Shown piece by piece: positions 1-64,000 of a stretch of 64,000 bases of DNA (its first letter is position 1; each line of letters starts with the position of its first letter). The notes beneath the pieces were generated by a model. That model was not told the origin of the DNA. It did no database searches and was given only the letters and a program-made list of their open reading frames with translations. The DNA is from Pelomonas caseinilytica. GTDB lineage: Bacteria > Pseudomonadota > Gammaproteobacteria > Burkholderiales > Burkholderiaceae_C. The translations under genes and the position numbers were made by a program. Location: positions 682,001 through 746,000 of the forward strand of contig NZ_JAJTWT010000003.1 of the NCBI RefSeq assembly GCF_021353235.1. The letters run 5' to 3'.

Positions 1-1
1 A

Positions 2-943
2 GGCATGAAGCGCCTGGGCTGGACGACGCGGCCCAAGGAACTACACGAATTGCAGGCGGCGGCGGCCGTCGGCCAGATGGGCCTGGCGCAGATGTACGAG
101 AGTCAGCTCAGTGCCCAAGGCATGCATAGCGCCCAGGTGCTGTTGACGCACGCCGACCTGGCCGACCGCGAACGCTACCTGAACGCGCGCTCCACGCTAC
201 TGACGCTGCTGGCGCATCGCGTGCTGCCGGTCATCAACGAGAACGACACCGTCGTCAACGACGAGATCAAGTTCGGCGACAACGACACCCTCGGTGCGCT
301 CGTCGCCAACCTCGTCGAAGCCGATGCCCTGGTCATCCTGACGGATCAGCGCGGCCTGTATTCCGCCGATCCGCGCAAGGACCCTGCGGCCCGCTTCATC
401 GACTCGGCCCAAGCCGGCGATCCGGAACTGGAGCGCATGGCGGGCGGAGCGGGTTCCAGCATCGGCCGCGGCGGCATGATCACCAAGATCCTGGCGGCCA
501 AGCGCGCGGCCGGCAGCGGCGCCGGCACGGTCATCGCCTGGGGCCGCGAGCCCGACGTGCTGCTTCGCCTGGCGCGCGGCGAGGCCATCGGCACGGCCTT
601 GCGTGCAGCCACGCCCAAGCTGCAGGCGCGCAAGCAGTGGATGGTCGATCACCTGCAGATGCGCGGAGCCGTCAAGGTCGATGCCGGCGCGGTGCTCAAG
701 CTGCGCGGCGAGGGCAAGAGCCTTCTTCCCATCGGCGTCACCGAGGTGCAGGGCGACTTCCACCGGGGCGACGTCATCGCCGTGCTCTCGCCGGACGGCA
801 CCGAACTGGCGCGCGGCCTGGCCAACTACTCGGGGGCGGAGGCGCGGCTGATCGCCCGCAGGCCCTCGTCGGAGTTCGAGGGCTTGCTCGGTTATGCCGC
901 CGAGCCGGAACTCATCCACCGCGACAACCTGGTGCTCCGCTAG
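2..943 (+). CDS. proB: Glutamate 5-kinase, 5' end cut off by the window edge
   Basis: Phosphorylates L-glutamate to glutamyl-5-phosphate, the first step of proline synthesis, in the cytoplasm. The visible 313 residues lack roughly the first 55-60 residues of a family usually near 370. The frame is open from base 2, so the ATG at 5 is internal. The kinase-domain run [19 protein letters not shown] (about residues 77-95 of the visible part) and a Gly-rich segment (GRGGMITK) identify the amino-acid kinase domain. The last ~80 residues (from about WMVDHL) look like the C-terminal PUA domain found in ProB proteins. It converges on rppH with a 10-base gap. In related genomes it commonly follows the obg GTPase gene, which would lie upstream of the window. 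Confidence 0.95.
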
Positions 944-953
944 GAGCCGCCGG

Positions 954-1553
954 TCATTCCTTGGCGTCGCCTTCCGGTGGCGCCGCGACCGTGGACTCCA
1001 GCGGCATGGGCCCGCTGTGCCGTTCCCGGTGCGCGGGGCGCATGCCGGCGCGCAGGTAGCGGTTGTGGTGGTTGATGCGCGGCAGGTAGCGCGCCAGCTC
1101 CGTCAGCGCCATCTCGTAGACGCCGCGCTTGAACTCGATGACGGCATCCAGCGGCACCCAGTACTCGTTCCAGCGCCAGGCGTCGAACTCCGGATGGTCG
1201 GTGGCGCGCAGGTTCATGTCGCAGTCGCGCCCCATCATCTGCAGCAGGAACCAGATCTGTTTCTGCCCGCGGTAGTGCCCACGCGCATCGCGCCGGATGA
1301 AGTGCTCGGGCACCTCGTAGCGCAGCCAGTCGCGCGTGCGGGCGATGATGCGCACATGCTCGGGGGTGAGTCCCACTTCCTCGTGGAGCTCTCGGTACAT
1401 CGCCTGCTCGGGCGTCTCACCGTGCTTGATGCCCCCTTGCGGGAACTGCCAGGAGTGTGTCCGGATGCGTTTGCCCCAGAACACCTCGTTGCGCTGGTTG
1501 AGCAGGATGATGCCGACGTTGGGGCGGAAGCCTTCACGGTCGAGCATAATCAA
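954..1553 (-). CDS. rppH: RNA pyrophosphohydrolase (Nudix)
   Basis: Removes pyrophosphate from the 5' triphosphate of mRNAs and so starts 5'-end-dependent decay. The 199 residues contain a complete Nudix box at about residues 40-62 ([20 protein letters not shown] then VGL), matching GX5EX7REUXEEXGU. The N-terminus [15 protein letters not shown] is typical of RppH/NudH; the ATG at 1547 giving that start is as likely as the one at 1553. The C-terminal tail after about residue 170 is low in complexity and varies in the family. It is divergent from proS, with 138 bases between the two starts. Confidence 0.95.
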
Positions 1554-1648
1554 CCTCGAATCTCTAGTTGGTTCGATTATTGCATCGGGCCGCGATTGCG
1601 ATACGGTCCTCGCTAACCCGAAGATTTGTCAGGTTTTGCCGCGAATTC

Positions 1649-1675
1649 GGCCGGGTTTTCACCCGGCCTTCGTTT
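1649..1675 (+). terminator. Terminator-like hairpin in the proS leader
   Basis: A perfect 8-bp stem, GGCCGGGT (1649-1656) and ACCCGGCC (1661-1668), with a TTTC loop is followed by TTCGTTTTC. It ends only 16 bases before the proS ATG. No gene on the plus strand ends just upstream, so it is either an attenuator in the proS leader or a stray terminator. The structure is seen; the role is inferred. Confidence 0.5.
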
Positions 1676-1691
1676 TCTCATCCGCTCCCCC

Positions 1692-3437
1692 ATGAAAGCC
1701 ACCCAGTTCTTCGTCTCCACGCTGAAGGAAGCCCCCGCCGACGCCGAGGTCGTCAGCCACAAGCTGATGATGCGCGCCGGCATGATCAAGCGCCTGGGCG
1801 CCGGCATATACAACTACATGCCGATGGGGTTGCGCGTCATCCGCAAGGTCGAAAAGATCATCCGGGAGGAGATGGACGCGGCCGGCGCCGTCGAGTGCCT
1901 GATGCCCGTCATCCAGCCGGCCGAGCTGTGGCAGGAAACCGGCCGCTTCGACAAGATGGGCCCGGAGCTGCTGCGGGTGAAGGACCGCCATGGCCGCGAC
2001 TTCATCGTGCAGCCGACCAGCGAGGAAGTCATCACCGACATCGCGCGCCAGGAACTGCGTTCCTACCGTCAGCTGCCGAAGAACTTCTATCACATCCAGA
2101 CCAAGTTCCGCGACGAGCGCCGGCCGCGCTTCGGCGTGATGCGTGGGCGCGAGTTCACGATGAAGGACGCCTACTCCTTCGACCGTGACGTGGAGGCCGC
2201 GGGCCGCAGCTACGACAACATGTACCAGGCCTACTGCAAGATCTTCGATCGCCTGGGCCTGCAGTACCGCGCCGTCGCGGCCGATACCGGCGCCATCGGC
2301 GGCGACCGCTCCCACGAGTTCCAGGTCATCGCCGAGACGGGCGAGGACGCCATCGTCTACTGCCCGACCAGCGACTACGCCGCCAACATCGAGCTGGCCG
2401 AGGCCGTCGCCTTGCTGCCGTCGCGCGGCGAGGCCTTGCAGCCCCTGGCCAAGACGCCGACGCCCGGCAAGAGCACCTGTGAGGACGTGGCCCAGCTCCT
2501 GGGCCTGCCGCTGTCGCAGACGGTCAAGTCCCTGGTGCTGGCCACCGACGAACAGGATGCCCGCGGCGTGGTGGCCAAGACCCAGGTCTGGCTGCTGCTC
2601 GTGCGCGGCGACCACGAACTCAACGAAGTGAAGGCCGGCAAGGTCGACGGCCTCAAGGGCGGCTTCCGCTTCGCCACCGTCGGCGAGATTGAGGAGCACT
2701 TCGGCTGCAAGCCCGGCTACCTCGGGCCCATCGGCTTGAAGCAGCCGGTGAAGATCGTCGCCGACCGCACCGTGGCCGTGATGAGCGACTTCGTCTGCGG
2801 CGCCAACGAGGCCGACTTCCACCTGACCGGCGTGAACTGGGGCCGCGACCTCCCCGAGCCCGACCTCGTCGCCGACATCCGCAACGTCGTCGCGGGCGAC
2901 CCTTCGCCGGACGGCCAGGGCCTGCTCGCCATCCAGCGCGGCATCGAGGTCGGCCATGTGTTCTACCTCGGCACCCGGTACTCGGCGGCGATGAACGCCA
3001 CCTTCCTGGACGAGAACGGCAAGCCCAAGCTGCTGGAGATGGGCTGCTACGGCATCGGCGTCACGCGCATCCTGGGCGCCGCCATTGAGCAGAACCACGA
3101 CGCCCGCGGCATCATCTGGCCGGACGCCATCGCTCCGTTCACCGTGGTGCTTTGCCCCATCGGCATGGACCGCAGCGACGAGGTCAAGGTGGCTGCCGAG
3201 ACGCTGTATGGCGCGCTCAAGGCGCTCGGCGTGGACGTGCTGCTGGACGACCGCGGCGAGCGTCCCGGTGCCATGTTCGCGGACTGGGAGCTGATCGGCG
3301 TGCCGCATCGCGTCGTGCTCTCCGACCGCGGGCTCAAGGACGGCCAGGTGGAATACCAGGGCCGCCGCGACGAGGCCGCCGCCAAGCTGCCGGTGGGCGA
3401 CGTGGTGGGGCACCTGAAGGGCCTGCTCAAGCTTTGA
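1692..3437 (+). CDS. proS: Prolyl-tRNA synthetase (bacterial type with editing insert)
   Basis: Charges tRNA-Pro with proline in the cytoplasm. At 581 residues it is the usual size of the bacterial ProS that carries the INS editing domain between catalytic motifs 2 and 3. Class II motif 2 is visible around [17 protein letters not shown] and motif 3 around [17 protein letters not shown]. The insert (about residues 225-400) contains YbaK-like sequence expected to clear Ala-tRNA-Pro. I chose the ATG at 1692 ([15 protein letters not shown]) because it matches the normal ProS N-terminus; an upstream in-frame start at 1626 would add unrelated residues and run through a hairpin. The stop overlaps the next gene's start. 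Confidence 0.97.
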
Positions 3438-4036
3438 GGCGACGCCTCGCGCTGTCCGGCCTGCTGGCCGCGCCCCTCGTGGCGCGGGCCGGCGCCCAGG
3501 TGGAAGAGCCGCTGGCGGACGCCGTCCGTTCGGCGCTCAGCGCTTCCATCGCGCAGTCGGCACCGCCGCGCCCACGCTTCGACGACCCCGCCTTGCGCGA
3601 GGCCTATCTGCGCTGGCTGGGCACGATGAGCGAGCGGCTCAAGAACCGCAAGACGGAGACGCAGATCCGCGTCGAGTTCCTGGAGACGGTCTGGTACGAA
3701 GCCAAGCGGGCCGGCCTCGAACCCAGCCTCGTGCTCGGGCTCATCCAGGTCGAGAGCGGTTTTCGCAAGTACGCCATCAGCACCGCCGGCGCGCGCGGCT
3801 ACATGCAGGTCATGCCCTTCTGGACCCGCGCCATCGGCGACGGCGACGCCTCGCGCCTCTTCCACATGCAGAGCAACCTGCGCTTCGGCTGCGTCATCCT
3901 GCGCCACTACCTCGATGTCGAGAAGGGCGACCTCTTCCTGGCGCTGGGGCGCTACAACGGAAGCCGCGGCCGGCCGGAGTATCCGAACGCCGTGTTCGCC
4001 GCGCGGCGGCAGTGGCTGCTGCCTGGGGAGAAGTGA
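3434..4036 (+). CDS. Lytic transglycosylase (SLT domain), exported
   Basis: Cleaves peptidoglycan glycan strands to 1,6-anhydromuropeptides in the periplasm. The most convincing start is TTG at 3434: it overlaps the proS stop (TTGA) and gives an Arg-rich N-terminus followed by a hydrophobic signal peptide ending near AGA. The SLT domain covers about residues 85-195. The catalytic Glu is E107 in QVESGF, followed by the family motif [12 protein letters not shown]. At 200 residues it is a short soluble member, without the LysM or other wall-binding repeats of larger MltD-type proteins. Coupling to proS suggests co-transcription but says little about function. Confidence 0.9.
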
Positions 4037-4049
4037 TCCGCGTGGTGCC

Positions 4050-4613
4050 TCAGAGGCCGGTCCAGGCCTTGGGCCGGGCCTCGGCCACGCCGGCCAGCTC
4101 GAGCACGCGCTCGACCGTCTCGGCCACCATCTCGTCGATGCTGCTCGGGCGGTGGTAGAAGGCCGGCAGCGGCGGGAAGCAGATGCCGCCCATCTCCGTC
4201 ACCGCCACCATGTTGCGCAGGTGGGCGAGGTTGAGCGGGGTTTCCCGCACCATCAGGACGAGGCGACGGCGTTCCTTGAGCGTCACGTCGGCCGCGCGCG
4301 TCAGCAGGTTGTCGCCCAGGCCGTGGGCGATGGCGGCGAGCGACTTCATCGAACACGGCGCGACGACCATGGCCGCGGTGGCGAAGCTGCCGCTGGCGAT
4401 GCAGGCGCCCACGTCGCCCGGGGCATGCGCCTGCGTGGCCTCGGCTTCCAGGGCCGATCGGTCCAGGCCGAGTTCGTGGTGGGCGTTGAGGATGCCCGCT
4501 GGCGTCGCCACCAGGTGCGTCTCGACGCCGAGTTCCCGTGCGCGGCGCAGCAGGCGCAGCGCATAGGCCGCGCCGGTCGCGCCCGTCAGTCCCACTACCA
4601 ACCGTTGCGTCAT
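4050..4613 (-). CDS. ubiX: Flavin prenyltransferase UbiX
   Basis: Makes prenylated FMN, the cofactor of the UbiD decarboxylase used in ubiquinone synthesis. The 187-residue protein starts MTQRLVVGLTGATGAAYA, with the nucleotide-binding turn GLTGATGAAYA, and contains the conserved PCSMKSLAAIA and LMVRETPLN segments. An upstream in-frame ATG at 4649 was rejected because it would add 12 unrelated residues. It is the last gene of a minus-strand series including grxD, but a 132-base gap separates them. No ubiD is in the window. Confidence 0.95.
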   Translation of the reverse strand: MTQRLVVGLTGATGAAYALRLLRRARELGVETHLVATPAGILNAHHELGLDRSALEAEATQAHAPGDVGACIASGSFATAAMVVAPCSMKSLAAIAHGLGDNLLTRAADVTLKERRRLVLMVRETPLNLAHLRNMVAVTEMGGICFPPLPAFYHRPSSIDEMVAETVERVLELAGVAEARPKAWTGL

Positions 4614-4745
4614 GTCATCGAACCTTTGAAGGCCGGCACCTGGCGGCACAGTGCCTGACCAGGTGACTGCCGTGGAACCGGCTTTGCCGGGCCACGGGCA
4701 GCGTTCCCTTGAGGGGCCGCGCGCGAAGCGAGCAGGGGGGCGCGA

Positions 4746-5060
4746 TTACGCGCCAGCCAGTGCCTGCTGCAGTTCGCCCGATTCGTACATCTCCATCATG
4801 ATGTCCGAGCCGCCAACGAACTCGCCATTGATGTAGAGCTGTGGGATGGTGGGCCAGTTCGCGTACTCCTTGATGCCCTGGCGCACCTCTTCGTCCTCCA
4901 GCACGTTGAAGGTCTTGAGGTCGGTGGCGCCGGCCGCCTTCAGGATCTGGATGGCGCGGCCGGAGAAGCCGCACATCGGGAACTGGGCCGTGCCCTTCAT
5001 GAAGAGCATGACGCGGTTGGACTTGACCAGGTCGTCAATGCGCTGCTGAACGTCGCTCAT
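4746..5060 (-). CDS. grxD: Monothiol glutaredoxin, Grx4 type
   Basis: Binds and delivers [2Fe-2S] clusters, probably with a BolA partner. The 104-residue length and the CGFS active site (residues 30-33, in PMCGFSGRA) are diagnostic. The glutathione-binding WPTIPQLYI and GGSDI segments follow. The ATG at 5060 gives the typical MSDVQQRIDDLV start; the longer open frame to 5276 has no support. It follows the hemA-prfA-prmC group on the same strand, an arrangement common in Burkholderiales. Confidence 0.97.
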   Translation of the reverse strand: MSDVQQRIDDLVKSNRVMLFMKGTAQFPMCGFSGRAIQILKAAGATDLKTFNVLEDEEVRQGIKEYANWPTIPQLYINGEFVGGSDIMMEMYESGELQQALAGA

Positions 5061-5166
5061 GGGGAATCTCGGAGTTGTCGTGTCAAAACCGTGATTATCC
5101 CGGAGCCCCCCCGGGCCGGCGCGGCCATCTCCCTGCGTGGAGACGGGCCTTGCCCGGCACGGGAGA

Positions 5167-5739
5167 TCAGTAGCTGTAGGCCAGGCCCAGCTGCAGCAGG
5201 GGCTTGAAGCGGAGGTCGCGCATCGCGTCCTCGAAGCCCTGCGCGCTGCTGCGGCCCAGGCGCAGGCTGCCGACATTGCCCGACATCAGGCCGAAGTCGG
5301 CGCTGAAGGCCAGGCCGCTGCCCCGCAGGCGGCCGGTATAGCCCAGGCCCACGTAGGAGAGGTTGGAGCTGGGCTCCAGGGAATAGGTGTCGGGGCCGCT
5401 CAGCGCGAAGCTGCGCCGGCCGGCCGACAGCGGGCCGCTGCCGAGGGCCAGGCCGCCGCTGCTCTGCGACATCGACAAGGGGCCGAGCATCAGGCCGCCG
5501 GTGGCGCGCAGGCCGCCGCGCAGGCTGGCGAAGCCGGAACTGGTGAGGTAGTAGTCGCCCAGCAGGTTGGCGCTGAGGATGCGGGAGCCGCCGAGATGGG
5601 GCTTGCTGTCGGTGCCGGTGTCGACGCTGCTCAGCTGCAATCGCGCCTGCCAGCGCGGATGGCCGGTGTCGTCCGCCCAGGCCGACAGGGTGAAGAGGGC
5701 AGAGAGGCTCAGTACTGCAGCGCTGGCGAGGCGGGCCAT
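5167..5739 (-). CDS. Exported protein, probable small outer-membrane beta-barrel
   Basis: I do not recognise a named family. The 190-residue product starts at an ATG preceded by an AGGAGA ribosome-binding site and has a clear signal peptide (MARLASAAVLSLSALFTLSAWA). The mature part alternates polar and apolar residues with many Gly, Ser and Leu, and it ends with an aromatic residue (LQLGLAYSY). That pattern is typical of outer-membrane strands. The sequence resembles the OmpW/porin-like hypothetical proteins often found in this group, but this rests on composition only. It lies between prmC and grxD on the same strand. Confidence 0.75.
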   Translation of the reverse strand: MARLASAAVLSLSALFTLSAWADDTGHPRWQARLQLSSVDTGTDSKPHLGGSRILSANLLGDYYLTSSGFASLRGGLRATGGLMLGPLSMSQSSGGLALGSGPLSAGRRSFALSGPDTYSLEPSSNLSYVGLGYTGRLRGSGLAFSADFGLMSGNVGSLRLGRSSAQGFEDAMRDLRFKPLLQLGLAYSY

Positions 5740-5873
5740 GATCGTCTCCTGCGCGGTGCAACCGCTTGCACCGGGATTCGATACTACGCCGGCTGCGGGT
5801 TTCCGTGCATGAAGAACTGGGGGCAAAACATCACGCAAACGTGGCGGACGTTCGCCGCCCGGCAATCCAGCCT

Positions 5874-6677
5874 TCAGCCGGGCCAGCGCCCGCCGCTGGC
5901 GCGCGCACGCCCGCCCAGGTCGCGCCGCAGCGCGACCTCCCCGAAGCCCCGGCCGGACAACTGCCGCGCGACCGCCTCGGCCTGGTCCCAGCCGTGCTCC
6001 AGCAGCAGCCAGCCGCCGGGCGGCAGATGTTGCGGCGCCGCATCGATCAGCGTGCGCAGGTCGGCCAGGCCGTCGCCCCCTGGCGTCAGCGCGGTGAGCG
6101 GCTCGTGGCGCAGGGCCGGCAGGTGCGGGTCGTCGCCCGCGATGTAGGGCGGATTGCTGACGATGAGGTCGAAGTGCCGGCCGGCCAGCGGCTCGAACCA
6201 GTTGCCCTGCCGCCAGTCCACCTCCAGGCCCAGGGCCTCGCCGTTGGCGTGGGCGACCTCCAACGCCGGCGCGCTGAGATCGACGGCGCAGACGGTGGCT
6301 CGCCCGCAGGCGGCCTTGATGGCGAGCGCGATCGCGCCGCTGCCGGTACCCAGGTCGGCGACGGCCGGCCGGCCGGGCAAGCCGGCCAGCAGCTCGAGCG
6401 CCCAGTCCACCACGACCTCGGTGTCGGGCCGAGGGATGAGGGTGGCCGGCGTGACCCGCAGGTTCAGGCCGTGGAAGGGCTGACAGCCGGTCAAGTGGGC
6501 CAGGGGCTCGCCGTCGGCCAGGCGTTGCAGGGCCGCTTCGGCGCCCGGCACGGGGGCGTCGCCGTGGGTGATCAGCCAGGTGCGGTCCCGCCCGGCAAGG
6601 TGGGCGATCAGGGCCTGGGCGTCGCCGCGCTCGACACCGAGCCGGCGCGCCAGGGCCAGGGCCTCGTCGACCGTCAC
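5874..6677 (-). CDS. prmC: Peptide chain release factor N5-glutamine methyltransferase
   Basis: Methylates the Gln of the GGQ motif of release factors RF1 and RF2 using S-adenosylmethionine. The 267-residue protein has the AdoMet-binding motif [15 protein letters not shown] (about 110-125) and the substrate-binding NPPY motif (SNPPYIAG). The start is GTG at 6677, overlapping the prfA stop (GTGA), so translation is probably coupled to that of its own substrate RF1. A much longer open frame upstream is a shadow of prfA. Confidence 0.96.
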
Positions 6678-7759
6678 GCCCGGCCTTCCTCGAGCTGCGC
6701 GAGCTGCTCGGCGGCCTGGGCCGCCTGCAGGCCCTGGATGACGTCGCCCAGGTCGCCGTCCATGATCTGCCCGAGCTTGTAGAGCGTCAGGTTGATGCGG
6801 TGGTCGGTCAACCGGCCCTGGGGAAAGTTGTAGGTGCGGATGCGGTCGCTGCGGTCGCCGCTGCCGATCAGGCCCTTGCGCGTCGCGGCCTCCTTGGCCT
6901 CGCGCTCGACGCGCTCCTTGTCGCGCAGCCTGGCCTGCAGCACCGCCATGGCCTTGGCCTTGTTGCGGTGCTGGCTGCGGTCGTCCTGGCATTCCGCGAC
7001 CAGGCCGGTGGGGATGTGCGTGATGCGGATGGCCGAGTCGGTCTTGTTGATGTGCTGGCCACCGGCACCGCTGGCGCGGAAGGTGTCGATGCGCAGGTCG
7101 GCCGGGTTGAGCGTGATCTCCTCGGCCTCGTCGGGCTCGGGCAGCACGGCCACCGTGCAGGCACTGGTGTGGATGCGGCCCTGCGATTCGGTCGCCGGCA
7201 CGCGCTGCACGCGGTGGCCGCCGCTCTCGAACTTGAGCCGGCCGTAGGCGCCGCTGCCCTCGATGCGCACGACCAGCTCCTTGTAGCCGCCGAGGTCGGA
7301 GGCGTTCTCGCTCATCACCTCGCTGCGCCAGCCCTGGCTGTCGGCGTAGCGCAGGTACATGCGGGCCAGGTCGCCGGCGAACAGGGCCGACTCGTCGCCG
7401 CCCGTGCCGGCCCGGATCTCGAGGAAGGCGTTGCGGTCGTCGTCGGGGTCCTTGGGGACGAGGGCCAACTGCAGCTCCTGGTCCAGTGCAGCGAGGGCGG
7501 CCTCGTTGGCGGCGATTTCCTCGCGCGCCATCTCGGCCATCTCGGGGTCGGCCAGCATCTCGCGCGCGGCGCCCAGGTCAGCCTCGTGACGCTGGTAGCG
7601 GCGGTAGCGCTCGACCAGGCCCGACACCTCGGCCTGCTCCTTCGTCAGCGCGCGATAACGCTTCATGTCGGCGGCGATGCTGCCGTCGGCGAGGAGGGCG
7701 TCCAGCTCGGCGAGGCGGAAGCCGAGGCGTTCGAACTGCTGGCGCAGCGAGTCTTTCAT
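6674..7759 (-). CDS. prfA: Peptide chain release factor 1
   Basis: Recognises UAA and UAG stop codons and releases the nascent chain. The 361-residue length is normal. The catalytic GGQ is in [12 protein letters not shown], and the PAT tripeptide that reads the stop codon is in RVPATESQG. The start at 7759 ([16 protein letters not shown]) is the usual RF1 start. It sits 67 bases after hemA and overlaps prmC by four bases, giving the classic hemA-prfA-prmC operon. Confidence 0.98.
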
Positions 7760-7826
7760 GGCGAGATCGGGAGAAGGCAGTGAGGCGGCGCAGCTTGCGC
7801 GCCGGGCGGCGGGCAGGAGAGCGCCG

Positions 7827-9089
7827 CTAAGACTGCCTGCCGCGCAGGAAGAGCCGGGAGACGGTCTGCGCGAGCTGCAGGCGCTGCTCGCCGTCGCTGG
7901 CATGCAGTTCGGCCAGCGTGCCGTGCAGCAGCTTCTGTGTCAGGCCCTTGGACAGGGCGTCCAGCACCTCGTCGACGTTGGCCCCCTTGGCCAGCAGCTT
8001 GCGGGCGCGGGCGATCTCGAGGGCGCGCCAGTCGTCGGCCTGGGCGTGCAGGGCCTGGATGAGGGGCACCGTGTGGCGCTGGTCCAGCCAGTGCATGAAG
8101 CTCTGCACGCCGGTCTCGACGATGGCTTCGGCCTGGGCCACGGCGGCCTGGCGCTTCTCGCCGGCGGTCTGCACCTGCACGGCCAGCTCGTCGACGGTGT
8201 AGAGGTAGACGTCGTCCAGCTGGGCGACTTCGGGTTCGATGTCGCGCGGCACGGCCAGGTCCACCATGAACATCGGGCGGTGACGACGCTTCTTCAGCGC
8301 GCGTTCCACGGCGCCCAGGCCGATCAGGGGCAGGCTGGAGGCCGTGCAGGAGACGACGATGTCGAACTCGTGCAGGCGCTCGGGCAGTTCGGACAGGCGC
8401 ATGGCTTCGGCGCCGAAATGCGTGGCGAGCTTTTCGCCGCGCTCCAGCGTGCGGTTGGCCACGGCCATGTGGCTGGGCGTGCGGGCCGCGAAGTGAGTCG
8501 CGGTCAGCTCGATCATCTCGCCAGCGCCGACGAAGAGGACGCGCGTGCGCGCCAGGTCCTCGAAGAGCTGGCCGGCCAGGCGCACGGCCGCCGCCGCCAT
8601 GCTGATGGAGTGGGCGCCGATCTCGGTGGAGCTGCGCACCTCCTTGGCGACCGAGAAGCTGCGCTGGAAGAGCTGGTGCAGCGTCGTGCCCAGCGCCCCG
8701 GCCGCCTCGGCTTCACGCACGGCCTGCTTCATCTGGCCGAGGATCTGGGGCTCGCCGAGCACCATCGAGTCCAGCCCGCTGGCGACGCGGAAGGCGTGCC
8801 GCGCCGCGGCGCTGCCCTGCATGACGTAGGCGTGCTCGCGCAGGGCACCGGCTTCCACACCGCCCGTCTGGGCCAGCCAGGCGATGGCCGGCTGCACCTG
8901 CGCGGGCGGAGCGGCCATGTAGACCTCGGTGCGGTTGCAGGTGGACAGGATGGCCGCCTCCGGCGCGCCGGGCAGCTTCTGGCGCAGGCCGGTGAGCGAG
9001 GGGGCGATCTGCTCCAGCGTGAACGCGAACCGGCCGCGCAGATCCAGCGGGGCGGTGTGGTGGTTCAGGCCGAGAGTGAAGACCGACAT
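7827..9089 (-). CDS. hemA: Glutamyl-tRNA reductase
   Basis: Reduces glutamyl-tRNA to glutamate-1-semialdehyde with NADPH, the first committed step of tetrapyrrole synthesis by the C5 pathway. The 420-residue protein starts [16 protein letters not shown]. It has the catalytic Cys in [10 protein letters not shown] (Cys51), the conserved [17 protein letters not shown] segment, and the NADPH-binding VLFVGAGEM turn. The C-terminal ~100 residues form the dimerisation domain. It is the first gene of the minus-strand operon, divergent from the small membrane-protein gene at 9155. Confidence 0.98.
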
Positions 9090-9154
9090 GGAGGCGAATT
9101 GTAGGATTCGCCGCTTTTCCCGCCGCTGACGCCGATCAATCCGCGACCCACCGA

Positions 9155-9430
9155 ATGAGCCCTTTGGACGCTTTCTGGCATCTCGCCAATCTGTTCGCCC
9201 CCGCGTGGGGCCTGGCGGCGCTGCTCGCGCTGGCGATCAAGGGGCTGTGGCGACGGGAAACCAGGTCGCTGGCCTGGCGGCGGCTGTGGACCTGGGGCGG
9301 CGCGGGCGGCAGCCTGGCCCTCGTCGCGGCACTGGCCCTGCTGGGGCGCGACGGCAAGATGGCCGGCTATGCCCTGCTGCTGGCCGGCGTGGCGCTGCCC
9401 CAGTGGTGGCTGCTCAGCTTCAGGCGCTGA
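9155..9430 (+). CDS. Small predicted inner-membrane protein
   Basis: A 91-residue protein with two or three hydrophobic stretches (about 10-28, 48-65 and 70-86) separated by an Arg-rich loop. I recognise no named family. The gene is divergent from hemA (65 bases between starts). Its last 11 bases overlap the 3' end of the convergent miaB. The reading frame is clean and the product ends in a positively charged tail (SFRR). Confidence 0.7.
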
Positions 9431-10781
9431 GCACCTCTTCCGCCGTCACCACCTCGCCACGCAGCGAGTGGGCGAACGCCGTCGTGATGCGCACATCGAC
9501 GAGCTGGTTCATCAGCCGTGGGGCGCCCTGGAAGTTCACGATGCGGTTGCATTCCGTGCGCCCCATCAGCTCCGTCGCGTCCTTGCGGGAAGTGCCGGTG
9601 ACCAGCACCTTCTCGACCCGCCCGACCATGCCCTGCGAGATCGTCAGCGCATGCGCCTCGATGGCGCCCTGCAGTTCCTGCAGGCGCTTCACCTTGGTCT
9701 CGTAAGGCGTCGTGTCCTCCAGCGCCGCGGCCGGCGTGCCGGGGCGCGGGCTGAAGATGAAGCTGAAGCTGGCGTCGAAGCCGACGTCGTGCACCAGCTT
9801 CATCAGCTTGGCGTGGTCGTCCTCGGTCTCGCCGGGGAACCCGACGATGAAGTCGCTGGCCAGTCGCAGGTCCGGGCGGACGGCGCGCAGCTTGCGCACG
9901 ATGCTCTTGAACTCCAGCGCCGTGTAGCCGCGCTTCATGGCCATCAGGATGCGGTCGCTGCCGTGCTGCACGGGCAGGTGCAGGTGGTTCACGAGCTGCG
10001 GCACCTTGCCGTAGGCCTCGATCAGGCGCGGGCTGAACTCGTTGGGGTGGCTGGTGGTGAAGCGCAGCCGGCGGATGCCGGGGATCTCGGCCACGTACTC
10101 CAGCAGCAGGGCGAGGTCGGCGTGCTCGGTCGTGTCGCCCATCCTGCCGCGGTAGGCATTGACGTTCTGGCCCAGCAGGTTGATCTCCATGACGCCCTGG
10201 TCGGCCAGGCCGGCGATCTCGGTCAGCACGTCGTCGAAGGGCCGCGAGACCTCTTCGCCGCGGGTGTAGGGCACCACGCAGTAGCTGCAGTACTTGGAGC
10301 AGCCTTCCATGATGGACACGAAGGCCGACGCGCCCTCGACCTTGGCCGGCGGCAGGTGGTCGAACTTCTCGATCTCGGGGAAGGAGATGTCCACCTGCGG
10401 GCGGCGCTGCTCGCGGCGGGCCTCCAGCATCTGCGGCAGGCGGTGCAGGGTCTGCGGGCCGAAGACGACGTCCACGTAGGGCGCGCGCTCGATGATGGCC
10501 GCCCCCTCCTGGCTGGCCACGCAGCCGCCCACGCCGATCATCACGCCCTTGGCCTTGAGGTGCTTCACGCGACCGAGGTCGCTGAACACCTTCTCCTGCG
10601 CCTTCTCGCGCACCGAGCAGGTGTTGAAGAGGATCAGGTCGGCCTGCTCGGGGTCGTCGGTGGGCGTGTAGCCCTTGGCGGCCTCGAGCACGTCGGCCAT
10701 CTTGTCCGAGTCGTACTCGTTCATCTGGCAGCCGAAGGTCTTGATGTAGACCTTCTTGCCCGTGGTCTCGGCGCCGCTCAT
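9420..10781 (-). CDS. miaB: tRNA-2-methylthio-N6-dimethylallyladenosine synthase MiaB
   Basis: Radical-SAM enzyme that adds the methylthio group to i6A37 in tRNAs reading UNN codons. The 453-residue protein has the three N-terminal cluster cysteines ([19 protein letters not shown] and the Cys in GGCVASQ). The radical-SAM CX3CX2C is in CSKYCSYC, and a C-terminal TRAM domain covers about the last 65 residues. The ATG at 10781 gives the expected [19 protein letters not shown] start and overlaps the upstream gene's stop (ATGA). Confidence 0.97.
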
Positions 10782-11155
10782 GGCTTGCTCCAGGTCTGGT
10801 TGCCCGGGTTGAACTGCCAGCTCGCCGACTCGGCCGGCGTGCGCGGCCAGAGCTTGTTCTCGCGCTCGGCGGCGTTGAGCACCCAGACGTCCATGATGAG
10901 CCCACTGCTCTCGACCGTGTAGTGCACGAGGAGCTTCTGCCCTGTGAGGCCCGCCGGCGGCACCCACAGGTTGTCCTCGTTCTTCACGCGGGCGCCGGGC
11001 GCCAGGCGGGCCGGCTGGCCGTTGAGCTGCACGTCGGGGAACTGCGTCACGACGAGTTCGCCGCGCAGCGCGGTGGCGGGGAAGAAGCGGTGGGTTTGCG
11101 CCTGGGCGACGACGCAACTGGCCGCCAAGGCCAGCGAAAGTGCACAGCGGTACAT
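10778..11155 (-). CDS. Exported hypothetical protein preceding miaB
   Basis: A 125-residue protein with a signal peptide ([20 protein letters not shown], cleaved around residue 20). The mature part is a single small domain without cysteines that reads [13 protein letters not shown] and so on; I do not recognise the family. It overlaps miaB by four bases (ATGA), so the two are probably co-translated. The pairing of an exported protein with a tRNA modifier may be only positional. Confidence 0.75.
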
Positions 11156-11213
11156 GGTATGTGTCCAGTGGCTGCGGATGAAGACCGGCGCACGACGGGC
11201 CGGCGCAAAGACA

Positions 11214-11240
11214 AACGGCCCGAGGAGTGCTCGGGCCGTT
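11214..11240 (-). terminator. Rho-independent terminator, probably the original tRNA-Met terminator
   Basis: An 11-bp perfect stem, AACGGCCCGAG (11214-11224) and CTCGGGCCGTT (11230-11240), with a 5-base loop. Read on the minus strand it is followed by TTTGTCTTTG. It lies just beyond the displaced tRNA 3' fragment, where the terminator of an uninterrupted tRNA-Met gene would sit. Confidence 0.75.
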
Positions 11241-11245
11241 CGGAT

Positions 11246-11298
<53 letters not shown>

Positions 11299-11414
11299 CC
11301 GAAGCACCGCATTGCGCCACATTGTACCGCTATATCAACGGCTTAGACGCGATGCGCCCAGTCCCGTAGGTGGGTACACCGCGATGCCGTTGACACTACG
11401 TTGACAACCTGAAT

Positions 11415-11705
11415 TCAGGCTGCTCCGGCCCCAAGCTCGAAACGTAGAGGCGTGCCCAGCGCAACACTGGCGCGAGCAAGCGTCGCAAGGGTCACGCTGG
11501 TGTCGCTTTCGTCCAGGAGCCGATTCACCACCATCCGACTGGTGTGCATCCGTGCTGCCATCTCGGTCTTGCTGACCTTCTGAGCCTTCATCGCTTGGGC
11601 GAACTGCCACGCGATTACCCGCTTCACGGCAGCGGCGGTCACTTCCTCGTGCATGCCTTCCTCTTTGAGGAAGTCGTCAAAGTTGCTACCAATGTGCTTG
11701 GTCAT
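11415..11705 (-). CDS. higA: HigA-type antitoxin, XRE helix-turn-helix
   Basis: A 96-residue protein with a helix-turn-helix at about 45-75 (SKTEMAARMHTSRMVVNRLL) followed by the typical TLATLARASVALG helix. It is expected to bind and neutralise the toxin encoded just upstream and to repress the operon. The toxin-first order with a 9-base gap is characteristic of higBA systems. It lies inside the tRNA-Met island, whose small size suggests that the module itself stabilises it. Confidence 0.88.
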   Translation of the reverse strand: MTKHIGSNFDDFLKEEGMHEEVTAAAVKRVIAWQFAQAMKAQKVSKTEMAARMHTSRMVVNRLLDESDTSVTLATLARASVALGTPLRFELGAGAA

Positions 11706-11714
11706 GGTGCTCTC

Positions 11715-12050
11715 CTACAGCTTCTTGAGCCGGTTCCTGGCTGTCTTCAACTCGTTGTCGGGGGTCTTTTGGGCTTTCTTGACAAAGCCGTGCAACAGAA
11801 CCATCTGACCGTCCCTCACGGTGAAAAGGACGCGGGCAATGCCATCGGCGATGTCACAGCGAACTTCCCACAAACCAGGTTCCATCTTGCGGACCAACGG
11901 CATGCCCAAGGGCCATCCGTACTGGACCGTCTTGATGTCGGTGCCAATGGCCTTTCGATCCTCGACCGTGAGTTCACGAAGCCAGTCGCGGACAGGTTCA
12001 CTGCCTGAATCTGCGCGGTAGAAAGCGACGGTAAGGATCGGCTCACCCAT
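11715..12050 (-). CDS. higB: HigB/RelE-superfamily toxin (phage Gp49-like)
   Basis: A 111-residue protein of the phage-derived Gp49-like toxin family, predicted to be a ribosome-dependent mRNA interferase. Family-typical runs are PVRDWLRELTVEDRK, GWPLGMPLVRKM, GLWEVRCDI and LLHGFVKKAQKTP. It is first in the operon; the promoter should lie in the short region above 12050. Base composition is visibly lower in GC than in flanking genes, consistent with transfer. Activity cannot be judged from sequence. Confidence 0.88.
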   Translation of the reverse strand: MGEPILTVAFYRADSGSEPVRDWLRELTVEDRKAIGTDIKTVQYGWPLGMPLVRKMEPGLWEVRCDIADGIARVLFTVRDGQMVLLHGFVKKAQKTPDNELKTARNRLKKL

Positions 12051-12106
12051 CCCGGGAATGTACCAAATTAGATACGTTCGCGCAAGATCACCTGAACGGT
12101 ACGAGC

Positions 12107-12298
12107 TTGTTCAGCATCGAGCCCGTTGGCTGCGAGCAGCTCGGGGTGACCAAACTGTTACCGGGCGTGCGGTCCGAACACATCTATGCGAGATGCCGCA
12201 AGCCATCAGCCCGAATGAAAGCGCTGCTGCAAGGGCAGGGCTTCGAGACGGTCGACGTGTCCACAGCAGGCACGACCACACTGGAGCTTCGCCGTTGA
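12107..12298 (+). CDS. Doubtful small ORF in the tRNA island
   Basis: A frame open from 12035 to the stop at 12298 has TTG at 12107 as its only plausible initiation codon (63 residues). The product contains two Cys residues and an Arg/Lys-rich middle. I recognise nothing in it. It could be the 3' remnant of a gene lost when the island shrank, or it may not be coding. Confidence 0.25.
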   Translation: MFSIEPVGCEQLGVTKLLPGVRSEHIYARCRKPSARMKALLQGQGFETVDVSTAGTTTLELRR

Positions 12299-12322
12299 CA
12301 CTTGGTTGACGCTGAAAGCGAA

Positions 12323-12345
12323 AGAGCCCGCACTCGGCGGGCTCT
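12323..12345 (-). terminator. Terminator of the intact tRNA-Met gene
   Basis: Stem AGAGCCCGC (12323-12331) and GCGGGCTCT (12337-12345), with a 5-base loop. On the minus strand the stem is followed by TTCGCTTTC. It lies 38 bases beyond the encoded CCA of the intact tRNA-Met, inside the island. Confidence 0.7.
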
Positions 12346-12380
12346 CTTCTAGTCCAATTGCTTGATGCAAAAAGACTTTG

Positions 12381-12459
<79 letters not shown>

Positions 12460-12513
12460 TGAGCCGGCCATTCTAAGCGAAGTTTTCGAGGCTGCGCAAG
12501 ACCTGCCCGCGTT

Positions 12514-14175
12514 TTACAGCGCGGGCTCGCGCAGATAGGACTGCAGCGGCTGGCCGGGCAGCTGCTTCAGGCCCCGCACGACCTGGGTGGCGTTGAAGAC
12601 GGCCCCCGCGTCGTTGGTGTGGGTGCGGGCGTCGGCGAAGTAACCGTCCACCTGGGCGGCTCCGACGGCGCGGTAGGCCTCGGTCACGAACATCGTGAGG
12701 TCGATGAACTGGGCGCCGTTCTCGCGCGCGGCCTGCTCGCCCCAGGCCGCGTAGTTCTCGAAGTCGCGGGGTTGGCCGGCCTGCCAGCGGTCCTTGTGCG
12801 GGATGGGCGACAGCACGACGACGCTGACGCCCTTGACGCGCGCGTCGGCGATGTAGCGCTTGAGGTACCAGCCGAAGCTCTGCACCGTTTCCTTGCTGCC
12901 GTCAGGGCGGGTGTCCTCCACCGTGTCGTCGCCGATGCCCGGCACCGAGCCGCGGTTCTTGCCGGCGGGGTCGCCGATGCGGGCGCCGTCGTTGTGGCCG
13001 AACTGGATCAGCAGCGTGTCGCCCGGCTTGAGCTGCTGCAGCACCGCGGCCCAGCGGCCCTCGGTGAAGAAGGTGCGGCTGCTACGCCCGCCGATGGCGT
13101 CGTTGACGATGTTGATGCGGCGGATGTCGAAGAAGGCGGCCAGGCGCTCGCCCCAGCCCCAGGCGCCGTTCTGGCCGCCGCTGCGCACCGTGGAGTCGCC
13201 GATCAGCACGAGGCTGGGCAGGGCAGGGTCGCGCGGCGCTTCGACCTTGACCTTGCGGGCGTCGGCTACGGGCCGGTCGTCCGCGCCGTCCGGCGTGAAG
13301 CGGCGCGTGTAGAAGGCATCGGGCAGCACCTTGGCCTGGATCAGGCCGGCGACGACGAGCTGGGCGTTCAAGGTGGCGCCGGCCAGGTTGGTGTGCACCG
13401 TCTCCTCGGGTGTGCCGCGCGGGAAGAGTCCGTCCACGGCCGCCTTGCCGAGCGCCTCGTAGCGCCGCGCGCCCCATTCGTTGAGGTCGATGAAGGCCAC
13501 GCCTTCCTGACGCGCCACTTCAGCGGCCCAGGCGGCGTAGTTGGCGCCGGCTCGCTGCACCTTCAGGCCGTCGGCTTCCCACCGCTTGCGGATCACCGGC
13601 GAGCACACCACCGGCGTGGCGCCGGCCGCGCGGATCTCGGCGATGTAGCCGCGCAGGTAGCCGCCGTAGGTGTAGACCGTCTCGTGCTGGCCGGTGAGCA
13701 GGTTGTCGATCTCCTCGCTCTCGGGGCCGGTGCCGCGCAGCACGCCGCGGGCGCGGCTGGCGTCGTTGACGGGGCTGGCGTCGTTGTGGCCGAACTGCAT
13801 CAGCACCCAGTCGCCCTTCTTGATGAAGGCCTGGGTGCGCGCCCAGTGGCCGCTGGTGCGGTAGGTGCGGCTGGACAGGCCGCCCACGGCGCGGTTGACG
13901 AGGTTGACCCGGTTCGCGTCGAAGTAGTCCGCGATCGGACGGCCCCAACCCCACTGCCCGTCGGCGCCCTTGCCTTGGCCGTCGTCATGGCCGTTGCGCA
14001 CCGTGGAGTCGCCGATGAGGATGATGGATGGCAGCTCGGGCCGGGCCGGCTCGGGCAGGGTCACCTGGGCGCGGGCGGGATCGGTGCTGGCGGTGAAGGG
14101 CTGGGCCTGCGCGGCGGCGACGGCCAGCAGCGAGAGCACGGCGGCGACGCTGCGGCGGGTGAGGGCGCGATTCAT
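12514..14175 (-). CDS. Tandem-domain rhamnogalacturonan acetylesterase (CE12, SGNH fold)
   Basis: Removes acetyl groups from rhamnogalacturonan-I so that lyases can act. The 553-residue exported protein (signal peptide to about residue 24, ending AQAQ) contains two complete SGNH hydrolase domains. Domain 1 has GDST with Ser57, GHND at 129-132 and a His in ETVHTN (about 261). Domain 2 has GDST at about 326-329, GHND at 393-396 and a His in ARTHTN near the C-terminus. Both domains therefore look catalytically intact, and they are similar enough to suggest internal duplication. It is divergent from the PL22-like gene, sharing a 122-base promoter region. Confidence 0.9.
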   Translation of the reverse strand: MNRALTRRSVAAVLSLLAVAAAQAQPFTASTDPARAQVTLPEPARPELPSIILIGDSTVRNGHDDGQGKGADGQWGWGRPIADYFDANRVNLVNRAVGGLSSRTYRTSGHWARTQAFIKKGDWVLMQFGHNDASPVNDASRARGVLRGTGPESEEIDNLLTGQHETVYTYGGYLRGYIAEIRAAGATPVVCSPVIRKRWEADGLKVQRAGANYAAWAAEVARQEGVAFIDLNEWGARRYEALGKAAVDGLFPRGTPEETVHTNLAGATLNAQLVVAGLIQAKVLPDAFYTRRFTPDGADDRPVADARKVKVEAPRDPALPSLVLIGDSTVRSGGQNGAWGWGERLAAFFDIRRINIVNDAIGGRSSRTFFTEGRWAAVLQQLKPGDTLLIQFGHNDGARIGDPAGKNRGSVPGIGDDTVEDTRPDGSKETVQSFGWYLKRYIADARVKGVSVVVLSPIPHKDRWQAGQPRDFENYAAWGEQAARENGAQFIDLTMFVTEAYRAVGAAQVDGYFADARTHTNDAGAVFNATQVVRGLKQLPGQPLQSYLREPAL

Positions 14176-14208
14176 GGCGCGGATGCTAGGAGCACGGCGG
14201 GCCGGGAC

Positions 14209-14229
14209 GGCGCAAGTTCTTGAGCGATT
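14209..14229. promoter_or_regulatory. Candidate RhaR-like half-site in the CE12/PL22 divergent promoter
   Basis: The sequence CGCAAGTTCTTGAGCGATT resembles the core of the 32778-32811 inverted repeat (CTCAAGTCCGTGAGCGTTT), matching at about 16 of 21 positions, including TGAGCG. It lies between two divergent pectin genes. The similarity is seen; regulator binding is inferred. Confidence 0.35.
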
Positions 14230-14297
14230 GGCGGGCGGCCAGGGCGCGCCGGGCGAGGTCTCCTAGAGTCGCGGCCACCCCGCTACCGGTGCCCGCC

Positions 14298-15650
14298 ATG
14301 CTGCTTCGCCAGACCTTCCTCCTGCTTGCCCTGATCGTGGCCGTGGTGCCGGCCCAGGCCCAGATCGGCCGCCGCTTCCCGTCGGAGAAGCGCGTCGTGG
14401 CCGACCCTGTCACCGGCACGCCGCTGACTTTCCTGACCACCCAGCCGCACGGCGACTCCAAGATCTACCCCAGCCACCCGCAGTGGACGGCCGATGGCCA
14501 GTGGCTGGTGTTCCGCTCCGCGCGCGTCAAGGGCGAGGCCATGGCGGTCAACGAGGCCAGCGGCGACATCGTGCAGGTCACCGAGGGCGGCTACGACGGC
14601 ATGCTCAACCTCGCCCAGTCCGGGGGCAATCGCCTGTACTTCCTGCGGCCGGACAAGGGCGGGGCGCCCAAGGCCATGCAGGCCATCGAGGTGGACCTGG
14701 ACCGCGTCTTCGCCGACAGCCAGGCCGGCCGCATGAAGCCGGCCGCCAGCTACCAGCGCGTCATCGGCGTGCTGCCGCCGGAACTGGAGGCCGTGGGCGA
14801 CAACGCGCTGGACGCCGACGGCCAGTGGTTCTGCTTCCGCATCACCGGCAAGGCCTACGCCGCGGCGCACCTGCCTGCCGGCACCAAGATCGAGCCGCCC
14901 TTCGGCCCCCGCGGCATGGGGGCGGGCCCGCACGCCATCGGCAAGATCAACGTGAAGACGGGCGAGATCCGCCACGTCGTCTCCGTGCCCTTCCAGATCG
15001 GCCACATCCAGTCCAACCTCTGGAACCCCGGCGAGCTCGTCTTCAGCTGGGAGACGGGCGGCAAGTCGCCGCAACGGACCTGGACGGTGCGCGGCGACGG
15101 CAGCGGCCTGCGGCCCCTCTATCCCGAGGCGCCCTACGAATGGGTCACGCACGAGGCCGTCATCGGCAAGGACGAGGTGGCCTTCGCGCTGATGGGCCAC
15201 CGCGCCATCCCCGGCGTCGCCGACCCCGGCCGCGCCGCCGGCACCGGCGTGGAGGGCGCCAACCCCGGCCAGGACGCCGCCTGGGGCGATGCCGGCACGC
15301 GCGAGAAGCCTACCGGCCTGGCCATCGTCAACCTGCGCAGCCGGGAGGTGAGCCTCGTGGGACAGACGCCCTCGGGCAGTGGCCTGTGGCATGTGCATGG
15401 CTCGCCGGACGGGCGCTTCGCGGTGGGCGACGACTTCAGCCGCAGCCTCTACCTGATCGACCGCCGCACGCACGAGATGATGTTGCTGACCACCGGCCAC
15501 AAGGCGACGGCGCGCGACCACGTGCACCCCACCTTCAGCCCCGACGGCCGCAAGATCGAGATTCAATCCGCCATGCTGGCCGCCGACGGCCGCGAGATGA
15601 ATATCTGCATCGTGCCGGTGCCGCAGGCCTGGCTGGACCGCCGGCCTTGA
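14298..15650 (+). CDS. Oligogalacturonate lyase-like beta-propeller protein (PL22-like), exported
   Basis: The 450-residue protein has a signal peptide (MLLRQTFLLLALIVAVVPAQAQ) and WD40-like propeller repeats such as SHPQWTADGQWLVFRS and HPTFSPDGRKI. The segments QIGHIQSNLWNPGE, WETGGKSPQRTW, THEAVIGKD, WHVHGSPDG and DHVHPTFSPDG resemble the His/Gln metal-binding positions of PL22 oligogalacturonate lyases. The role is likely beta-elimination on short galacturonate- or rhamnogalacturonate-containing oligosaccharides in the periplasm. PL22 enzymes are often cytoplasmic and near 390 residues, so the export and extra length are unusual, and the substrate is uncertain. The start at 14298 was chosen for the signal peptide. 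Confidence 0.8.
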   Translation: MLLRQTFLLLALIVAVVPAQAQIGRRFPSEKRVVADPVTGTPLTFLTTQPHGDSKIYPSHPQWTADGQWLVFRSARVKGEAMAVNEASGDIVQVTEGGYDGMLNLAQSGGNRLYFLRPDKGGAPKAMQAIEVDLDRVFADSQAGRMKPAASYQRVIGVLPPELEAVGDNALDADGQWFCFRITGKAYAAAHLPAGTKIEPPFGPRGMGAGPHAIGKINVKTGEIRHVVSVPFQIGHIQSNLWNPGELVFSWETGGKSPQRTWTVRGDGSGLRPLYPEAPYEWVTHEAVIGKDEVAFALMGHRAIPGVADPGRAAGTGVEGANPGQDAAWGDAGTREKPTGLAIVNLRSREVSLVGQTPSGSGLWHVHGSPDGRFAVGDDFSRSLYLIDRRTHEMMLLTTGHKATARDHVHPTFSPDGRKIEIQSAMLAADGREMNICIVPVPQAWLDRRP

Positions 15651-15691
15651 ATATATTGAATCCACCGTTATTTGCGTGCCGGTATTCCGGG

Positions 15692-15709
15692 CCGAATATG
15701 GATATTCGG
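15692..15709. promoter_or_regulatory. 18-bp palindrome upstream of the TonB-dependent receptor gene
   Basis: CCGAATAT, two bases, ATATTCGG: a perfect inverted repeat shortly after the PL22-like stop. It is AT-richer than its surroundings and has no T tract, so it is more like an operator than a terminator. Confidence 0.4.
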
Positions 15710-15845
15710 TCCGGCGCCGGCCGAGGTTGATTCCAGGCCGGTGCTCGATGTTTTCCTGGCGCGCGCTCCCTGCTGCGCTGCAGCGTGGCGGCCCGATAGC
15801 CAAAGCCGCCATCGGCAACCCCTGGCGATATCTTCCAGGCCAGGG

Positions 15846-15867
15846 TTCGATCAGGCACTTGATCGAA
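15846..15867. promoter_or_regulatory. TTCGATCA-N6-TGATCGAA inverted repeat
   Basis: A perfect 8-bp inverted repeat with a 6-base spacer in the 378-base region between the PL22-like gene and the receptor gene. This is the geometry of a dimeric repressor site. The binding protein is unknown. Confidence 0.4.
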
Positions 15868-15977
15868 ACACGAGCCGTCCAAGGGTTTTCGCGGAGTTCA
15901 ACTGATCAAGCCCGTGATTCTTTGCTGGCTTGTGAACCTGAGGTGAATCAGGCCCCTAGACTGTCTCCCGGCAAATA

Positions 15978-15994
15978 AGAAACGAGCCGTTTCT
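15978..15994. promoter_or_regulatory. AGAAACG-N3-CGTTTCT palindrome in the receptor leader
   Basis: A perfect 7-bp inverted repeat, 34 bases before the receptor ATG and just upstream of its GGAG ribosome-binding site. It shares the GAAACG/CGTTTC half-site with the rha inverted repeat at 32778-32811 but with different spacing. The rest of the 15651-16028 gap shows no coding. Confidence 0.4.
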
Positions 15995-16028
15995 GCTCTT
16001 CCCGGTCGATATTCTGGAGACAAATAAA

Positions 16029-19000
16029 ATGCTGCTGAAAAGTATTCAAGCTGGGGCACCGGTGCTGCGTGGGTCGCCGCTGGCGTTGGCGGTTTCGGCC
16101 GCCCTGGCCACGCTGGCCGCCTCGGCCCAGGTCCAGGCCCAGCAGGCGCCCGCCGCGCCTGCTGCAGCCGCATCGGCTCCCGCCGCCAAGGCGGAGGCCG
16201 CCAAGTCCGAAGCCAAGGGCGGCAACCAGCTGGAGACGGTGATCGTCACCGGCATCCGCCGCTCCATCCAGAGCGCCATCGACCGCAAGCGCAACGCCTC
16301 GACGGTGCAGGACAGCATCGTCGCCGAGGACATCGACCAGTTCCCCGACAAGAACGTCGGCGAGGCGCTGTCCCGCATCACCGGCGTGCAGCTGTCGCGT
16401 GAGTTCGGCGAGGGCTCGCAGGTCTCCATCCGCGGCGTCGAGCCCGACCTGAACCGCGTCGAGATCAACGGCATGTCGGTGCTCAACACCAGCGGCACCG
16501 GCGGCCGCGGTGCCGAGCTGCGCGAGCTGGCCTCGGAGCTGATCGCCTCCATCGACGTCGTCAAGGGCGTGCTGCCCAACGTGACCGAAGGCGGCGTCGG
16601 CGGCACCGTGCGCATCAACACCCGCAAGCCGCTGGACTTCACCAAGCCCACGCTGGCCCTGAGCCTGGCGGGCGAGTCGGCCTCGCTGCGCGGCGGCGTG
16701 CAGCCGCGCCTGTCGGTGCTGGCCGCCGACAAGTTCCTCGACGGCAAGCTCGGCCTGATGGCCAACATCGTCTACGACCGCGTCTACACCCGCGGCGACT
16801 TCGCCCGCAACACCGGCTGGACCTATCTGCGCGACTGGGACAACTCCGCCGACAAGACCCGCATCAGCCTGGACCCGGCGGCCGCGGCCGTCACCACACA
16901 GGCCGGCTGCAACGTCCTGACCGGCGCCAGCAAGACGGCATGCCAGCAGCAGTGGTACGACTACGCGCCCAACACGCCGCGCGTGGGCATCTGGACGCGC
17001 GACCACAAGCGCTCCTCCGCCGAGCTGACGGCGCAGTACAAGTTCTCGAGCCACTTCGACGCCGAGATCAGCTACGAGGCCAACAACCAGAACCAGCGCC
17101 TGAACGACCGCAACTACGGCACCAGCTTCGGCAACAACGCCAACAACTCGACGTCGCTGAACGCCGCCCACCAGCGCCTGGCCACGGCCGCTGGCGGCAA
17201 GGCCCCGGTCTACAACGCCGACGGCACCATCAAGACGGCGGGCAGCTGCGGCGCCGTGTCCACCAGCGCGACGCCGGCCGGAATGACCTTCGACAACCAC
17301 GTGGTCACCGGCTACACCGTCGGCGACTGCATGTACAGCGAGTCCAACAGCACCGGCCCGCTGGGCGGCTACAACGCCTTCAGCACCTCGGCGCGCGACT
17401 TCAAGCTCGACATCAACTCCCGCTACCTGCGCACCGGCGCCCGCTACCGCGACGACCTCTGGCTCATCGAAGGCATGGCCGGCGCCTCCAAGGCCGACTA
17501 CGAGAACCTGACCAACAACATCTCGCTGGCCATGAGCGCGCCCGGGCTCAAGGTCGCGCTGGACGACCAGCACCTGCCCCACTTCACGTTCCCGGCGGGC
17601 TACGACCCGGCGGACCCCAGCTCCTACTACCGCGCCGACATCCAGTTCCGCCCCAGCATCACCAACGATTCGGAGAACACCGGCAAGCTGGACTTCCAGC
17701 GCGCCATCACCGAGATCCCGATGCTCAGCCGCCTGTGGTTCGGCGGCCAGACGACGACCAAGCACTCCAAGCAGTACGGCGGCGGCCAGCGCGTCGTCAG
17801 CAACGGCGCGACGACGTCCACCGCGGACGACATCGTCACCATGGCCGGCAACGTCAACGGCGCCATCGTCTACGACCGCCAGGCCCCGGCCATCGCGCCG
17901 GCCACCACCAACCTCTACGCCAACCCCTCCAACTACACCAAGTACGTCGGCAAGGCCACGATGGCCTCGCTGGCCCAGGCCGTGCTGCAGCCCACCGGCG
18001 GCAGCGGCTTCTTCTCGGGCTACGGCGGCGTGTCGGGTTATCCGTCGGGCTGGCTCTCGCCCAACTACGACGTCGCGACCCAGTCCTTCGACACCAGCCT
18101 CTTCAACTTCGACCACATCTACAACTCGCCGGCCGCCGACGGCAAGACCTATCCGCAGCTGCCGGCCTTCGACATCCGCGAGAACGTCAATGCCGGCTAC
18201 CTGCGGCTGGACTACGACACCGAACTGCTGGGCTTCCCCATCGAGGGCAACTTCGGCGCGCGCTACGCCCGCACCCACGTCAAGGCCACCGGCACCAACA
18301 ACCAGAAGATCGCCGTCTGGAACCCCAGCACGTCCAAGTTCGACGTGTCGGGCAACGCCACCGACATCCTGACCCTGGACAAGACCTACAGCGACGTGCT
18401 GCCGAGCTTCAACATCTCGACGACGGCGCTGGACGGCAACCTCGTGGTGCGCGGCGGCTGGGGCAAGGTCATGGCCCGGCCCAACCTGTCGCAGATCGCG
18501 CCCAACGTGACCTGCACCCTCGGCCAGGGCACCGACACCGCGCACGGCGGCGACGGCGTAGACGACTGCACCGCCGGCAACCCCGGCCTCAAGCCCTACC
18601 GCGCGACCAAGTACGACCTGAGCGTCGAGTACTACCCCAACAAGGGCGACCAGTTCAGCGTCGGCCTGTTCCGCAACGACATCAAGTCCTATGTGCTGCC
18701 GGCCCGGGTCATCTTCCCCGCCATCGACTTCTACGGCGACGGCCACCTCTACGACGTGACCATGTGGGCCAACGGCGAGGGCGCCATCACCCAGGGCGTG
18801 GAGCTGGCCGCGCGCAAGGCGCTGACCTTCCTGCCAGGCTGGCTGAGCGGCTTCGGCGTGGACCTGAACTACACCTTCATGGACTTCAAGTACCGCGCCG
18901 GCAAGGAGTTGATCAACCCGCTGGACAACTCCATCCTGCCGTATCCGGGCATGTCCAAGAACGCCTACAACGTCGGCCTGTGGTACGACCAGGGCATGGT

Positions 19001-19262
19001 CAACGCGCGCCTGGCCTACCACTTCCGCGACAAGTACTACACCGGCGGCAACGACGTGACGGGCAACCCCAACTTCCGCGACAAGACCGCCTACCTCGAT
19101 GCCAAGCTGCAGCTGCGCTTCACGCCCAACTTCACGGTGTCGCTGGAGGGCAAGAACCTGACCAACCAGGCCGAGCTCACCTACGCCGGCGACCTGAGCC
19201 GGCCCAACGAGCTGGCCTGGTCGGGCCGCCGCTACTACGTGACCATGGGCTACAAGTTCTGA
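16029..19262 (+). CDS. TonB-dependent outer-membrane receptor for pectin oligosaccharides
   Basis: A 1077-residue active-transport porin. It has a signal peptide to about residue 38, an Ala/Pro/Lys-rich linker, and the TonB box ETVIVTG at 69-75. The plug domain (about 80-210) contains KNVGEALSRITGVQL, VSIRGVEPDLNRVEINGM and GGVGGTVRINTRKPLDF. A large beta-barrel ends in the aromatic residue of YYVTMGYKF. The plug is of the Xanthomonas/Caulobacter carbohydrate-receptor type (TIGR01782-like). Its place between the PL22-like and PL11 genes points to uptake of rhamnogalacturonan fragments. No SusD-like partner is present. A strong terminator follows, so it is probably expressed at a different level from the genes after it. 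Confidence 0.93.
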   Translation: MLLKSIQAGAPVLRGSPLALAVSAALATLAASAQVQAQQAPAAPAAAASAPAAKAEAAKSEAKGGNQLETVIVTGIRRSIQSAIDRKRNASTVQDSIVAEDIDQFPDKNVGEALSRITGVQLSREFGEGSQVSIRGVEPDLNRVEINGMSVLNTSGTGGRGAELRELASELIASIDVVKGVLPNVTEGGVGGTVRINTRKPLDFTKPTLALSLAGESASLRGGVQPRLSVLAADKFLDGKLGLMANIVYDRVYTRGDFARNTGWTYLRDWDNSADKTRISLDPAAAAVTTQAGCNVLTGASKTACQQQWYDYAPNTPRVGIWTRDHKRSSAELTAQYKFSSHFDAEISYEANNQNQRLNDRNYGTSFGNNANNSTSLNAAHQRLATAAGGKAPVYNADGTIKTAGSCGAVSTSATPAGMTFDNHVVTGYTVGDCMYSESNSTGPLGGYNAFSTSARDFKLDINSRYLRTGARYRDDLWLIEGMAGASKADYENLTNNISLAMSAPGLKVALDDQHLPHFTFPAGYDPADPSSYYRADIQFRPSITNDSENTGKLDFQRAITEIPMLSRLWFGGQTTTKHSKQYGGGQRVVSNGATTSTADDIVTMAGNVNGAIVYDRQAPAIAPATTNLYANPSNYTKYVGKATMASLAQAVLQPTGGSGFFSGYGGVSGYPSGWLSPNYDVATQSFDTSLFNFDHIYNSPAADGKTYPQLPAFDIRENVNAGYLRLDYDTELLGFPIEGNFGARYARTHVKATGTNNQKIAVWNPSTSKFDVSGNATDILTLDKTYSDVLPSFNISTTALDGNLVVRGGWGKVMARPNLSQIAPNVTCTLGQGTDTAHGGDGVDDCTAGNPGLKPYRATKYDLSVEYYPNKGDQFSVGLFRNDIKSYVLPARVIFPAIDFYGDGHLYDVTMWANGEGAITQGVELAARKALTFLPGWLSGFGVDLNYTFMDFKYRAGKELINPLDNSILPYPGMSKNAYNVGLWYDQGMVNARLAYHFRDKYYTGGNDVTGNPNFRDKTAYLDAKLQLRFTPNFTVSLEGKNLTNQAELTYAGDLSRPNELAWSGRRYYVTMGYKF

Positions 19263-19313
19263 GCTGTCTCCGGGGGCGGGCCGACCGCCCCTGTTGCGCA
19301 GGCTTGCGCGTGC

Positions 19314-19339
19314 CGGCCCCGTCGGGGCCGTCTTTTTTT
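19314..19339 (+). terminator. Rho-independent terminator after the receptor gene
   Basis: Stem CGGCCCC (19314-19320) and GGGGCCG (19324-19330) with a 3-base loop is followed by TCTTTTTTT. It lies between the receptor stop and the PL11 start 13 bases on, so readthrough would set expression of the downstream enzymes. Confidence 0.85.
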
Positions 19340-19351
19340 CGTGAGTTGCCG

Positions 19352-21193
19352 ATGAACCTCCTGCGACCTCTGCTGAGCGCCCTAGCCGCACTCGCCATGG
19401 CGGCCGGCGCCGCCCAGGCCCAGCCCAAGGCGATGGAAAGGCTGGACCGCGGCCTGGTCGCGATGCGGGCCGGCGAGGGCGTCTTCCTGAGCTGGCGGCT
19501 GCTGGGCACCGAGCCGGCCGCCGTGCGCTTCAACGTCTACCGCGACGGCAGGCGGCTGACGCCCCAACCGCAGGCACTCACCAGCTTCACCGACGGCCAG
19601 GGCCGCGCGGACAGCCTCTACACCGTGAGCGCCGTCGTTGCCGGCCGCGAGCTGCCGGCCGAGGCGGCCGTCTCGCCCTGGGCCCAGCCTTATCTGCGCC
19701 TGCCGCTGCAAAAGCCCGCCGGCGGCGTCACGCCCGACGGCGTGGCCTACACCTACGAGGCCAACGACGGCTCGGCCGCCGACCTCGACGGCGACGGCCG
19801 GTACGAACTCATCGTCAAGTGGCAGCCCACCAATGCCCACGACAACTCACAGCGCGGCTACACCGGCCCCACGCTGCTGGACGCCTACCGGCTCGACGGC
19901 ACGCGGCTGTGGCGCATCGACCTGGGCCGCAACATCCGCGCCGGTGCCCACTACACCAGCTTCCTCGCCTACGACTTCGACGGCGACGGCCGCGCCGAAG
20001 TGATGATGAAGACCGCTGACGGCACGGTCGACGGCACCGGCAAGCCCATCGGCGACGCCGGGGCCGACCACCGCAACGGGGCCGGCTATGTGCTGGCCGG
20101 CCCCGAGTTCCTGACCGTCTTCGACGGCCGCACGGGCGCCGCCCTCGCGACCGCGCCCTACGTGCCCGCCCGCGGCAACGTGGCCGCCTGGGGCGATGCC
20201 TACGGCAACCGCGTCGACCGCTTCCTGGCCGGCGTGGCCTACCTCGACGGCCAGCGGCCCAGCGCCGTGTTCTCGCGCGGCTACTACACCCGCGCCGTGC
20301 TGGCGGCCTGGGACTGGCGCGGCGGGCGGCTGACCCAGCGCTGGGTGTTCGACAGCGACCGCGACGCCGCCAGCCGGCCCGCGGCCGGGCAGGGCGCGCA
20401 CTGGTTCTCCGTGGCCGACGTGGACGGCGACGGCCGCGACGACATCGTCTACGGCGCCGCCACCATCGGCAGCGACGGCCGGCTGCTCTACAGCGCCGGC
20501 CTGTGCCACGGCGACGCCCTGCACGTCGGCCACCTCGACCCCTCGCGCGAGGGCCAGCAGGTCTTCATGGTCCACGAGACGCCGCGCTGCTACGGCGCCC
20601 ACGGCCTGGAGATGCACGACGCGGCGACCGGCAGGGTGCTGTGGAGCCTGCCGGGCCAGAACCACGACGTCGGCCGCGGCGTCTGCATGGACATCGACCC
20701 GGCCTACCCCGGCGAGGAATGCTGGGGCGCCGTCGGCGGGCTGATGAGCGCATCCGGCAAGCTCATCAGCGAGCGCCATCCCGAGCGCATGAACTTCGCG
20801 GTCTGGTGGGACGGCGACCTGCTGCGTGAATCCCTGGACGGCACCGCCATCGAGAAATGGAACCCGGCCGCCTTCCGGTTCGAGAAGCTGCTCGACGGCA
20901 AGCCTTTCGGCGCTGCCGCCAACAACGGCACCAAGGCCACGCCCGTGCTGTCGGCCGACCTCTTCGGCGACTGGCGCGAGGAGGTCGTCTGGCGCAACCA
21001 AGACAGCACTGCCCTGCTCGTCTTCAGCACGCCCCACCCGACGCCTTACCGCCTGGTCACGCTGATGCACGACCCGCAGTACCGCGTGCAGGTGGCCGCG
21101 CAAAACGCCGGCTACAACCAGCCGCCGCACCCCGGCTTCCATCTCGGCCACGGCATGAAGCCGCCGACGCCGGCGGCCATCGTCGCGCCGTGA
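19352..21193 (+). CDS. Rhamnogalacturonan endolyase, PL11
   Basis: Cleaves the alpha-1,4 bond between rhamnose and galacturonate in rhamnogalacturonan-I by beta-elimination. The 613-residue protein has a signal peptide ending at AQAQ (about residue 24). The following eight-bladed propeller carries Ca2+-binding DxDGDG loops: DLDGDGRYELIVKW, DFDGDGRAEVMMKTADG and DVDGDGRDDIVYGA. Sequence and length match the YesW/YesX group. The ATG at 19352 follows the receptor terminator closely; the long open frame upstream is a shadow of the receptor gene. Its stop overlaps the next small ORF (GTGA). Confidence 0.95.
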   Translation: MNLLRPLLSALAALAMAAGAAQAQPKAMERLDRGLVAMRAGEGVFLSWRLLGTEPAAVRFNVYRDGRRLTPQPQALTSFTDGQGRADSLYTVSAVVAGRELPAEAAVSPWAQPYLRLPLQKPAGGVTPDGVAYTYEANDGSAADLDGDGRYELIVKWQPTNAHDNSQRGYTGPTLLDAYRLDGTRLWRIDLGRNIRAGAHYTSFLAYDFDGDGRAEVMMKTADGTVDGTGKPIGDAGADHRNGAGYVLAGPEFLTVFDGRTGAALATAPYVPARGNVAAWGDAYGNRVDRFLAGVAYLDGQRPSAVFSRGYYTRAVLAAWDWRGGRLTQRWVFDSDRDAASRPAAGQGAHWFSVADVDGDGRDDIVYGAATIGSDGRLLYSAGLCHGDALHVGHLDPSREGQQVFMVHETPRCYGAHGLEMHDAATGRVLWSLPGQNHDVGRGVCMDIDPAYPGEECWGAVGGLMSASGKLISERHPERMNFAVWWDGDLLRESLDGTAIEKWNPAAFRFEKLLDGKPFGAAANNGTKATPVLSADLFGDWREEVVWRNQDSTALLVFSTPHPTPYRLVTLMHDPQYRVQVAAQNAGYNQPPHPGFHLGHGMKPPTPAAIVAP

Positions 21194-21357
21194 AATCCCT
21201 TGCCTTGCTGCAGGCGGCGATCGCCGCCTGCGCAAGCGTCGAGCCCGCGCCCCGGCCGCTCTCCCCCGATCCCGTGCTTGACGGTGCGGCCGACACCACC
21301 CGCCGCAGCGCGCCGTTGCCGCCGCCGCATTTGCGGGCGGCCTTCAGGTCGCGGTGA
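21190..21357 (+). CDS. Small putative lipoprotein between PL11 and GH115 genes
   Basis: A 55-codon frame starts with GTG overlapping the PL11 stop and ends with a TGA overlapping the GH115 start (TGATG). The N-terminus KSLALLQAAIAAC is a short hydrophobic stretch ending in a possible lipobox (IAAC, Cys14). The rest is Pro/Arg-rich with no recognisable domain. The double overlap favours a translated coupling gene, but the product may be functionless or only a reinitiation device. Confidence 0.4.
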   Translation: MKSLALLQAAIAACASVEPAPRPLSPDPVLDGAADTTRRSAPLPPPHLRAAFRSR

Positions 21358-23759
21358 TGCGGGTGCTGCTGCTCGCCTGGCTGTGCGCGCTGGCCGTTGC
21401 AGCGCATGCGGGGCTGACCGTCGGCGTCAAGGCCGCGCCGGGCAGTCTGCCGCTCGACGGCGCCGTCATCGTCGCGGCGCCGGATGCCGACCCGCTCGAG
21501 GCTTTCGTCGCCAGGGATCTCGCCGCCGACCTGAAACGGCTGGGCTTGCGCACCGCCGCCAAGGGACCGGTGCAGATCTGGGTCGGCACCGCCGGCCGCC
21601 ATCCCCTCATCGACGCCTCGGGCCTGGACCTCGGCAGGCTCAAGGGCTGCTGGGAGTGCTTCGAGATCGCGGTGCTGCGCAACCCCAGGCCTGGCGTGAA
21701 GCAGGCCCTCGTCATCGTCGGCGCCGACCACCGCGGCACGGCCTACGGCGTCTACACGCTGAGCCGGGCCCTGGGCGTGTCGCCCTGGGTCTGGTGGGCC
21801 GACATGGCGCCGCTCAGGCGCGGCCCTCTGCACGTCAGCGGCTCGCTGCACGACGGACCGGCGGTGAAGTACCGCGGCCTCTTCATCAACGACGAGGACT
21901 GGGGCCTGCAGCCCTGGGCCGCACGCACCTTCGAGCCCGAGGCGGGCACCATCGGCCCGCGCACCTACGAGCAGGTCTTCCGCCTGCTGCTGCGCCTGAA
22001 GGCCAACACGCTGTGGCCGGCCATGCACCCGGTCTCCGGCGCCTTCAACGCCGACCCGCGCAACGCGGAACTCGCCCAGCGCTACGGCATCGTCATGGGG
22101 TCGTCCCACGCCGAGCCCATGCTGCGCAACAACGTGTCGGAGTGGAGGGCGCCGCACGAGCAGTACAACTACGGCACCCATCCGGAGCTGGTGCGCGACT
22201 ACTGGGCCGAGCGGCTGAAGACCCATGGCCGCTACGAGAACCTCTACACCCTGGGCATGCGCGGCATCCACGACAGCGGCATGCAGGGCGGCGGCACCGC
22301 GGCCGAGAAGCAGGCCCTGATGAACCGGCTGCTGGCCGACCAGCGCGAGCTGATCCGCCAGCACGTGGGCGACCCGGCGAGCGCGCCGCAGGTCTTCGTG
22401 CCCTACAAGGAGGTGCTGCCGCTGCTGCCCGGGTTGGCGCTGCCCGACGACGTGACCCTGGTCTGGCCCGACGACAACTTCGGCTATCTCCGCCAGCTCC
22501 CCGACGCCGCTCAGGCGAAGCGTTCGGGCGGCTCGGGCGTCTACTACCACCTGAGCTACCTCGGCGCGCCGCTGTCCTACCTGTGGCTGAGCACGACGCC
22601 GCCGGCCCTCGTCGCCGAGGAGATGGGCCGCGCCTTCGACGCCGGCGCGCAGCGGCTGTGGATGGCCAACGCGGGTGACATCAAGCCGCACGAGGTCAAC
22701 CTCAGCCACTGGTTCGACCTGGCCTGGAACCCGGCCGCCGTGCGGGCGCAGGGACAGGGCGGCTATCTGCGCGAACTGGCGCAGCGGCTGTTCGGTGTCG
22801 AAGAAGTCGCCGACCTCTGGGATGGCTACTACCGCGTCAACTTCGAGCGCCGGCCCGAGCATCTGCAGTACCACCTGCCCGGCGAGCGCGTGAAGCGCAG
22901 CGGCCTCGCGCCGGGCGAGGTCGCGCAGCGCCTGGGCCGCTTCGCCGGCCTGCTCGCGCGGCTCGACGCGGTCCGGCCGCGCATGGCGCCGGCGCAGCGC
23001 GACGGCTTCTTCCAGCTCGTCGAATACCCGCTGCGGGCCTCGGCCCTGGCCAACGAACGCTTCTTCGCGCTGGAGCGCTACGCCGCGACGCTGGAGCGTG
23101 ACCCGGCTGCCGCCCGTGCCATCGCCGCCCAGGCCGTGCGCGCCGACCAGCGGCTCAAGGCCCTGACCGCGCGCTATAACGCCGGCCGCTGGGCCGGCAT
23201 CCTGGCCGAGGAGCCGGCCGATGGGCTGTGGACCAGCTACCGGCAGCAGGCTCCGCTGCTGCCCGCGCCGGGGCTGGGCGGCAGCGCGCCGGATGCGCTG
23301 CGCGACCTCGCCACGGCGGCGGCCGACCTCGCCCCGCCTGCATCCGCCGAAGTCGTCGCACCGCGGCTGCGCATCGGCGCCGCCGAGGGTTGGCGCCGGG
23401 TTCCCGGCCTGGGCCGCGGCGACGGTGTGCTGAGCGCCGCCCAGCCCGGCGCCACGCTCGAACTGGCCGCCGACGCCAGCGTCGATCCCCACTGCCTGCG
23501 CGTCCACGTGCTGCCCAGCTACCCGCGCGAGGCGGGCCAGCCCTGGCGCGCCGAATTGCTCGTCGACGGACAGGCCCATGCCCTCGCCTGGCCGCGCGGC
23601 GCCCAGGACGCCGCCTGGGCCCAGGGCGTGCTGGCCAACCGCTTGACGGCGACACTCACGCTGCCCGCCCTCCGCGCGGGCCCGCTGCGCCTCGTTGCAG
23701 GCCAGCCCGAACTGATGTTCGACGGTGCCGACCTGCAGCCCGGACCCTGTCGCCCCTGA
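21357..23759 (+). CDS. GH115 alpha-glucuronidase-family hydrolase, exported
   Basis: GH115 enzymes remove (4-O-methyl-)glucuronic acid side groups from xylan or arabinogalactan-type glycans. The 800-residue protein has a signal peptide (MRVLLLAWLCALAVAAHA). Family segments are YRGLFINDEDWGLQPWA, TYEQVFRLLLRLKANTLWPAMH, GIVMGSSHAEPMLRNN and LVWPDDNFGYLR. Either the ATG at 21357 or the in-frame GTG at 21354 could start it. In a rhamnogalacturonan locus the likely target is glucuronate on arabinogalactan side chains, an inference from context. Confidence 0.92.
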   Translation: MRVLLLAWLCALAVAAHAGLTVGVKAAPGSLPLDGAVIVAAPDADPLEAFVARDLAADLKRLGLRTAAKGPVQIWVGTAGRHPLIDASGLDLGRLKGCWECFEIAVLRNPRPGVKQALVIVGADHRGTAYGVYTLSRALGVSPWVWWADMAPLRRGPLHVSGSLHDGPAVKYRGLFINDEDWGLQPWAARTFEPEAGTIGPRTYEQVFRLLLRLKANTLWPAMHPVSGAFNADPRNAELAQRYGIVMGSSHAEPMLRNNVSEWRAPHEQYNYGTHPELVRDYWAERLKTHGRYENLYTLGMRGIHDSGMQGGGTAAEKQALMNRLLADQRELIRQHVGDPASAPQVFVPYKEVLPLLPGLALPDDVTLVWPDDNFGYLRQLPDAAQAKRSGGSGVYYHLSYLGAPLSYLWLSTTPPALVAEEMGRAFDAGAQRLWMANAGDIKPHEVNLSHWFDLAWNPAAVRAQGQGGYLRELAQRLFGVEEVADLWDGYYRVNFERRPEHLQYHLPGERVKRSGLAPGEVAQRLGRFAGLLARLDAVRPRMAPAQRDGFFQLVEYPLRASALANERFFALERYAATLERDPAAARAIAAQAVRADQRLKALTARYNAGRWAGILAEEPADGLWTSYRQQAPLLPAPGLGGSAPDALRDLATAAADLAPPASAEVVAPRLRIGAAEGWRRVPGLGRGDGVLSAAQPGATLELAADASVDPHCLRVHVLPSYPREAGQPWRAELLVDGQAHALAWPRGAQDAAWAQGVLANRLTATLTLPALRAGPLRLVAGQPELMFDGADLQPGPCRP

Positions 23760-23790
23760 AACCCCCGATCAAGCCATTCCAGCCTCAACC

Positions 23791-24780
23791 ATGAAGCTCG
23801 TTTCCCTCATGCTTGCCGCACTGCTTGCCACTTCGGCCCAGGCGCAGAACCCGCTGAACCTGGGCAAGGACCTGCGCACCGCCGACCCCTCCGGCCACGT
23901 CTGGCCCGACGGCAAGATGTGGCTCTACACCTCGCACGACGAGGAATGCCAGGCCGACTTCCACATGAAGGACTGGTACGCCTTCTCGTCCACCGACCTC
24001 GTCAACTGGACCAGCCACGGCGCCGTGCTGGCCGTGAAGGACCTCAAGTGGGCCGACGACTACGCCTGGGCGCCCGACGCGGCCTACAAGAACGGCAGGT
24101 ACTACCTCGTCTTCCCGGCCGGCACCGGCGTGAAGGACCGCCAGAACCCCAGGAACAGCACCAAGTGGATGGGCATCGGCATCGCCGAGAGCGACAACCC
24201 TGCCGGCCCCTTCAAGGACATGATCGGCGCGCCGCTGTGGCGCAAGCCCTATGCCAACGATCCCGCGCTCTTCATCGACGACGACGGCCGCGCCTATCTC
24301 TACAGCCGCACCTCGGGCGTGAACTACCTCGTGGCCGAGATGGCCGACGACATGCGCTCCATCAAGGGCGAGCTGCAGAAGATGGACATGGGCGGCTACG
24401 AGCCACCGATGGAAGGCCCGTGGGTGTTCAAGCGCAATGGCCTGTACTACTTCACGATGCCCGAGCGCAACCGCATCCTGACCTACTACACGGCCACCTC
24501 GCCCAAGGGGCCGTGGAAGTACCAGGGCGTCATCATGGACGCCGAGGGCGGCAACAACCACCACTCCATCGTGCAGTACAGGAGCCAGTGGATCCTGTTC
24601 TATCACCGCTGGCTGGACGTGCCCGGCGCGGCCTGCGCGAAGAAGCAGCGGCATGTGGCGGCGGAGTACCTGCACTTCAACGAGGACGGAACGATCCGCA
24701 AGATCGAGCGGACGAACGCGGGCGTGGGCGATTTTTCGGGGCGGGCAGCACCTGGCACTGCGGCAGGCGTGACAAGGTAG
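23791..24780 (+). CDS. GH43 glycoside hydrolase, exported
   Basis: A five-bladed propeller enzyme of the arabinofuranosidase/xylosidase/galactosidase group. It has 329 residues with a signal peptide (MKLVSLMLAALLATSAQAQ). Candidate catalytic residues are the Asp in TADPSGHVW, the Asp in YANDPALFIDDDG and the Glu in PPMEGPWVFK, the usual positions of the base, pKa modulator and acid. The C-terminal part retains NNHHSIV and FYHR. The start was chosen for the signal peptide. It ends the plus-strand block, converging with the esterase gene eight bases on. The exact sugar specificity cannot be read from sequence. Confidence 0.88.
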   Translation: MKLVSLMLAALLATSAQAQNPLNLGKDLRTADPSGHVWPDGKMWLYTSHDEECQADFHMKDWYAFSSTDLVNWTSHGAVLAVKDLKWADDYAWAPDAAYKNGRYYLVFPAGTGVKDRQNPRNSTKWMGIGIAESDNPAGPFKDMIGAPLWRKPYANDPALFIDDDGRAYLYSRTSGVNYLVAEMADDMRSIKGELQKMDMGGYEPPMEGPWVFKRNGLYYFTMPERNRILTYYTATSPKGPWKYQGVIMDAEGGNNHHSIVQYRSQWILFYHRWLDVPGAACAKKQRHVAAEYLHFNEDGTIRKIERTNAGVGDFSGRAAPGTAAGVTR

Positions 24781-24788
24781 TCCGCACC

Positions 24789-25568
24789 CTAACCGCCCGC
24801 CGGCCCCCCGAGGCACCGCTCCAGCCAGCGGGCGGCCAGGGACGGCCATTGGCCATGCGTGCCAGCGAGGCCGCGCAGCGCGAAGCCGTGCTCGGCCTGC
24901 GGGAAGACATGGGCCTCGACGTCCAGGCCGTGGACCTGGGCGGCCTTGAGCAGGTTGAGCGCATGGTCGACCGGCACGACCGGGTCGTGCAGGGCATAGG
25001 CCAGGAAGACCGGGCAGCGCGGCAGGCCGTGCGGCTCGCTCGCGATGCCGATGGGCCAGGCGTCGTAGAAGGCCTGCTTCTCGGGCGGCAGGTAGTCGGG
25101 CTTGCCGGCGGGGGCCTTGTGGTCGCGGTGGTTGGCGTTGAGGGGCGCGTAGGCGATGACGGCGCCCGCGCAGTCGCGCTGGCAGGCCATGACGCCGGCC
25201 AGATGTCCGCCCGAGGACAGGCCGACGTGCAGCAGAGGCAGCGGCGGCAGCGCCGCGAGGTGGTCCAGGGCGAGGAGGCCGTCCTGCAGCGCGATGTCGG
25301 CGGGCTGGCCCGCCTGGCCCGGCAGGCGGTGGACCAGCACGTAGGCATCCAGGCCGAGCGTGTTCAGCCACGCGGCCACCTCGCTGCCTTCCTTGTCGTG
25401 CATGAGCTGCAGGTAGCCGCCGCCGGCGAAGACGAGGGCGCGGCCTCGCGCCGGGGTGGGGGCGAGGTGGGCGTGGAGTTCGGCGCGGGTGGGCTGGCGG
25501 CAGATGCGGTCGGGCGCCTCGCCGTCGAAGACGTTGGGCGCGCCGGGGCTGAGCGGGATGAGGGTCAT
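24789..25568 (-). CDS. Alpha/beta-hydrolase, probable carbohydrate esterase, cytoplasmic
   Basis: A 259-residue protein without a signal peptide. It has an oxyanion-type GGGY turn (about 49-52), the nucleophile elbow GLSSGGH, an acid residue in HDPVVPVD and a catalytic His in EHGF, so the triad looks complete. It resembles acetylxylan-esterase-like hydrolases and would remove acetyl groups from imported oligosaccharides. Its start overlaps the stop of the upstream GH43 gene (ATGA). It is the last gene of the rha minus-strand operon. Confidence 0.78.
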   Translation of the reverse strand: MTLIPLSPGAPNVFDGEAPDRICRQPTRAELHAHLAPTPARGRALVFAGGGYLQLMHDKEGSEVAAWLNTLGLDAYVLVHRLPGQAGQPADIALQDGLLALDHLAALPPLPLLHVGLSSGGHLAGVMACQRDCAGAVIAYAPLNANHRDHKAPAGKPDYLPPEKQAFYDAWPIGIASEPHGLPRCPVFLAYALHDPVVPVDHALNLLKAAQVHGLDVEAHVFPQAEHGFALRGLAGTHGQWPSLAARWLERCLGGPAGG

Positions 25569-26590
25569 GGCGGCGTCGTTTCCGGCAGCGGCCGGCCGAA
25601 GTCGGGCATGCCGTCGGCGGTGAAGCCCAGGGGCTGCACGCGCGTGGTGCGGCCGGTGTCCTTGAGCGGGTCGCCGGCGATGTCGCGGTAGTTGCGGGCG
25701 TGGTAGACGTTGAGCACCGTGCCGTCGGGCTCGGTGAGGAAGCTGTTGTGGCCGGGGCCGTAGATGCCGCGCTCGGCGCTGCTCGTGAACACGGGGCCGG
25801 GCGACTTGTGCCAGCTGGCGGGGTCCATCAGGTCGGCGCCTGCCTCGGCCCAGAGCAGGCCGAGGCAGTACTCCGCGCCGGTGCCGGCGGCCGAATAGCT
25901 CATGAACACCCGCCCGCCGCGCACGAGCACGGCCGGCGCCTCGTTGACGCGGTGGCGCACCTGCTCCCACGCGTACTCGGGGCGCGAGAGCCGCACCTGT
26001 GGGCCTTCGAGCCGGGTCGGGCTGGCCATGCGCGAGAGGTAGATGTCGGTGCTGTGGCTGCCGGCGGCCGGGTCCGTCTGCGCCCAGGCCATGTAGCGCT
26101 GGCCGCGGTGCTCGAACACCGTGGCGTCGAGCGTGAAGCTGTCCCAGGCCGTCCTGATCTGGCCGCGCTCCACCCAGGCGCCCTGCATCGGATCGGGCGA
26201 GGTGTTCTCGAGCACCCAGAGGCGGATCTTCCAGGGCTCGGCGGCCTCGCCGGCACTGAAGTAGATGAACCAGCGGCCGTCGATGAAGTGGAGCTCGGGT
26301 GCCCAGACGTGGCGGCTCATGGGCCCTTGCTCGTGGCGCCGCCACAGCACGCGGGGCTCGGCCGCTGCCAGGCCCGCCACGGTGCGCGCGCGGCGCAGCT
26401 CCAGCCGGTCGTACTCGGGCACGGTGGCCATCAGGTAGACCCAGCCATCCGTGTGGCGCATGACGTGCGGGTCGGCCCGCTGCGGGATCAGCGGGTTGGG
26501 CCACGGGGCTTCGGCCAGGCCGGAGCCGGCCAGCAGCGCGAGCAGCAGGGCGGCCAGGCCCCGCGTCAACGTCATCAGCATCATCGGCAT
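25565..26590 (-). CDS. Second GH43-type hydrolase, exported
   Basis: A 341-residue protein with a signal peptide (about residues 1-27, ending AEA). The catalytic-base Asp is in RADPHVMRH, the SRHVWAPELHFIDGRWFIYFSA segment is typical of GH43, and further candidates are the Asp in TLDATVF and the Glu in NEAPAVL. The C-terminus has GPGHNSF and YHAR motifs. The start is uncertain between ATGs at 26590 and 26584; the latter overlaps the upstream stop (ATGA). It differs clearly from the GH43 protein at 23791 and probably removes a different arabinose or galactose side group. Confidence 0.87.
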   Translation of the reverse strand: MPMMLMTLTRGLAALLLALLAGSGLAEAPWPNPLIPQRADPHVMRHTDGWVYLMATVPEYDRLELRRARTVAGLAAAEPRVLWRRHEQGPMSRHVWAPELHFIDGRWFIYFSAGEAAEPWKIRLWVLENTSPDPMQGAWVERGQIRTAWDSFTLDATVFEHRGQRYMAWAQTDPAAGSHSTDIYLSRMASPTRLEGPQVRLSRPEYAWEQVRHRVNEAPAVLVRGGRVFMSYSAAGTGAEYCLGLLWAEAGADLMDPASWHKSPGPVFTSSAERGIYGPGHNSFLTEPDGTVLNVYHARNYRDIAGDPLKDTGRTTRVQPLGFTADGMPDFGRPLPETTPP

Positions 26591-27336
26591 TGGAGGATCT
26601 CGAAATCGCGGACCTGCAGCCGGCTCGCGGTGGTGCGCAGTGCGAACCAGCCTTGCAGGCGCGGCTGCGCATCGGCACGCATGAAGACGGTGCGGCCGTC
26701 GGCCTGCCAGCGCAGATGGACGGGATCGGCCGCCGTGGGCCGGCGCGACACGATCTCGATGGCCAGCACCTGCCCGGCCCGCAGCCGGGTGAGCGGGGCC
26801 ATGGGCTGCTCGCCCGGCTCGCGCAGCGGCATGTCCGCGAAGCCCGCCAGGATGTGCCGTTCGCGCCCGTCGTACAGCCGCAGCCGCGTGGTCGTGTTGG
26901 CGTTGGCGCCGAAGCCGACGTAGTAGGTGGCCAGGCTGTCGTAGCTGCCGAAGCCACCCGGCCGCGGCCGAGGCGGGCCGCCGTCGGCCTCCTCGGCGTT
27001 CCAGAACATGTTCAGGTCGCTCAGGCGGCCGGCATGCGGGCCGGCGGTCTCGGGGGCGGGCAGGGCCTCGGCCGTGAAGCGGATGGCGTAGTCGCCGGCC
27101 AGCGGCTCGCGCCACCACAGCGACAGCCCGGCCGGCGTGGCGATGTCGAGCACGCCCGCCGTTGCGGTCGCGACGGCGCGCGGGTCTTCGGCCTCCAGCC
27201 GCCAGTGGCCGAGCCCGGCGGTGAAGTCATCGCCGGCGATGCGGGCCAGCTGCCGTGGCGGCTCGCACCAGGCCAGGGCCCAGAGCGGCCAGGCCGCGAT
27301 CAGCCCGCAAAGTGGAAGACGGAGGGCAGGGGCCAT
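26581..27336 (-). CDS. YesU-like exported protein (DUF1961/DUF6250-type lectin fold)
   Basis: A 251-residue protein with an N-terminal hydrophobic segment (PLCGLIAAWPLWALAW) that serves as a signal peptide. The body has segments seen in YesU/DUF6250 proteins: LSDLNMFWNAEE, YYVGFGANANTTTRLRLYDG and the C-terminal SRLQVRDFEI. These concanavalin-like domains occur in rhamnogalacturonan loci, and I infer carbohydrate binding. The start overlaps the end of rhaM by 37 bases, unusually long; a later start would lose the signal peptide. Confidence 0.65.
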   Translation of the reverse strand: MAPALRLPLCGLIAAWPLWALAWCEPPRQLARIAGDDFTAGLGHWRLEAEDPRAVATATAGVLDIATPAGLSLWWREPLAGDYAIRFTAEALPAPETAGPHAGRLSDLNMFWNAEEADGGPPRPRPGGFGSYDSLATYYVGFGANANTTTRLRLYDGRERHILAGFADMPLREPGEQPMAPLTRLRAGQVLAIEIVSRRPTAADPVHLRWQADGRTVFMRADAQPRLQGWFALRTTASRLQVRDFEILQCR

Positions 27337-27623
27337 TGGCGCGGCTTGTTGTCGGGCTCCACTTCCATCAGCGGGGCCATGTAGTCCCACCAGCGGCGCA
27401 TGACGGGCCGCAGGGGCAGCGCGTCGAACGGGTAGCCGGGCTTGCGCTTGAGCACGGCGAAGAGGCTGAGCGTGTCCTCGTCGAGGAAGATGGAGTAGTC
27501 GTGGATGCCGGCGCCGCGCAGCGCTTCGGCCAGCTCCGGCCAGAGGTCGTCGTGGCGTTGCCGGTACTCGGCCACTGCGCCGGGCTTGAGCTGCATCTTG
27601 AAGGCGAGGATCTCGTCGCTCAT
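27300..27623 (-). CDS. rhaM: L-rhamnose mutarotase
   Basis: Interconverts alpha and beta anomers of L-rhamnose, supplying the form used by the isomerase. The 107-residue length is normal for the family. Typical segments are FKMQLKPGAVAEYRQRHDDLWPEL, with the active-site His, then the YSIFLDE strand and a Trp-rich MRRWWDYMAPLME near the end. It lies in the minus-strand operon between the GH28 and YesU-like genes and two genes after rhaI. Confidence 0.93.
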   Translation of the reverse strand: MSDEILAFKMQLKPGAVAEYRQRHDDLWPELAEALRGAGIHDYSIFLDEDTLSLFAVLKRKPGYPFDALPLRPVMRRWWDYMAPLMEVEPDNKPRQWPLPSVFHFAG

Positions 27624-27648
27624 GGGGGCTGTCTCCGGGTCTTGTCGG

Positions 27649-29019
27649 TCAAAGCAGGTCCTGCTCGGCGAGGCTGTGGGCCGACACGTCGCGCCGCTTG
27701 AGCGCCGGGTCGGCGACCCAGTGCTCGCGGTCCAGCCCCGCCAGTTCGCAGCCCGGGCCGAGGGCGATGGGGGCGTCCAGCTGCAGCCGGCTGCGCGTGA
27801 AGCGCCAGGCCTGCACGTCGTGCACATGGCCGCCGCGCCGGGCCTGGATGTCGAGGCCGTTGAAGCGGAAGCCGCGCAACGGGGCCTCGGGCGTCGCGTC
27901 CACCTCGAAGGCTGCGTGCGCACCGCGGGCCCGCAGCCCGTCGATGCGCACGCCGCTCACTTCGGTGTGGCCGAGGTCGGGCGGGACGGGCGTGGCCAGC
28001 ACCTGCCAGTGGCGCGGGGCGTCCGCTGCTTCGGCGGGCGGCAGCAGGGCGCGGCTGTAGCCGGGGTTCCAGTTCATCGTCACGCGCAGGACGGTGGGCA
28101 CGTCGGTGAGCGTGATGTCGCTGAGGTGGATGTCCTCGATGCGGCCGCCGCGCGTGGGGGCCGACTTGAACAGCACCCCCACCGGCACGCCTCGCTGCAC
28201 CTGCAGGCCGCGCACGCGCACGCGGCGAAAGCCCCCGGAGGTCTCGCTGCCGAAGGTGATGCCCGCGGCGCCCTCGCGCACGACGCAGTCCTGGATGTCG
28301 ATGTCTTCGCTCGCCCGCGCCACGCGCAGGCCGTCGGCGTCGCGCCCAGCCTTGAGCACGAGGGCATCGTCGTTGACGGCGATGTCGGCGTGCCGGACGC
28401 TGACGCGGCGCGACGAATCGATGTCGATGCCGTCGGTGGACGGGCCGCGCGCCCCGTCGTTGTTGCGGATGGTGAGGTCGTCGATGGCCACGTCCTGGCT
28501 GTAGCAGACGTGCAGCGTCCAGAAGCCGGAGCGGCGCAGCAGCAGCCCGCCGCCGAGTCGCACGCGGGCCGACTCGAACACCTGCACGAGGCGGGGCCGC
28601 TGGGCGTCGTAGTCGGACGCCCAGCGCAGGCCGCGGGGCTCGTAGGCGGCGCGCAGCCGCCAGTAGGCGTCCCAGAAGACCTGGCCATCGCCGTCGATGC
28701 AGCCTTCGCCGACGAGGCCGACGTCCTGCTCGCCGTAGACGTTCACGAGGGCTGCCGGCCAGCGCATCTCGATGCCGGCGACACGGGTGGGCAGCAGGGG
28801 GTAGTGGGCCAGCTCGCGCGAGCCGAGCAGCGTGGCGCCGCCGTCCAGGCGCAGCGTCATGCCGCTCTTCAGGAAGAGGGCGCCGGTGAGGTAGGTGCCG
28901 GCCGGCAGTTGCAGCTCGGCGCCTTGCAGGGCTGCCGCGTCGATGGCGGCCTGCAGGGCCTGCGTGTTCAGCGTGAGGCCATCGCCCCGGGCGCCGAAGC
29001 TGCGCGCATCCAGGGTCAC
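27649..29019 (-). CDS. GH28 polygalacturonase-family hydrolase without signal peptide
   Basis: A right-handed beta-helix enzyme. With GTG at 29019 it has 456 residues and starts MTLDARSFGARGDG, the standard GH28 N-terminal strand. Catalytic candidates are Asp196 in PSTDGIDIDSS and Asp217/218 in VNDDALVLKAG, with variants of the later GHG and RIK motifs at GITFGSETSGG and GVLFKSAP. No export signal is present, so it should act on imported oligosaccharides, for example to release galacturonate or rhamnose. Longer upstream frames read as Arg/Ala-rich noise. About 150 bases separate it from rhaI. Confidence 0.85.
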   Translation of the reverse strand: MTLDARSFGARGDGLTLNTQALQAAIDAAALQGAELQLPAGTYLTGALFLKSGMTLRLDGGATLLGSRELAHYPLLPTRVAGIEMRWPAALVNVYGEQDVGLVGEGCIDGDGQVFWDAYWRLRAAYEPRGLRWASDYDAQRPRLVQVFESARVRLGGGLLLRRSGFWTLHVCYSQDVAIDDLTIRNNDGARGPSTDGIDIDSSRRVSVRHADIAVNDDALVLKAGRDADGLRVARASEDIDIQDCVVREGAAGITFGSETSGGFRRVRVRGLQVQRGVPVGVLFKSAPTRGGRIEDIHLSDITLTDVPTVLRVTMNWNPGYSRALLPPAEAADAPRHWQVLATPVPPDLGHTEVSGVRIDGLRARGAHAAFEVDATPEAPLRGFRFNGLDIQARRGGHVHDVQAWRFTRSRLQLDAPIALGPGCELAGLDREHWVADPALKRRDVSAHSLAEQDLL

Positions 29020-29170
29020 AGTGGTTCCGGGCGTGGTGATTCCGCGGGCCGAGCGCCGGGCCGCTCCCAAGCCGGCCCGCCTTGGCGATGCGCTTGCGGC
29101 TCCATGCCGCGCGCATTGCCGTCCCCTCGGGGGACCGGCCAAGCTACGCCTTGGACGAGGGGCACCATGT

Positions 29171-30466
29171 TCAAACGATGCCGCTGCCGGAGGCGCCGGC
29201 CTTGGGCGGGCGCTTCACGGCCGCCTGCTCGCGCCAGCCGCTGGCGCGGTAGGCGGCGACTGGATCGATGGCGCCGCCGGAGCGCAGCCTGGCCATCGCG
29301 AGGATGGGACTCACGTCGGTGCGGAAGGCGTGCTTGAGCGTCTGCGCGGCCTGCAGCGCGTCGTTGGCCTCCTGATGGCCGGCCAGGGCCGCGCGGTCCA
29401 CGAGGGCCGCCTGCACGAAGGCGCGCTGCACCTCGACGGCGCTGCTCATCAGGCTCTCGATGGGGTCGGTGACGTTGTGCGACTGGTCGAGCATGTAGGC
29501 CGGCTTGAAGGCCGCGCCATCGCGCAGGGCCGCATCGGCCAGTTCGTTGAAGACGAGGAAGAGCTGGAAGGGGTCGATGGAGCCCGAGTCCAGGTCGTCG
29601 TCGCCGTACTTGCTGTCGTTGAAATGGAAGCCGCCGAGCTTGCCGAACTGCGCCAGCCGGGCCACGATCATCTCGATGTTGGTGTTGGGCGCATGGTGGC
29701 CCAGGTCCACCAGGCACTTGGCCTTGTCGCCGAGCAACTGAGCCACGGCGAAGCTGGTGCCCCAGTCGGCGATGGTGGAGCAGTAGAAGGCCGGCTCGAA
29801 CAGCTTGTGCTCGATGTACATCAGCCAGTCGGCCGGCAGGGCGGCGTAGATGGCCCGGGCGCTGTCGATGTAGCGCTCCAGCGCGCCGCGCAGGTTGTGT
29901 TGGCCGGGGAAGTTGGCGCCGTCGCCCACCCACACCGTCAGGCCCCTGGACCCGAGGGTCTTGCCCAGCTCGATGCAGTCGATGTTGTGCGCCACGGCCT
30001 GCTCGCGCGCGGCCTGGCTTTGCGCGGTCAGGCTGCCGAATTTGTAGGTGTGGGCCTGGCCGGGCTGGTCCTGGAAGGTGTTGGAGTTGACGGCGTCGAA
30101 GCCCAGGCCCAGCGCGTCGGCCTGCTCGCGCAGGGCCTTGGGGTCGGCCGGCCGGTCCCAGGGGAAGTGCAGCGACACGGTGGGCGTGGCGCGCGTGAGC
30201 TGGTGGATGACGGCGCAGTCCTGCAGCTTCTCCGTCACGTCGCGCGGCTCGCCCCGGCCGGGGAAGCGGGCGAAGCGCGTGCCGCCGGTGCCCACGCCCC
30301 AGCTGGGCACGGCCACGGCGAAGGTCTGGGCCTTGGCCGTCAGGGCCTCGATGTCCACGCCGCGGCGGGACAGCATGCCGCCGAGGGCGTCGTAGTCGGC
30401 CTGCAGCGCGGCGCGCCGGGCGGCGTTGTGTTGTTCGACTTGGCCGGCGTCGATGATGTGATCCAT
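29171..30466 (-). CDS. rhaI: L-rhamnose isomerase, RhaI type
   Basis: Converts L-rhamnose to L-rhamnulose. The 431 residues match the RhaI (Pseudomonas stutzeri/Rhizobium) type rather than the E. coli RhaA type. They form a TIM barrel with metal-binding positions in YIEHKLFEPAFY (Glu), LVDLGHHAPNTNIE (Asp, His) and GGFHFNDSKYGDDDLD. A strong AGGAGA ribosome-binding site precedes the ATG. It lies 31 bases after the aldolase-dehydrogenase gene. Confidence 0.95.
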   Translation of the reverse strand: MDHIIDAGQVEQHNAARRAALQADYDALGGMLSRRGVDIEALTAKAQTFAVAVPSWGVGTGGTRFARFPGRGEPRDVTEKLQDCAVIHQLTRATPTVSLHFPWDRPADPKALREQADALGLGFDAVNSNTFQDQPGQAHTYKFGSLTAQSQAAREQAVAHNIDCIELGKTLGSRGLTVWVGDGANFPGQHNLRGALERYIDSARAIYAALPADWLMYIEHKLFEPAFYCSTIADWGTSFAVAQLLGDKAKCLVDLGHHAPNTNIEMIVARLAQFGKLGGFHFNDSKYGDDDLDSGSIDPFQLFLVFNELADAALRDGAAFKPAYMLDQSHNVTDPIESLMSSAVEVQRAFVQAALVDRAALAGHQEANDALQAAQTLKHAFRTDVSPILAMARLRSGGAIDPVAAYRASGWREQAAVKRPPKAGASGSGIV

Positions 30467-30497
30467 GTTTGTCTCCTGGGGCCGCTAGTTTGCGACG

Positions 30498-32606
30498 TCA
30501 GCGGGTGAAGGCGGCGGCGTTGCCGGCGTCGACGTTCAGCACGTTGCCCGTGCTCTTGCCGGACTTGTCGCTGGCCAGGAAGTACACCGCCTCGGCGATG
30601 TCCTCGGGCAGCACGCTGAGCTTGAGCATGCTGCGCTGGCGGTAGAACTCCTCGATGTCGTCGGTCTCGATCTTGTTGGAGGCGGCGCGCTCTTCCTTCC
30701 ACTTGCCGTCCCAGATGCGGGAGCCGCGGATGACGGCGTCGGGGTTGACGACGTTGACGCGCACGCCGACGGCGGCTCCCTCCAGCGCGATGCAGCGGGC
30801 CAGGTGGATCTCGGCGGCCTTGGCGGTGCAGTAGGCCGATGCGCCGGCCGAGGCCACGAGGCCGTTCTTGCTGGCGACGAACACCATGCTGCCGCCGATC
30901 TTCTGCTGCTTCATCAGCCTGAAGGCGCCGCGGCTGACGAGGAAATAGCCGGTCACGAGGATGTTCTGGTTGCGGTTCCAGATCTCCAGCGTCGTGTCCT
31001 CCAGCGGCGCGGCCGAGGCGATGCCGGCGTTGGACACGAGGATGTCCAGGCCGCCGAAGCGCAGCGACGTGGCGGCCAGCAGCGCCTCGACCTGGGCCTC
31101 GGACGTGATGTCGCCCTGCGCGGCGGCCACGTTGTCCTTGCCGGCCACCTTGAGCAGCGACTGGCGCGCCTCTTCGAGGGCTGCGCCGTCGATGTCGGTC
31201 AGCATCACGCAGGCGCCTTCGGCCAGCAGCTGGCGCGCCACCGCCTGGCCGATGCCGCCGGCGCCGCCCGTCACCAGGGCCACGCGGCCGGCCAGGCTCT
31301 TGGGCTTGGGCATGCGCTGCAGCTTGGCTTCCTCGAGCAGCCAGTACTCGATGTCGAAGGCCTCCTGCTCCGGCAGGCCGACGTAGGTGTCCACGCCATT
31401 GGCGCCGCGCATCACGTTGATGGCGTTGACGTAGAACTCGGCGGCGATGCGCGCCGTGGCCTTGTCCTTGGCGAAGGACAGCATGCCCACGCCCGGGATC
31501 AGGTAGATGACGGGGTTGGGGTCGCGCATGGCCGGGCTGTTCGGTCGCTTGCAGCGCTCGTAGTAGGCCGCGTAATCGGCGCGGTAGGCCTCGAGCGCGC
31601 CGTCCAGGCCGGCCAGCAGGGCATCGACGTCGGGCCTGGCGGGGTCGAAGTCCAGCACCAGGGGGCGGATCTTGGTGCGCAGGAAGTGGTCGGGGCAGGA
31701 GGTGCCCAGGGCGGCCAGGGCCGGCAGGTCACGGCTGCAGACGAACTCCAGCACCGCGGCGCTGTCGTCGAAGTGGCCCAGCTTGCGCTCCGCCTGGCCG
31801 ATGCGGCCGCGCAGGGCGGGCATCAGGCGGGCGGCGATGTCGGCGCGCGCCTCGGCCGCGAGCACGCCCGTCCGCGCGCCGCCGAACACCGGTTGCCTGA
31901 CGTTCTCGGCGAGCCACTGCTCGGCCAGGCGGATCATCGCCAGCGTCGTCTCGTAGCAGGACTTGGCCGTGTCGCCCCAGGTGAAGAGGCCGTGGCCCTC
32001 CAGGATGATGCCCTTGAGCTGCGGCTGGGCCGTGGCCAGGGCCTCCAGCTTCAGCCCCAGGTCATAGCCCGGGCGCTGCCAGGGCAGCCAGCCGAGCTGG
32101 CCGCCGAAGATGACCTCGGTCAGGCGGCGGCTGTCCGCGCAGGCGGCGATGGCGATGATGGCATCGGGGTGCATGTGGTCGACATGCGCCTTCGGGATAT
32201 AGGCGTGCAGCGGCGTGTCGATACTCGCGGCGCGCGGATTGAGGTTGTAGGTGCAGTGCGGCAGGTAGTCGACCATCTCGTCTTCATGCGCCAGGCCGCG
32301 GTAGCGCGACTTCAGCGCCTGCAGCTTGCTCATGTAGAGGGTCGAAAACCCATCCAGCTTGATGCTGCCGAGATCGCCGCCCGAGCCCTTCACCCACAGC
32401 ACCTCGACCTCCTCGCCGGTCAGGTAATCCTTCATCTTCACCTTGGCCGAGGTATTGCCGCCGCCGAAATTGGTGACGCGCAAATCCGAGCCGAGCAGAT
32501 TCGAGCGATACAGCAGCAGTTCGGGTTCGCTCATATGGGCCGCCGCGGTGTCGTCCCATTTGGAAACGATGGCGTTCTGCGCGGGGGAGTGGGAAATTGC
32601 AGTCAT
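30498..32606 (-). CDS. rhaD: Bifunctional rhamnulose-1-phosphate aldolase / lactaldehyde dehydrogenase (SDR fusion)
   Basis: A 702-residue fusion. The N-terminal half (about 1-420) is a class II aldolase/adducin domain with the metal-binding HMHPDAI histidines and the GHGLFTWG segment; it splits L-rhamnulose-1-phosphate into DHAP and L-lactaldehyde. The C-terminal short-chain dehydrogenase (about 435-702) has the NAD motif VTGGAGGIG, the NAG motif in VSNAGIA, and catalytic YxxxK in AYCTAKA; it oxidises lactaldehyde to lactate. The start at 32606 gives the family N-terminus; a longer frame to 32741 is unsupported. It is the first gene of the minus-strand operon that also encodes RhaI, RhaM and CAZymes. 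Confidence 0.95.
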   Translation of the reverse strand: MTAISHSPAQNAIVSKWDDTAAAHMSEPELLLYRSNLLGSDLRVTNFGGGNTSAKVKMKDYLTGEEVEVLWVKGSGGDLGSIKLDGFSTLYMSKLQALKSRYRGLAHEDEMVDYLPHCTYNLNPRAASIDTPLHAYIPKAHVDHMHPDAIIAIAACADSRRLTEVIFGGQLGWLPWQRPGYDLGLKLEALATAQPQLKGIILEGHGLFTWGDTAKSCYETTLAMIRLAEQWLAENVRQPVFGGARTGVLAAEARADIAARLMPALRGRIGQAERKLGHFDDSAAVLEFVCSRDLPALAALGTSCPDHFLRTKIRPLVLDFDPARPDVDALLAGLDGALEAYRADYAAYYERCKRPNSPAMRDPNPVIYLIPGVGMLSFAKDKATARIAAEFYVNAINVMRGANGVDTYVGLPEQEAFDIEYWLLEEAKLQRMPKPKSLAGRVALVTGGAGGIGQAVARQLLAEGACVMLTDIDGAALEEARQSLLKVAGKDNVAAAQGDITSEAQVEALLAATSLRFGGLDILVSNAGIASAAPLEDTTLEIWNRNQNILVTGYFLVSRGAFRLMKQQKIGGSMVFVASKNGLVASAGASAYCTAKAAEIHLARCIALEGAAVGVRVNVVNPDAVIRGSRIWDGKWKEERAASNKIETDDIEEFYRQRSMLKLSVLPEDIAEAVYFLASDKSGKSTGNVLNVDAGNAAAFTR

Positions 32607-32777
32607 CAGCTTGCCTGTGTCCAGTACGTCGTCGTCGACGGCACCGCGCCATGCGGTCCGTAAGCCCGCTCCTTGCGGGTAAGCGGGGCGCAGTGTGGGC
32701 CGAAACATGGCGGCACGGTCAGGAGCGGCGCAGTAAATCAAAAGGATGATCGAAAGCGCGGACCGGTGCGGGGGCGC

Positions 32778-32811
32778 TCACGAAACGCTCAAGTCCGTGA
32801 GCGTTTCGTGA
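32778..32811. promoter_or_regulatory. Perfect 14-bp inverted repeat, probable RhaR operator
   Basis: TCACGAAACGCTCA, six bases, TGAGCGTTTCGTGA. It lies in the 408-base divergent region between rhaD (minus) and rhaR (plus) and ends exactly at a candidate -35 box. Geometry and position fit a DeoR-family repressor site controlling both directions. A weaker copy (TTGAGCGGTT with a nearby GCGTTTCA) is at 32853-32878. The remainder of the gap contains no ORF I would support. Confidence 0.65.
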
Positions 32812-32840
32812 TTGACCCTGTCATTCGATTGTCGTAGTCT
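32812..32840 (+). promoter_or_regulatory. Candidate sigma-70 promoter of rhaR-rhaK
   Basis: TTGACC (32812-32817), a 17-base spacer, and TAGTCT (32835-32840). The -35 matches consensus at five of six positions; the -10 is weak. The operator palindrome directly abuts the -35. Confidence 0.45.
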
Positions 32841-33014
32841 GCACTTGGAACAGCGTTTCACCCATGTCTTGAGCGGTTCTGAGCGCGAGGGGACGCGGTT
32901 CCGGCAAGCCAAGAGACGCCCGCCCGTCGCGAACGCGAACGAAGGCCGGGCGATATAACGACGAGACAACGGTCGCCACCGGGTTCGGGTCGGCGCCCGA
33001 CAAAGGTATTGCTC

Positions 33015-33902
33015 ATGATCAATCACAAGCGTCACAAGCGTCTGCTCAAACTGCTGGACGAGCGCGAGCACGCCAGCGTGCAGCAATTGATGGAATGGTT
33101 GTCGGCCTCCGCCGCCACGGTACGCCGGGATATTTCCTGGTTGGCCGCCAAAAACCAGCTGACGCGCACGCGCGGCGGCGCCCAAAGGCTGGAGCAGAAG
33201 AAAAAATCCTATACGCTGTCCAGCGAGAAGTTCCAGACGAATATCCAGCAGCACGCCGCCGAGAAACGTGCCATCGCCCGTTATGCCAGTTCCATGTGCA
33301 ATAACGGCGAAACCATCATCATCAACGGCGGCACCACCACCTTCATGATGGCGGAGTTTCTCGTCGAGAAACAGCTGAAGATCCTGACCAACTCCTTCCT
33401 GATGGCCGAACGCCTGCTGCTGACCAGCGACAACGAGGTCATCCTGCCGGGCGGCAAGATCTACCGCGAGCAGAACGTCATCCTCAGCCCCTTCGAGAAC
33501 GACGTGGCCCAGCACCACTACGCCGCCAAGATGTTCATGGGCGTCTACGGCCTGTCCATCCTCGGGCTGATGGAGGCCGACCCGCTGCTGATCCAGGCCG
33601 AGAAGCGGTTGATCGGCCAGGCCGAGGAACTGGTCGTGCTGGTGGACAGCTCCAAGTTCGCGCGCAAGGCCGGGCTGGTGCTGTGCGGGCTCAACCGGGT
33701 CTCCACCGTCATCACCGACACCGGCGCCTCCGACAGCGCCGTGCAGCTGCTGGAGCACTACGGCGTGCGCGTCATCACCGTCGAGCCCGAAGCACTGGAC
33801 CCACGGACGATGGAGGCCTCGGCCCTGAGCTCGCATGACTATGCCGGCGTGCTGGATGCGAGCGCCTTCCATCGTCACGCGCATGCGGGGCTGAACTCTT
33901 GA
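33015..33902 (+). CDS. rhaR: DeoR-family transcriptional regulator, RhaR-like
   Basis: A 295-residue regulator with an N-terminal winged helix-turn-helix (about 5-58: HKRLLKLLDE, ASVQQLMEWLSASAATVRRDI, LTRTRGGA) and a DeoR sugar-phosphate sensor domain (SSEKFQTNIQ, IINGGTTTFMMAEFL, VDSSKF). The start is ATG at 33015 with AAAGG upstream, not the TTG at 33009. In Rhizobium, RhaR of this family controls rhamnose genes next to rhaK, rhaD and rhaI, as here. It probably binds the inverted repeat at 32778-32811 and responds to a rhamnose-pathway phosphate. It is followed by rhaK with overlapping stop and start (TTGA). Confidence 0.9.
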   Translation: MINHKRHKRLLKLLDEREHASVQQLMEWLSASAATVRRDISWLAAKNQLTRTRGGAQRLEQKKKSYTLSSEKFQTNIQQHAAEKRAIARYASSMCNNGETIIINGGTTTFMMAEFLVEKQLKILTNSFLMAERLLLTSDNEVILPGGKIYREQNVILSPFENDVAQHHYAAKMFMGVYGLSILGLMEADPLLIQAEKRLIGQAEELVVLVDSSKFARKAGLVLCGLNRVSTVITDTGASDSAVQLLEHYGVRVITVEPEALDPRTMEASALSSHDYAGVLDASAFHRHAHAGLNS

Positions 33903-35287
33903 GCGCCAGGACGCGGGCCACCGTCGTCCTGGACATCGGCAAGACCAACGCCAAGCTCACGCTGATCGACGCCGCCGGCCGGACGCAGGCCGAGGTGCGC
34001 ACGCCCAACACGGTGCGCCGCGACGGACCCTACCCGCACCATGACACGCAGCGGCTGTGGGAGTGGATGCTCGCGCAGTTGCGCGAGTTCGCCGCGCAGG
34101 CGCCCATCGGCACCCTCGTGCCGGTCACCCACGGCGCGACCGCGGCGCTGGTCGACGACGCCGGCCTGGTGCTGCCCGTGCTCGACTATGAGCATGTGCC
34201 CGGCGATGCCACTGACCTGGCGCGTTACCAGGCCATGCGGCCGCCCTTCGAGGAGACCGGCTCGCCGGAGCTGCCCGCCGGCCTCAACCTCGGCCGCCAG
34301 CTCGACTGGCTGCAGGCGCGCTTCCCGGCCGAGTTCGCGCGCGCCCGCCACGTGCTGACCTACCCGCAGTACTGGGCCTGGCGGCTCAGCGGCGTGGCGG
34401 CCAGCGAGATCACCTCGCTGGGCTGCCACACCGACCTGTGGCGGCCGCGCCAGCGGAGCTGGTCGACGCTGGTGGAACGCCGGGGCTGGCAGGCCCTCTT
34501 CCCGCCGCGCCGCGACGCCTGGGCGCGCCTGGGGCCGCTGCGCGCCGAACTGGCCGACCGCACCGGGTTGCCGCGGGATTGCGAGGTCGTCTGCGGCATC
34601 CACGACAGCAATGCCTCGCTGCTGCGCCATCTGCAGGCGCCGCAACACAGCGGCCCCTGCACGGTGCTGTCCACCGGCACCTGGGTCATTGCCGCGGCCC
34701 TGGGCTCGGCGACCCTGCCGCTGGTGGAGGCGCAGGACATGCTGGCTAACTGCAACGTCTTCGGCGAGCCGGTGCCCTGCCTGCGGTTCATGGGCGGGCG
34801 CGAGTTCGCCGCGATCGCCGGGCCCGCGCCGGCGCCGTTCGGGGCCGCCGAACTCGAGGCGGTGATCGCCCGCCAGACGCTGGCGCTGCCCTGTTTCGCC
34901 GAGACGGGCGGCCCTTTCGCCGGCCGCGCAGGGCGCATCGACGGGCCCCCGCCCGTCACGGCCGCCGAACGTGCGGCACTGGCGACGCTTTACGTCGTGC
35001 TGATGGCTGACCACGGCCTGTCGGCCCTGGGCGCCGAAGACTCGCCGGTCGTCGTCGAAGGCGCATTCACGGCCAACCCCTGGTTCGGCCGCTTGCTCGC
35101 CGGGTTGCGGGAGGGCCGCGTCGTCGTCGTGTCCGACGATGCCAGCGGCACGACCTGCGGCGGCTGGCTGCTCGCACGCTGGGGCGAGCCGCACACCGCT
35201 TCGCCTGGCGAGGTGGCGGCGGCCTTCGATTCGGCGGGGTGGCGGGCTTATCGGGAGGCTTGGCGGGGGAGGGTGGGGGCGGGCTGA
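33899..35287 (+). CDS. rhaK: FGGY-family carbohydrate kinase, probable L-rhamnulokinase
   Basis: Phosphorylates a ketose, here probably L-rhamnulose, with ATP. The 462-residue protein has the N-terminal phosphate loop LDIGKTNAKLTL and the second-domain GIHDSNASLLRHL (catalytic Asp) and LSTGTWVIA (ATP-binding) motifs. The RhaK rather than RhaB type is consistent with the RhaI-type isomerase. The start is TTG at 33899 overlapping the rhaR stop. The C-terminal ~15 residues are Gly/Arg-rich. The gene ends 71 bases before a fold-back repeat and converges on the PEP-CTERM gene. Confidence 0.88.
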   Translation: MSARTRATVVLDIGKTNAKLTLIDAAGRTQAEVRTPNTVRRDGPYPHHDTQRLWEWMLAQLREFAAQAPIGTLVPVTHGATAALVDDAGLVLPVLDYEHVPGDATDLARYQAMRPPFEETGSPELPAGLNLGRQLDWLQARFPAEFARARHVLTYPQYWAWRLSGVAASEITSLGCHTDLWRPRQRSWSTLVERRGWQALFPPRRDAWARLGPLRAELADRTGLPRDCEVVCGIHDSNASLLRHLQAPQHSGPCTVLSTGTWVIAAALGSATLPLVEAQDMLANCNVFGEPVPCLRFMGGREFAAIAGPAPAPFGAAELEAVIARQTLALPCFAETGGPFAGRAGRIDGPPPVTAAERAALATLYVVLMADHGLSALGAEDSPVVVEGAFTANPWFGRLLAGLREGRVVVVSDDASGTTCGGWLLARWGEPHTASPGEVAAAFDSAGWRAYREAWRGRVGAG

Positions 35288-35358
35288 TCGGGGGCTGCAA
35301 GCGGGGGCGCTTGCTGGGGCGGGTTGCTTTTGCTCTTGCTTGCAGCATCTTGTTGCGA

Positions 35359-35923
35359 AGGCCCATGCCGGGAATTCGCCCCGGCGGGCGACCTACTTTT
35401 TGGGCGACCAAAAAGTAGGCAAAAAGTCGCCCCCGAACCGCCCGCCCCGCCGCTGCGCTGCGGGGTTCCCTGCGGTGCTCGCACCTCGAGGCCCCGCGCA
35501 AAACTCGCTTCGCTACGCTGCGCTCAGACAGTTGCGCGGAGTCAGTTGTTGAAGCGCGCTGCGCGCGCGGCCTCAAGGTGCTGCGCTCCTCGGCGGGCTC
35601 AAAGGGGGAATGAAGGAACAGCCGCGACCGCAGGGACGCGGCGTTTGGCTGTTGGCTGTTTCGGCTGTTTGGGGTCTCCCCTTCTAAACCGCCGAGAAGC
35701 GCAGAAGCCCGGGGCGCGTGCGAAGCACGCTTCAACAACTGACTTCGCGCCCCTTGTCTGAGCGTAGTGAACGCAGTGAACGAAGCGAGTTGGGCGCGGC
35801 CCCGGGCTTCGAGCATCGCAGGGAACCCCGAAGCGCAGCGCAGGGGCGGTTTTGCAGGGGCCGCTCTTTGCCTACTTTCTGGCGGGCCAGAAAGTAGGTC
35901 GCCCGCCGGGGCGAACTCCCGGC
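35359..35923. repeat. Fold-back repeat, copy 1 (565 bp)
   Basis: A non-coding element whose ends are 57-bp inverted repeats (35367-35423 and 35867-35923, 51 of 57 positions matching). Each end contains its own hairpin of the form CCTACTTT...AAAGTAGG. Internal segments also pair across the element: GGGGTTCCCTGCG near 35460 with its complement near 35815, and CAGTTGTTGAAG near 35550 with its complement near 35730. The whole unit can thus fold back around a central loop near 35640. A second copy in the same orientation is at 45609-46176. It occupies most of the 693-base gap between the convergent rhaK and PEP-CTERM genes. Short ORFs in it read as the Arg/Pro-rich 'PGGRPTFL' type that arises from such repeats and are not genes. 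Confidence 0.88.
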
Positions 35924-35980
35924 ACAGTGCACCGAGTCAAGCAGGCTCCGAGCAAGAGCAACCAACCGCCGCTCGTCCGA

Positions 35981-36670
35981 TCACCCAGCGATCCGCCGCC
36001 TCCTCCTCACCACCCCCAACCCCACCCCCGCCAGCGAGACCAAGGCCAACGACCCCGGCTCCGGCAGCGCGAAAGCCCGGACGCTGTCGATGGCCGGCAC
36101 GCTGTAGCCGCTGGTGTCGCTGGCGCTGTCGAAGGCATAGAGCCTCACCTCGTCGAAACCCAGGGCGTCGCTCAGCCCGAGCACGTCGCCCACGCCGCCC
36201 GTGCCGAGCGAGATGCGGCCGTTGCCCGTCAACGCGCCGTCCAGCCAGGTCTGCCACATCAGGTTGATGCTGGCATAGCCCGAATCGACGGCGAACTCGA
36301 TGCCGTTCAAGTCGCGCGCCGCCGTGCGGATGGATAGGTAGGCGTTCATGCCGGCCGTGGCGAAATAGTTGCCCGAGAAGGCCTGGCTGTAGCTCTCGCC
36401 GGCGGCCAGGTCGACGCAGAACTCGCCGGCGTAGCCGCAGCCGCCGTTGTCGTTGGCGATGCCGGTGTGGCTGAACACCAGGCCGCCTTCCGACCAGGGA
36501 TTGGCCAGGGCGGTGTTGGCCTCGAAGTCGGCGGCATAGACCAAATGGGCCGCGGCAGGCGTGGCGCTGCCGGCGCCGGTGGTCTGCACGATGGAGGCCA
36601 GCGCCGGCGCGGCGGGCAGGGCGCCCAGCAGGGCGGCCAGGAGAGTCTTGTTCATGGCGAGGGCTTTCAT
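35981..36670 (-). CDS. PEP-CTERM sorted surface protein
   Basis: A 229-residue exported protein with a signal peptide (about 1-26, ending ALA) and a C-terminal sorting signal. That signal is PEP at 203-205, a hydrophobic stretch (GSLALVSLAGVGLGVV), and an Arg cluster (RRRRR). Such proteins are processed by exosortase (EpsH/XrtA) and linked to exopolysaccharide export. The body has two Cys (GCGYAGEFCV) and the pattern of a beta-sandwich, with no recognised enzyme motif. It overlaps the PL4 gene stop (ATGA); a second ATG at 36655 is also possible. Its coupling suggests a surface-bound pectin-binding role, an inference. Confidence 0.85.
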   Translation of the reverse strand: MKALAMNKTLLAALLGALPAAPALASIVQTTGAGSATPAAAHLVYAADFEANTALANPWSEGGLVFSHTGIANDNGGCGYAGEFCVDLAAGESYSQAFSGNYFATAGMNAYLSIRTAARDLNGIEFAVDSGYASINLMWQTWLDGALTGNGRISLGTGGVGDVLGLSDALGFDEVRLYAFDSASDTSGYSVPAIDSVRAFALPEPGSLALVSLAGVGLGVVRRRRRIAG

Positions 36671-38496
36671 GGCACGGCCACCAGGTCGATGGCGTCGAAG
36701 GACATGCCGGGGCTCAGGAAGCGGGTGCCGGCGGTGCCGCTGACGGTGTTGATGGTCAGCGTGTTGGTGCCGACGACCAGCTGGGAGGCGGGGATGTCGA
36801 AGGCATAGGTGCGGTTCACGCCGCGGTAGGTGCCCACGGTCAGGTTGCGCGACACCTTGGGCGGCGCGGCCGGGATGGCGGAGGTCCAGCTGTTGACCGT
36901 CACCTGCGGGCGGGCGCCGTTGTAGTCGGCCGTCAGGCCCACGCGCAGCCGCAGCGGCGCGGTGTTCTGACCGCGCCTCAGGGTGAAGCGCACCTGCAGG
37001 CCGTTGTTGACGTCCTTCCACTGGTAGGCCGGCCAGCCCGTGGCCGGGGTGGAGGTGCCGATCACGTAGGGGCCGACGTTCCACGACGCCATGCGCACGT
37101 CGCCCGGATGCATGAAGGTCAGCTTGTCGCCGTTGATGAACTCCTGGGGCGTGCCGTCCCACTGGCCGATGCGCCAGATCGCCGGCGTGGCGGCCGGGTC
37201 GGCCGTGATGGCCACGGGGTTGAGCGCATAGGTCGCGTTGGCCGTGACGGTGACCGGCAGGGTCTGCACCGCGAGCTCGCCCTTGTAGACGGTCATGGTG
37301 TAGCTGCCGGGCAGCATGCCCTCGGCGGTGAAGTGGCCGTCCACCGGGTCGGCGTCGGTCCAGTACTGCGCCCGGGCGTTCGCGAAGCCCACCGTGTAGG
37401 GCACGCCGGCGACACGGCCCGTGAGGCCGGCCGCGGTGACGGCGCCGCGTCCCGCCGGCGGCACATAACCCACCAGGCCCATGACGCCGTACCAGCTGGT
37501 GTCGGGCCTGACGGCCGGCAGCGAGCCGTCGGTGAACATCAGGATGTAGGTGTTCAGGATGCCCAGGCGGAAGGCCTCAGTCTGGGCCTCTCCGTAGTTG
37601 ACCATGTAGGTCAGCTCGTTGGTGGTGTCGGTGATCTGCTGCAGCAGGCTGCGGTAGAACGGGCCGCCGGAGTCGCCCTCATGGTTGTCGCGCCAGAACC
37701 AGAGGCCGACGCCGGGGCCGGTGCCGCCGAGGATCTGCCAGTCCTTCAGGCGGCGGTTGGAGTAGTGCTTGGAGCGCGACTCGCCGGCACGCGGGTCGGG
37801 GGCCGTGAAGCCGAACACGTCGCCCGACTCGATGGCACCGCTGTTGCCGCGCAGGTCCTCGGCCCAGTAGCTGGCGCCGTTGTAGCTCACCAGGCCGCCG
37901 GCCGTCCCGGCCGGGCCGCCGCTGGGCAGCTTGCCGATGGGCACGCGGGCGATGAAGCGCACCAGGCCGTGCACGTCGGGCTCCTCCGTGAAGTGGGTGC
38001 CCATGTGGATGTGGGGCTGGCCGCGCCTGACGAGGTAGTAGTGCGTCAGCACGCCGCCCTTGGTGCTGGTGCTGGTCAGCGTGATCTTGATGTAGTCGCT
38101 GCCGTTGACGACGCCGCCGTTGGTGGTGGCGGCCGGGGTGGACGTGCCGTCGGCGGCGACGAGCTCGGCCTTGACGGCCACCGCGCTGACGTTGGTGTAG
38201 AGCCAGTCGGCGCCCGAGTTCAGCTGCGTGCCGCGTGCCGGGTCGGCGTATTCCACACCCTTGTAGACGAGGCTGGAGATGTCGCCCGCGGAGGTGGTGC
38301 TGGAGCCGTTGTCGTAGGCCCTCACCTTGAACACCAGGCCGGCATCGGTGTCGACGATGTACTGCGGCTTGGCGGCGTTGCCGCCGTCGAAGACCGTGGT
38401 GATGCTGAAGGCGGCCATCGCGGCGGGCGCGGCGGCAGCGAGCACGCCCGCGGCCAGCCAGCGTGCCCAGGGCGGGCGCGAGAAGCTCGTGGTCAT
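36667..38496 (-). CDS. Rhamnogalacturonan lyase, PL4
   Basis: Cleaves the rhamnogalacturonan-I backbone by beta-elimination outside the cytoplasm. The 609-residue protein has a signal peptide (to about residue 28) and the three-domain layout of PL4. The catalytic beta-supersandwich (about 30-370) includes HIHMGTHFTEEP, SKHYSNRRLKDW and WFWRDNHEGDSGGPFYRSL. A small FnIII-like domain follows (about 385-450), and a C-terminal jelly-roll binding domain begins near PAIWRIGQWDGTPQEF. An AGGAGA ribosome-binding site precedes the ATG. PL4 is best known from fungi and plants and is less frequent in proteobacteria. Confidence 0.92.
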   Translation of the reverse strand: MTTSFSRPPWARWLAAGVLAAAAPAAMAAFSITTVFDGGNAAKPQYIVDTDAGLVFKVRAYDNGSSTTSAGDISSLVYKGVEYADPARGTQLNSGADWLYTNVSAVAVKAELVAADGTSTPAATTNGGVVNGSDYIKITLTSTSTKGGVLTHYYLVRRGQPHIHMGTHFTEEPDVHGLVRFIARVPIGKLPSGGPAGTAGGLVSYNGASYWAEDLRGNSGAIESGDVFGFTAPDPRAGESRSKHYSNRRLKDWQILGGTGPGVGLWFWRDNHEGDSGGPFYRSLLQQITDTTNELTYMVNYGEAQTEAFRLGILNTYILMFTDGSLPAVRPDTSWYGVMGLVGYVPPAGRGAVTAAGLTGRVAGVPYTVGFANARAQYWTDADPVDGHFTAEGMLPGSYTMTVYKGELAVQTLPVTVTANATYALNPVAITADPAATPAIWRIGQWDGTPQEFINGDKLTFMHPGDVRMASWNVGPYVIGTSTPATGWPAYQWKDVNNGLQVRFTLRRGQNTAPLRLRVGLTADYNGARPQVTVNSWTSAIPAAPPKVSRNLTVGTYRGVNRTYAFDIPASQLVVGTNTLTINTVSGTAGTRFLSPGMSFDAIDLVAVP

Positions 38497-38583
38497 GAAG
38501 TCTCCTGTCTTGTGTCGTTGTTCACGGCCTGCGGCGTTCGCCGGGGGGCCGGGGCGGACTCTAGGCAGAGGACTTCCTCGCGT

Positions 38584-38605
38584 GTACTCAACCCGCTGAG
38601 CGTTT
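38584..38605. promoter_or_regulatory. Candidate RhaR-type site upstream of the PL4 gene
   Basis: CTCA (38587-38590), six bases, TGAGCGTTT (38597-38605). This reproduces the spacing and core of the operator at 32778-32811. It lies about 90 bases upstream of the PL4 ATG in the 142-base gap after the serine hydrolase gene. Confidence 0.45.
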
Positions 38606-38638
38606 GGCACGGGCCGCGCCGCAGGGCGCGCGGACGCG

Positions 38639-39868
38639 TCAGCGCAGCAGGGCCTGGTAGGCGAGGTTGCGCACGCGCAGGTGCAGGGTCGAGTTGCCTG
38701 CGGGCCGGAGCTGCGTCATGAAGAGGATGACGAGGCGTTCCTTGGGATCGACCGTGTACTGGGGGAAGTAGGCGCTGCCCCAGCCGAAGGCGCCCTCGCT
38801 GCCCAGCTCCCTGAACCCGCCCATGCGCACGTTGACCCAGAAGCCCAGGCCGAAGCCGTCGGCATCGCCGCCGGACCTGTTGCCGAGGTGGTCGGCCGTC
38901 ATCAACTCCACCGTCTTGGGGGCCAGCAGGCGCACGCCGTCGAGCTCGCCCTTGTTCAGCAGCATCTGCAGAAAGCGGGTGTAGTCGCCGGCCGTCGACA
39001 GCATGCCGGCGCCGCCGGACAGCAGCTTGCGCGGCCCGTCGACGAAGTCGCTGCGCGACGGCGTCTCCATCAGCTTCAGGCGGCCGTTCTCCAGGCCGTA
39101 GACGTTGGCCAGCCGGTCCACCTTGTCGGCGGGCAGGAAGAAGCTCGTGTCCGGCATGCGCAGCGGGCCGGTGATGCGCTCCCGGATGAAGCGGTCCAGG
39201 GGCTGGCCGGAGACCACCTCGACGAGGCGGCCGAGCACGTCGGTCGCGAAGCCGTAGGTGAAGGCCTCGCCCGGCTGGCCCTGCAGGGGCAGGGCGGCGA
39301 AGCGGTCGGCCCACTGCGCCAGGGTCTCGTCGTTGCCGACGAGGTACCAGTCGATCAGCCCCGCCTTGGCGTAGTCGGCGCTGGCCGGCCCGGCGCCGTA
39401 GCTCATGCCGGCGGTGTGGGTCAGCAGGTCGTGGATGGTCAGCGGCCGGCGCAGTTTCTCGGTGCCGCCGCCGGCCAAGGCCACCCGCAGGTTGGCGAAG
39501 GCCGGCAGGTAGCGCGACACCGGCTCCTTCAGCAGGAAGCGGCCCTCCTCGTAGAGCATCATCGCCGCCACCGTCGTCAGCGCCTTGGTCATGGAGGCGA
39601 TGCGGAAGATGGTGTCGGTGCGCATCGGCTTGCCGTTCTCGATGTCGCGCTGGCCGTAGGCCTTGAAGACGACCGGCCGGCCGTCGCGCGCCACCACCAT
39701 GACGGCGCCGGCGAGCTGCTGCTGCCGGATCTGCTCGTCGATGGCCGCGTCCAGCCGATGGAGGCGTTCGGTGGAGAAGCCGGCAACGAGGGCGGGTTCG
39801 GGCGGCGCGGCGGCGGCCTGGGTCAGGGCGGCGCAGGCGAGCGCCACGGCGGCAAGGAAGGTTCTCAT
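38639..39868 (-). CDS. Serine hydrolase of the class C beta-lactamase family, exported
   Basis: A 409-residue protein with a signal peptide (MRTFLAAVALACAALTQAAAA). The SxxK active site is in IASMTKALTT and the YxN-like second motif is at TYGFATDVLG. The family includes beta-lactamases, DD-peptidases and esterases such as EstB. In this operon an esterase acting on acylated pectin is more plausible than antibiotic hydrolysis, but sequence alone does not decide. The long segment after LLSGGAGMLSTAGDYTRF is typical of the EstB-like branch. It follows the CE12 gene by four bases. Confidence 0.85.
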   Translation of the reverse strand: MRTFLAAVALACAALTQAAAAPPEPALVAGFSTERLHRLDAAIDEQIRQQQLAGAVMVVARDGRPVVFKAYGQRDIENGKPMRTDTIFRIASMTKALTTVAAMMLYEEGRFLLKEPVSRYLPAFANLRVALAGGGTEKLRRPLTIHDLLTHTAGMSYGAGPASADYAKAGLIDWYLVGNDETLAQWADRFAALPLQGQPGEAFTYGFATDVLGRLVEVVSGQPLDRFIRERITGPLRMPDTSFFLPADKVDRLANVYGLENGRLKLMETPSRSDFVDGPRKLLSGGAGMLSTAGDYTRFLQMLLNKGELDGVRLLAPKTVELMTADHLGNRSGGDADGFGLGFWVNVRMGGFRELGSEGAFGWGSAYFPQYTVDPKERLVILFMTQLRPAGNSTLHLRVRNLAYQALLR

Positions 39869-39872
39869 CGGC

Positions 39873-41114
39873 TCAGTCGCCCAGCGGGCGTTGGTGGGTG
39901 AAGCCAGGGCTGGCGGCAATGCCGGACTGCTCCGGCGCCTGCGGGCTGCCTGGCTCGATGGCGCCGAGGTCATCGCGCAGTTGCGCGGCGACGGGCACGC
40001 CGGCTTGCCTCAGGCCGAGGGCGACCAGGCGCGCCAACTGCATGGCGCCGTAGTTGTCGTGGTGGGTGTTGTCCAGCCGCCCGTTGTTCACGGGGTGGGC
40101 GGCCTGGGAGCGCTCCGGGCCGAGGGCGGCGTAGAACTGCCGGCTCATCGCGTTCAGGTCGATGAAGGCGAGCTTCATCTGCGCGGCGACCGTGCGGGCG
40201 GCGTCGGCGTATTCGGTCAGGCTGGGCAGCAGGCGCCCCTGGGCGTCGAAGTTGCGCCTCTCCATGGACGAGACGATGACGGGCACGCCGCCGCGCGCCA
40301 GGATGCGCTCGGCATGGGTGCGCAGCTCGGCCTGGTAGGTGGCGGCGTTGCCGCTGCCGTCCTTCTGCTGCTTCTGGTCGTTATGGCCGAACTGGATCAG
40401 CACCGTGTCGCCCGGCTGCAGGGCCGACAGGATCTTGTCCAGCCGCCGGCGCGCGAGCGAGTCGCGCAGCGTCTCGCCCGATTCGGCATGGTTGGCCACG
40501 GCGACCGTCGGCTTGAACAGGGCGGTCAGCATCTGGCCCCAGCTCGCATACGGCTCCTGCGACTGGTCGGCCACCGTCGAGTCGCCCAGCAGGAAGACGG
40601 TGGGCAGGCGTACCGGCTCGATGACGAGGCGGCGCAGGGCGGGGCGGGGGCCGTCGATCTCGAGGGTGAGGCGGCCGTCCCAGGCCCAGGCCTCCTCGAC
40701 CGTCTCGCGCGGCGACTTGAGCCTGACCTCGCCGCCCTCCACGCCCGGCACGGCCGGGATGCGCGCCGTGCGCACGTTGACGACGAAGCTGCGCTGCTCG
40801 CTCGCACCGGCCGGCAGGCGCACACCGTCCAGCATCAGCCGGCGCAGCTCGGCCTTGATCGTCGTGTCGCTGGCTTGCGTGCCGCCGAGCGTGGCGGTGA
40901 TGCGGTAGTTGCCCTCCGGCAGGTCGACCGAGAAGAAGGCCGGCTGGCCCGCCGCGTTGCGCGGCGCGCCGGGCTCGAAGCCATGGCCCCGCTCACGCGT
41001 GTAGATGGGTTCGGTGGCGAGGTCGAACTGCAGGGCTTGGCTGGCTTGCAGCGGCGAAACACAGCCACAGAGCCACAGAGGCGCAGAGAAAACCATGATC
41101 GCCAGGAGCCGCAT
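39873..41114 (-). CDS. Rhamnogalacturonan acetylesterase (CE12) with N-terminal binding domain, probable lipoprotein
   Basis: A 413-residue protein. The start at 41114 gives MRLLAIMVFSAPLWLCGC, a lipoprotein-like signal; the ATG at 41159 is less likely. Residues about 25-170 form a beta-rich domain (FFSVDLPEGNYRITATLGG) seen in front of many CE12 modules. The SGNH domain has VFLLGDSTVADQ (Ser), an Asn in AESGETLRD, GHND in QFGHNDQKQQ, and a DxxH-type His in LDNTHHDNYG. With the tandem enzyme at 12514 it makes three deacetylase domains in one locus. Confidence 0.9.
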   Translation of the reverse strand: MRLLAIMVFSAPLWLCGCVSPLQASQALQFDLATEPIYTRERGHGFEPGAPRNAAGQPAFFSVDLPEGNYRITATLGGTQASDTTIKAELRRLMLDGVRLPAGASEQRSFVVNVRTARIPAVPGVEGGEVRLKSPRETVEEAWAWDGRLTLEIDGPRPALRRLVIEPVRLPTVFLLGDSTVADQSQEPYASWGQMLTALFKPTVAVANHAESGETLRDSLARRRLDKILSALQPGDTVLIQFGHNDQKQQKDGSGNAATYQAELRTHAERILARGGVPVIVSSMERRNFDAQGRLLPSLTEYADAARTVAAQMKLAFIDLNAMSRQFYAALGPERSQAAHPVNNGRLDNTHHDNYGAMQLARLVALGLRQAGVPVAAQLRDDLGAIEPGSPQAPEQSGIAASPGFTHQRPLGD

Positions 41115-41160
41115 GCCTGTGTGCCTCGGTGCCGCGGTAGCTGGATTCATTGCGGGCATG

Positions 41161-43902
41161 TCAGTCGGTGAGCTGATCGCCGATCAGCGCCAGGTTCTGG
41201 ATGGCCGCCAGGCCCCACTGGGCCGTGTCGTTGGTGCTGATCCACGGCGCCTCGTCCACCGGGTTGAGGGCCAGCGGGCCGGTGATGCGCGAGGTCTTCA
41301 GCGTCTTGGCGCCGCGCGGGTCGTCGGCCCAGAACTCGCGCCAGGCGCGGCGGGCCAGGGCCGGGTCCTGCTTGTGCTTCGCGGCATACGCGCTCAGGCG
41401 CGAGTGGCCGACGCTGAGCACCGGGCTGCCGCCATGGGGCTTGCCGAGAACCCGCACCTGCTCTTCCCGTGGCGCGTTGTACAGCTCGCAGTACTGCAGC
41501 CAGGCCTGCTTGAACTCAGGCAGGTCGATCAGCTCCACCAGCTCGGCCATCATCTCCACCAGGCCGAAGACGGCGCTCAGGTGGCTGGCGCTGATCCTGT
41601 CGCCGCTGACGTTGTGGAAGGCGCCTTCGTTCGGCCCCGTGGGCTCATAGCCGCCGCTGCCGGTGAAGAAGCCGTGCGGCATGGCGGCGATGCCTTTCAT
41701 GCCGCGCACGAGCTTGTCGCGCCAGCGCGGGTCGCCGGTGCGCTCCCACTCGGTCAGCACGTTGGCGACGATGGAGCCCCAGTCGGTGCCGAAGCCGATG
41801 CGCGCCGGCCAGGGGCCTTTGTCCACGCGGCCGGCGATCTTGCGCACCGGGTCGACCTCGTCCATCTTGGCGTCGGCGCTCAGCACCTCGCGCATGATGT
41901 CGCCGGTGCGCTCGTCGGCCGTCAGGTAGTAGTAGAAGCGCCGGTAGGCCGAGGTGGAGATGCGTGCCTGTTTGGCGCTGCAGCCCCAGTGCTGCACGTT
42001 GTGGCGCGAGCCCAGGCCCTGGAAGCGCCCGAGGTGGTAGATGTCGACCTCGCTGGTGTGGCGCACCATGGCCTCGGCGAAGCGGAAGATGTCGGCACGG
42101 CCGCTGCGCAGCCAGGCGTACCAGAGCCAGAGGTCGGGCGAGAGCTCGGAGTTGTCCCAGGCGAAGCCGCCGACGTCGTAGCGCCATTCGTGGCGGTCGG
42201 CGTCGTAGGTGTGGCGGATGTCGCCGTAGTCCCAGAAGCCGTACCAGTGGCGCTGCTCGACCTCGTTCCTGTAGAAGTCGAAGAGGAAGTCCAGCTTGTC
42301 CTCGATCCTGCGGCGCGCGGGCGTGGAGCGGTCGGGCAGGCTCCACAGCCGGCCGAAGACGCCGGCCTGCAGATAACGCGCCGGATGGGCGGCCAGCTGC
42401 GGCGGCGACTGCACGGCAGCCGCCATCTGCACGAGGCGTTCGCGGCTGGGCGTGGCGGGCAGGGCCCACAGCGTGATCTCGCTGCTGCGCGCGATGCCGA
42501 CCGGCGTGCCCCAGCCCTTCTCGTAGTCCTCGTAGGTCATCTCCAGGCCTTCGAGCTCCTGCTCGTGGGTCTCCATGCCCAGGCCGTCGTGATAGAAGCG
42601 CAAGTCCATCGCCGGGGCCTGCGGCGAGTGCATCCAGACGGTGACCTCGGCCGTCTCGCCGATGGCGCCGCGGATGTCGAGCTGGGTCGGGTGGCGCTGC
42701 CAGAAGTCGCGCAGGCCGAAGGCCACGCCGCCGCTGGCGCCGCCGATGTAGCCGCTGCCGGGCGCCCGCCGGCCGAAGGCGGCGGGAATCCAGCCATGGC
42801 CGGCCTGGGTGCGCTTGCGGATCTCGAAGCCGTCGGCGCCGAGCTGGCTCAGCGTGTAGTCGCCCCAGGCGGGGATGCGGTGGTGCAGGTCCCGCACCGG
42901 CTTGCTCCACTGCGCCAGCGGCGGCGTGGCGCGGCCGGCGAGCTGGGCCTCGCGCACCGCGGCGCCGGGGTCGCGGCGCAGGCCGGTGAGGTTGCGCACG
43001 CCCTCGGCCCAGAGTCCGCCGGCTTCGCCGGCGAAGCGCACGTGGCGGTCGTGCAGGGCGTCGCGCAGCGGCACCTCGAAGCGCAGGCCGATGCCACGCA
43101 GGAAATCCTTCTGCTCGTCGCCGTCGAACACGAAGCTGTGCATCACGCGCAGCGATTCGGCGCCGGCGTAGAAGTAGAAGCGCACGCTGAAGGGCAGCCA
43201 TTCGCGCCCGGCCGCGCTGCGGTGCCGGCCATCGACCTTGACGACGGCGCGCACCGGCCCGGCCTGCTCGACGACGAGCGTGTCGATGCGGCTGTCGAAG
43301 CGGGTCTGGGTGACGGGGCACTGGCCGGCATCGGGCTTGTCGTCGGCCTGGGCGACCAGGGTCGCCGCGCGCAGGATCTCGCGGCCGTCGCGTTCGATGC
43401 CGCTCACGAGCTGGGTGCCGCGGCGCGGCAGCCGGGCGCGGATGACGCCGGTGTCGACTTCGACGTACTCGCTTGCCTCACGCACGGTGACGCGCAGGCC
43501 CGTGGCGGCCTCGCCCCGGCCCGGCAGGATGCGGGGCGCGGCGCCGGCGTCGACGCCGGCGGGCAGGGCGTGGGCCGTCCATTTCAGCGACCCGTCGGGC
43601 CACCAGGCCAGGGGCCAGGTCTGCAGCGGCAGCGGCCGGCCCTGGGCGTCCAGTGCGTGGAAGTCCTGATCCTTCTTCAACTCACCGCGCGGCCAGGGCA
43701 GGCCCAGCGTCGCGCCCAGCATCAGCCCGGGCGCGGCGCCGTCCAGCCAGCGCAGCGCGCCCGGGGCCGGCACCGGCTCGGCCGGCGTGGCGGGAGGTGA
43801 GGTCGCGGGCGCGGCGGCGCTCGCGGGGCCGGCCAGGCCGCCCAGGCCGCCCACGGGCAGCGCGGCGGTCTTGAAGAAGTCGCGGCGGCTGAAGTCGGTC
43901 AT
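41161..43902 (-). CDS. Exo-rhamnogalacturonan lyase-like protein (PcRGLX/YetA, PL26), Tat-exported
   Basis: A 913-residue protein with a Tat signal (RRDFFKTAALPVGG, twin Arg at residues 6-7). The layout is that of the PcRGLX/YetA family: an N-terminal RIFT-type barrel (about 45-170, PGLMLGATLGLPWPRGEL), a central catalytic region with Trp/Tyr-rich strands (WDYGDIRHTYDADRHEWRYDVGGFAWDNSELSPD), and a C-terminal alpha/alpha barrel. The fungal prototype releases unsaturated galacturonosyl-rhamnose disaccharides from chain ends; the same product would feed the GPH transporter and GH105 here. The start overlaps the transporter stop (ATGA). Tat export implies folding before transport. Confidence 0.85.
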   Translation of the reverse strand: MTDFSRRDFFKTAALPVGGLGGLAGPASAAAPATSPPATPAEPVPAPGALRWLDGAAPGLMLGATLGLPWPRGELKKDQDFHALDAQGRPLPLQTWPLAWWPDGSLKWTAHALPAGVDAGAAPRILPGRGEAATGLRVTVREASEYVEVDTGVIRARLPRRGTQLVSGIERDGREILRAATLVAQADDKPDAGQCPVTQTRFDSRIDTLVVEQAGPVRAVVKVDGRHRSAAGREWLPFSVRFYFYAGAESLRVMHSFVFDGDEQKDFLRGIGLRFEVPLRDALHDRHVRFAGEAGGLWAEGVRNLTGLRRDPGAAVREAQLAGRATPPLAQWSKPVRDLHHRIPAWGDYTLSQLGADGFEIRKRTQAGHGWIPAAFGRRAPGSGYIGGASGGVAFGLRDFWQRHPTQLDIRGAIGETAEVTVWMHSPQAPAMDLRFYHDGLGMETHEQELEGLEMTYEDYEKGWGTPVGIARSSEITLWALPATPSRERLVQMAAAVQSPPQLAAHPARYLQAGVFGRLWSLPDRSTPARRRIEDKLDFLFDFYRNEVEQRHWYGFWDYGDIRHTYDADRHEWRYDVGGFAWDNSELSPDLWLWYAWLRSGRADIFRFAEAMVRHTSEVDIYHLGRFQGLGSRHNVQHWGCSAKQARISTSAYRRFYYYLTADERTGDIMREVLSADAKMDEVDPVRKIAGRVDKGPWPARIGFGTDWGSIVANVLTEWERTGDPRWRDKLVRGMKGIAAMPHGFFTGSGGYEPTGPNEGAFHNVSGDRISASHLSAVFGLVEMMAELVELIDLPEFKQAWLQYCELYNAPREEQVRVLGKPHGGSPVLSVGHSRLSAYAAKHKQDPALARRAWREFWADDPRGAKTLKTSRITGPLALNPVDEAPWISTNDTAQWGLAAIQNLALIGDQLTD

Positions 43903-45560
43903 GGGCGGGCGTGCTGGATGGGAGGAAGTTCGGATTGGGGGGCGGAGCTGCCGCGTCCCCACAGGCGGCTGTAGGGCCAGCCGGTCAGCGCTTCGACGAT
44001 GCGGCGGCTGGCGTCGGTCTCGGCCTCGGTGGCGCCGCCGCGCAGCCGCTCGACCTCGTGCACCAGCACCGCGTGCGTGCCGGCATTGAGCCGGAAGCGC
44101 CACGAGGCCAGCAGGCCGAACGCCATCATCAGCAGGGGGCCGCCGATCATCAGCGCGGTGATGGTCTGGATGGCCGTGGGGCTTTGCACGACGGCCTCGC
44201 CGGGCCGGCCGATGGGCGAGACGTAGCCGCCCAGGTCGATGATCCAGCCGCTGGCCACGATGGCCGCGCTCTGTGCCATCTTGCGCACCAGCGTCATCAC
44301 ACCGGCGAAGATGCCTTCGCGGCGCTGGCCGGTGACGGCCTCGTCGATGTCCGGCAGGTAGTTGTAGACCGACCAGGGCACGAAGTTGAGCGTGCCCCGG
44401 CCCAGGCCGGCCAGGACGATGGGCAGGAAGAGCCAGCCGGCCAGGCCGAGGGAGAAGCCCGGGCGCGTGGGGTCCAGTGCCGCGAAGAGGTTGGGGCCGA
44501 GGGCCTTGAAGCCCTGTTCGAAGCCCTGGGGCCGCACCAGGTAGAAGCCGAGGTAGAGCAGCAACGCTGCACCGAACAGCGCGACGGCGAGTCGGTAGGC
44601 CAGCACGGGGCCGGTGCGGATGACGATCTGGATGGCGACCATGACCGAGACCAGCTGGGCCACGTACATCACCGTCATCAGCTGCGAGATCACGAGGGTG
44701 GCGCCCATGAGCACCGTGGCCACGAAGATCGGAAAGGCGGTGTTGAAGATGTCCTGCGAGAGGTAGCCGCCGAGGTAGATGGCCAGGTGCTGGCGGAAGG
44801 CGCGGATCTTCAGCGTGGAGAACAGGTCGCGGAACATCTTGACCGGGATCATCAGCACGGCGCTGAGCGCCACGCCGCCGTAGGTCTGCGACATGACGGC
44901 CTGTTCACGCGTGCCGTACGGTCGCTCCCAGGTCGTGAGCACGACGAGGGTGACGACGACCGAGAAGATGACGCCGAAGATGGCTGCCATCCAGAAGAAG
45001 GTGTCGGGCGAGTCCTTGCCGCCGAAGCGGCTGATCAGCAGCGTGGGCAGGTAGGAGGCCAGGATGGCCGAGCTCTGCGCCACGATCATGCGGGCCCCCG
45101 CGAACCTGGCCTTGGCCTTGTAGTCCTTGGTCATCTCGGCCGCCAGTGTTTCCCAGGGGATGAGGAACATGGTGTAGAGCAGCTCGAAGAAGACGAAGGC
45201 GAGCAGGTAGTAGGCGAAGCCGTGGCCGGTGCGGAAGACCAGCGCGAAGCTGGGCAGCAGCGGGATGGTGATGAGCAGGAAGAGCTTGCGCCGGCCGATG
45301 CGGCGGCCCACCCAGGTGTGGCGCAGGTTGTCGGACACGTAGCCGATCAGCGGGCAGGTGATGGCCTCCAGCAGCCTGGGCAGGCCGAGGATGAGGCCGG
45401 CCTCGATGGCGCTGAGGCCGCAGAAGGTGGTGAAGAAATAGAACAGCCAGCCGGTGATGACGGCCTGGGCGCCGGCACCGAGCATGTCGCCGCTGCCCCA
45501 GCCCCAGTAGTTGATCCAGGTGGGCTCTTTGGCCGCCGGGTGAAGGTTCTTGGAGGTCAT
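43899..45560 (-). CDS. GPH/MFS-family sugar permease
   Basis: A 553-residue inner-membrane protein with about 12 hydrophobic segments. It has the MFS loop signature YVSDNLRHTWVGRRIGRRKLFLL between helices 2 and 3 and the GPH-type N-terminus (INYWGWGSGDMLG). It is likely a cation or proton symporter for galacturonosyl-rhamnose oligosaccharides. It is longer than typical GPH carriers (about 460) because of an inserted loop (about 375-400) and a cytoplasmic C-terminal tail of about 70 residues. It is separated from the upstream GH105 gene by the 568-bp repeat and overlaps the PL26-like gene. Confidence 0.9.
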   Translation of the reverse strand: MTSKNLHPAAKEPTWINYWGWGSGDMLGAGAQAVITGWLFYFFTTFCGLSAIEAGLILGLPRLLEAITCPLIGYVSDNLRHTWVGRRIGRRKLFLLITIPLLPSFALVFRTGHGFAYYLLAFVFFELLYTMFLIPWETLAAEMTKDYKAKARFAGARMIVAQSSAILASYLPTLLISRFGGKDSPDTFFWMAAIFGVIFSVVVTLVVLTTWERPYGTREQAVMSQTYGGVALSAVLMIPVKMFRDLFSTLKIRAFRQHLAIYLGGYLSQDIFNTAFPIFVATVLMGATLVISQLMTVMYVAQLVSVMVAIQIVIRTGPVLAYRLAVALFGAALLLYLGFYLVRPQGFEQGFKALGPNLFAALDPTRPGFSLGLAGWLFLPIVLAGLGRGTLNFVPWSVYNYLPDIDEAVTGQRREGIFAGVMTLVRKMAQSAAIVASGWIIDLGGYVSPIGRPGEAVVQSPTAIQTITALMIGGPLLMMAFGLLASWRFRLNAGTHAVLVHEVERLRGGATEAETDASRRIVEALTGWPYSRLWGRGSSAPQSELPPIQHARP

Positions 45561-45608
45561 GCGTTGGGCGCTTGTCTCTGTCTTGTGGTGGCTTTGTCTT
45601 GGCGCGTG

Positions 45609-46176
45609 AGGCCCATGCCGGGAATTCGCCCCGGCGGGCGACCTACTTTCTTGGGCGCCCAAGAAAGTAGGCAAAGAAACCGCCCCCGAACCGCCCGCCC
45701 CGCCGCTGCGCGGCGGGGTTCCCTGCGGTGCTCGCACCTCGAGGCCCCGCGCAAAACTCGCTTCGCTACGCTCCGCTCAGACAGTTGCGCGGAGTCAGAT
45801 GTTGAAGCGTGCTGCGCACGCGGCCTCAAGGTGCTGCGCTCCTCGGCGGGCTCAAAGGGGGAGTGAAGGAACAGCCGCGACCGAAGGGATGCGGCGTTTG
45901 GCTGTTGGCTGTTTCGGCTGTTTGGGCTCTCCCCTTCTAAACCGCCGAGAAGCGCAGAACTCCGAGGCGCGCGCGCAGCGCGCTTCAAGCTCTGACTTCG
46001 CGCCGTTGTCTGAGCGCAGTGAGCGCAGCGAATGAAGCGAGTTCGGCGCGAGCCTCGGAGTTCGAGCATCGCAGGGCACCCACCCGCATCGCGGGTGGGC
46101 GGTTTTGCAGGGGCCGTTCTTTGCCTACTTTCTGGCGGGCCAGAAAGTAGGTCGCCCGCCGGGGCGAACTCCCGGC
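45609..46176. repeat. Fold-back repeat, copy 2 (568 bp)
   Basis: Same orientation and architecture as the copy at 35359-35923. The first terminal hairpin is here a perfect 30-base palindrome (CCTACTTTCTTGGGC then its complement). It fills the 666-base gap between the MFS and GH105 genes, both on the minus strand, so it lies inside what would otherwise be a continuous operon. A transcript crossing it would form a very long hairpin, likely to attenuate or cleave the message. No gene is supported inside it. Confidence 0.88.
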
Positions 46177-46226
46177 TGGGCCTTCCCAGCAAGACACCGC
46201 AACGCATAGCGCAAGAAACGTCAGCG

Positions 46227-47390
46227 TCAGATGAACCGCACCAGCAGCTCGCCCATCGCCAGCAGCGCCATCGCCTGCCCGAAGGGCATGGAGGTGAGCG
46301 GGACGTCCTTGTATTCCTGCAGCGTGTTGAACACCGGCGTGCCGAAGCTCACCTGCGTCAGCTCGCCGGCCTCGTTGATCTTGCTGCGCACCGCCAGCGC
46401 CGCCTTCAAGCCGACCGCTTCGTACTCGCGCGGCAGATAGCCCTTGCGGACCGCCTTCAGGATGCCGTAGGCGAAGCCGGCCGAGGCCGCGGCTTCGTCG
46501 TAGGAGGTGGGGTCGTCCAGCAGCGTCGGCCACAAACCCGACGGTGACTGGCAGCCGGCGAGGGCCTTGACCTGGGCTTCCAGCGTCGAGACGAGGAACT
46601 GCCGGAAGGCATCGCCCTCGGGCAGGTTCAGCAGCTCGATGAATTCGGGGATGACGATGGTGACCCAGGAATTGCCCCGCGCCCACAAGGCGTTGGCGAA
46701 GTTGTGGCGCCCCTCGAAGGTCCAGCCGTGGAACCACAGGCCCGTCCTGCGGTCGGCCAGGTACTTGATGTGCACCAGGAACTGGCGCTTGGCCTCCTCG
46801 ACGTAATGCGGGCGGTTCAGCAGCAGGCCGAACTTGGCCAGAGGCAGCACCGACATCATCAGCGTGTCGTCCCACAGCTGCTGGTGGTTGACGCTGTTGT
46901 AGACGATGTGCTGGAAACCGCCTTCCTCGGTGCGCGGCAGGTCGTGGTAGACCCATTCCGCCCAACGGTCGATGTAGGGCAGGTAGCGGCGCTCGCCCGT
47001 GCGCTCGAACAGGCAGGCCAGCGTCAGGAAGGGCGCCACCGTGTTGATGTTGCGGCTGGGCATGCCTTCGGCAAAGCGGGCCTCGAACCAGCTCGTCATG
47101 ATGTTCCAGGCCCCCGGGTCGCCGGTCAGCTCCCAGACCTTGTAGACGCCGTACAGCCCCACGCCGTGCGTCCATTCGAAGCCGTTCCAGCCCTTGGTAT
47201 CGAGCACGCGGCCGTCGGCGAGGTGCAGCAGGAACTTGCCGTCGGTGTCCTCGATGTGGACGAGGTTGTGGATCAGGCGGTCGACGGCACCGCGGATGTC
47301 GTCGCGGTCGGCGCCCAGGCCAGCCGTGTGGTGGGCCAGCAGCGGGTGGATGCGCGAGGAGTCGACGGGCTTCAGCACTTGTTTCGTCAT
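46227..47390 (-). CDS. Unsaturated rhamnogalacturonyl hydrolase, GH105
   Basis: Removes the unsaturated galacturonate from the non-reducing end of rhamnogalacturonan fragments by vinyl-ether hydration, leaving rhamnose. The 387-residue alpha/alpha barrel has the active-site Asp in QLWDDTLMM (174/175), the WTHGVGLYGVYK segment, and WARGNSWVT near 220. No signal peptide is present, so it is cytoplasmic, matching the GPH importer. It follows the GH43-GH35 gene by 41 bases; the next gene downstream is beyond the repeat. It resembles YteR/YesR. Confidence 0.94.
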   Translation of the reverse strand: MTKQVLKPVDSSRIHPLLAHHTAGLGADRDDIRGAVDRLIHNLVHIEDTDGKFLLHLADGRVLDTKGWNGFEWTHGVGLYGVYKVWELTGDPGAWNIMTSWFEARFAEGMPSRNINTVAPFLTLACLFERTGERRYLPYIDRWAEWVYHDLPRTEEGGFQHIVYNSVNHQQLWDDTLMMSVLPLAKFGLLLNRPHYVEEAKRQFLVHIKYLADRRTGLWFHGWTFEGRHNFANALWARGNSWVTIVIPEFIELLNLPEGDAFRQFLVSTLEAQVKALAGCQSPSGLWPTLLDDPTSYDEAAASAGFAYGILKAVRKGYLPREYEAVGLKAALAVRSKINEAGELTQVSFGTPVFNTLQEYKDVPLTSMPFGQAMALLAMGELLVRFI

Positions 47391-47431
47391 GGTCTAGTCT
47401 CGTTCGGAGAAGCGCCGGCCTTTGCCGGCTT

Positions 47432-50400
47432 TCAGCGCTGCAGGTGGCGGGGCTGGGGCACCGCTTCGAGCGGCACGCCACCGCGGGCCACGGCCAGGGG
47501 CACGAGGCGCACCGGCTCCAGCGCGTTGGCGGGATCGCCGTCGGTGGTGACGGCCAGGGTCAGCGTGTTCTCGCCGTTGGGGTTGAGGATGCCTGGCGGC
47601 AGCACGAAGACGCGCTGCGGTCCGACGTGGGCGATGAACTGGCCGAGGTTCCAGCCGTTGACGAAGATCAGCGCGCGGTTCTCGGCCGCGGAGCGCGGCT
47701 GGCCGGCGTCGCCGAAGGCCAGGCCCAGCTGCACGTCGTGGCCGGCGGGCAGGTCCAGCCTGAAGTGCGTGCGCAGCCAGTAGCTGCCGGGTGCTGGCGG
47801 TGCCGCGGTGGGAGAGGCGGCCTCCCAGCCGGGCTCGGGCTGGGGCCTGGCCGGGTCGACGGGCAGGTGCCAGCCCATGCGCTCGCCGTGCAGGCCGCCG
47901 CTGTTCATGGGGCCGCGCACGAGGTCGGCGATGTCTTCGCCGCCCCGGTTGCCCTGGATCTTCCAGGCGATGGGGATGGCGAAGCGCTGGCCGCCGCGAG
48001 GCGACAGCGAGGCGGCGATGAGGCCGCGGGCTTCCTTGTGTGCGTCGTCGGCGAAGAGGTCCCAGTTGTGCGAGCCGTTGCGCACGACGACGGCCAGCAG
48101 GTGCTCGCCGGGCGCGAGGTCCTTCAGCCGGCGCTTGAAGGTGTCCGTCGTCTCGGGGAAGGGGCGGCCGGTGTCGTTTTCCTGCTGGCCGAGGAACTGG
48201 CCGTCGAGCCAGACCTGGATCATGCCGGCGCCGCCACCGCCGAAGAAGAGCTCCAGCTGCAGCGGCCCGGCCGCCGTCGTGGCGAAGCGGCCGCGATACC
48301 AGACGTCGCCGTGATGGAAGCCGTAGTCGCTCATCGCCAGCACCGGCTGGCCTTTGTCGGGCGCGGTGTAGACATTGGCCACCGAGGCGCTCGCATCGGC
48401 CTGGCGCCAGGCGCCGTCGTCGAAGCCGGGCGCCGCCTCCAGGGAGTCGTAACGGCGTGTCCAGGCGAGCTGCATCAGGTCGGGCAGCCGGATGGCCTCG
48501 GGGCCGGGCAGTGCCGTGCGGGAGGCCAGGCTGAAGTTGCGCGCGCTGCCGCCCACGGCCTGGCCGTTGAAGCTCAGGGCGGTGATGCCGTCCGGCACCC
48601 AGGCGCGCAGCTCGCTGGGGCGGCTGGTGTCGCCGCTCAGGTGCAGGGTCGGGCCGTCGAGGCGGGCCTGGCGCATCAGGCCGGGGCTGCGCACGAGCAC
48701 CGCTTGCTCGCCGGCCTGCAGCCGCCAGAACTCCCAGGCCGTCTTCTCGTCGGCGATCAGCAGCAGCAGCGGAGGTCGGCCGCCGGCGCTGACGAGCAAC
48801 TCGATCAGCCCGGCGTGGCGGTAGTTCAGCCGCAGGTCGCCGCGGCGGGCATCCCACTCGACACGCGCCTGGCCGCTCAGCAGCCGGACCTCGGGGCGGC
48901 TCGCGTAGCGCAGCACGGTCTCGCCGTCGTCGCCGTCGCGGCCGTAGAGCAGGGCGAGGTCGCGCCCGCCTTGCCGCAGCTGGGCCTGCAGCTCGCTGGT
49001 GCTGTAGACGAGGTGCTGGCGCTCCATCGCGTAGGACGCGAGCAGCAGCTTGGCGTCCTGGCCGCTGAGCGTCAGCCGGCCGGCTTGCGGGACGCGGTAG
49101 CTGCCGTCGCGCGTCCTCAGGCTGAAGCCGAAGGCCTCGGTGCCGGTGAGCTGGTTGTGCTGGGCCAGCAGCACGTGGCTGCCGAGGGCGGCGTTGACGT
49201 TGTGATAGAGCTTCACGCGCGGGTTGCCGGGGTCCAGCGGCTCGCCCTTGTCCATCTCGGCCAGCACCGGCGTGGCGGCCTGCGCCAGGCCGCCCAGCTG
49301 CTTGAGCACGAGCGCCTTGTCGCGCATCACGCGGGCCTCGCTGATGGGGGCGCCGTAGTCGTAGCTCGTGTAGACGATGGGGCCGGGCTGCCAGCCCCAG
49401 CTGGTGCCGCCGTAGGCCATGTAGATGGAGTGGATGGTCAGGGCGTTGATGAGGCTGCCGCCGTAGACCACGCGTTCGTAGCCCGGACCCTGGCGCCGGG
49501 CGGTGCATTCGTAGGTGCCGTTGGAGCCCCAGTAGTCGAACCACCCCGTGCCGATCTCGGCGACGAAGCCCGGCGTGTTGGGCGAGGCGAGCGAGCCGAC
49601 CTTGGGGAAGTTGCGGCCGTAGATGCCCCAGTCGGGCGCCGGAGCGGGGGCGCCGGGCTCGCCGTCCACGCCGCAGACGCCGCCGGGATAGCCGTCGAAG
49701 GCATACAAGTCGGTGGGGCCGGGGTTGGCGAAGGGGGCGGTCGAGTTTTTCGGCGTCCAGTCCGGCAGGCGCGAGGCGGCGTTGTGGAAGAGCGGCACGG
49801 TGATGCCGTCGGCGCGCGCCTTGTCCGCCAGGTGCTGCATGTGGCGGATGTTCTTGGGCTGCACCGAGAACAGCTCGTTCTCCAGCTGGTAGGCGATGAC
49901 GTTGCCGCCGCCGTCGGTGACCTGGTGGCGGGCGAGGATGGCGTCGATCTGCGTCATCCACTCGTCGGCGGCGGCCTGGTATTCGGCGGCGTCGGTGCGC
50001 GCCTCGGCGCGCTGGCGCAGCAGCCAGCCGGGGAAGCCGCCAGCGGTCAGCTCGGCATTGACGTAAGGCCCCATGCGGGCGATGACGTAGAGGCCCTCCT
50101 CCTCGGCCATCTCGATGGCGCGCTCGACGTTGCGCACGCCGGTGAAGTCGTAGTGCCCCGGCTTGGCCGAGTGGTAGCCCCAGCTGAAGTAGAGGGACAC
50201 GGCGTTCAGCCCCGAGGCCTTCATCTTCTGCAGCACGTCGCGCCAGAGGCTGGGCGAGGGCAGGCGGAAGGGGTGGAACTCGCCGGCGAAGATCACCTCG
50301 CGGCGGCCGTCGATGATCAGCGAATGGCGGTCCCAGGTGACGGCCCGCGGCGCGCGCCGTGGCGCCGTGGCCCGGGCCAGTTGTGCCGCGTCCTCGGCGA

Positions 50401-51346
50401 TCACGGTGAAGTGGCGCACCGAGCCGGAGACGCCGCCGAGTTCCCGCTTGGGCGTCCAGGTCTCGAAGCCGTCGAAGCTGTCCGAGTACCAGTAGCGCTT
50501 GGCCATGTAGTCGTCGAAGTAGATGCGCCAGCCCGGCCGGCCGTCGGCCGCGTGGATGGGCACCAGGGCCTGGCCCTCAGCCGGGCCGCCCCAGCCGGCC
50601 CAGTCGCCGGTCCTGAGCAGGGTCCAGGGGCCGTCGAGCGAGGGGGCGCTGGCCAGTTCGATGAACTGGGTCGTCTCGTTCTTCGCGAAGGCCCAGTAGC
50701 GGCCGTCGTGCCGCACGACGAAGGTGTCGATGAAGTTGCCCTCGAGGCCGCGCAGCGGCGCCGGCTCGGAGAAGCTGGCGAGGCCGGCGTCCAGCGGCGT
50801 CAGGTAGTGGGCGGCGAAGGGGCCTTGCGTGCCGTTGCGGGAGAGGCTGACGACGAGCTTGAGGCTGCCGTCGGCGTCGCGGAACCATTCGGGGGCCCAG
50901 ACGTTGGTGACGCCGGGCAGCCTGACGGGCACGTCGGCGACGTGGGTCCAGTGCCGCAGGTCGGCCGACCTGGCGATGCCGAAGCACGAACCCGTCCAAT
51001 CGGTGGTGTAGGCGACGTAGTACAGGCCGTCGTCGGCGCGGACGATGGAGGGGTCGCGCAGCAGGCCCCGGGGCGGCTGGTAGACCTCGGAGCCCAGCGA
51101 CGTGAAGGTGCTGCCGTCGTGCGAGCTGAAGAGGCTGAGCCGGTCCTGCGAGGTGGCCATGAAGGCCGACATCAGGAAGCCCGGCCCGCCCCGGGCCATG
51201 GGCGCCGCGGCGCTGGCGGCCGGGGCTGGAGCCGCTGGGGCCTGCTGGCCGGGCAGGTCCTGGGCGCTGACGACGGCGCACGACAGCAGCGCGGCGAGCC
51301 AGGCGGCGCAGCGGAGCGACAAGGCGGGCGACGGGACAGCGGGCAT
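47432..51346 (-). CDS. GH43-like / GH35 beta-galactosidase fusion, exported
   Basis: A 1304-residue protein with a signal peptide (to about residue 28) and an Ala/Pro linker. Residues about 55-335 form a GH43-like five-bladed propeller (LLRDPSIVRADDGLYYVAYTT, NVWAPEWFRDADG, WRIYFDDY). A GH35 barrel follows from about 345 (IFAGEFHPFRLPS, GLNAVSLYFSWGYHS). The acid/base Glu is in IAYQLENELFS, the nucleophile Glu is in FVAEIGTGWFDYWG, and C-terminal jelly rolls include LFVNGWNLGQ-like strands (IFVNGWNLGQ). It likely trims galactan and arabinogalactan side chains of rhamnogalacturonan-I. It is the first gene of the minus-strand block, divergent from ftsY. Confidence 0.92.
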   Translation of the reverse strand: MPAVPSPALSLRCAAWLAALLSCAVVSAQDLPGQQAPAAPAPAASAAAPMARGGPGFLMSAFMATSQDRLSLFSSHDGSTFTSLGSEVYQPPRGLLRDPSIVRADDGLYYVAYTTDWTGSCFGIARSADLRHWTHVADVPVRLPGVTNVWAPEWFRDADGSLKLVVSLSRNGTQGPFAAHYLTPLDAGLASFSEPAPLRGLEGNFIDTFVVRHDGRYWAFAKNETTQFIELASAPSLDGPWTLLRTGDWAGWGGPAEGQALVPIHAADGRPGWRIYFDDYMAKRYWYSDSFDGFETWTPKRELGGVSGSVRHFTVIAEDAAQLARATAPRRAPRAVTWDRHSLIIDGRREVIFAGEFHPFRLPSPSLWRDVLQKMKASGLNAVSLYFSWGYHSAKPGHYDFTGVRNVERAIEMAEEEGLYVIARMGPYVNAELTAGGFPGWLLRQRAEARTDAAEYQAAADEWMTQIDAILARHQVTDGGGNVIAYQLENELFSVQPKNIRHMQHLADKARADGITVPLFHNAASRLPDWTPKNSTAPFANPGPTDLYAFDGYPGGVCGVDGEPGAPAPAPDWGIYGRNFPKVGSLASPNTPGFVAEIGTGWFDYWGSNGTYECTARRQGPGYERVVYGGSLINALTIHSIYMAYGGTSWGWQPGPIVYTSYDYGAPISEARVMRDKALVLKQLGGLAQAATPVLAEMDKGEPLDPGNPRVKLYHNVNAALGSHVLLAQHNQLTGTEAFGFSLRTRDGSYRVPQAGRLTLSGQDAKLLLASYAMERQHLVYSTSELQAQLRQGGRDLALLYGRDGDDGETVLRYASRPEVRLLSGQARVEWDARRGDLRLNYRHAGLIELLVSAGGRPPLLLLIADEKTAWEFWRLQAGEQAVLVRSPGLMRQARLDGPTLHLSGDTSRPSELRAWVPDGITALSFNGQAVGGSARNFSLASRTALPGPEAIRLPDLMQLAWTRRYDSLEAAPGFDDGAWRQADASASVANVYTAPDKGQPVLAMSDYGFHHGDVWYRGRFATTAAGPLQLELFFGGGGAGMIQVWLDGQFLGQQENDTGRPFPETTDTFKRRLKDLAPGEHLLAVVVRNGSHNWDLFADDAHKEARGLIAASLSPRGGQRFAIPIAWKIQGNRGGEDIADLVRGPMNSGGLHGERMGWHLPVDPARPQPEPGWEAASPTAAPPAPGSYWLRTHFRLDLPAGHDVQLGLAFGDAGQPRSAAENRALIFVNGWNLGQFIAHVGPQRVFVLPPGILNPNGENTLTLAVTTDGDPANALEPVRLVPLAVARGGVPLEAVPQPRHLQR

Positions 51347-51470
51347 GGCGGACCGGGAGTGCGAAGGGCCTGGGCCAGTGTCACCCGGTTTGCCGGCGCC
51401 AAAAAATCAAGCGCGTGCGAGAAAGGCCGCGCCCGAGGGCGGCTGGCCCGGCAGGAGAAAATAGCCGCCT

Positions 51471-52625
51471 ATGTTCAGTTTCTTCAAGAAGGCGGCGCCG
51501 GCGCCCGCCCCCGCTGCCGAGGCGCCCGCCCTGCTGCCCGAGGGCTGGGTGACCAAGCCGGCCAGTGTGCCCGCGCCCGTCCCGACGCCGACGCCCGAAA
51601 CCCCGTCGGCACCCGCCCCCGAAGCCCGGGCTCCGCTCGCGCCCGTGCCGCCGCCGGTTTCGCCGCCCGTGGCCGTGCCAGCCCCTGTCGCCATGCCCGC
51701 GCCGCGGCCCGAGCCGCCCGCCGCACCGCGCCAGAGCTGGATGGATCGCCTGCGCAGCGGCCTGCGCAAGACCGGCAGCAGCATCGCCGGCGTGTTCACC
51801 GGCACCAGGATCGACGACCAGCTCTACGAGGAGCTGGAAGAGGCGCTGTTGATGGCCGATGCCGGCGTGAAGGCCACGCAGTTCCTGCTCGACGACCTGA
51901 AGCGCCGCGTCAAGGAGGCCAAGGCGGCCGACCCGCAGGCCGTGCGTGCGCTGCTCGTCGATGCGCTGGCCGAGCTGCTGGCGCCGCTGGAGAAGGGCCT
52001 GGAAGTGGGGCGTTACACCCCGACGGTGATGATGGTCGTGGGCGTCAACGGTGCGGGCAAGACGACCAGCATCGGCAAGCTGACCCGCCACCTCGCCGAA
52101 GCCGACCAGCGCGTGCTGCTGGCGGCGGCCGACACCTTCCGCGCCGCGGCGCGCGAGCAACTGGGCGTCTGGGCCGATCGCGCCAAGGTCGAGATCGTCA
52201 GCCAGGAAGGCGGCGACCCCGCGGCCGTGTCCTTCGACGCGGTCAATGCCGGCCGCGCCCGCGGCGCCGACGTGGTCATCGCCGACACCGCCGGCCGGCT
52301 GCCCACGCAGCTCCACCTGATGGAGGAGCTGAAGAAGATCAAGCGCGTCATCACCAAGGCCCAGGAGGGCGCACCGCACGAGGTGCTGCTGGTGGTGGAC
52401 GGCAATACCGGCCAGAACGCGCTCAACCAGGTCAAGGCCTTCGACGAGGCCCTGGGCCTGACGGGCCTGGTGGTCACCAAGCTGGACGGCACCGCCAAGG
52501 GCGGCGTGCTCGCGGCCATCGCGCGCGAGCGGCCCGTGCCGGTCTATTTCATCGGCGTGGGCGAGAAGCTCGAGGACCTGGAGACCTTCAGCGCCCGCGA
52601 GTTCGCCCGCGCCTTGCTGGAATAG
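51471..52625 (+). CDS. ftsY: Signal recognition particle receptor FtsY
   Basis: GTPase that docks SRP-ribosome complexes at the inner membrane. The 384-residue protein has a short Phe/Lys start (MFSFFKK), a Pro/Ala-rich linker (about 8-88) in place of the long acidic A domain of E. coli, and the N domain (about 89-170). The G domain has GVNGAGKTT (G1), DTFRAAAREQL, DTAGRLPTQ (G3) and TKLDGTAKGG (G4). It converges on the DUF2726 gene and is divergent from the GH43-GH35 gene. Confidence 0.97.
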   Translation: MFSFFKKAAPAPAPAAEAPALLPEGWVTKPASVPAPVPTPTPETPSAPAPEARAPLAPVPPPVSPPVAVPAPVAMPAPRPEPPAAPRQSWMDRLRSGLRKTGSSIAGVFTGTRIDDQLYEELEEALLMADAGVKATQFLLDDLKRRVKEAKAADPQAVRALLVDALAELLAPLEKGLEVGRYTPTVMMVVGVNGAGKTTSIGKLTRHLAEADQRVLLAAADTFRAAAREQLGVWADRAKVEIVSQEGGDPAAVSFDAVNAGRARGADVVIADTAGRLPTQLHLMEELKKIKRVITKAQEGAPHEVLLVVDGNTGQNALNQVKAFDEALGLTGLVVTKLDGTAKGGVLAAIARERPVPVYFIGVGEKLEDLETFSAREFARALLE

Positions 52626-52653
52626 CCCCCGAGCCGCCCCGCCGGGAAGCGCC

Positions 52654-53193
52654 TCAGTGCGGCGCCGCGTGCGGCGTGTCGGCGTAGTAGCCGGGGCCGC
52701 GCGACTTCGGGAAGAGGGTCGCGCGCAGGCGGGCCGGCTCCTCGTTCTGCCACTCCCGCTCCCAGGTGGCGAGGGACAGCTCGGTCGCCGCCAGCACCTT
52801 GAGCAGGCGTTCGCGCCGGCGGGCCTGGCGGACCTGGCCATCGGCGATCGGCATGAGGACGACCGCGCGGGCATAGCCGTGCTCGTCGCACAGCGCGAAG
52901 TCGACGGTCAGCAGGCCGGTCCGCGACAGCCATTCGCGATAGGAGTGGTGGCGCGGCACGCGCACCAGCTTGTGCAGCGGCACTTGGGCCAGCAGGAAGC
53001 CCTTGGGATGCTCCAGCGCCAGGGCCTGGGCGAGTGACTTGTGGGCATGCCGCTCCGCGCTGCCCAGCACGCGCGCCAGCGTGGGCGGCCAGTGCATGAC
53101 GGTGTCGGCAGGGTCGGCGGGCCGGCTTTCGGCCTGGCCGGTCAGGCGGCTCAGCCAGGCGCCCACGGCGCGCGGAAGGTGAAGGTTCAGCAT
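52654..53193 (-). CDS. DUF2726-type protein of unknown function
   Basis: A 179-residue protein. The region from about 40 to 140 (FLLAQVPLHKLVRVPRHHSYREWLSRTGLLTVDFALCDEHG, split here by loops) resembles DUF2726, a restriction-nuclease-like domain with a conserved VDFALCD. The single Cys and the Asp/His pattern hint at a nuclease fold, but activity is not demonstrated. The start at 53193 (MLNLHLPRAV) was chosen because the longer open frame upstream is a shadow of ffh. It lies 92 bases after ffh. Confidence 0.7.
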   Translation of the reverse strand: MLNLHLPRAVGAWLSRLTGQAESRPADPADTVMHWPPTLARVLGSAERHAHKSLAQALALEHPKGFLLAQVPLHKLVRVPRHHSYREWLSRTGLLTVDFALCDEHGYARAVVLMPIADGQVRQARRRERLLKVLAATELSLATWEREWQNEEPARLRATLFPKSRGPGYYADTPHAAPH

Positions 53194-53285
53194 GCGCCCG
53201 ACGCTAGCGTCAGCGCCCCGGCTTGACCATGCCGCCGCGTCCTTCGATCTGGGGACCAAGTGTGAGCACTTGTGTCCCGCCGCGG

Positions 53286-54662
53286 TCAGCCCATCAGGCC
53301 TTTCATGCCGCCCATGCGCTTCATCATCTTCATGAGGCCGCCGCCCTTCATCTTCTTCATCATCTGCTGCATCTGGTCGAACTGGTTCAGCAGGCGGTTG
53401 ACGTCCTGGATCTGCACGCCGGCACCGGCGGCGATGCGGCGCTTGCGGCTGGCCTTGCTCTTGCCGTCCATCAGCAGGGCGGGGTGGGTGCGCTCCTTGG
53501 CGGTCATGGCGCGCAGGATGCCTTCCATGCGCTTCATGTCGCGCTCGGCACGGTCCATGTCGGCCTGGCCGGGCTGCTTGTTGCCCATCATCTGCGTGGG
53601 CAGCTTGTCCATCAGGCCGCCGAGGCCGCCCATCTTCTTCATCTGGGCGATCTGCTGCAGGAAGTCGTTCAGGTCGAAGCCGCTGCCGCTCTTGAGCTTC
53701 TCCGCCATGGCCTGGGCCGAGGCGAGGTCCACGCTCTGCGTGACCTGCTCCACCAGGGCGACGATGTCGCCCATGCCCAGCACGCGGCCGGCGTGGCGGT
53801 CGGCGTCGAAGACCTCCAGGCCGTCGATCTTCTCGGACACGCCGGCGAACTTTATCGGCGCGCCGGTGATCTGGCGCACCGACAGCGCCGCACCGCCGCG
53901 CGAGTCGCCGTCGAGCTTGGTGAGGATGACGCCGGTCAGCGGCAGGGCCTCCTTGAAGGCCTTGGCGGTGTTGACGGCGTCCTGGCCCTGCATGGCGTCG
54001 ACGACGAAGAGGGTCTCGACCGGATTGAGGACCGCATGCAGGTCCTTGATCTCGGCCATCAACGCCTCGTCGATCGCCAGGCGGCCGGCGGTGTCGACCA
54101 GCAGGACGTCGAAGTAGTGGCGCCTGGCGTGGTCCAGGGCGGCCAGGGCGATGTCGCGGGGCTTCTGGTCGGGCGCGGAGGGGAACCACTCGGCGCCGGC
54201 CTGCCGGGTCACCGTCTTGAGCTGCTCGATGGCGGCCGGCCGGTAGACGTCGGCGGAGACGGTCAGCACCTTCTTCTTGCGCTTTTCGATCAGGTGCTTG
54301 GCGAGCTTGGCCGTCGTCGTCGTCTTGCCGGCGCCCTGCAGGCCCGCCATCAGGATGACGGCTGGCGGCTGGACGGCGAGGTTGATGTCGGCGACGCCCT
54401 CGCCCATGGTGGCGGCGAGTTCCTTGTGGACGACGGAGACGAGCACCTGGCCCGGGTTGAGCGAGCCGACCACTTCCTGGCCGAGGGCCTTCTCCTTCAC
54501 CCGGGCGATGAAGTCGCGCACCACCGGCAGGGCCACGTCGGCCTCCAGCAAGGCCATGCGCACCTCGCGCAACATGTCCTGCACATTGCTTTCGGTGATG
54601 CGGGCCTGGCCGCGCATCGTCTTGACGAGGCGACTCAGGCGGTCGGTGAGAGTGGAAGCCAT
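53286..54662 (-). CDS. ffh: Signal recognition particle protein Ffh
   Basis: GTPase that binds 4.5S RNA and signal peptides of nascent membrane proteins. The 458-residue protein has the N domain (about 1-85), the G domain with GLQGAGKTTTTAKLA, DTAGRLAIDE and TKLDGDSRGGAAL, and a Met-rich M domain with the RNA-binding RKRRIAAGAGV helix and a Met/Gly/Lys tail. The start at 54662 (MASTLTDRLSRLVKT) is standard. A hairpin (CAAGTG TGAG CACTTG near 53257-53272) just after the stop may mark the transcript end. It is divergent from the CcsA-like gene, 56 bases between starts. Confidence 0.98.
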   Translation of the reverse strand: MASTLTDRLSRLVKTMRGQARITESNVQDMLREVRMALLEADVALPVVRDFIARVKEKALGQEVVGSLNPGQVLVSVVHKELAATMGEGVADINLAVQPPAVILMAGLQGAGKTTTTAKLAKHLIEKRKKKVLTVSADVYRPAAIEQLKTVTRQAGAEWFPSAPDQKPRDIALAALDHARRHYFDVLLVDTAGRLAIDEALMAEIKDLHAVLNPVETLFVVDAMQGQDAVNTAKAFKEALPLTGVILTKLDGDSRGGAALSVRQITGAPIKFAGVSEKIDGLEVFDADRHAGRVLGMGDIVALVEQVTQSVDLASAQAMAEKLKSGSGFDLNDFLQQIAQMKKMGGLGGLMDKLPTQMMGNKQPGQADMDRAERDMKRMEGILRAMTAKERTHPALLMDGKSKASRKRRIAAGAGVQIQDVNRLLNQFDQMQQMMKKMKGGGLMKMMKRMGGMKGLMG

Positions 54663-54718
54663 GGGTCGGGGATGGGCCAGTCCGTCAGAACGGCGGAGGC
54701 CAAAAGTACACTGCGGCC

Positions 54719-55597
54719 ATGAGTTTATCGCCCGCCCCCCTCGGAGACGCCGTGGCTGGCGCCCAAGGCCCCGGGCCCGGCGTGGCGCTGGCCATTGCCA
54801 GTGGCCTGGCATTGCTGGGTTATGTCTGGGTCGGCCTGCTGCGGGCACGTGCCGGCGAGGACCGCGCGACCACACGCCCGCCCTTGCGCTCGGTGCCGCC
54901 CATGGCCATGGCCTGGTGTGCCCAGTTCGTCGCCCTGTTCATCGACATCAGCGGCTATGGCCTGGCCGCACCCGGCGCCCGCTTCGGCTTCGCGCCGGCC
55001 TTGTCGATGACCACCTGGCTGGTGCTGACGGTCTATCTGGTGGAGAGCCGCTTCCTGCCGCTGCACAGCGTGCGGCGCGTGCTGGCCTGGCTGGCCGCCG
55101 CGGCGGTGCTGCTGGCCTGGACCTTCCCGGGCGAGAGCCGGCCGACGGCCGCCTCGCCGTGGGCACCGCTGCACTGGGTGCTGGGCCTGGCGTCCTACGG
55201 CCTCTTCGGCGTCGCGGTGCTGCATGCGGCTCTGCTCAACCGGGCCGAGTCGCAACTGCGCCGCAAGCAGCCCACGCCGGGCGGCCTGCCGCTGCTGCAG
55301 CTCGAGCGGCTGACCTTCCAGTTCGTGGCCGCCGGCGTGGGCGTGCTGTCCCTGGCCATCCTGCTGGGCTGGTGGTTCACGCCGCAATGGCACTGGGACC
55401 ACAAGAACCTGCTGGCCGTGCTCGGCTGGCTGGTGCTGACGGGCCTGCTGGTGGGCCGGCGCATCTACGGCTGGCGCGGCCGGCGCGCGACGCGCTGGCT
55501 CTACGCCGGCGCCGGCCTGCTGCTGCTGTCCTACGCCGGTTCGCGCTTCGTGCTGGAGGTGGTGCTTCAGCGCGGCGTCAACGGGGGCGGGGGATGA
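54719..55597 (+). CDS. CcsA/YpjD-type cytochrome c assembly membrane protein
   Basis: A 292-residue integral membrane protein with about eight hydrophobic helices. It has the family's conserved His in PLHWVLGLASYGLFG (about 150) and WHWDHKNLLAVLGW (about 225). Homologues of this YpjD branch take part in heme handling for cytochrome c assembly or are of unknown role. Its place directly beside ffh and before the PP0621-type and pilS genes is typical of Burkholderiales. Its stop overlaps the next ATG (ATGA). Confidence 0.9.
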   Translation: MSLSPAPLGDAVAGAQGPGPGVALAIASGLALLGYVWVGLLRARAGEDRATTRPPLRSVPPMAMAWCAQFVALFIDISGYGLAAPGARFGFAPALSMTTWLVLTVYLVESRFLPLHSVRRVLAWLAAAAVLLAWTFPGESRPTAASPWAPLHWVLGLASYGLFGVAVLHAALLNRAESQLRRKQPTPGGLPLLQLERLTFQFVAAGVGVLSLAILLGWWFTPQWHWDHKNLLAVLGWLVLTGLLVGRRIYGWRGRRATRWLYAGAGLLLLSYAGSRFVLEVVLQRGVNGGGG

Positions 55598-55836
55598 AAT
55601 ACGTGCTGTTGCTGGCGCTGCTGGCCCTGCTGTTCTTCATGCTGGGCGCCAAGCGCGGGCGCCCGCGTGAACCCGAGGCGCGGGCGGCGCCGCCACCGCC
55701 CAAGCCGCAGGCCATGCTGCGCTGCGCCGAGTGCGGCCTGCACCTGCCGGCGGACGACGCGCTGCCCGGCAAGGGTGGCGTGTTCTGCAGCGCGGCGCAC
55801 CGGGCCAGCTTCGAGGCCCGCCAGGGTCAGGCTTGA
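55594..55836 (+). CDS. PP0621 family small protein
   Basis: An 80-residue protein with one N-terminal membrane segment (YVLLLALLALLFFML), a Pro/Ala linker, and a small Cys/His zinc-ribbon-like end (MLRCAECGLHLPADDAL, FCSAAHR). The function is unknown. It overlaps the gene before it (ATGA) and the gene after it (TTGA), so three genes are translationally coupled. Confidence 0.85.
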   Translation: MKYVLLLALLALLFFMLGAKRGRPREPEARAAPPPPKPQAMLRCAECGLHLPADDALPGKGGVFCSAAHRASFEARQGQA

Positions 55837-57551
55837 GCGTCGACGCCACGCGGCCTACGGACCTCGGTCCGCCGTCCGTTCGCGGTAACTGGTTCGTCGA
55901 TGCCCTGCCGCCCGAGCCGGTGGACGGCGGCAGCGCCTCGTTCGAGCGCCTGTACCGCGCCTTTCTGTCGGCCCGTGCGGCGCTGGGCCTGGCGCTGATC
56001 GGCGCGCAGCTCATCGCCGCGGTCCTGTCGACGCCGCCGGCCCGCTCGACCCTGGCCCTGAGCGCGTCCTACGCCGTGGCGGCCGTGGCGCTGTGGCTGT
56101 TCCCGCCCCTGCGCCACGGCGTCTCGGCGCGCAGCTTTGCGCGCATCAGCAGCCCGCACTGGTGGGCGGCCATCGGGCTGGACCTCGTCCTCTTCGGCGT
56201 GCTCCATGCGCTGGACCCGAGCGGCGTCAACTACGGCGCGCTTTTCGTCATGCCGGTGCTGATGGCTGCGGTGCTCAGCCCGCGGCTGCTGGCCCTCGCC
56301 ACGGCGGCCATGGCCACGCTCGGCCTGCTGGTCGCGGCGGGGTGGTCGTTGCTGAGCGGGATGGACGTGGGACTGAAGACGACGCAGGCCGGCCTCGTCG
56401 GCAGCGGGCTCTTTGCCGTCAGCCTGCTGGCCGGTGAACTGAGCGCACGGCTGGCCCGTGAGGAGAAAGCGGCGCGCGGCAGCCTGGCGCTGGCCCGCCA
56501 GCAGGAACAGCTCAACCGCCTGGTCATCGACGAGATGCAGGAAGGCGTGCTCGTCGTGGACCGGCGTGGCCGGGTCCGGGCCATGAACCCCGCGGCGCGC
56601 GCGCTGCTGGGGGCGACGGGCGGCGAGCTGAGCTGGCAGCTGCGCGGGCGTGCGGACTGGCAGCCGCTGGTGCAGGCGCTGGAGCAGGTGCACGCCCAGG
56701 GCGGCGACGGCGCGGGCACGGAGATCGACGTCAGCCTGCCGGTGGAGAGCGGCGTCGCCCACAGCCTGAGGTTGCGGCTGCGCTTCACGCGCCAGCGCGA
56801 AGGCAGCGAGGAGCTTTGCGTCTTGTTCGTCGAGGACAACCGCGAGCTCCTCGCCCGCACCCGCCAGGAGAAGCTGGCGGCCATGGGCCGGGTGTCGGCA
56901 GGCATCGCGCACGAGATCCGCAACCCCCTGGCGGCCATCGCCCAGGCCAATGCGCTGATCGCCGAAGACGTCGCGGGCATGCGGGCCGAGGAACTGACGC
57001 GCATGGTCGCCTCCAACGTGCAGCGTCTCAAGCGCCTGGTCGACGACGTGACCGAGGTGGCGCCCGGCGTGCGGCCCGACACCCAGGCGCTGGACGCCAG
57101 CGCCATCGTCCGCCAGGGCGCCGAGGAATGGTGCCGGATCAACGACGTGGCGCCGGACGGGAGCGGCCGCCTGGTGCTGCGCATTGCGGCGCCAGGCCTG
57201 CGCGCCCTGTTCGATGCCGAGCACCTGCGCCGCATCCTCGTCAACCTGCTGGACAACGCCCACCGCCACGCCGAAGCCGGCGCCGGGGCCATCCGCGTGA
57301 CGCTGGAACCCGAGGGCGACACCCTCGTCCTCGTCGTGCGGAGCGCGGGGGCGCCGGTGCCGGCCGAGGTGGAGCGCCATCTCTTCGAGCCCTTCTTCTC
57401 GACGCGCAGCCGCGGCTCGGGCCTGGGCCTCTATATTTGCCGTGAGCTGTGCGAGCGCCATGGCGCCCGCATCGATTTCCGCCGCGCCGCCGATGGCGCG
57501 GCCAACGAGTTCATCGTGCGCCTGCGCACCCCCGAGCCCGAGACCGCATGA
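55833..57551 (+). CDS. pilS: Sensor histidine kinase PilS
   Basis: Partner kinase of PilR in the control of type IV pilus genes. Using TTG at 55833, which overlaps the upstream stop, it has 572 residues. It has about six membrane helices (40-215), a PAS-like region (about 230-320), the HisKA phospho-acceptor in GIAHEIRNPLAAI (His about 364), and the HATPase domain with NLLDNAHRHAEAG and GSGLGLYI. The start choice is the only uncertainty; the longer frame from 55731 would overlap the previous gene by about 100 bases. PilR follows with ATGA overlap. Confidence 0.93.
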   Translation: MSVDATRPTDLGPPSVRGNWFVDALPPEPVDGGSASFERLYRAFLSARAALGLALIGAQLIAAVLSTPPARSTLALSASYAVAAVALWLFPPLRHGVSARSFARISSPHWWAAIGLDLVLFGVLHALDPSGVNYGALFVMPVLMAAVLSPRLLALATAAMATLGLLVAAGWSLLSGMDVGLKTTQAGLVGSGLFAVSLLAGELSARLAREEKAARGSLALARQQEQLNRLVIDEMQEGVLVVDRRGRVRAMNPAARALLGATGGELSWQLRGRADWQPLVQALEQVHAQGGDGAGTEIDVSLPVESGVAHSLRLRLRFTRQREGSEELCVLFVEDNRELLARTRQEKLAAMGRVSAGIAHEIRNPLAAIAQANALIAEDVAGMRAEELTRMVASNVQRLKRLVDDVTEVAPGVRPDTQALDASAIVRQGAEEWCRINDVAPDGSGRLVLRIAAPGLRALFDAEHLRRILVNLLDNAHRHAEAGAGAIRVTLEPEGDTLVLVVRSAGAPVPAEVERHLFEPFFSTRSRGSGLGLYICRELCERHGARIDFRRAADGAANEFIVRLRTPEPETA

Positions 57552-59005
57552 ATCCTGCCCCGCCTGCACGCCTGCTGGTCGTCGACGACGAGCCCGACCT
57601 GCGCACGCTCTACGAGCTGACCCTGCTGCGCGAGGGCTACGAGATCGACAGTGCCGGCTCGGTGGCCGACGCGCTGGAGCAACTGCAGGCGCGCAGCTAC
57701 AGCGCGGTGATCACCGACATGAAGCTGCCCGATGGCTCGGGCCTGGACGTGCTGCGCTGGCTGGAGCAGGCCGGCCGGCCCGAGAAGGCCATCGTCATCA
57801 CGGCCTTCGGCTCGGCCGAGAACGCCGTCGAGGCCCTGAAGGCCGGCGCCTTCGACTACCTCACCAAGCCCGTGGACCTGCGGCAGTTCCGCCTCGTCGT
57901 CGGATCGGCCCTGGGCCGCCAGCCGGCTGCGCGCGCGCCGGACCCGGTCGCGCCGCCGCCGCGGGAGTCCTCCGTGTCGGCGACGGCGCTGCGCCTGGTC
58001 GGCGAGTCCCATGCCATCCGCGCCGTGCGGGCCCTCGTCGACAAGGTCGGCCGCAGCATGGCGCCGGTGCTGGTGCAGGGCGAGTCCGGGACGGGCAAGG
58101 AGCTGGTGGCTCGCGCCATCCACGACCATGGCGCGCGCGCCGGCCAGCGCTTCGTGGCGGTGAACTGCGGCGCCATCCCCGAGAACCTGCTGGAGGCCGA
58201 GTTCTTCGGCTACCGCAAGGGGGCCTTCACCGGCGCCAACGAGGACCGCGAAGGCTTCTTCCAGGCGGCCGACGGCGGCACCCTTTTCCTCGACGAGATC
58301 GGTGACCTGCCGCTGGCGATGCAGAGCAAGCTGCTGCGCGTCATCCAGGAGCGCTCGGTGCGGCCCGTGGGCGCCACCGCCGAGAGCCCGGTCAACGTGC
58401 GCATCGTCAGCGCCACGCACAAGGACCTGGCGGCCGAGGTCGCGGCCGGCCGCTTCCGCCAGGACCTCTTCTACCGGCTCAACGTCATCCAGATCCGCGT
58501 GCCGCCGCTGCGCGAGCGGCTGGAGGATCTGGGCTTGATCAGCGCCCGGCTGCTGGCCCGCATCGCCCAGGACGCCGGCGTGTCGCCCACGCCGCGGCTG
58601 ACGCCGGCGGCCCTGCAGACGCTGTCGCGCTATGCCTTCCCGGGCAATGTCCGCGAGCTGGAGAACCTGCTGCACCGTGCCCTCGCCCTGGCCGGCGGCG
58701 AATGGATCGACGCGGATGACCTCGGCCTGCCCGATGACCTCTTCGACGAGGGCCGCAGCGAATCCCAGTTCGGGGCCCTGGAGACCCCCGTGGCCGCGGC
58801 GCCGGTGGCCGAGGGCCTGTCGCTGCCGGAGCAACTGCCCAGCGACCTGGCCCGCTATCTGGACGAAGTCGAGCGCGCCATCCTGCTGCGTGCCCTCGAG
58901 CAGCATCGCTTCAACCGCACGGCGGCGGCGGCCAGCCTCGGCCTCTCGCTGCGGCAGATCCGCTACCGCATGGCCCGGCTGGCCATCTCGGCCGGCGACA
59001 GCTGA
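57548..59005 (+). CDS. pilR: Sigma-54-dependent response regulator PilR
   Basis: Activates sigma-54 promoters such as that of the pilin gene. The 485-residue protein has a receiver domain (about 8-120) with phospho-acceptor Asp in VITDMKLPDGSG. The AAA+ domain (about 150-375) has Walker A GESGTGKE, the sigma-54-contacting GAFTGA loop and Walker B GTLFLDEIGD. The C-terminal Fis-type helix-turn-helix is in AAASLGLSLRQIRYRM. Coupled to pilS. No pilin or other pil genes are in the window. Confidence 0.95.
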   Translation: MNPAPPARLLVVDDEPDLRTLYELTLLREGYEIDSAGSVADALEQLQARSYSAVITDMKLPDGSGLDVLRWLEQAGRPEKAIVITAFGSAENAVEALKAGAFDYLTKPVDLRQFRLVVGSALGRQPAARAPDPVAPPPRESSVSATALRLVGESHAIRAVRALVDKVGRSMAPVLVQGESGTGKELVARAIHDHGARAGQRFVAVNCGAIPENLLEAEFFGYRKGAFTGANEDREGFFQAADGGTLFLDEIGDLPLAMQSKLLRVIQERSVRPVGATAESPVNVRIVSATHKDLAAEVAAGRFRQDLFYRLNVIQIRVPPLRERLEDLGLISARLLARIAQDAGVSPTPRLTPAALQTLSRYAFPGNVRELENLLHRALALAGGEWIDADDLGLPDDLFDEGRSESQFGALETPVAAAPVAEGLSLPEQLPSDLARYLDEVERAILLRALEQHRFNRTAAAASLGLSLRQIRYRMARLAISAGDS

Positions 59006-59220
59006 GCGACATCCCCCTCGGGATTTGCCCTGCTTGAACTGTGCGCGGCGGCGATCGCGCGGGCGGGCCGCCGCCTGCGAAGCCAGTATTGGCGCGGCCT
59101 CGCGGGGCGATTCGGCCTGCAAGCGCAGTGGCCATGCGGGCCGCGGCCCGCAGGCCCCGATGCCATCGGGGCTGGCGGCCCACGGGGCCTCTCTCGGGCG
59201 TCTTGGGCACTGGGGGTTTG

Positions 59221-59236
59221 ACACTAGGGGTAGTGG
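59221..59236. promoter_or_regulatory. NrdR box 1 candidate
   Basis: ACACTAGGGGTAGTGG. It matches the outer parts of the NrdR consensus (acaCwAtATaTwGtgt). It lies 32 bases (about three helix turns) upstream of a second box and 263 bases before nrdA. The rest of the 59006-59498 gap is GC-rich, with a hairpin at about 59152-59172 (GCCCCGATG and CATCGGGGC) after pilR and no ORF I support. Confidence 0.65.
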
Positions 59237-59252
59237 CTTGAGAGGGCGGGAG

Positions 59253-59268
59253 CCCGTAGATATAGTGT
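59253..59268. promoter_or_regulatory. NrdR box 2 candidate
   Basis: CCCGTAGATATAGTGT (complement ACACTATATCTACGGG). The half ACACTATAT matches the consensus strongly. Paired with 59221-59236 at the spacing known for cooperative NrdR binding, so nrdAB is probably repressed when dATP is high. Confidence 0.7.
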
Positions 59269-59498
59269 CCTTCGTGATATCCTGCTGAGCCAGTCGACCC
59301 CATGACCCTCCTCTCGGATTCGATGTTCGCAGTGGCCTCTGGCCCGCAGCAACGTGCCGATAGACCGAGCCAGATCCTTGGCTTGCCAATGGAGCGGCAG
59401 GGACGAAACACCCCCAGTGAAAACCTTGCTCTTGCGACGGCCCGCTCCCGGGTTGGTGCCGCGCATTTGCCCGATCTCTCTCGATAAAGGATTCCTCC

Positions 59499-62401
<2,903 letters not shown>

Positions 62402-62405
<4 letters not shown>

Positions 62406-62476
62406 CGACCGAACTGGCCCGGGGTTGCGGCGCAGCGAAGCGCAGCCACAACCCCGACTGCGAGGCCTGCCAGTGA
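62402..62476 (+). CDS. Micro-ORF repeating the redox tail of NrdA
   Basis: A 24-codon ORF starts in the ATGA of the nrdA stop, in a different frame, and ends NPDCEACQ, identical to the last eight residues of NrdA. The underlying 27 bases at 62450-62476 differ from nrdA 62379-62405 at only two third positions. The start overlap predicts coupled translation. It could be a leftover of a tail duplication or a small Cys-bearing peptide. A -1 frameshift near the stop would extend NrdA with a second tail. Expression is unknown. Confidence 0.45.
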
Positions 62477-62487
62477 GGTTGAGCGGA

Positions 62488-62517
62488 GTCGCGAGCTTGT
62501 ATAGACAAGTTCGCGAC
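62488..62517 (+). terminator. Strong hairpin between nrdA and nrdB
   Basis: GTCGCGAGCTTGT (62488-62500), loop ATAG, ACAAGTTCGCGAC (62505-62517): a 13-bp stem with one G-T wobble, followed by CCGCGTTTTC. The T tract is short, so it may be a partial terminator or an mRNA-stabilising structure setting the nrdA to nrdB ratio rather than a full stop. Confidence 0.5.
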
Positions 62518-62634
62518 CCGCGTTTTCGATGCCCTCGCGCAACAAAGATCGTTCGGCGGGTGCAAATTGCCGCAATGAGTCCTTGTTGATTTGCGCAAGG
62601 CCTGCCGATAATTCGAAGTGATAGGAAGCACACC

Positions 62635-63807
62635 ATGCTGGTTTGGGACGAAGACCCACAGTCCACCGACAACACCTCCGCGGCCCGGCTCGCGGCTCAG
62701 CCTTCGGCACCCCTGATGCCTGAAGTCGCTTCCGCTCCCCCTCTGGCTTCCACGCCCGCTCCCAAACTGTCCGGCGAGCCCACCACGGCCCGCCGCGTGA
62801 AGGCGGCCGACAAGCGCATCATCAACGGCCAGACCGACGTCAACCAGCTGGTGCCCTTCAAGTACAAGTGGGCCTGGGAGAAGTACCTCGCCACCTGCGC
62901 CAACCACTGGATGCCGCAGGAAGTGAACATGAGCCGCGACATCGCGCTCTGGAAGGACCCCAACGGCCTGACCGAGGACGAGCGCCGCATCATCAAGCGC
63001 AACCTCGGCTTCTTCGTCACCGCCGACTCGCTGGCCGCCAACAACATCGTGCTGGGCACCTACCGCCACATCACGGCGCCCGAGTGCCGGCAGTTCCTGC
63101 TGCGCCAGGCCTTCGAAGAGGCCATCCACACGCACGCCTACCAGTACATCGTCGAGAGCCTGGGCCTGGACGAGAGCGAGATCTTCAACGCCTACCACGA
63201 GGTCGCGTCCATCCGCGACAAGGACGAGTTCCTGATCCCCTTCATCGAGGCGATCATGGACCCGGCCTTCAAGACCGGCACGCTCGCGGCTGACCAGACG
63301 CTGCTGAAGAGCCTCATCGTCTTCGCCTGCCTGATGGAAGGCCTGTTCTTCTACGTCGGCTTCACGCAGATCCTCGCGATGGGCCGGCAGAACAAGATGA
63401 CCGGCGCCGCCGAGCAGTACCAGTACATCCTGCGCGACGAGTCGATGCACTGCAATTTCGGCATCGACCTCATCAACCAGATCAAGCTCGAGAACCCCCA
63501 TCTCTGGACGGCGGAGTTCAAGGCCGAGATCAAGGCCCTGTTCGCCAAGGCCGTCGAGCTGGAATATCGCTACGCCGAGGACACCATGCCGCGCGGCGTG
63601 CTGGGGCTGAACGCCTCGATGTTCAAGGGCTACCTGCGCTTCATCGCCAACCGGCGCGCGGTGCAGATCGGCCTCGACGCCCTGTTCCCGAACGAAGAAA
63701 ACCCCTTCCCGTGGATGAGCGAGATGATCGACTTGAAGAAGGAACGCAACTTCTTCGAGACCCGAGTCATCGAGTACCAATCGGGCGGGACCCTGAGCTG
63801 GGACTGA
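62635..63807 (+). CDS. nrdB: Class Ia ribonucleotide reductase, beta subunit
   Basis: Houses the diiron centre and tyrosyl radical for NrdA. The 390-residue protein has a long Ala/Pro N-terminal extension (about 1-55). It has iron ligands Asp131 (in TADSLAANN), Glu162 and His165 with the radical Tyr169 in [11 protein letters not shown], and second-half ligands in the Glu of [11 protein letters not shown] and in [12 protein letters not shown]. The spacing Glu-x2-His-x3-Tyr is that of E. coli NrdB. The C-terminal tail (SGGTLSWD) is the NrdA-docking peptide. It lies 229 bases after nrdA and probably shares its promoter. Confidence 0.97.
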
Positions 63808-63838
63808 ACCCCAGCCGCAACCCGATCAAGCTAGGCCA

Positions 63839-64000
63839 ATGCAGTCACCGAGCGAAACCCGCAACATCACTCTCGAAGTGGCGGGGCTGCATGGCGATCC
63901 GATTCACCGCACCGTGGCGCTCCTCCTGGGCGACTCACGGGCGGTGAATAGCCGTATCCGCGCGGACCGGTCCGCGGGGGACGGTGTCTTTTCCACTTGA
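63839..64000 (+). CDS. Short ORF at the window end
   Basis: A 53-codon frame from ATG at 63839 to a TGA at the last base of the window. The product (MQSPSETRNITLEVAGLHGD and onward) resembles nothing I recognise. No good ribosome-binding site is visible. It may be coding or chance. Confidence 0.25.
   Translation: MQSPSETRNITLEVAGLHGDPIHRTVALLLGDSRAVNSRIRADRSAGDGVFST
63961..63976. other. Perfect GC-rich palindrome downstream of nrdB
   Basis: CGCGGACC followed by GGTCCGCG, then GGGGACGGTGTCTTTTCC. A possible imperfect terminator for the nrdB transcript; it overlaps the doubtful ORF at 63839. Confidence 0.35.

Follow-up and report, generated by a model that had tools for sequence, protein, structure and literature searches.

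The window, a stretch of 64,000 nucleotides from Pelomonas caseinilytica, contains two repeats of ~566 bp in its pectin locus that fold back on themselves, and the question is what these repeats are and how they affect the genes between which they lie. The initial annotation placed them at 35359-35923 and 45609-46176 in direct orientation. Both coordinates and orientation hold, and the copies are 92% identical.

The fold-back copies and their family

The copies and their outer ends were located as follows.

35359..35923, + strand: fold-back element copy 1, in the boundaries of the initial annotation, between convergent genes
35317..35358 (approximate edge), + strand: left outer end of copy 1, GGGTTGCTTTTGC... 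type, common to other copies beyond the earlier boundary
35924..35965 (approximate edge), + strand: right outer end of copy 1, AC.GTGCACCGAGTC...AGAGCAACC type, from the repeat comparison
45609..46176, + strand: fold-back element copy 2, in the junction gh105-mfs, both genes on the minus strand
46177..46207 (approximate edge), + strand: right outer end of copy 2, TGGGCCTT... type, from the repeat comparison

As had been proposed, each copy folds almost end to end. The predicted RNA folds reach -418.9 kcal/mol for copy 1 (z -21.2) and -423.8 kcal/mol for copy 2 (z -23.0), far below shuffled sequences, and 0 of 100 shuffles were equally good in either case. A hairpin at each end could be identified in the folds of both copies. 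The terminal inverted repeats, described as 57 bp long, had to be corrected to ungapped arms of 85 nt at 80% in copy 1 and 52 nt at 85% in copy 2. The boundaries said to be shared were found at these positions in the two copies, but in many copies the repeat runs ~30-45 nt past these edges, and the outer ends of the family copies are of two types.

Copy 1 indeed lies between convergent genes, an FGGY kinase gene and an ORF called PEP-CTERM by the initial annotation, for which no Pfam match was obtained. Copy 2 lies inside a same-strand run, between minus-strand genes for a GH88-family hydrolase and an MFS transporter. At the Rfam gathering threshold no family was found for the element, and across the whole window only two tRNA matches were obtained. 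That the two copies bracket the pectin genes turned out to be incidental. The pectin locus of the relative G018 carries elements at gh105-mfs and pl26-ce12 instead, and the window pair is therefore no conserved cassette. Deletion of the 10 kb by recombination between the window copies is possible in principle.

The family was found at 16 or more loci in this genome, a lower bound as 40 of 81 candidates were scored, and element matches were obtained in 18 of 20 genomes of the genus (Roseateles/Pelomonas type), all but G001 and G014, with few candidates scored per genome. It is also present in other Betaproteobacteria. The proposal of a dispersed fold-back element without an internal transposase is thereby supported, and because this genome and related genera hold further copies, the objection that the two copies stand alone falls away. 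The element is about 560-620 bp long and complementary nearly end to end; two long forms in Denitromonas encode an HNH protein and an unassigned ORF within the loop. No autonomous transposon with shared ends was noticed among the loci read. Carriage by plasmids or phages was rejected, as the collections searched yielded two weak partial plasmid matches (Variovorax, Comamonas) and no phage matches. Among the open-access titles and abstract openings listed by literature searches, none could be recognised as describing this fold-back family or a skew footprint next to palindromes in bacteria.

Operon junctions and turnover of the element

Co-directional neighbours flank 52 of the 57 copies that have both neighbours called (matches <400 nt excluded; 2 of 59 rows had no called neighbour), with gene starts that are approximate because gene calling relied on a home-made codon model. 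Since 625 of 800 gene pairs, by count, are already co-directional in these loci, the excess is modest (p 0.008). In relatives without an insert, the genes overlap or nearly touch at 18 of 20 comparable junctions. This preference for tight co-directional junctions, like the mutational scar described below, adds to the initial annotation.

Multiple dispersed copies were found together with filled and empty orthologous sites, for example dppC-dppD, which is empty in G014 and G001. Identical junctions are filled in several species, and either element orientation was seen at the rbs, tgl, gh105, lolD and SBP-malF junctions, orientation being the strand of the better BLAST match, so that an inversion inside the near-palindrome would mimic an inverted insertion. 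With matches <480 nt excluded, mean identity was 0.813 for copies at the same junction in different genomes (68 pairs), 0.816 for other between-genome pairs (1335 pairs) and 0.858 for copies at different junctions of the same genome (136 pairs). On this basis site-wise vertical inheritance of the element body was rejected. As same-junction copies are no more alike than others and are sometimes inverted, it is concluded that junctions have been refilled or converted repeatedly. The outer ends at dppC-dppD are alike in G013, G015 and G018. In several species copies have decayed to remnants, and unrelated hairpin repeats occupy some of these junctions instead. A presence/absence matrix of 14 junctions, assembled by hand from the junction comparisons and read on a one-operon tree, gave 41 gains if precise loss never occurs, or 28 Fitch changes, and is indicative only. 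At several overlap junctions ATG, GATG or ATGA stands on both sides of the element, which is indistinguishable from the need to retain stop and start codons.

Such positions could mean that the element serves as an intercistronic control device under selection, in which a long RNA stem uncouples or tunes two genes, comparable to REP or ERIC hairpins, and is retained at transporter operons. The co-directional excess fits this, as do the transport genes common in the flanks (BPD_transp_1 in 11 of 52 upstream and ABC_tran in 17 of 52 downstream proteins) and the filling of junctions in several species, in some by unrelated hairpin families. Pairing was conserved in 30 copies (88% canonical), with double changes at 38 of 221 pairs versus 18-28 for shifted pairs; the structure was taken from one of the 30 copies, which favours conservation, and matches <480 nt were excluded. 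However, the sense RNA falls short of the antisense RNA in stability by a mean of 5.8 kcal/mol, and G-U pairs are more frequent in the sense RNA in 10 of 47 copies and less frequent in 33. Both biases are opposite to those expected from selection on the transcript, and selection on the sense RNA via G-U pairs was rejected for this reason. Mixed orientation at several junctions and the decayed copies also speak against a control device, and a control function alone does not predict the scar. This explanation is considered rather unlikely.

A synonymous scar in the flanking genes

A two-sided synonymous scar in the genes flanking the element is the new result of this analysis. Immediately before the element third-position GC skew is ~+0.6, immediately after it ~-0.6, and it decays over ~300 nt. 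In the nearest 30 nt at 49 junctions it was +0.61/-0.64, compared with -0.12/-0.27 at 261 element-free tight junctions (approximate gene starts, as above).

Orthologous junctions were compared with stops and starts anchored by tblastn and were classed by insert length. In the nearest 60 nt the skew was +0.57/-0.64 at 31 sites with inserts >=450 nt and +0.49/-0.41 at 13 sites with intermediate inserts, the element match being <=100 bits at 4 of these 'long' and 11 of these 'intermediate' sites, and 0.00/-0.15 at 53 'empty' sites, which comprise any gap of 50 nt or less. Long inserts exceeded empty sites at 13 of 13 junctions, mainly at codon position 3. At hlyD-abc in G002, one of the four 'long' sites with little or no element similarity, the skew was -0.18 (empty -0.49), and a scar of this sign is absent. 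The reverse order of events, in which already-skewed sites attract the element, would also place skew beside nearly all long copies, but the insert-free orthologous junctions, both across the 53 sites and at all 13 junctions, have no such skew. A target preference of this kind is thus already disfavoured by the empty sites and appears very improbable.

At two-fold C/T sites the T fraction was 0.51 vs 0.16, and TTG/(TTG+CTG) was 0.44 vs 0.10. The scar therefore resembles C-to-T change on the strand with its 3' end toward the element; such change alone is insufficient, because four-fold sites gain G more than T. Over all codon positions, the left flank had the higher skew in 54 of 54 long copies (matches <480 nt excluded), compared with 49% of random window pairs, and left was positive and right negative in 52 of them. 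Of 80 named loci examined, 28 had a recognised partner end and enough flank to be counted. Left exceeded right in all 28, of which 15 lie in records not titled Roseateles/Pelomonas and not traced to this genus, and the right skew was negative in 25. Skew and per-nucleotide folding energy were uncorrelated (rho -0.12, p 0.39, n 52). Complementarity between the flanks was rejected as its cause, as their duplexes (-74.5 vs -71.7 kcal/mol shuffled, lower in 32 of 49) barely go beyond composition. A CACAGAG hairpin family was likewise rejected as an equal scar-maker, the skew at its 26 copies being weak (mean +0.05/-0.01 over 150 nt, +0.08/-0.07 close in); five copies at compared junctions gave +0.39/-0.27.

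Around the window copies the following flanks were read.

35228..35287, + strand: FGGY kinase gene, scarred 3' end; third positions in the final 20 codons G14 C2 A0 T4
35981..36043, - strand: ORF right of copy 1, scarred 3' end; top-strand third positions in the 20 closest codons G2 C17 A1 T0
45410..45560, - strand: MFS gene, 5' end, flanking copy 2 on the left; codons 20-50, top-strand third positions G23 C5
46227..46289, - strand: gh105 gene, 3' end, flanking copy 2 on the right; top-strand third positions in the 20 closest codons G5 C15

These scars are short, at about 60 nt. To the left of copy 2 the richness in G extends much farther, and this flank is weak evidence for a scar because the rest of the MFS gene is also G-rich. 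A scan of the window for skew switches gave four sites; copy 1 ranked first and copy 2 was not among them.

The scar also bears on the suggestion that the hairpin loops out of the mRNA, which would keep a ribosome-binding site in the upstream gene near the downstream start, so that insertions at coupled junctions are tolerated. At 49 junctions, anti-SD pairing averaged -7.1 kcal/mol over the final 20 nt of the upstream gene and -3.55 kcal/mol in the 20 nt before the downstream ATG, vs -4.5 at control starts (matches <480 nt excluded, gene starts approximate), as this suggestion would predict. The contrast is, however, confounded, because the scar, being G-rich, produces SD-like sequence where the upstream gene ends. 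At some filled junctions (hlyD-abc, rbsB-rbsA) an SD-like sequence follows the element, and stem-base distances taken from the fold scatter widely from -42 to +77 nt. Such folding out is considered unlikely.

Origin of the scar and known systems

The best explanation, held with about even confidence, would be a non-autonomous, near-palindromic mobile element of ~600 bp that resides in tight-operon junctions and is recurrently broken and error-pronely repaired. Comparison of orthologous junctions shows filled and empty versions, filling in several species and in either orientation, and a two-sided, strand-asymmetric synonymous scar in the flanking genes that empty orthologues lack. As the source of the scar we infer recurrent breakage at the long palindrome, 5' resection and error-prone repair. 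The element would settle in compact operons, where the stop codon of a gene is closely followed by the start codon of its neighbour, at a position separating the two codons, and would then be a recurrent double-strand break site. Resection of the 5' ends would leave single-stranded, on both sides, the strand with its 3' end toward the element, and cytosine deamination and error-prone resynthesis on that strand could lower C and A and raise T and G over ~300 nt. Repair from other genomic copies, or repeated insertion, would make copies of the same genome alike and erase kinship by site. SbcCD was rejected as the cutter; SbcD was over the cut-off in 0 of 20 genus genomes and SbcC gave weak matches only, so the classical palindrome nuclease seems not to be on hand. 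A gene-centred rule, in which coding-strand 3' ends are G-rich and 5' ends C-rich, is geometrically equivalent to the break rule, and gene orientation therefore cannot separate the two.

Single-stranded DNA could also arise by replication-fork stalling or lagging-strand exposure at the hairpin, in place of double-strand breaks. Hairpins can form on the lagging-strand template, and exposed single strands deaminate. Since a fork crosses each locus in one direction, one dominant side would be expected, but both sides are shifted at single loci, as the 52 of 54 long copies show, and under both signs of background skew. After background subtraction the sides are not quite equal, with 0.20 left and 0.29 right where the background is positive and 0.30 and 0.19 where it is not, but this inequality resembles a common ceiling of raw skew. 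Fork stalling is judged quite unlikely.

Similarly low confidence is given to a RAYT/Y1 HUH transposase that moves the element as single-stranded DNA in a REPIN-like manner, with repeated excision and insertion giving both site choice and skew. Y1_Tnp proteins are encoded in 20 of 20 genus genomes and the element has terminal hairpins, but Y1_Tnp number does not parallel element number (G001 and G014 have 1 and 2 Y1_Tnp matches and no element match), and 31 Y1_Tnp loci, taken with about 1.5 kb on each side, gave no element match at E 1e-3. On these grounds the RAYT/REPIN link is not supported.

Returning to breakage and repair, a wider generalisation is offered tentatively, at somewhat less than even confidence. 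Natural long palindromes of Betaproteobacteria with apparently no SbcCD may be chronic break sites that survive at gene-sparing operon positions, are copied and homogenised by break repair and impose two-sided, strand-asymmetric synonymous hypermutation; the resulting skew 'butterfly' would be a general signature by which recurrent breaks could be located in whatever genome. Should the scar be a footprint of breakage and resection, palindromic repeats would record chromosome break sites that can be read from sequence alone, and a neighbouring selfish element would govern how often ordinary transport genes mutate locally and with which strand bias. Codon-usage and selection tests close to such elements will mislead. 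The reuse of operon junctions, also by unrelated hairpins, raises two questions, whether stop/start junctions are a preferred target and whether an intercistronic stem is of benefit.

REP, BIME and REPIN are hairpin-rich extragenic repeats with RAYT transposases, a REPIN being a ~100 bp doublet of REP hairpins. The present element resembles them as a hairpin-rich extragenic repeat in hosts with Y1_Tnp proteins, but is set apart by its far greater length, its complementarity nearly end to end and the missing linkage to Y1_Tnp in number and in position. Intercistronic stabilising hairpins are known from the malE-malF REP and the puf operon. The element likewise lies between cistrons of transport or other multi-gene operons, but its sense-strand stability ran in the opposite direction. 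With bacterial MITEs (Chunjie of Geobacter, ERIC, Correia/NEMIS, RUP), as described in two reviews, it shares non-coding, multicopy, fold-back, intergenic copies with inverted ends and no internal transposase, and ERIC is reported there to be co-transcribed with its neighbours (PMC10969869, PMC2229807). It differs from them in being ~600 bp long and complementary over nearly its full length, in its bias to tight co-directional junctions, in its reuse of the same junctions and in the scar in its flanks; a text search of these reviews for 'skew' gave no occurrence. A precedent comes from yeast, where long inverted repeats in the form of quasi-palindromes are reported to increase mutation in both flanks by way of breakage, end processing that depends on Sae2 and a translesion polymerase (PMC3681665). 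Both systems have a long inverted repeat and two-sided mutation, with resection and translesion synthesis proposed, but the yeast effect was seen in an engineered assay and extends up to 8 kb, whereas here a natural bacterial family, in a genus without detected SbcD, carries an evolutionary, strand-asymmetric footprint of ~300 nt.

Copies in the pectin locus and the spread of the family

The initial annotation had placed two fold-back copies in direct orientation in the pectin locus, and both were recovered at its coordinates, with 92% identity to each other:

35359-35923, copy 1, direct orientation, between an FGGY kinase gene and an ORF without Pfam match
45609-46176, copy 2, direct orientation, between genes for a GH88-family hydrolase and an MFS_2 transporter
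Between the copies, genes for an ORF without Pfam match, a polysaccharide-lyase-4-type protein, a beta-lactamase-fold hydrolase, a GDSL hydrolase, a PcRGLX-type protein and an MFS_2 transporter

The end-to-end folding that had been proposed was confirmed on the given strand, with energies of -418.9 kcal/mol for copy 1 and -423.8 kcal/mol for copy 2 compared to shuffle means of -269 and -270 kcal/mol (z -21.2 and -23.0); 0 of 100 shuffles were as good. In many copies the repeat runs ~30-45 nt past the annotated edges, and the outer ends are of two types. Among the annotated gene labels, the transporter (MFS_2) and the PL4-type gene were found, but the "PEP-CTERM" ORF had no Pfam match; the labels PL26, CE12 and GH105 are presumed here. 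In the same locus of the relative G018, two elements (L069:4665-5239 and 9757-10316) were observed at gh105-mfs and pl26-ce12.

Further copies in this genome and in relatives, also predicted, were identified at E <= 1e-10 in 27 of 100 genomes (own included) and in 18 of the 20 genus genomes, with no match at this threshold in G001 and G014. The own genome holds at least 12 full-length copies, at least four split or partial ones and one remnant. An end-pattern search of GTDB genomes returned at least 113 stretches; the 80 loci among the matches listed, several of them MAGs, are in records titled Roseateles/Pelomonas, Paucibacter, Rubrivivax, Variovorax, Xenophilus, Ramlibacter, Denitromonas, Zoogloea, Noviherbaspirillum and others. 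In the collections searched, plasmids gave only two weak partial matches and phages none, and an Rfam search at the gathering threshold gave no family match. The object is a MITE-like fold-back element, unusually long.

In two Denitromonas forms (1,258 and 1,279 bp) the loop contains an ORF, as though it were able to take in cargo:

L247 ~4023-5280 and L182 ~4988-6266 (reverse-complement coordinates), loop-ORF forms

One of these ORFs has an HNH nuclease domain (Pfam HNH, E 1.3e-10) and the other has no Pfam match. Elsewhere in the window, 53 nt from the 3' part of a tRNA gene are repeated exactly (11246-11298 and 12381-12433) beside the complete tRNA at 12386-12459, possibly an old integration mark.

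Placement at operon junctions

The loci analysed contained 59 copies of ~400 nt or more, 57 of them with two called neighbours. The gene pairs around these were co-directional in 52, convergent in four and divergent in one, with the element in one orientation at 40 of the co-directional pairs and in the other at 12. Of the intergenic sequence in these loci, 1,711 of 68,388 bp (2.5%) lie in tight co-directional gaps (<= 30 nt), but by junction count 625 of 800 are co-directional (52/57 against this background, p 0.008) and 372 of 800 are tight. The enrichment at tight co-directional junctions is therefore very large per base and modest per junction. Where relatives lack the insert, the two genes are separated by -25 to +22 nt at 18 of 20 comparable junctions (starts approximate), such as the TGATG stop/start overlap at the empty dppC-dppD junction of G014 and G001; the exceptions are tonB-mfs (45-47 nt) and the L108 junction (333-340 nt in four relatives). 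For three further junctions no insert-free orthologue was obtained in the relatives compared. Transport proteins flank many co-directional copies, with BPD_transp_1 upstream in 11 of 52 and ABC_tran downstream in 17 of 52.

At dppC-dppD, a long element was identified in 12 of 19 genomes, counting G005, G013 and G019, whose available sequence stops within the element. G008 has a shortened element, G011 and G017 have remnants, G001 and G014 are empty, and in G002 (L133) and G007 (L135) the identical point is taken by an unrelated CACAGAG hairpin. Other junctions hold long elements, remnants, CACAGAG hairpins, CCCCNCGGGG hairpins or nothing. Copies at the same junction in different genomes are no closer (mean identity 0.813, 68 pairs) than other between-genome pairs (0.816, 1335 pairs), compared to 0.858 (136 pairs) for different junctions within one genome; the nearest neighbour lies at the same junction for only 3 of 56 copies, two being a pair within G015. 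Element orientation at several junctions varies among species, and 14 junctions require 28 changes, or 41 gains with precise loss excluded, on a rough one-operon tree with a hand-typed presence/absence matrix. Therefore, junctions were refilled or their contents were swapped by conversion, and the data fit either.

Remnants of ~80-125 nt with little left besides the outer ends (L118 ~9836-9915, L140, L370, L338) are as expected from deletion across the hairpin base. The CACAGAG hairpin repeat (CACAGAGGCACAGAG...), unrelated to the element, takes up these operon junctions in other species (L133, L135, L358, L368, L348, L319), and macA-macB (L290, L357, L377) and livSBP-livF (L301, L372) are occupied by hairpins of a third family, whose core resembles CCCC(N)CGGGG.

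Skew in the flanking genes

Third codon positions of the genes flanking the element are strongly skewed. Counts over 49 filled co-directional junctions are G339 C82 A12 T57 (skew +0.61) for the final 30 nt of the upstream gene and G81 C364 A38 T7 (-0.64) for the initial 30 nt of the downstream one, compared to -0.12 and -0.27 at 261 tight element-free junctions; at 300-500 nt the skew has decayed to ~0 upstream and -0.17 downstream. A second set of 107 sites at 19 junctions was sorted by insert length.

Skew upstream/downstream in the nearest 60 nt, tblastn-anchored ends
Insert 450 nt or more, 31 sites: +0.57/-0.64
Insert 51-449 nt, 13 sites: +0.49/-0.41
Gap <= 50 nt, 53 sites: 0.00/-0.15
CACAGAG hairpin, 5 sites: +0.39/-0.27
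CCCCNCGGGG hairpin, 5 sites: -0.02/-0.30
Element similarity was weak (no more than 100 bits) in 4 of 31 long and 11 of 13 intermediate inserts.

Where both states of a junction are known, the skew of the long state exceeds that of the empty state (13/13), and the shift falls almost wholly on codon position 3. Five non-co-directional copies show the same signs, and 26 CACAGAG hairpins in three genomes have only weak flanking skew. With all positions counted, the skew is higher on the left than on the right in 54 of 54 long copies, versus 49% of randomly chosen pairs of sequence segments. The same holds for 28 of 28 named loci, 25 with negative right skew and 15 with record titles other than Roseateles/Pelomonas and not traced to that genus. 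Both window copies have these signs, copy 1 over ~60 nt and copy 2 beside a left gene that is G-rich throughout; a blind window scan for skew switches ranked copy 1 top of four sites, with copy 2 absent from the list.

A role as RNA as the main cause is disfavored, as the sense strand folds a little less stably than the antisense, by 5.8 kcal/mol on average, and has fewer G-U pairs in 33 of 47. Structural constraint of some kind is supported by 88% canonical pairs in 30 copies versus 41-46% when shifted, and by double changes at 38 of 221 pairs versus 18-28, in a test whose structure was taken from one of the 30 copies, a choice that biases it towards the unshifted pairing. The ribosome-binding-site contrast at filled junctions is confounded by the skew.

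Both sides show a loss of C and A with a gain of T and G, each time on the strand that faces the element with its 3' end. T at two-fold C/T sites is 0.51 upstream (controls 0.16) and 0.03 downstream (0.13), A at A/G sites downstream is 0.47 (0.30), and TTG/(TTG+CTG) upstream is 0.44 (0.10). Stalling of forks would shift a single side at any given locus, but the two sides are both shifted whichever sign the background skew has. A break at the element followed by 5' resection would leave exactly the 3'-facing strand single, and we give roughly even chances to the skew reflecting such breakage. Pairing between the flanks was rejected as the skew source, being barely above what flank composition gives.

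SbcD was above the cut-off in 0 of 20 genus genomes (nine with weak matches; 8 of 14 controls pass). For SbcC the genus genomes gave only weak matches, a weak test since just 1 of 14 controls passed the cut-off, and a RecB-like protein reached 153 bits, below a cut-off that also just 1 of 14 controls passes. Absence of SbcCD would fit the survival of long palindromes.

The habit of occupying tight junctions with recurrent refilling and, foremost, the two-sided synonymous skew deserve attention. For fragile inverted repeats in yeast, one study puts forward breakage, resection and translesion synthesis, mutations arising on both sides (PMC3681665).
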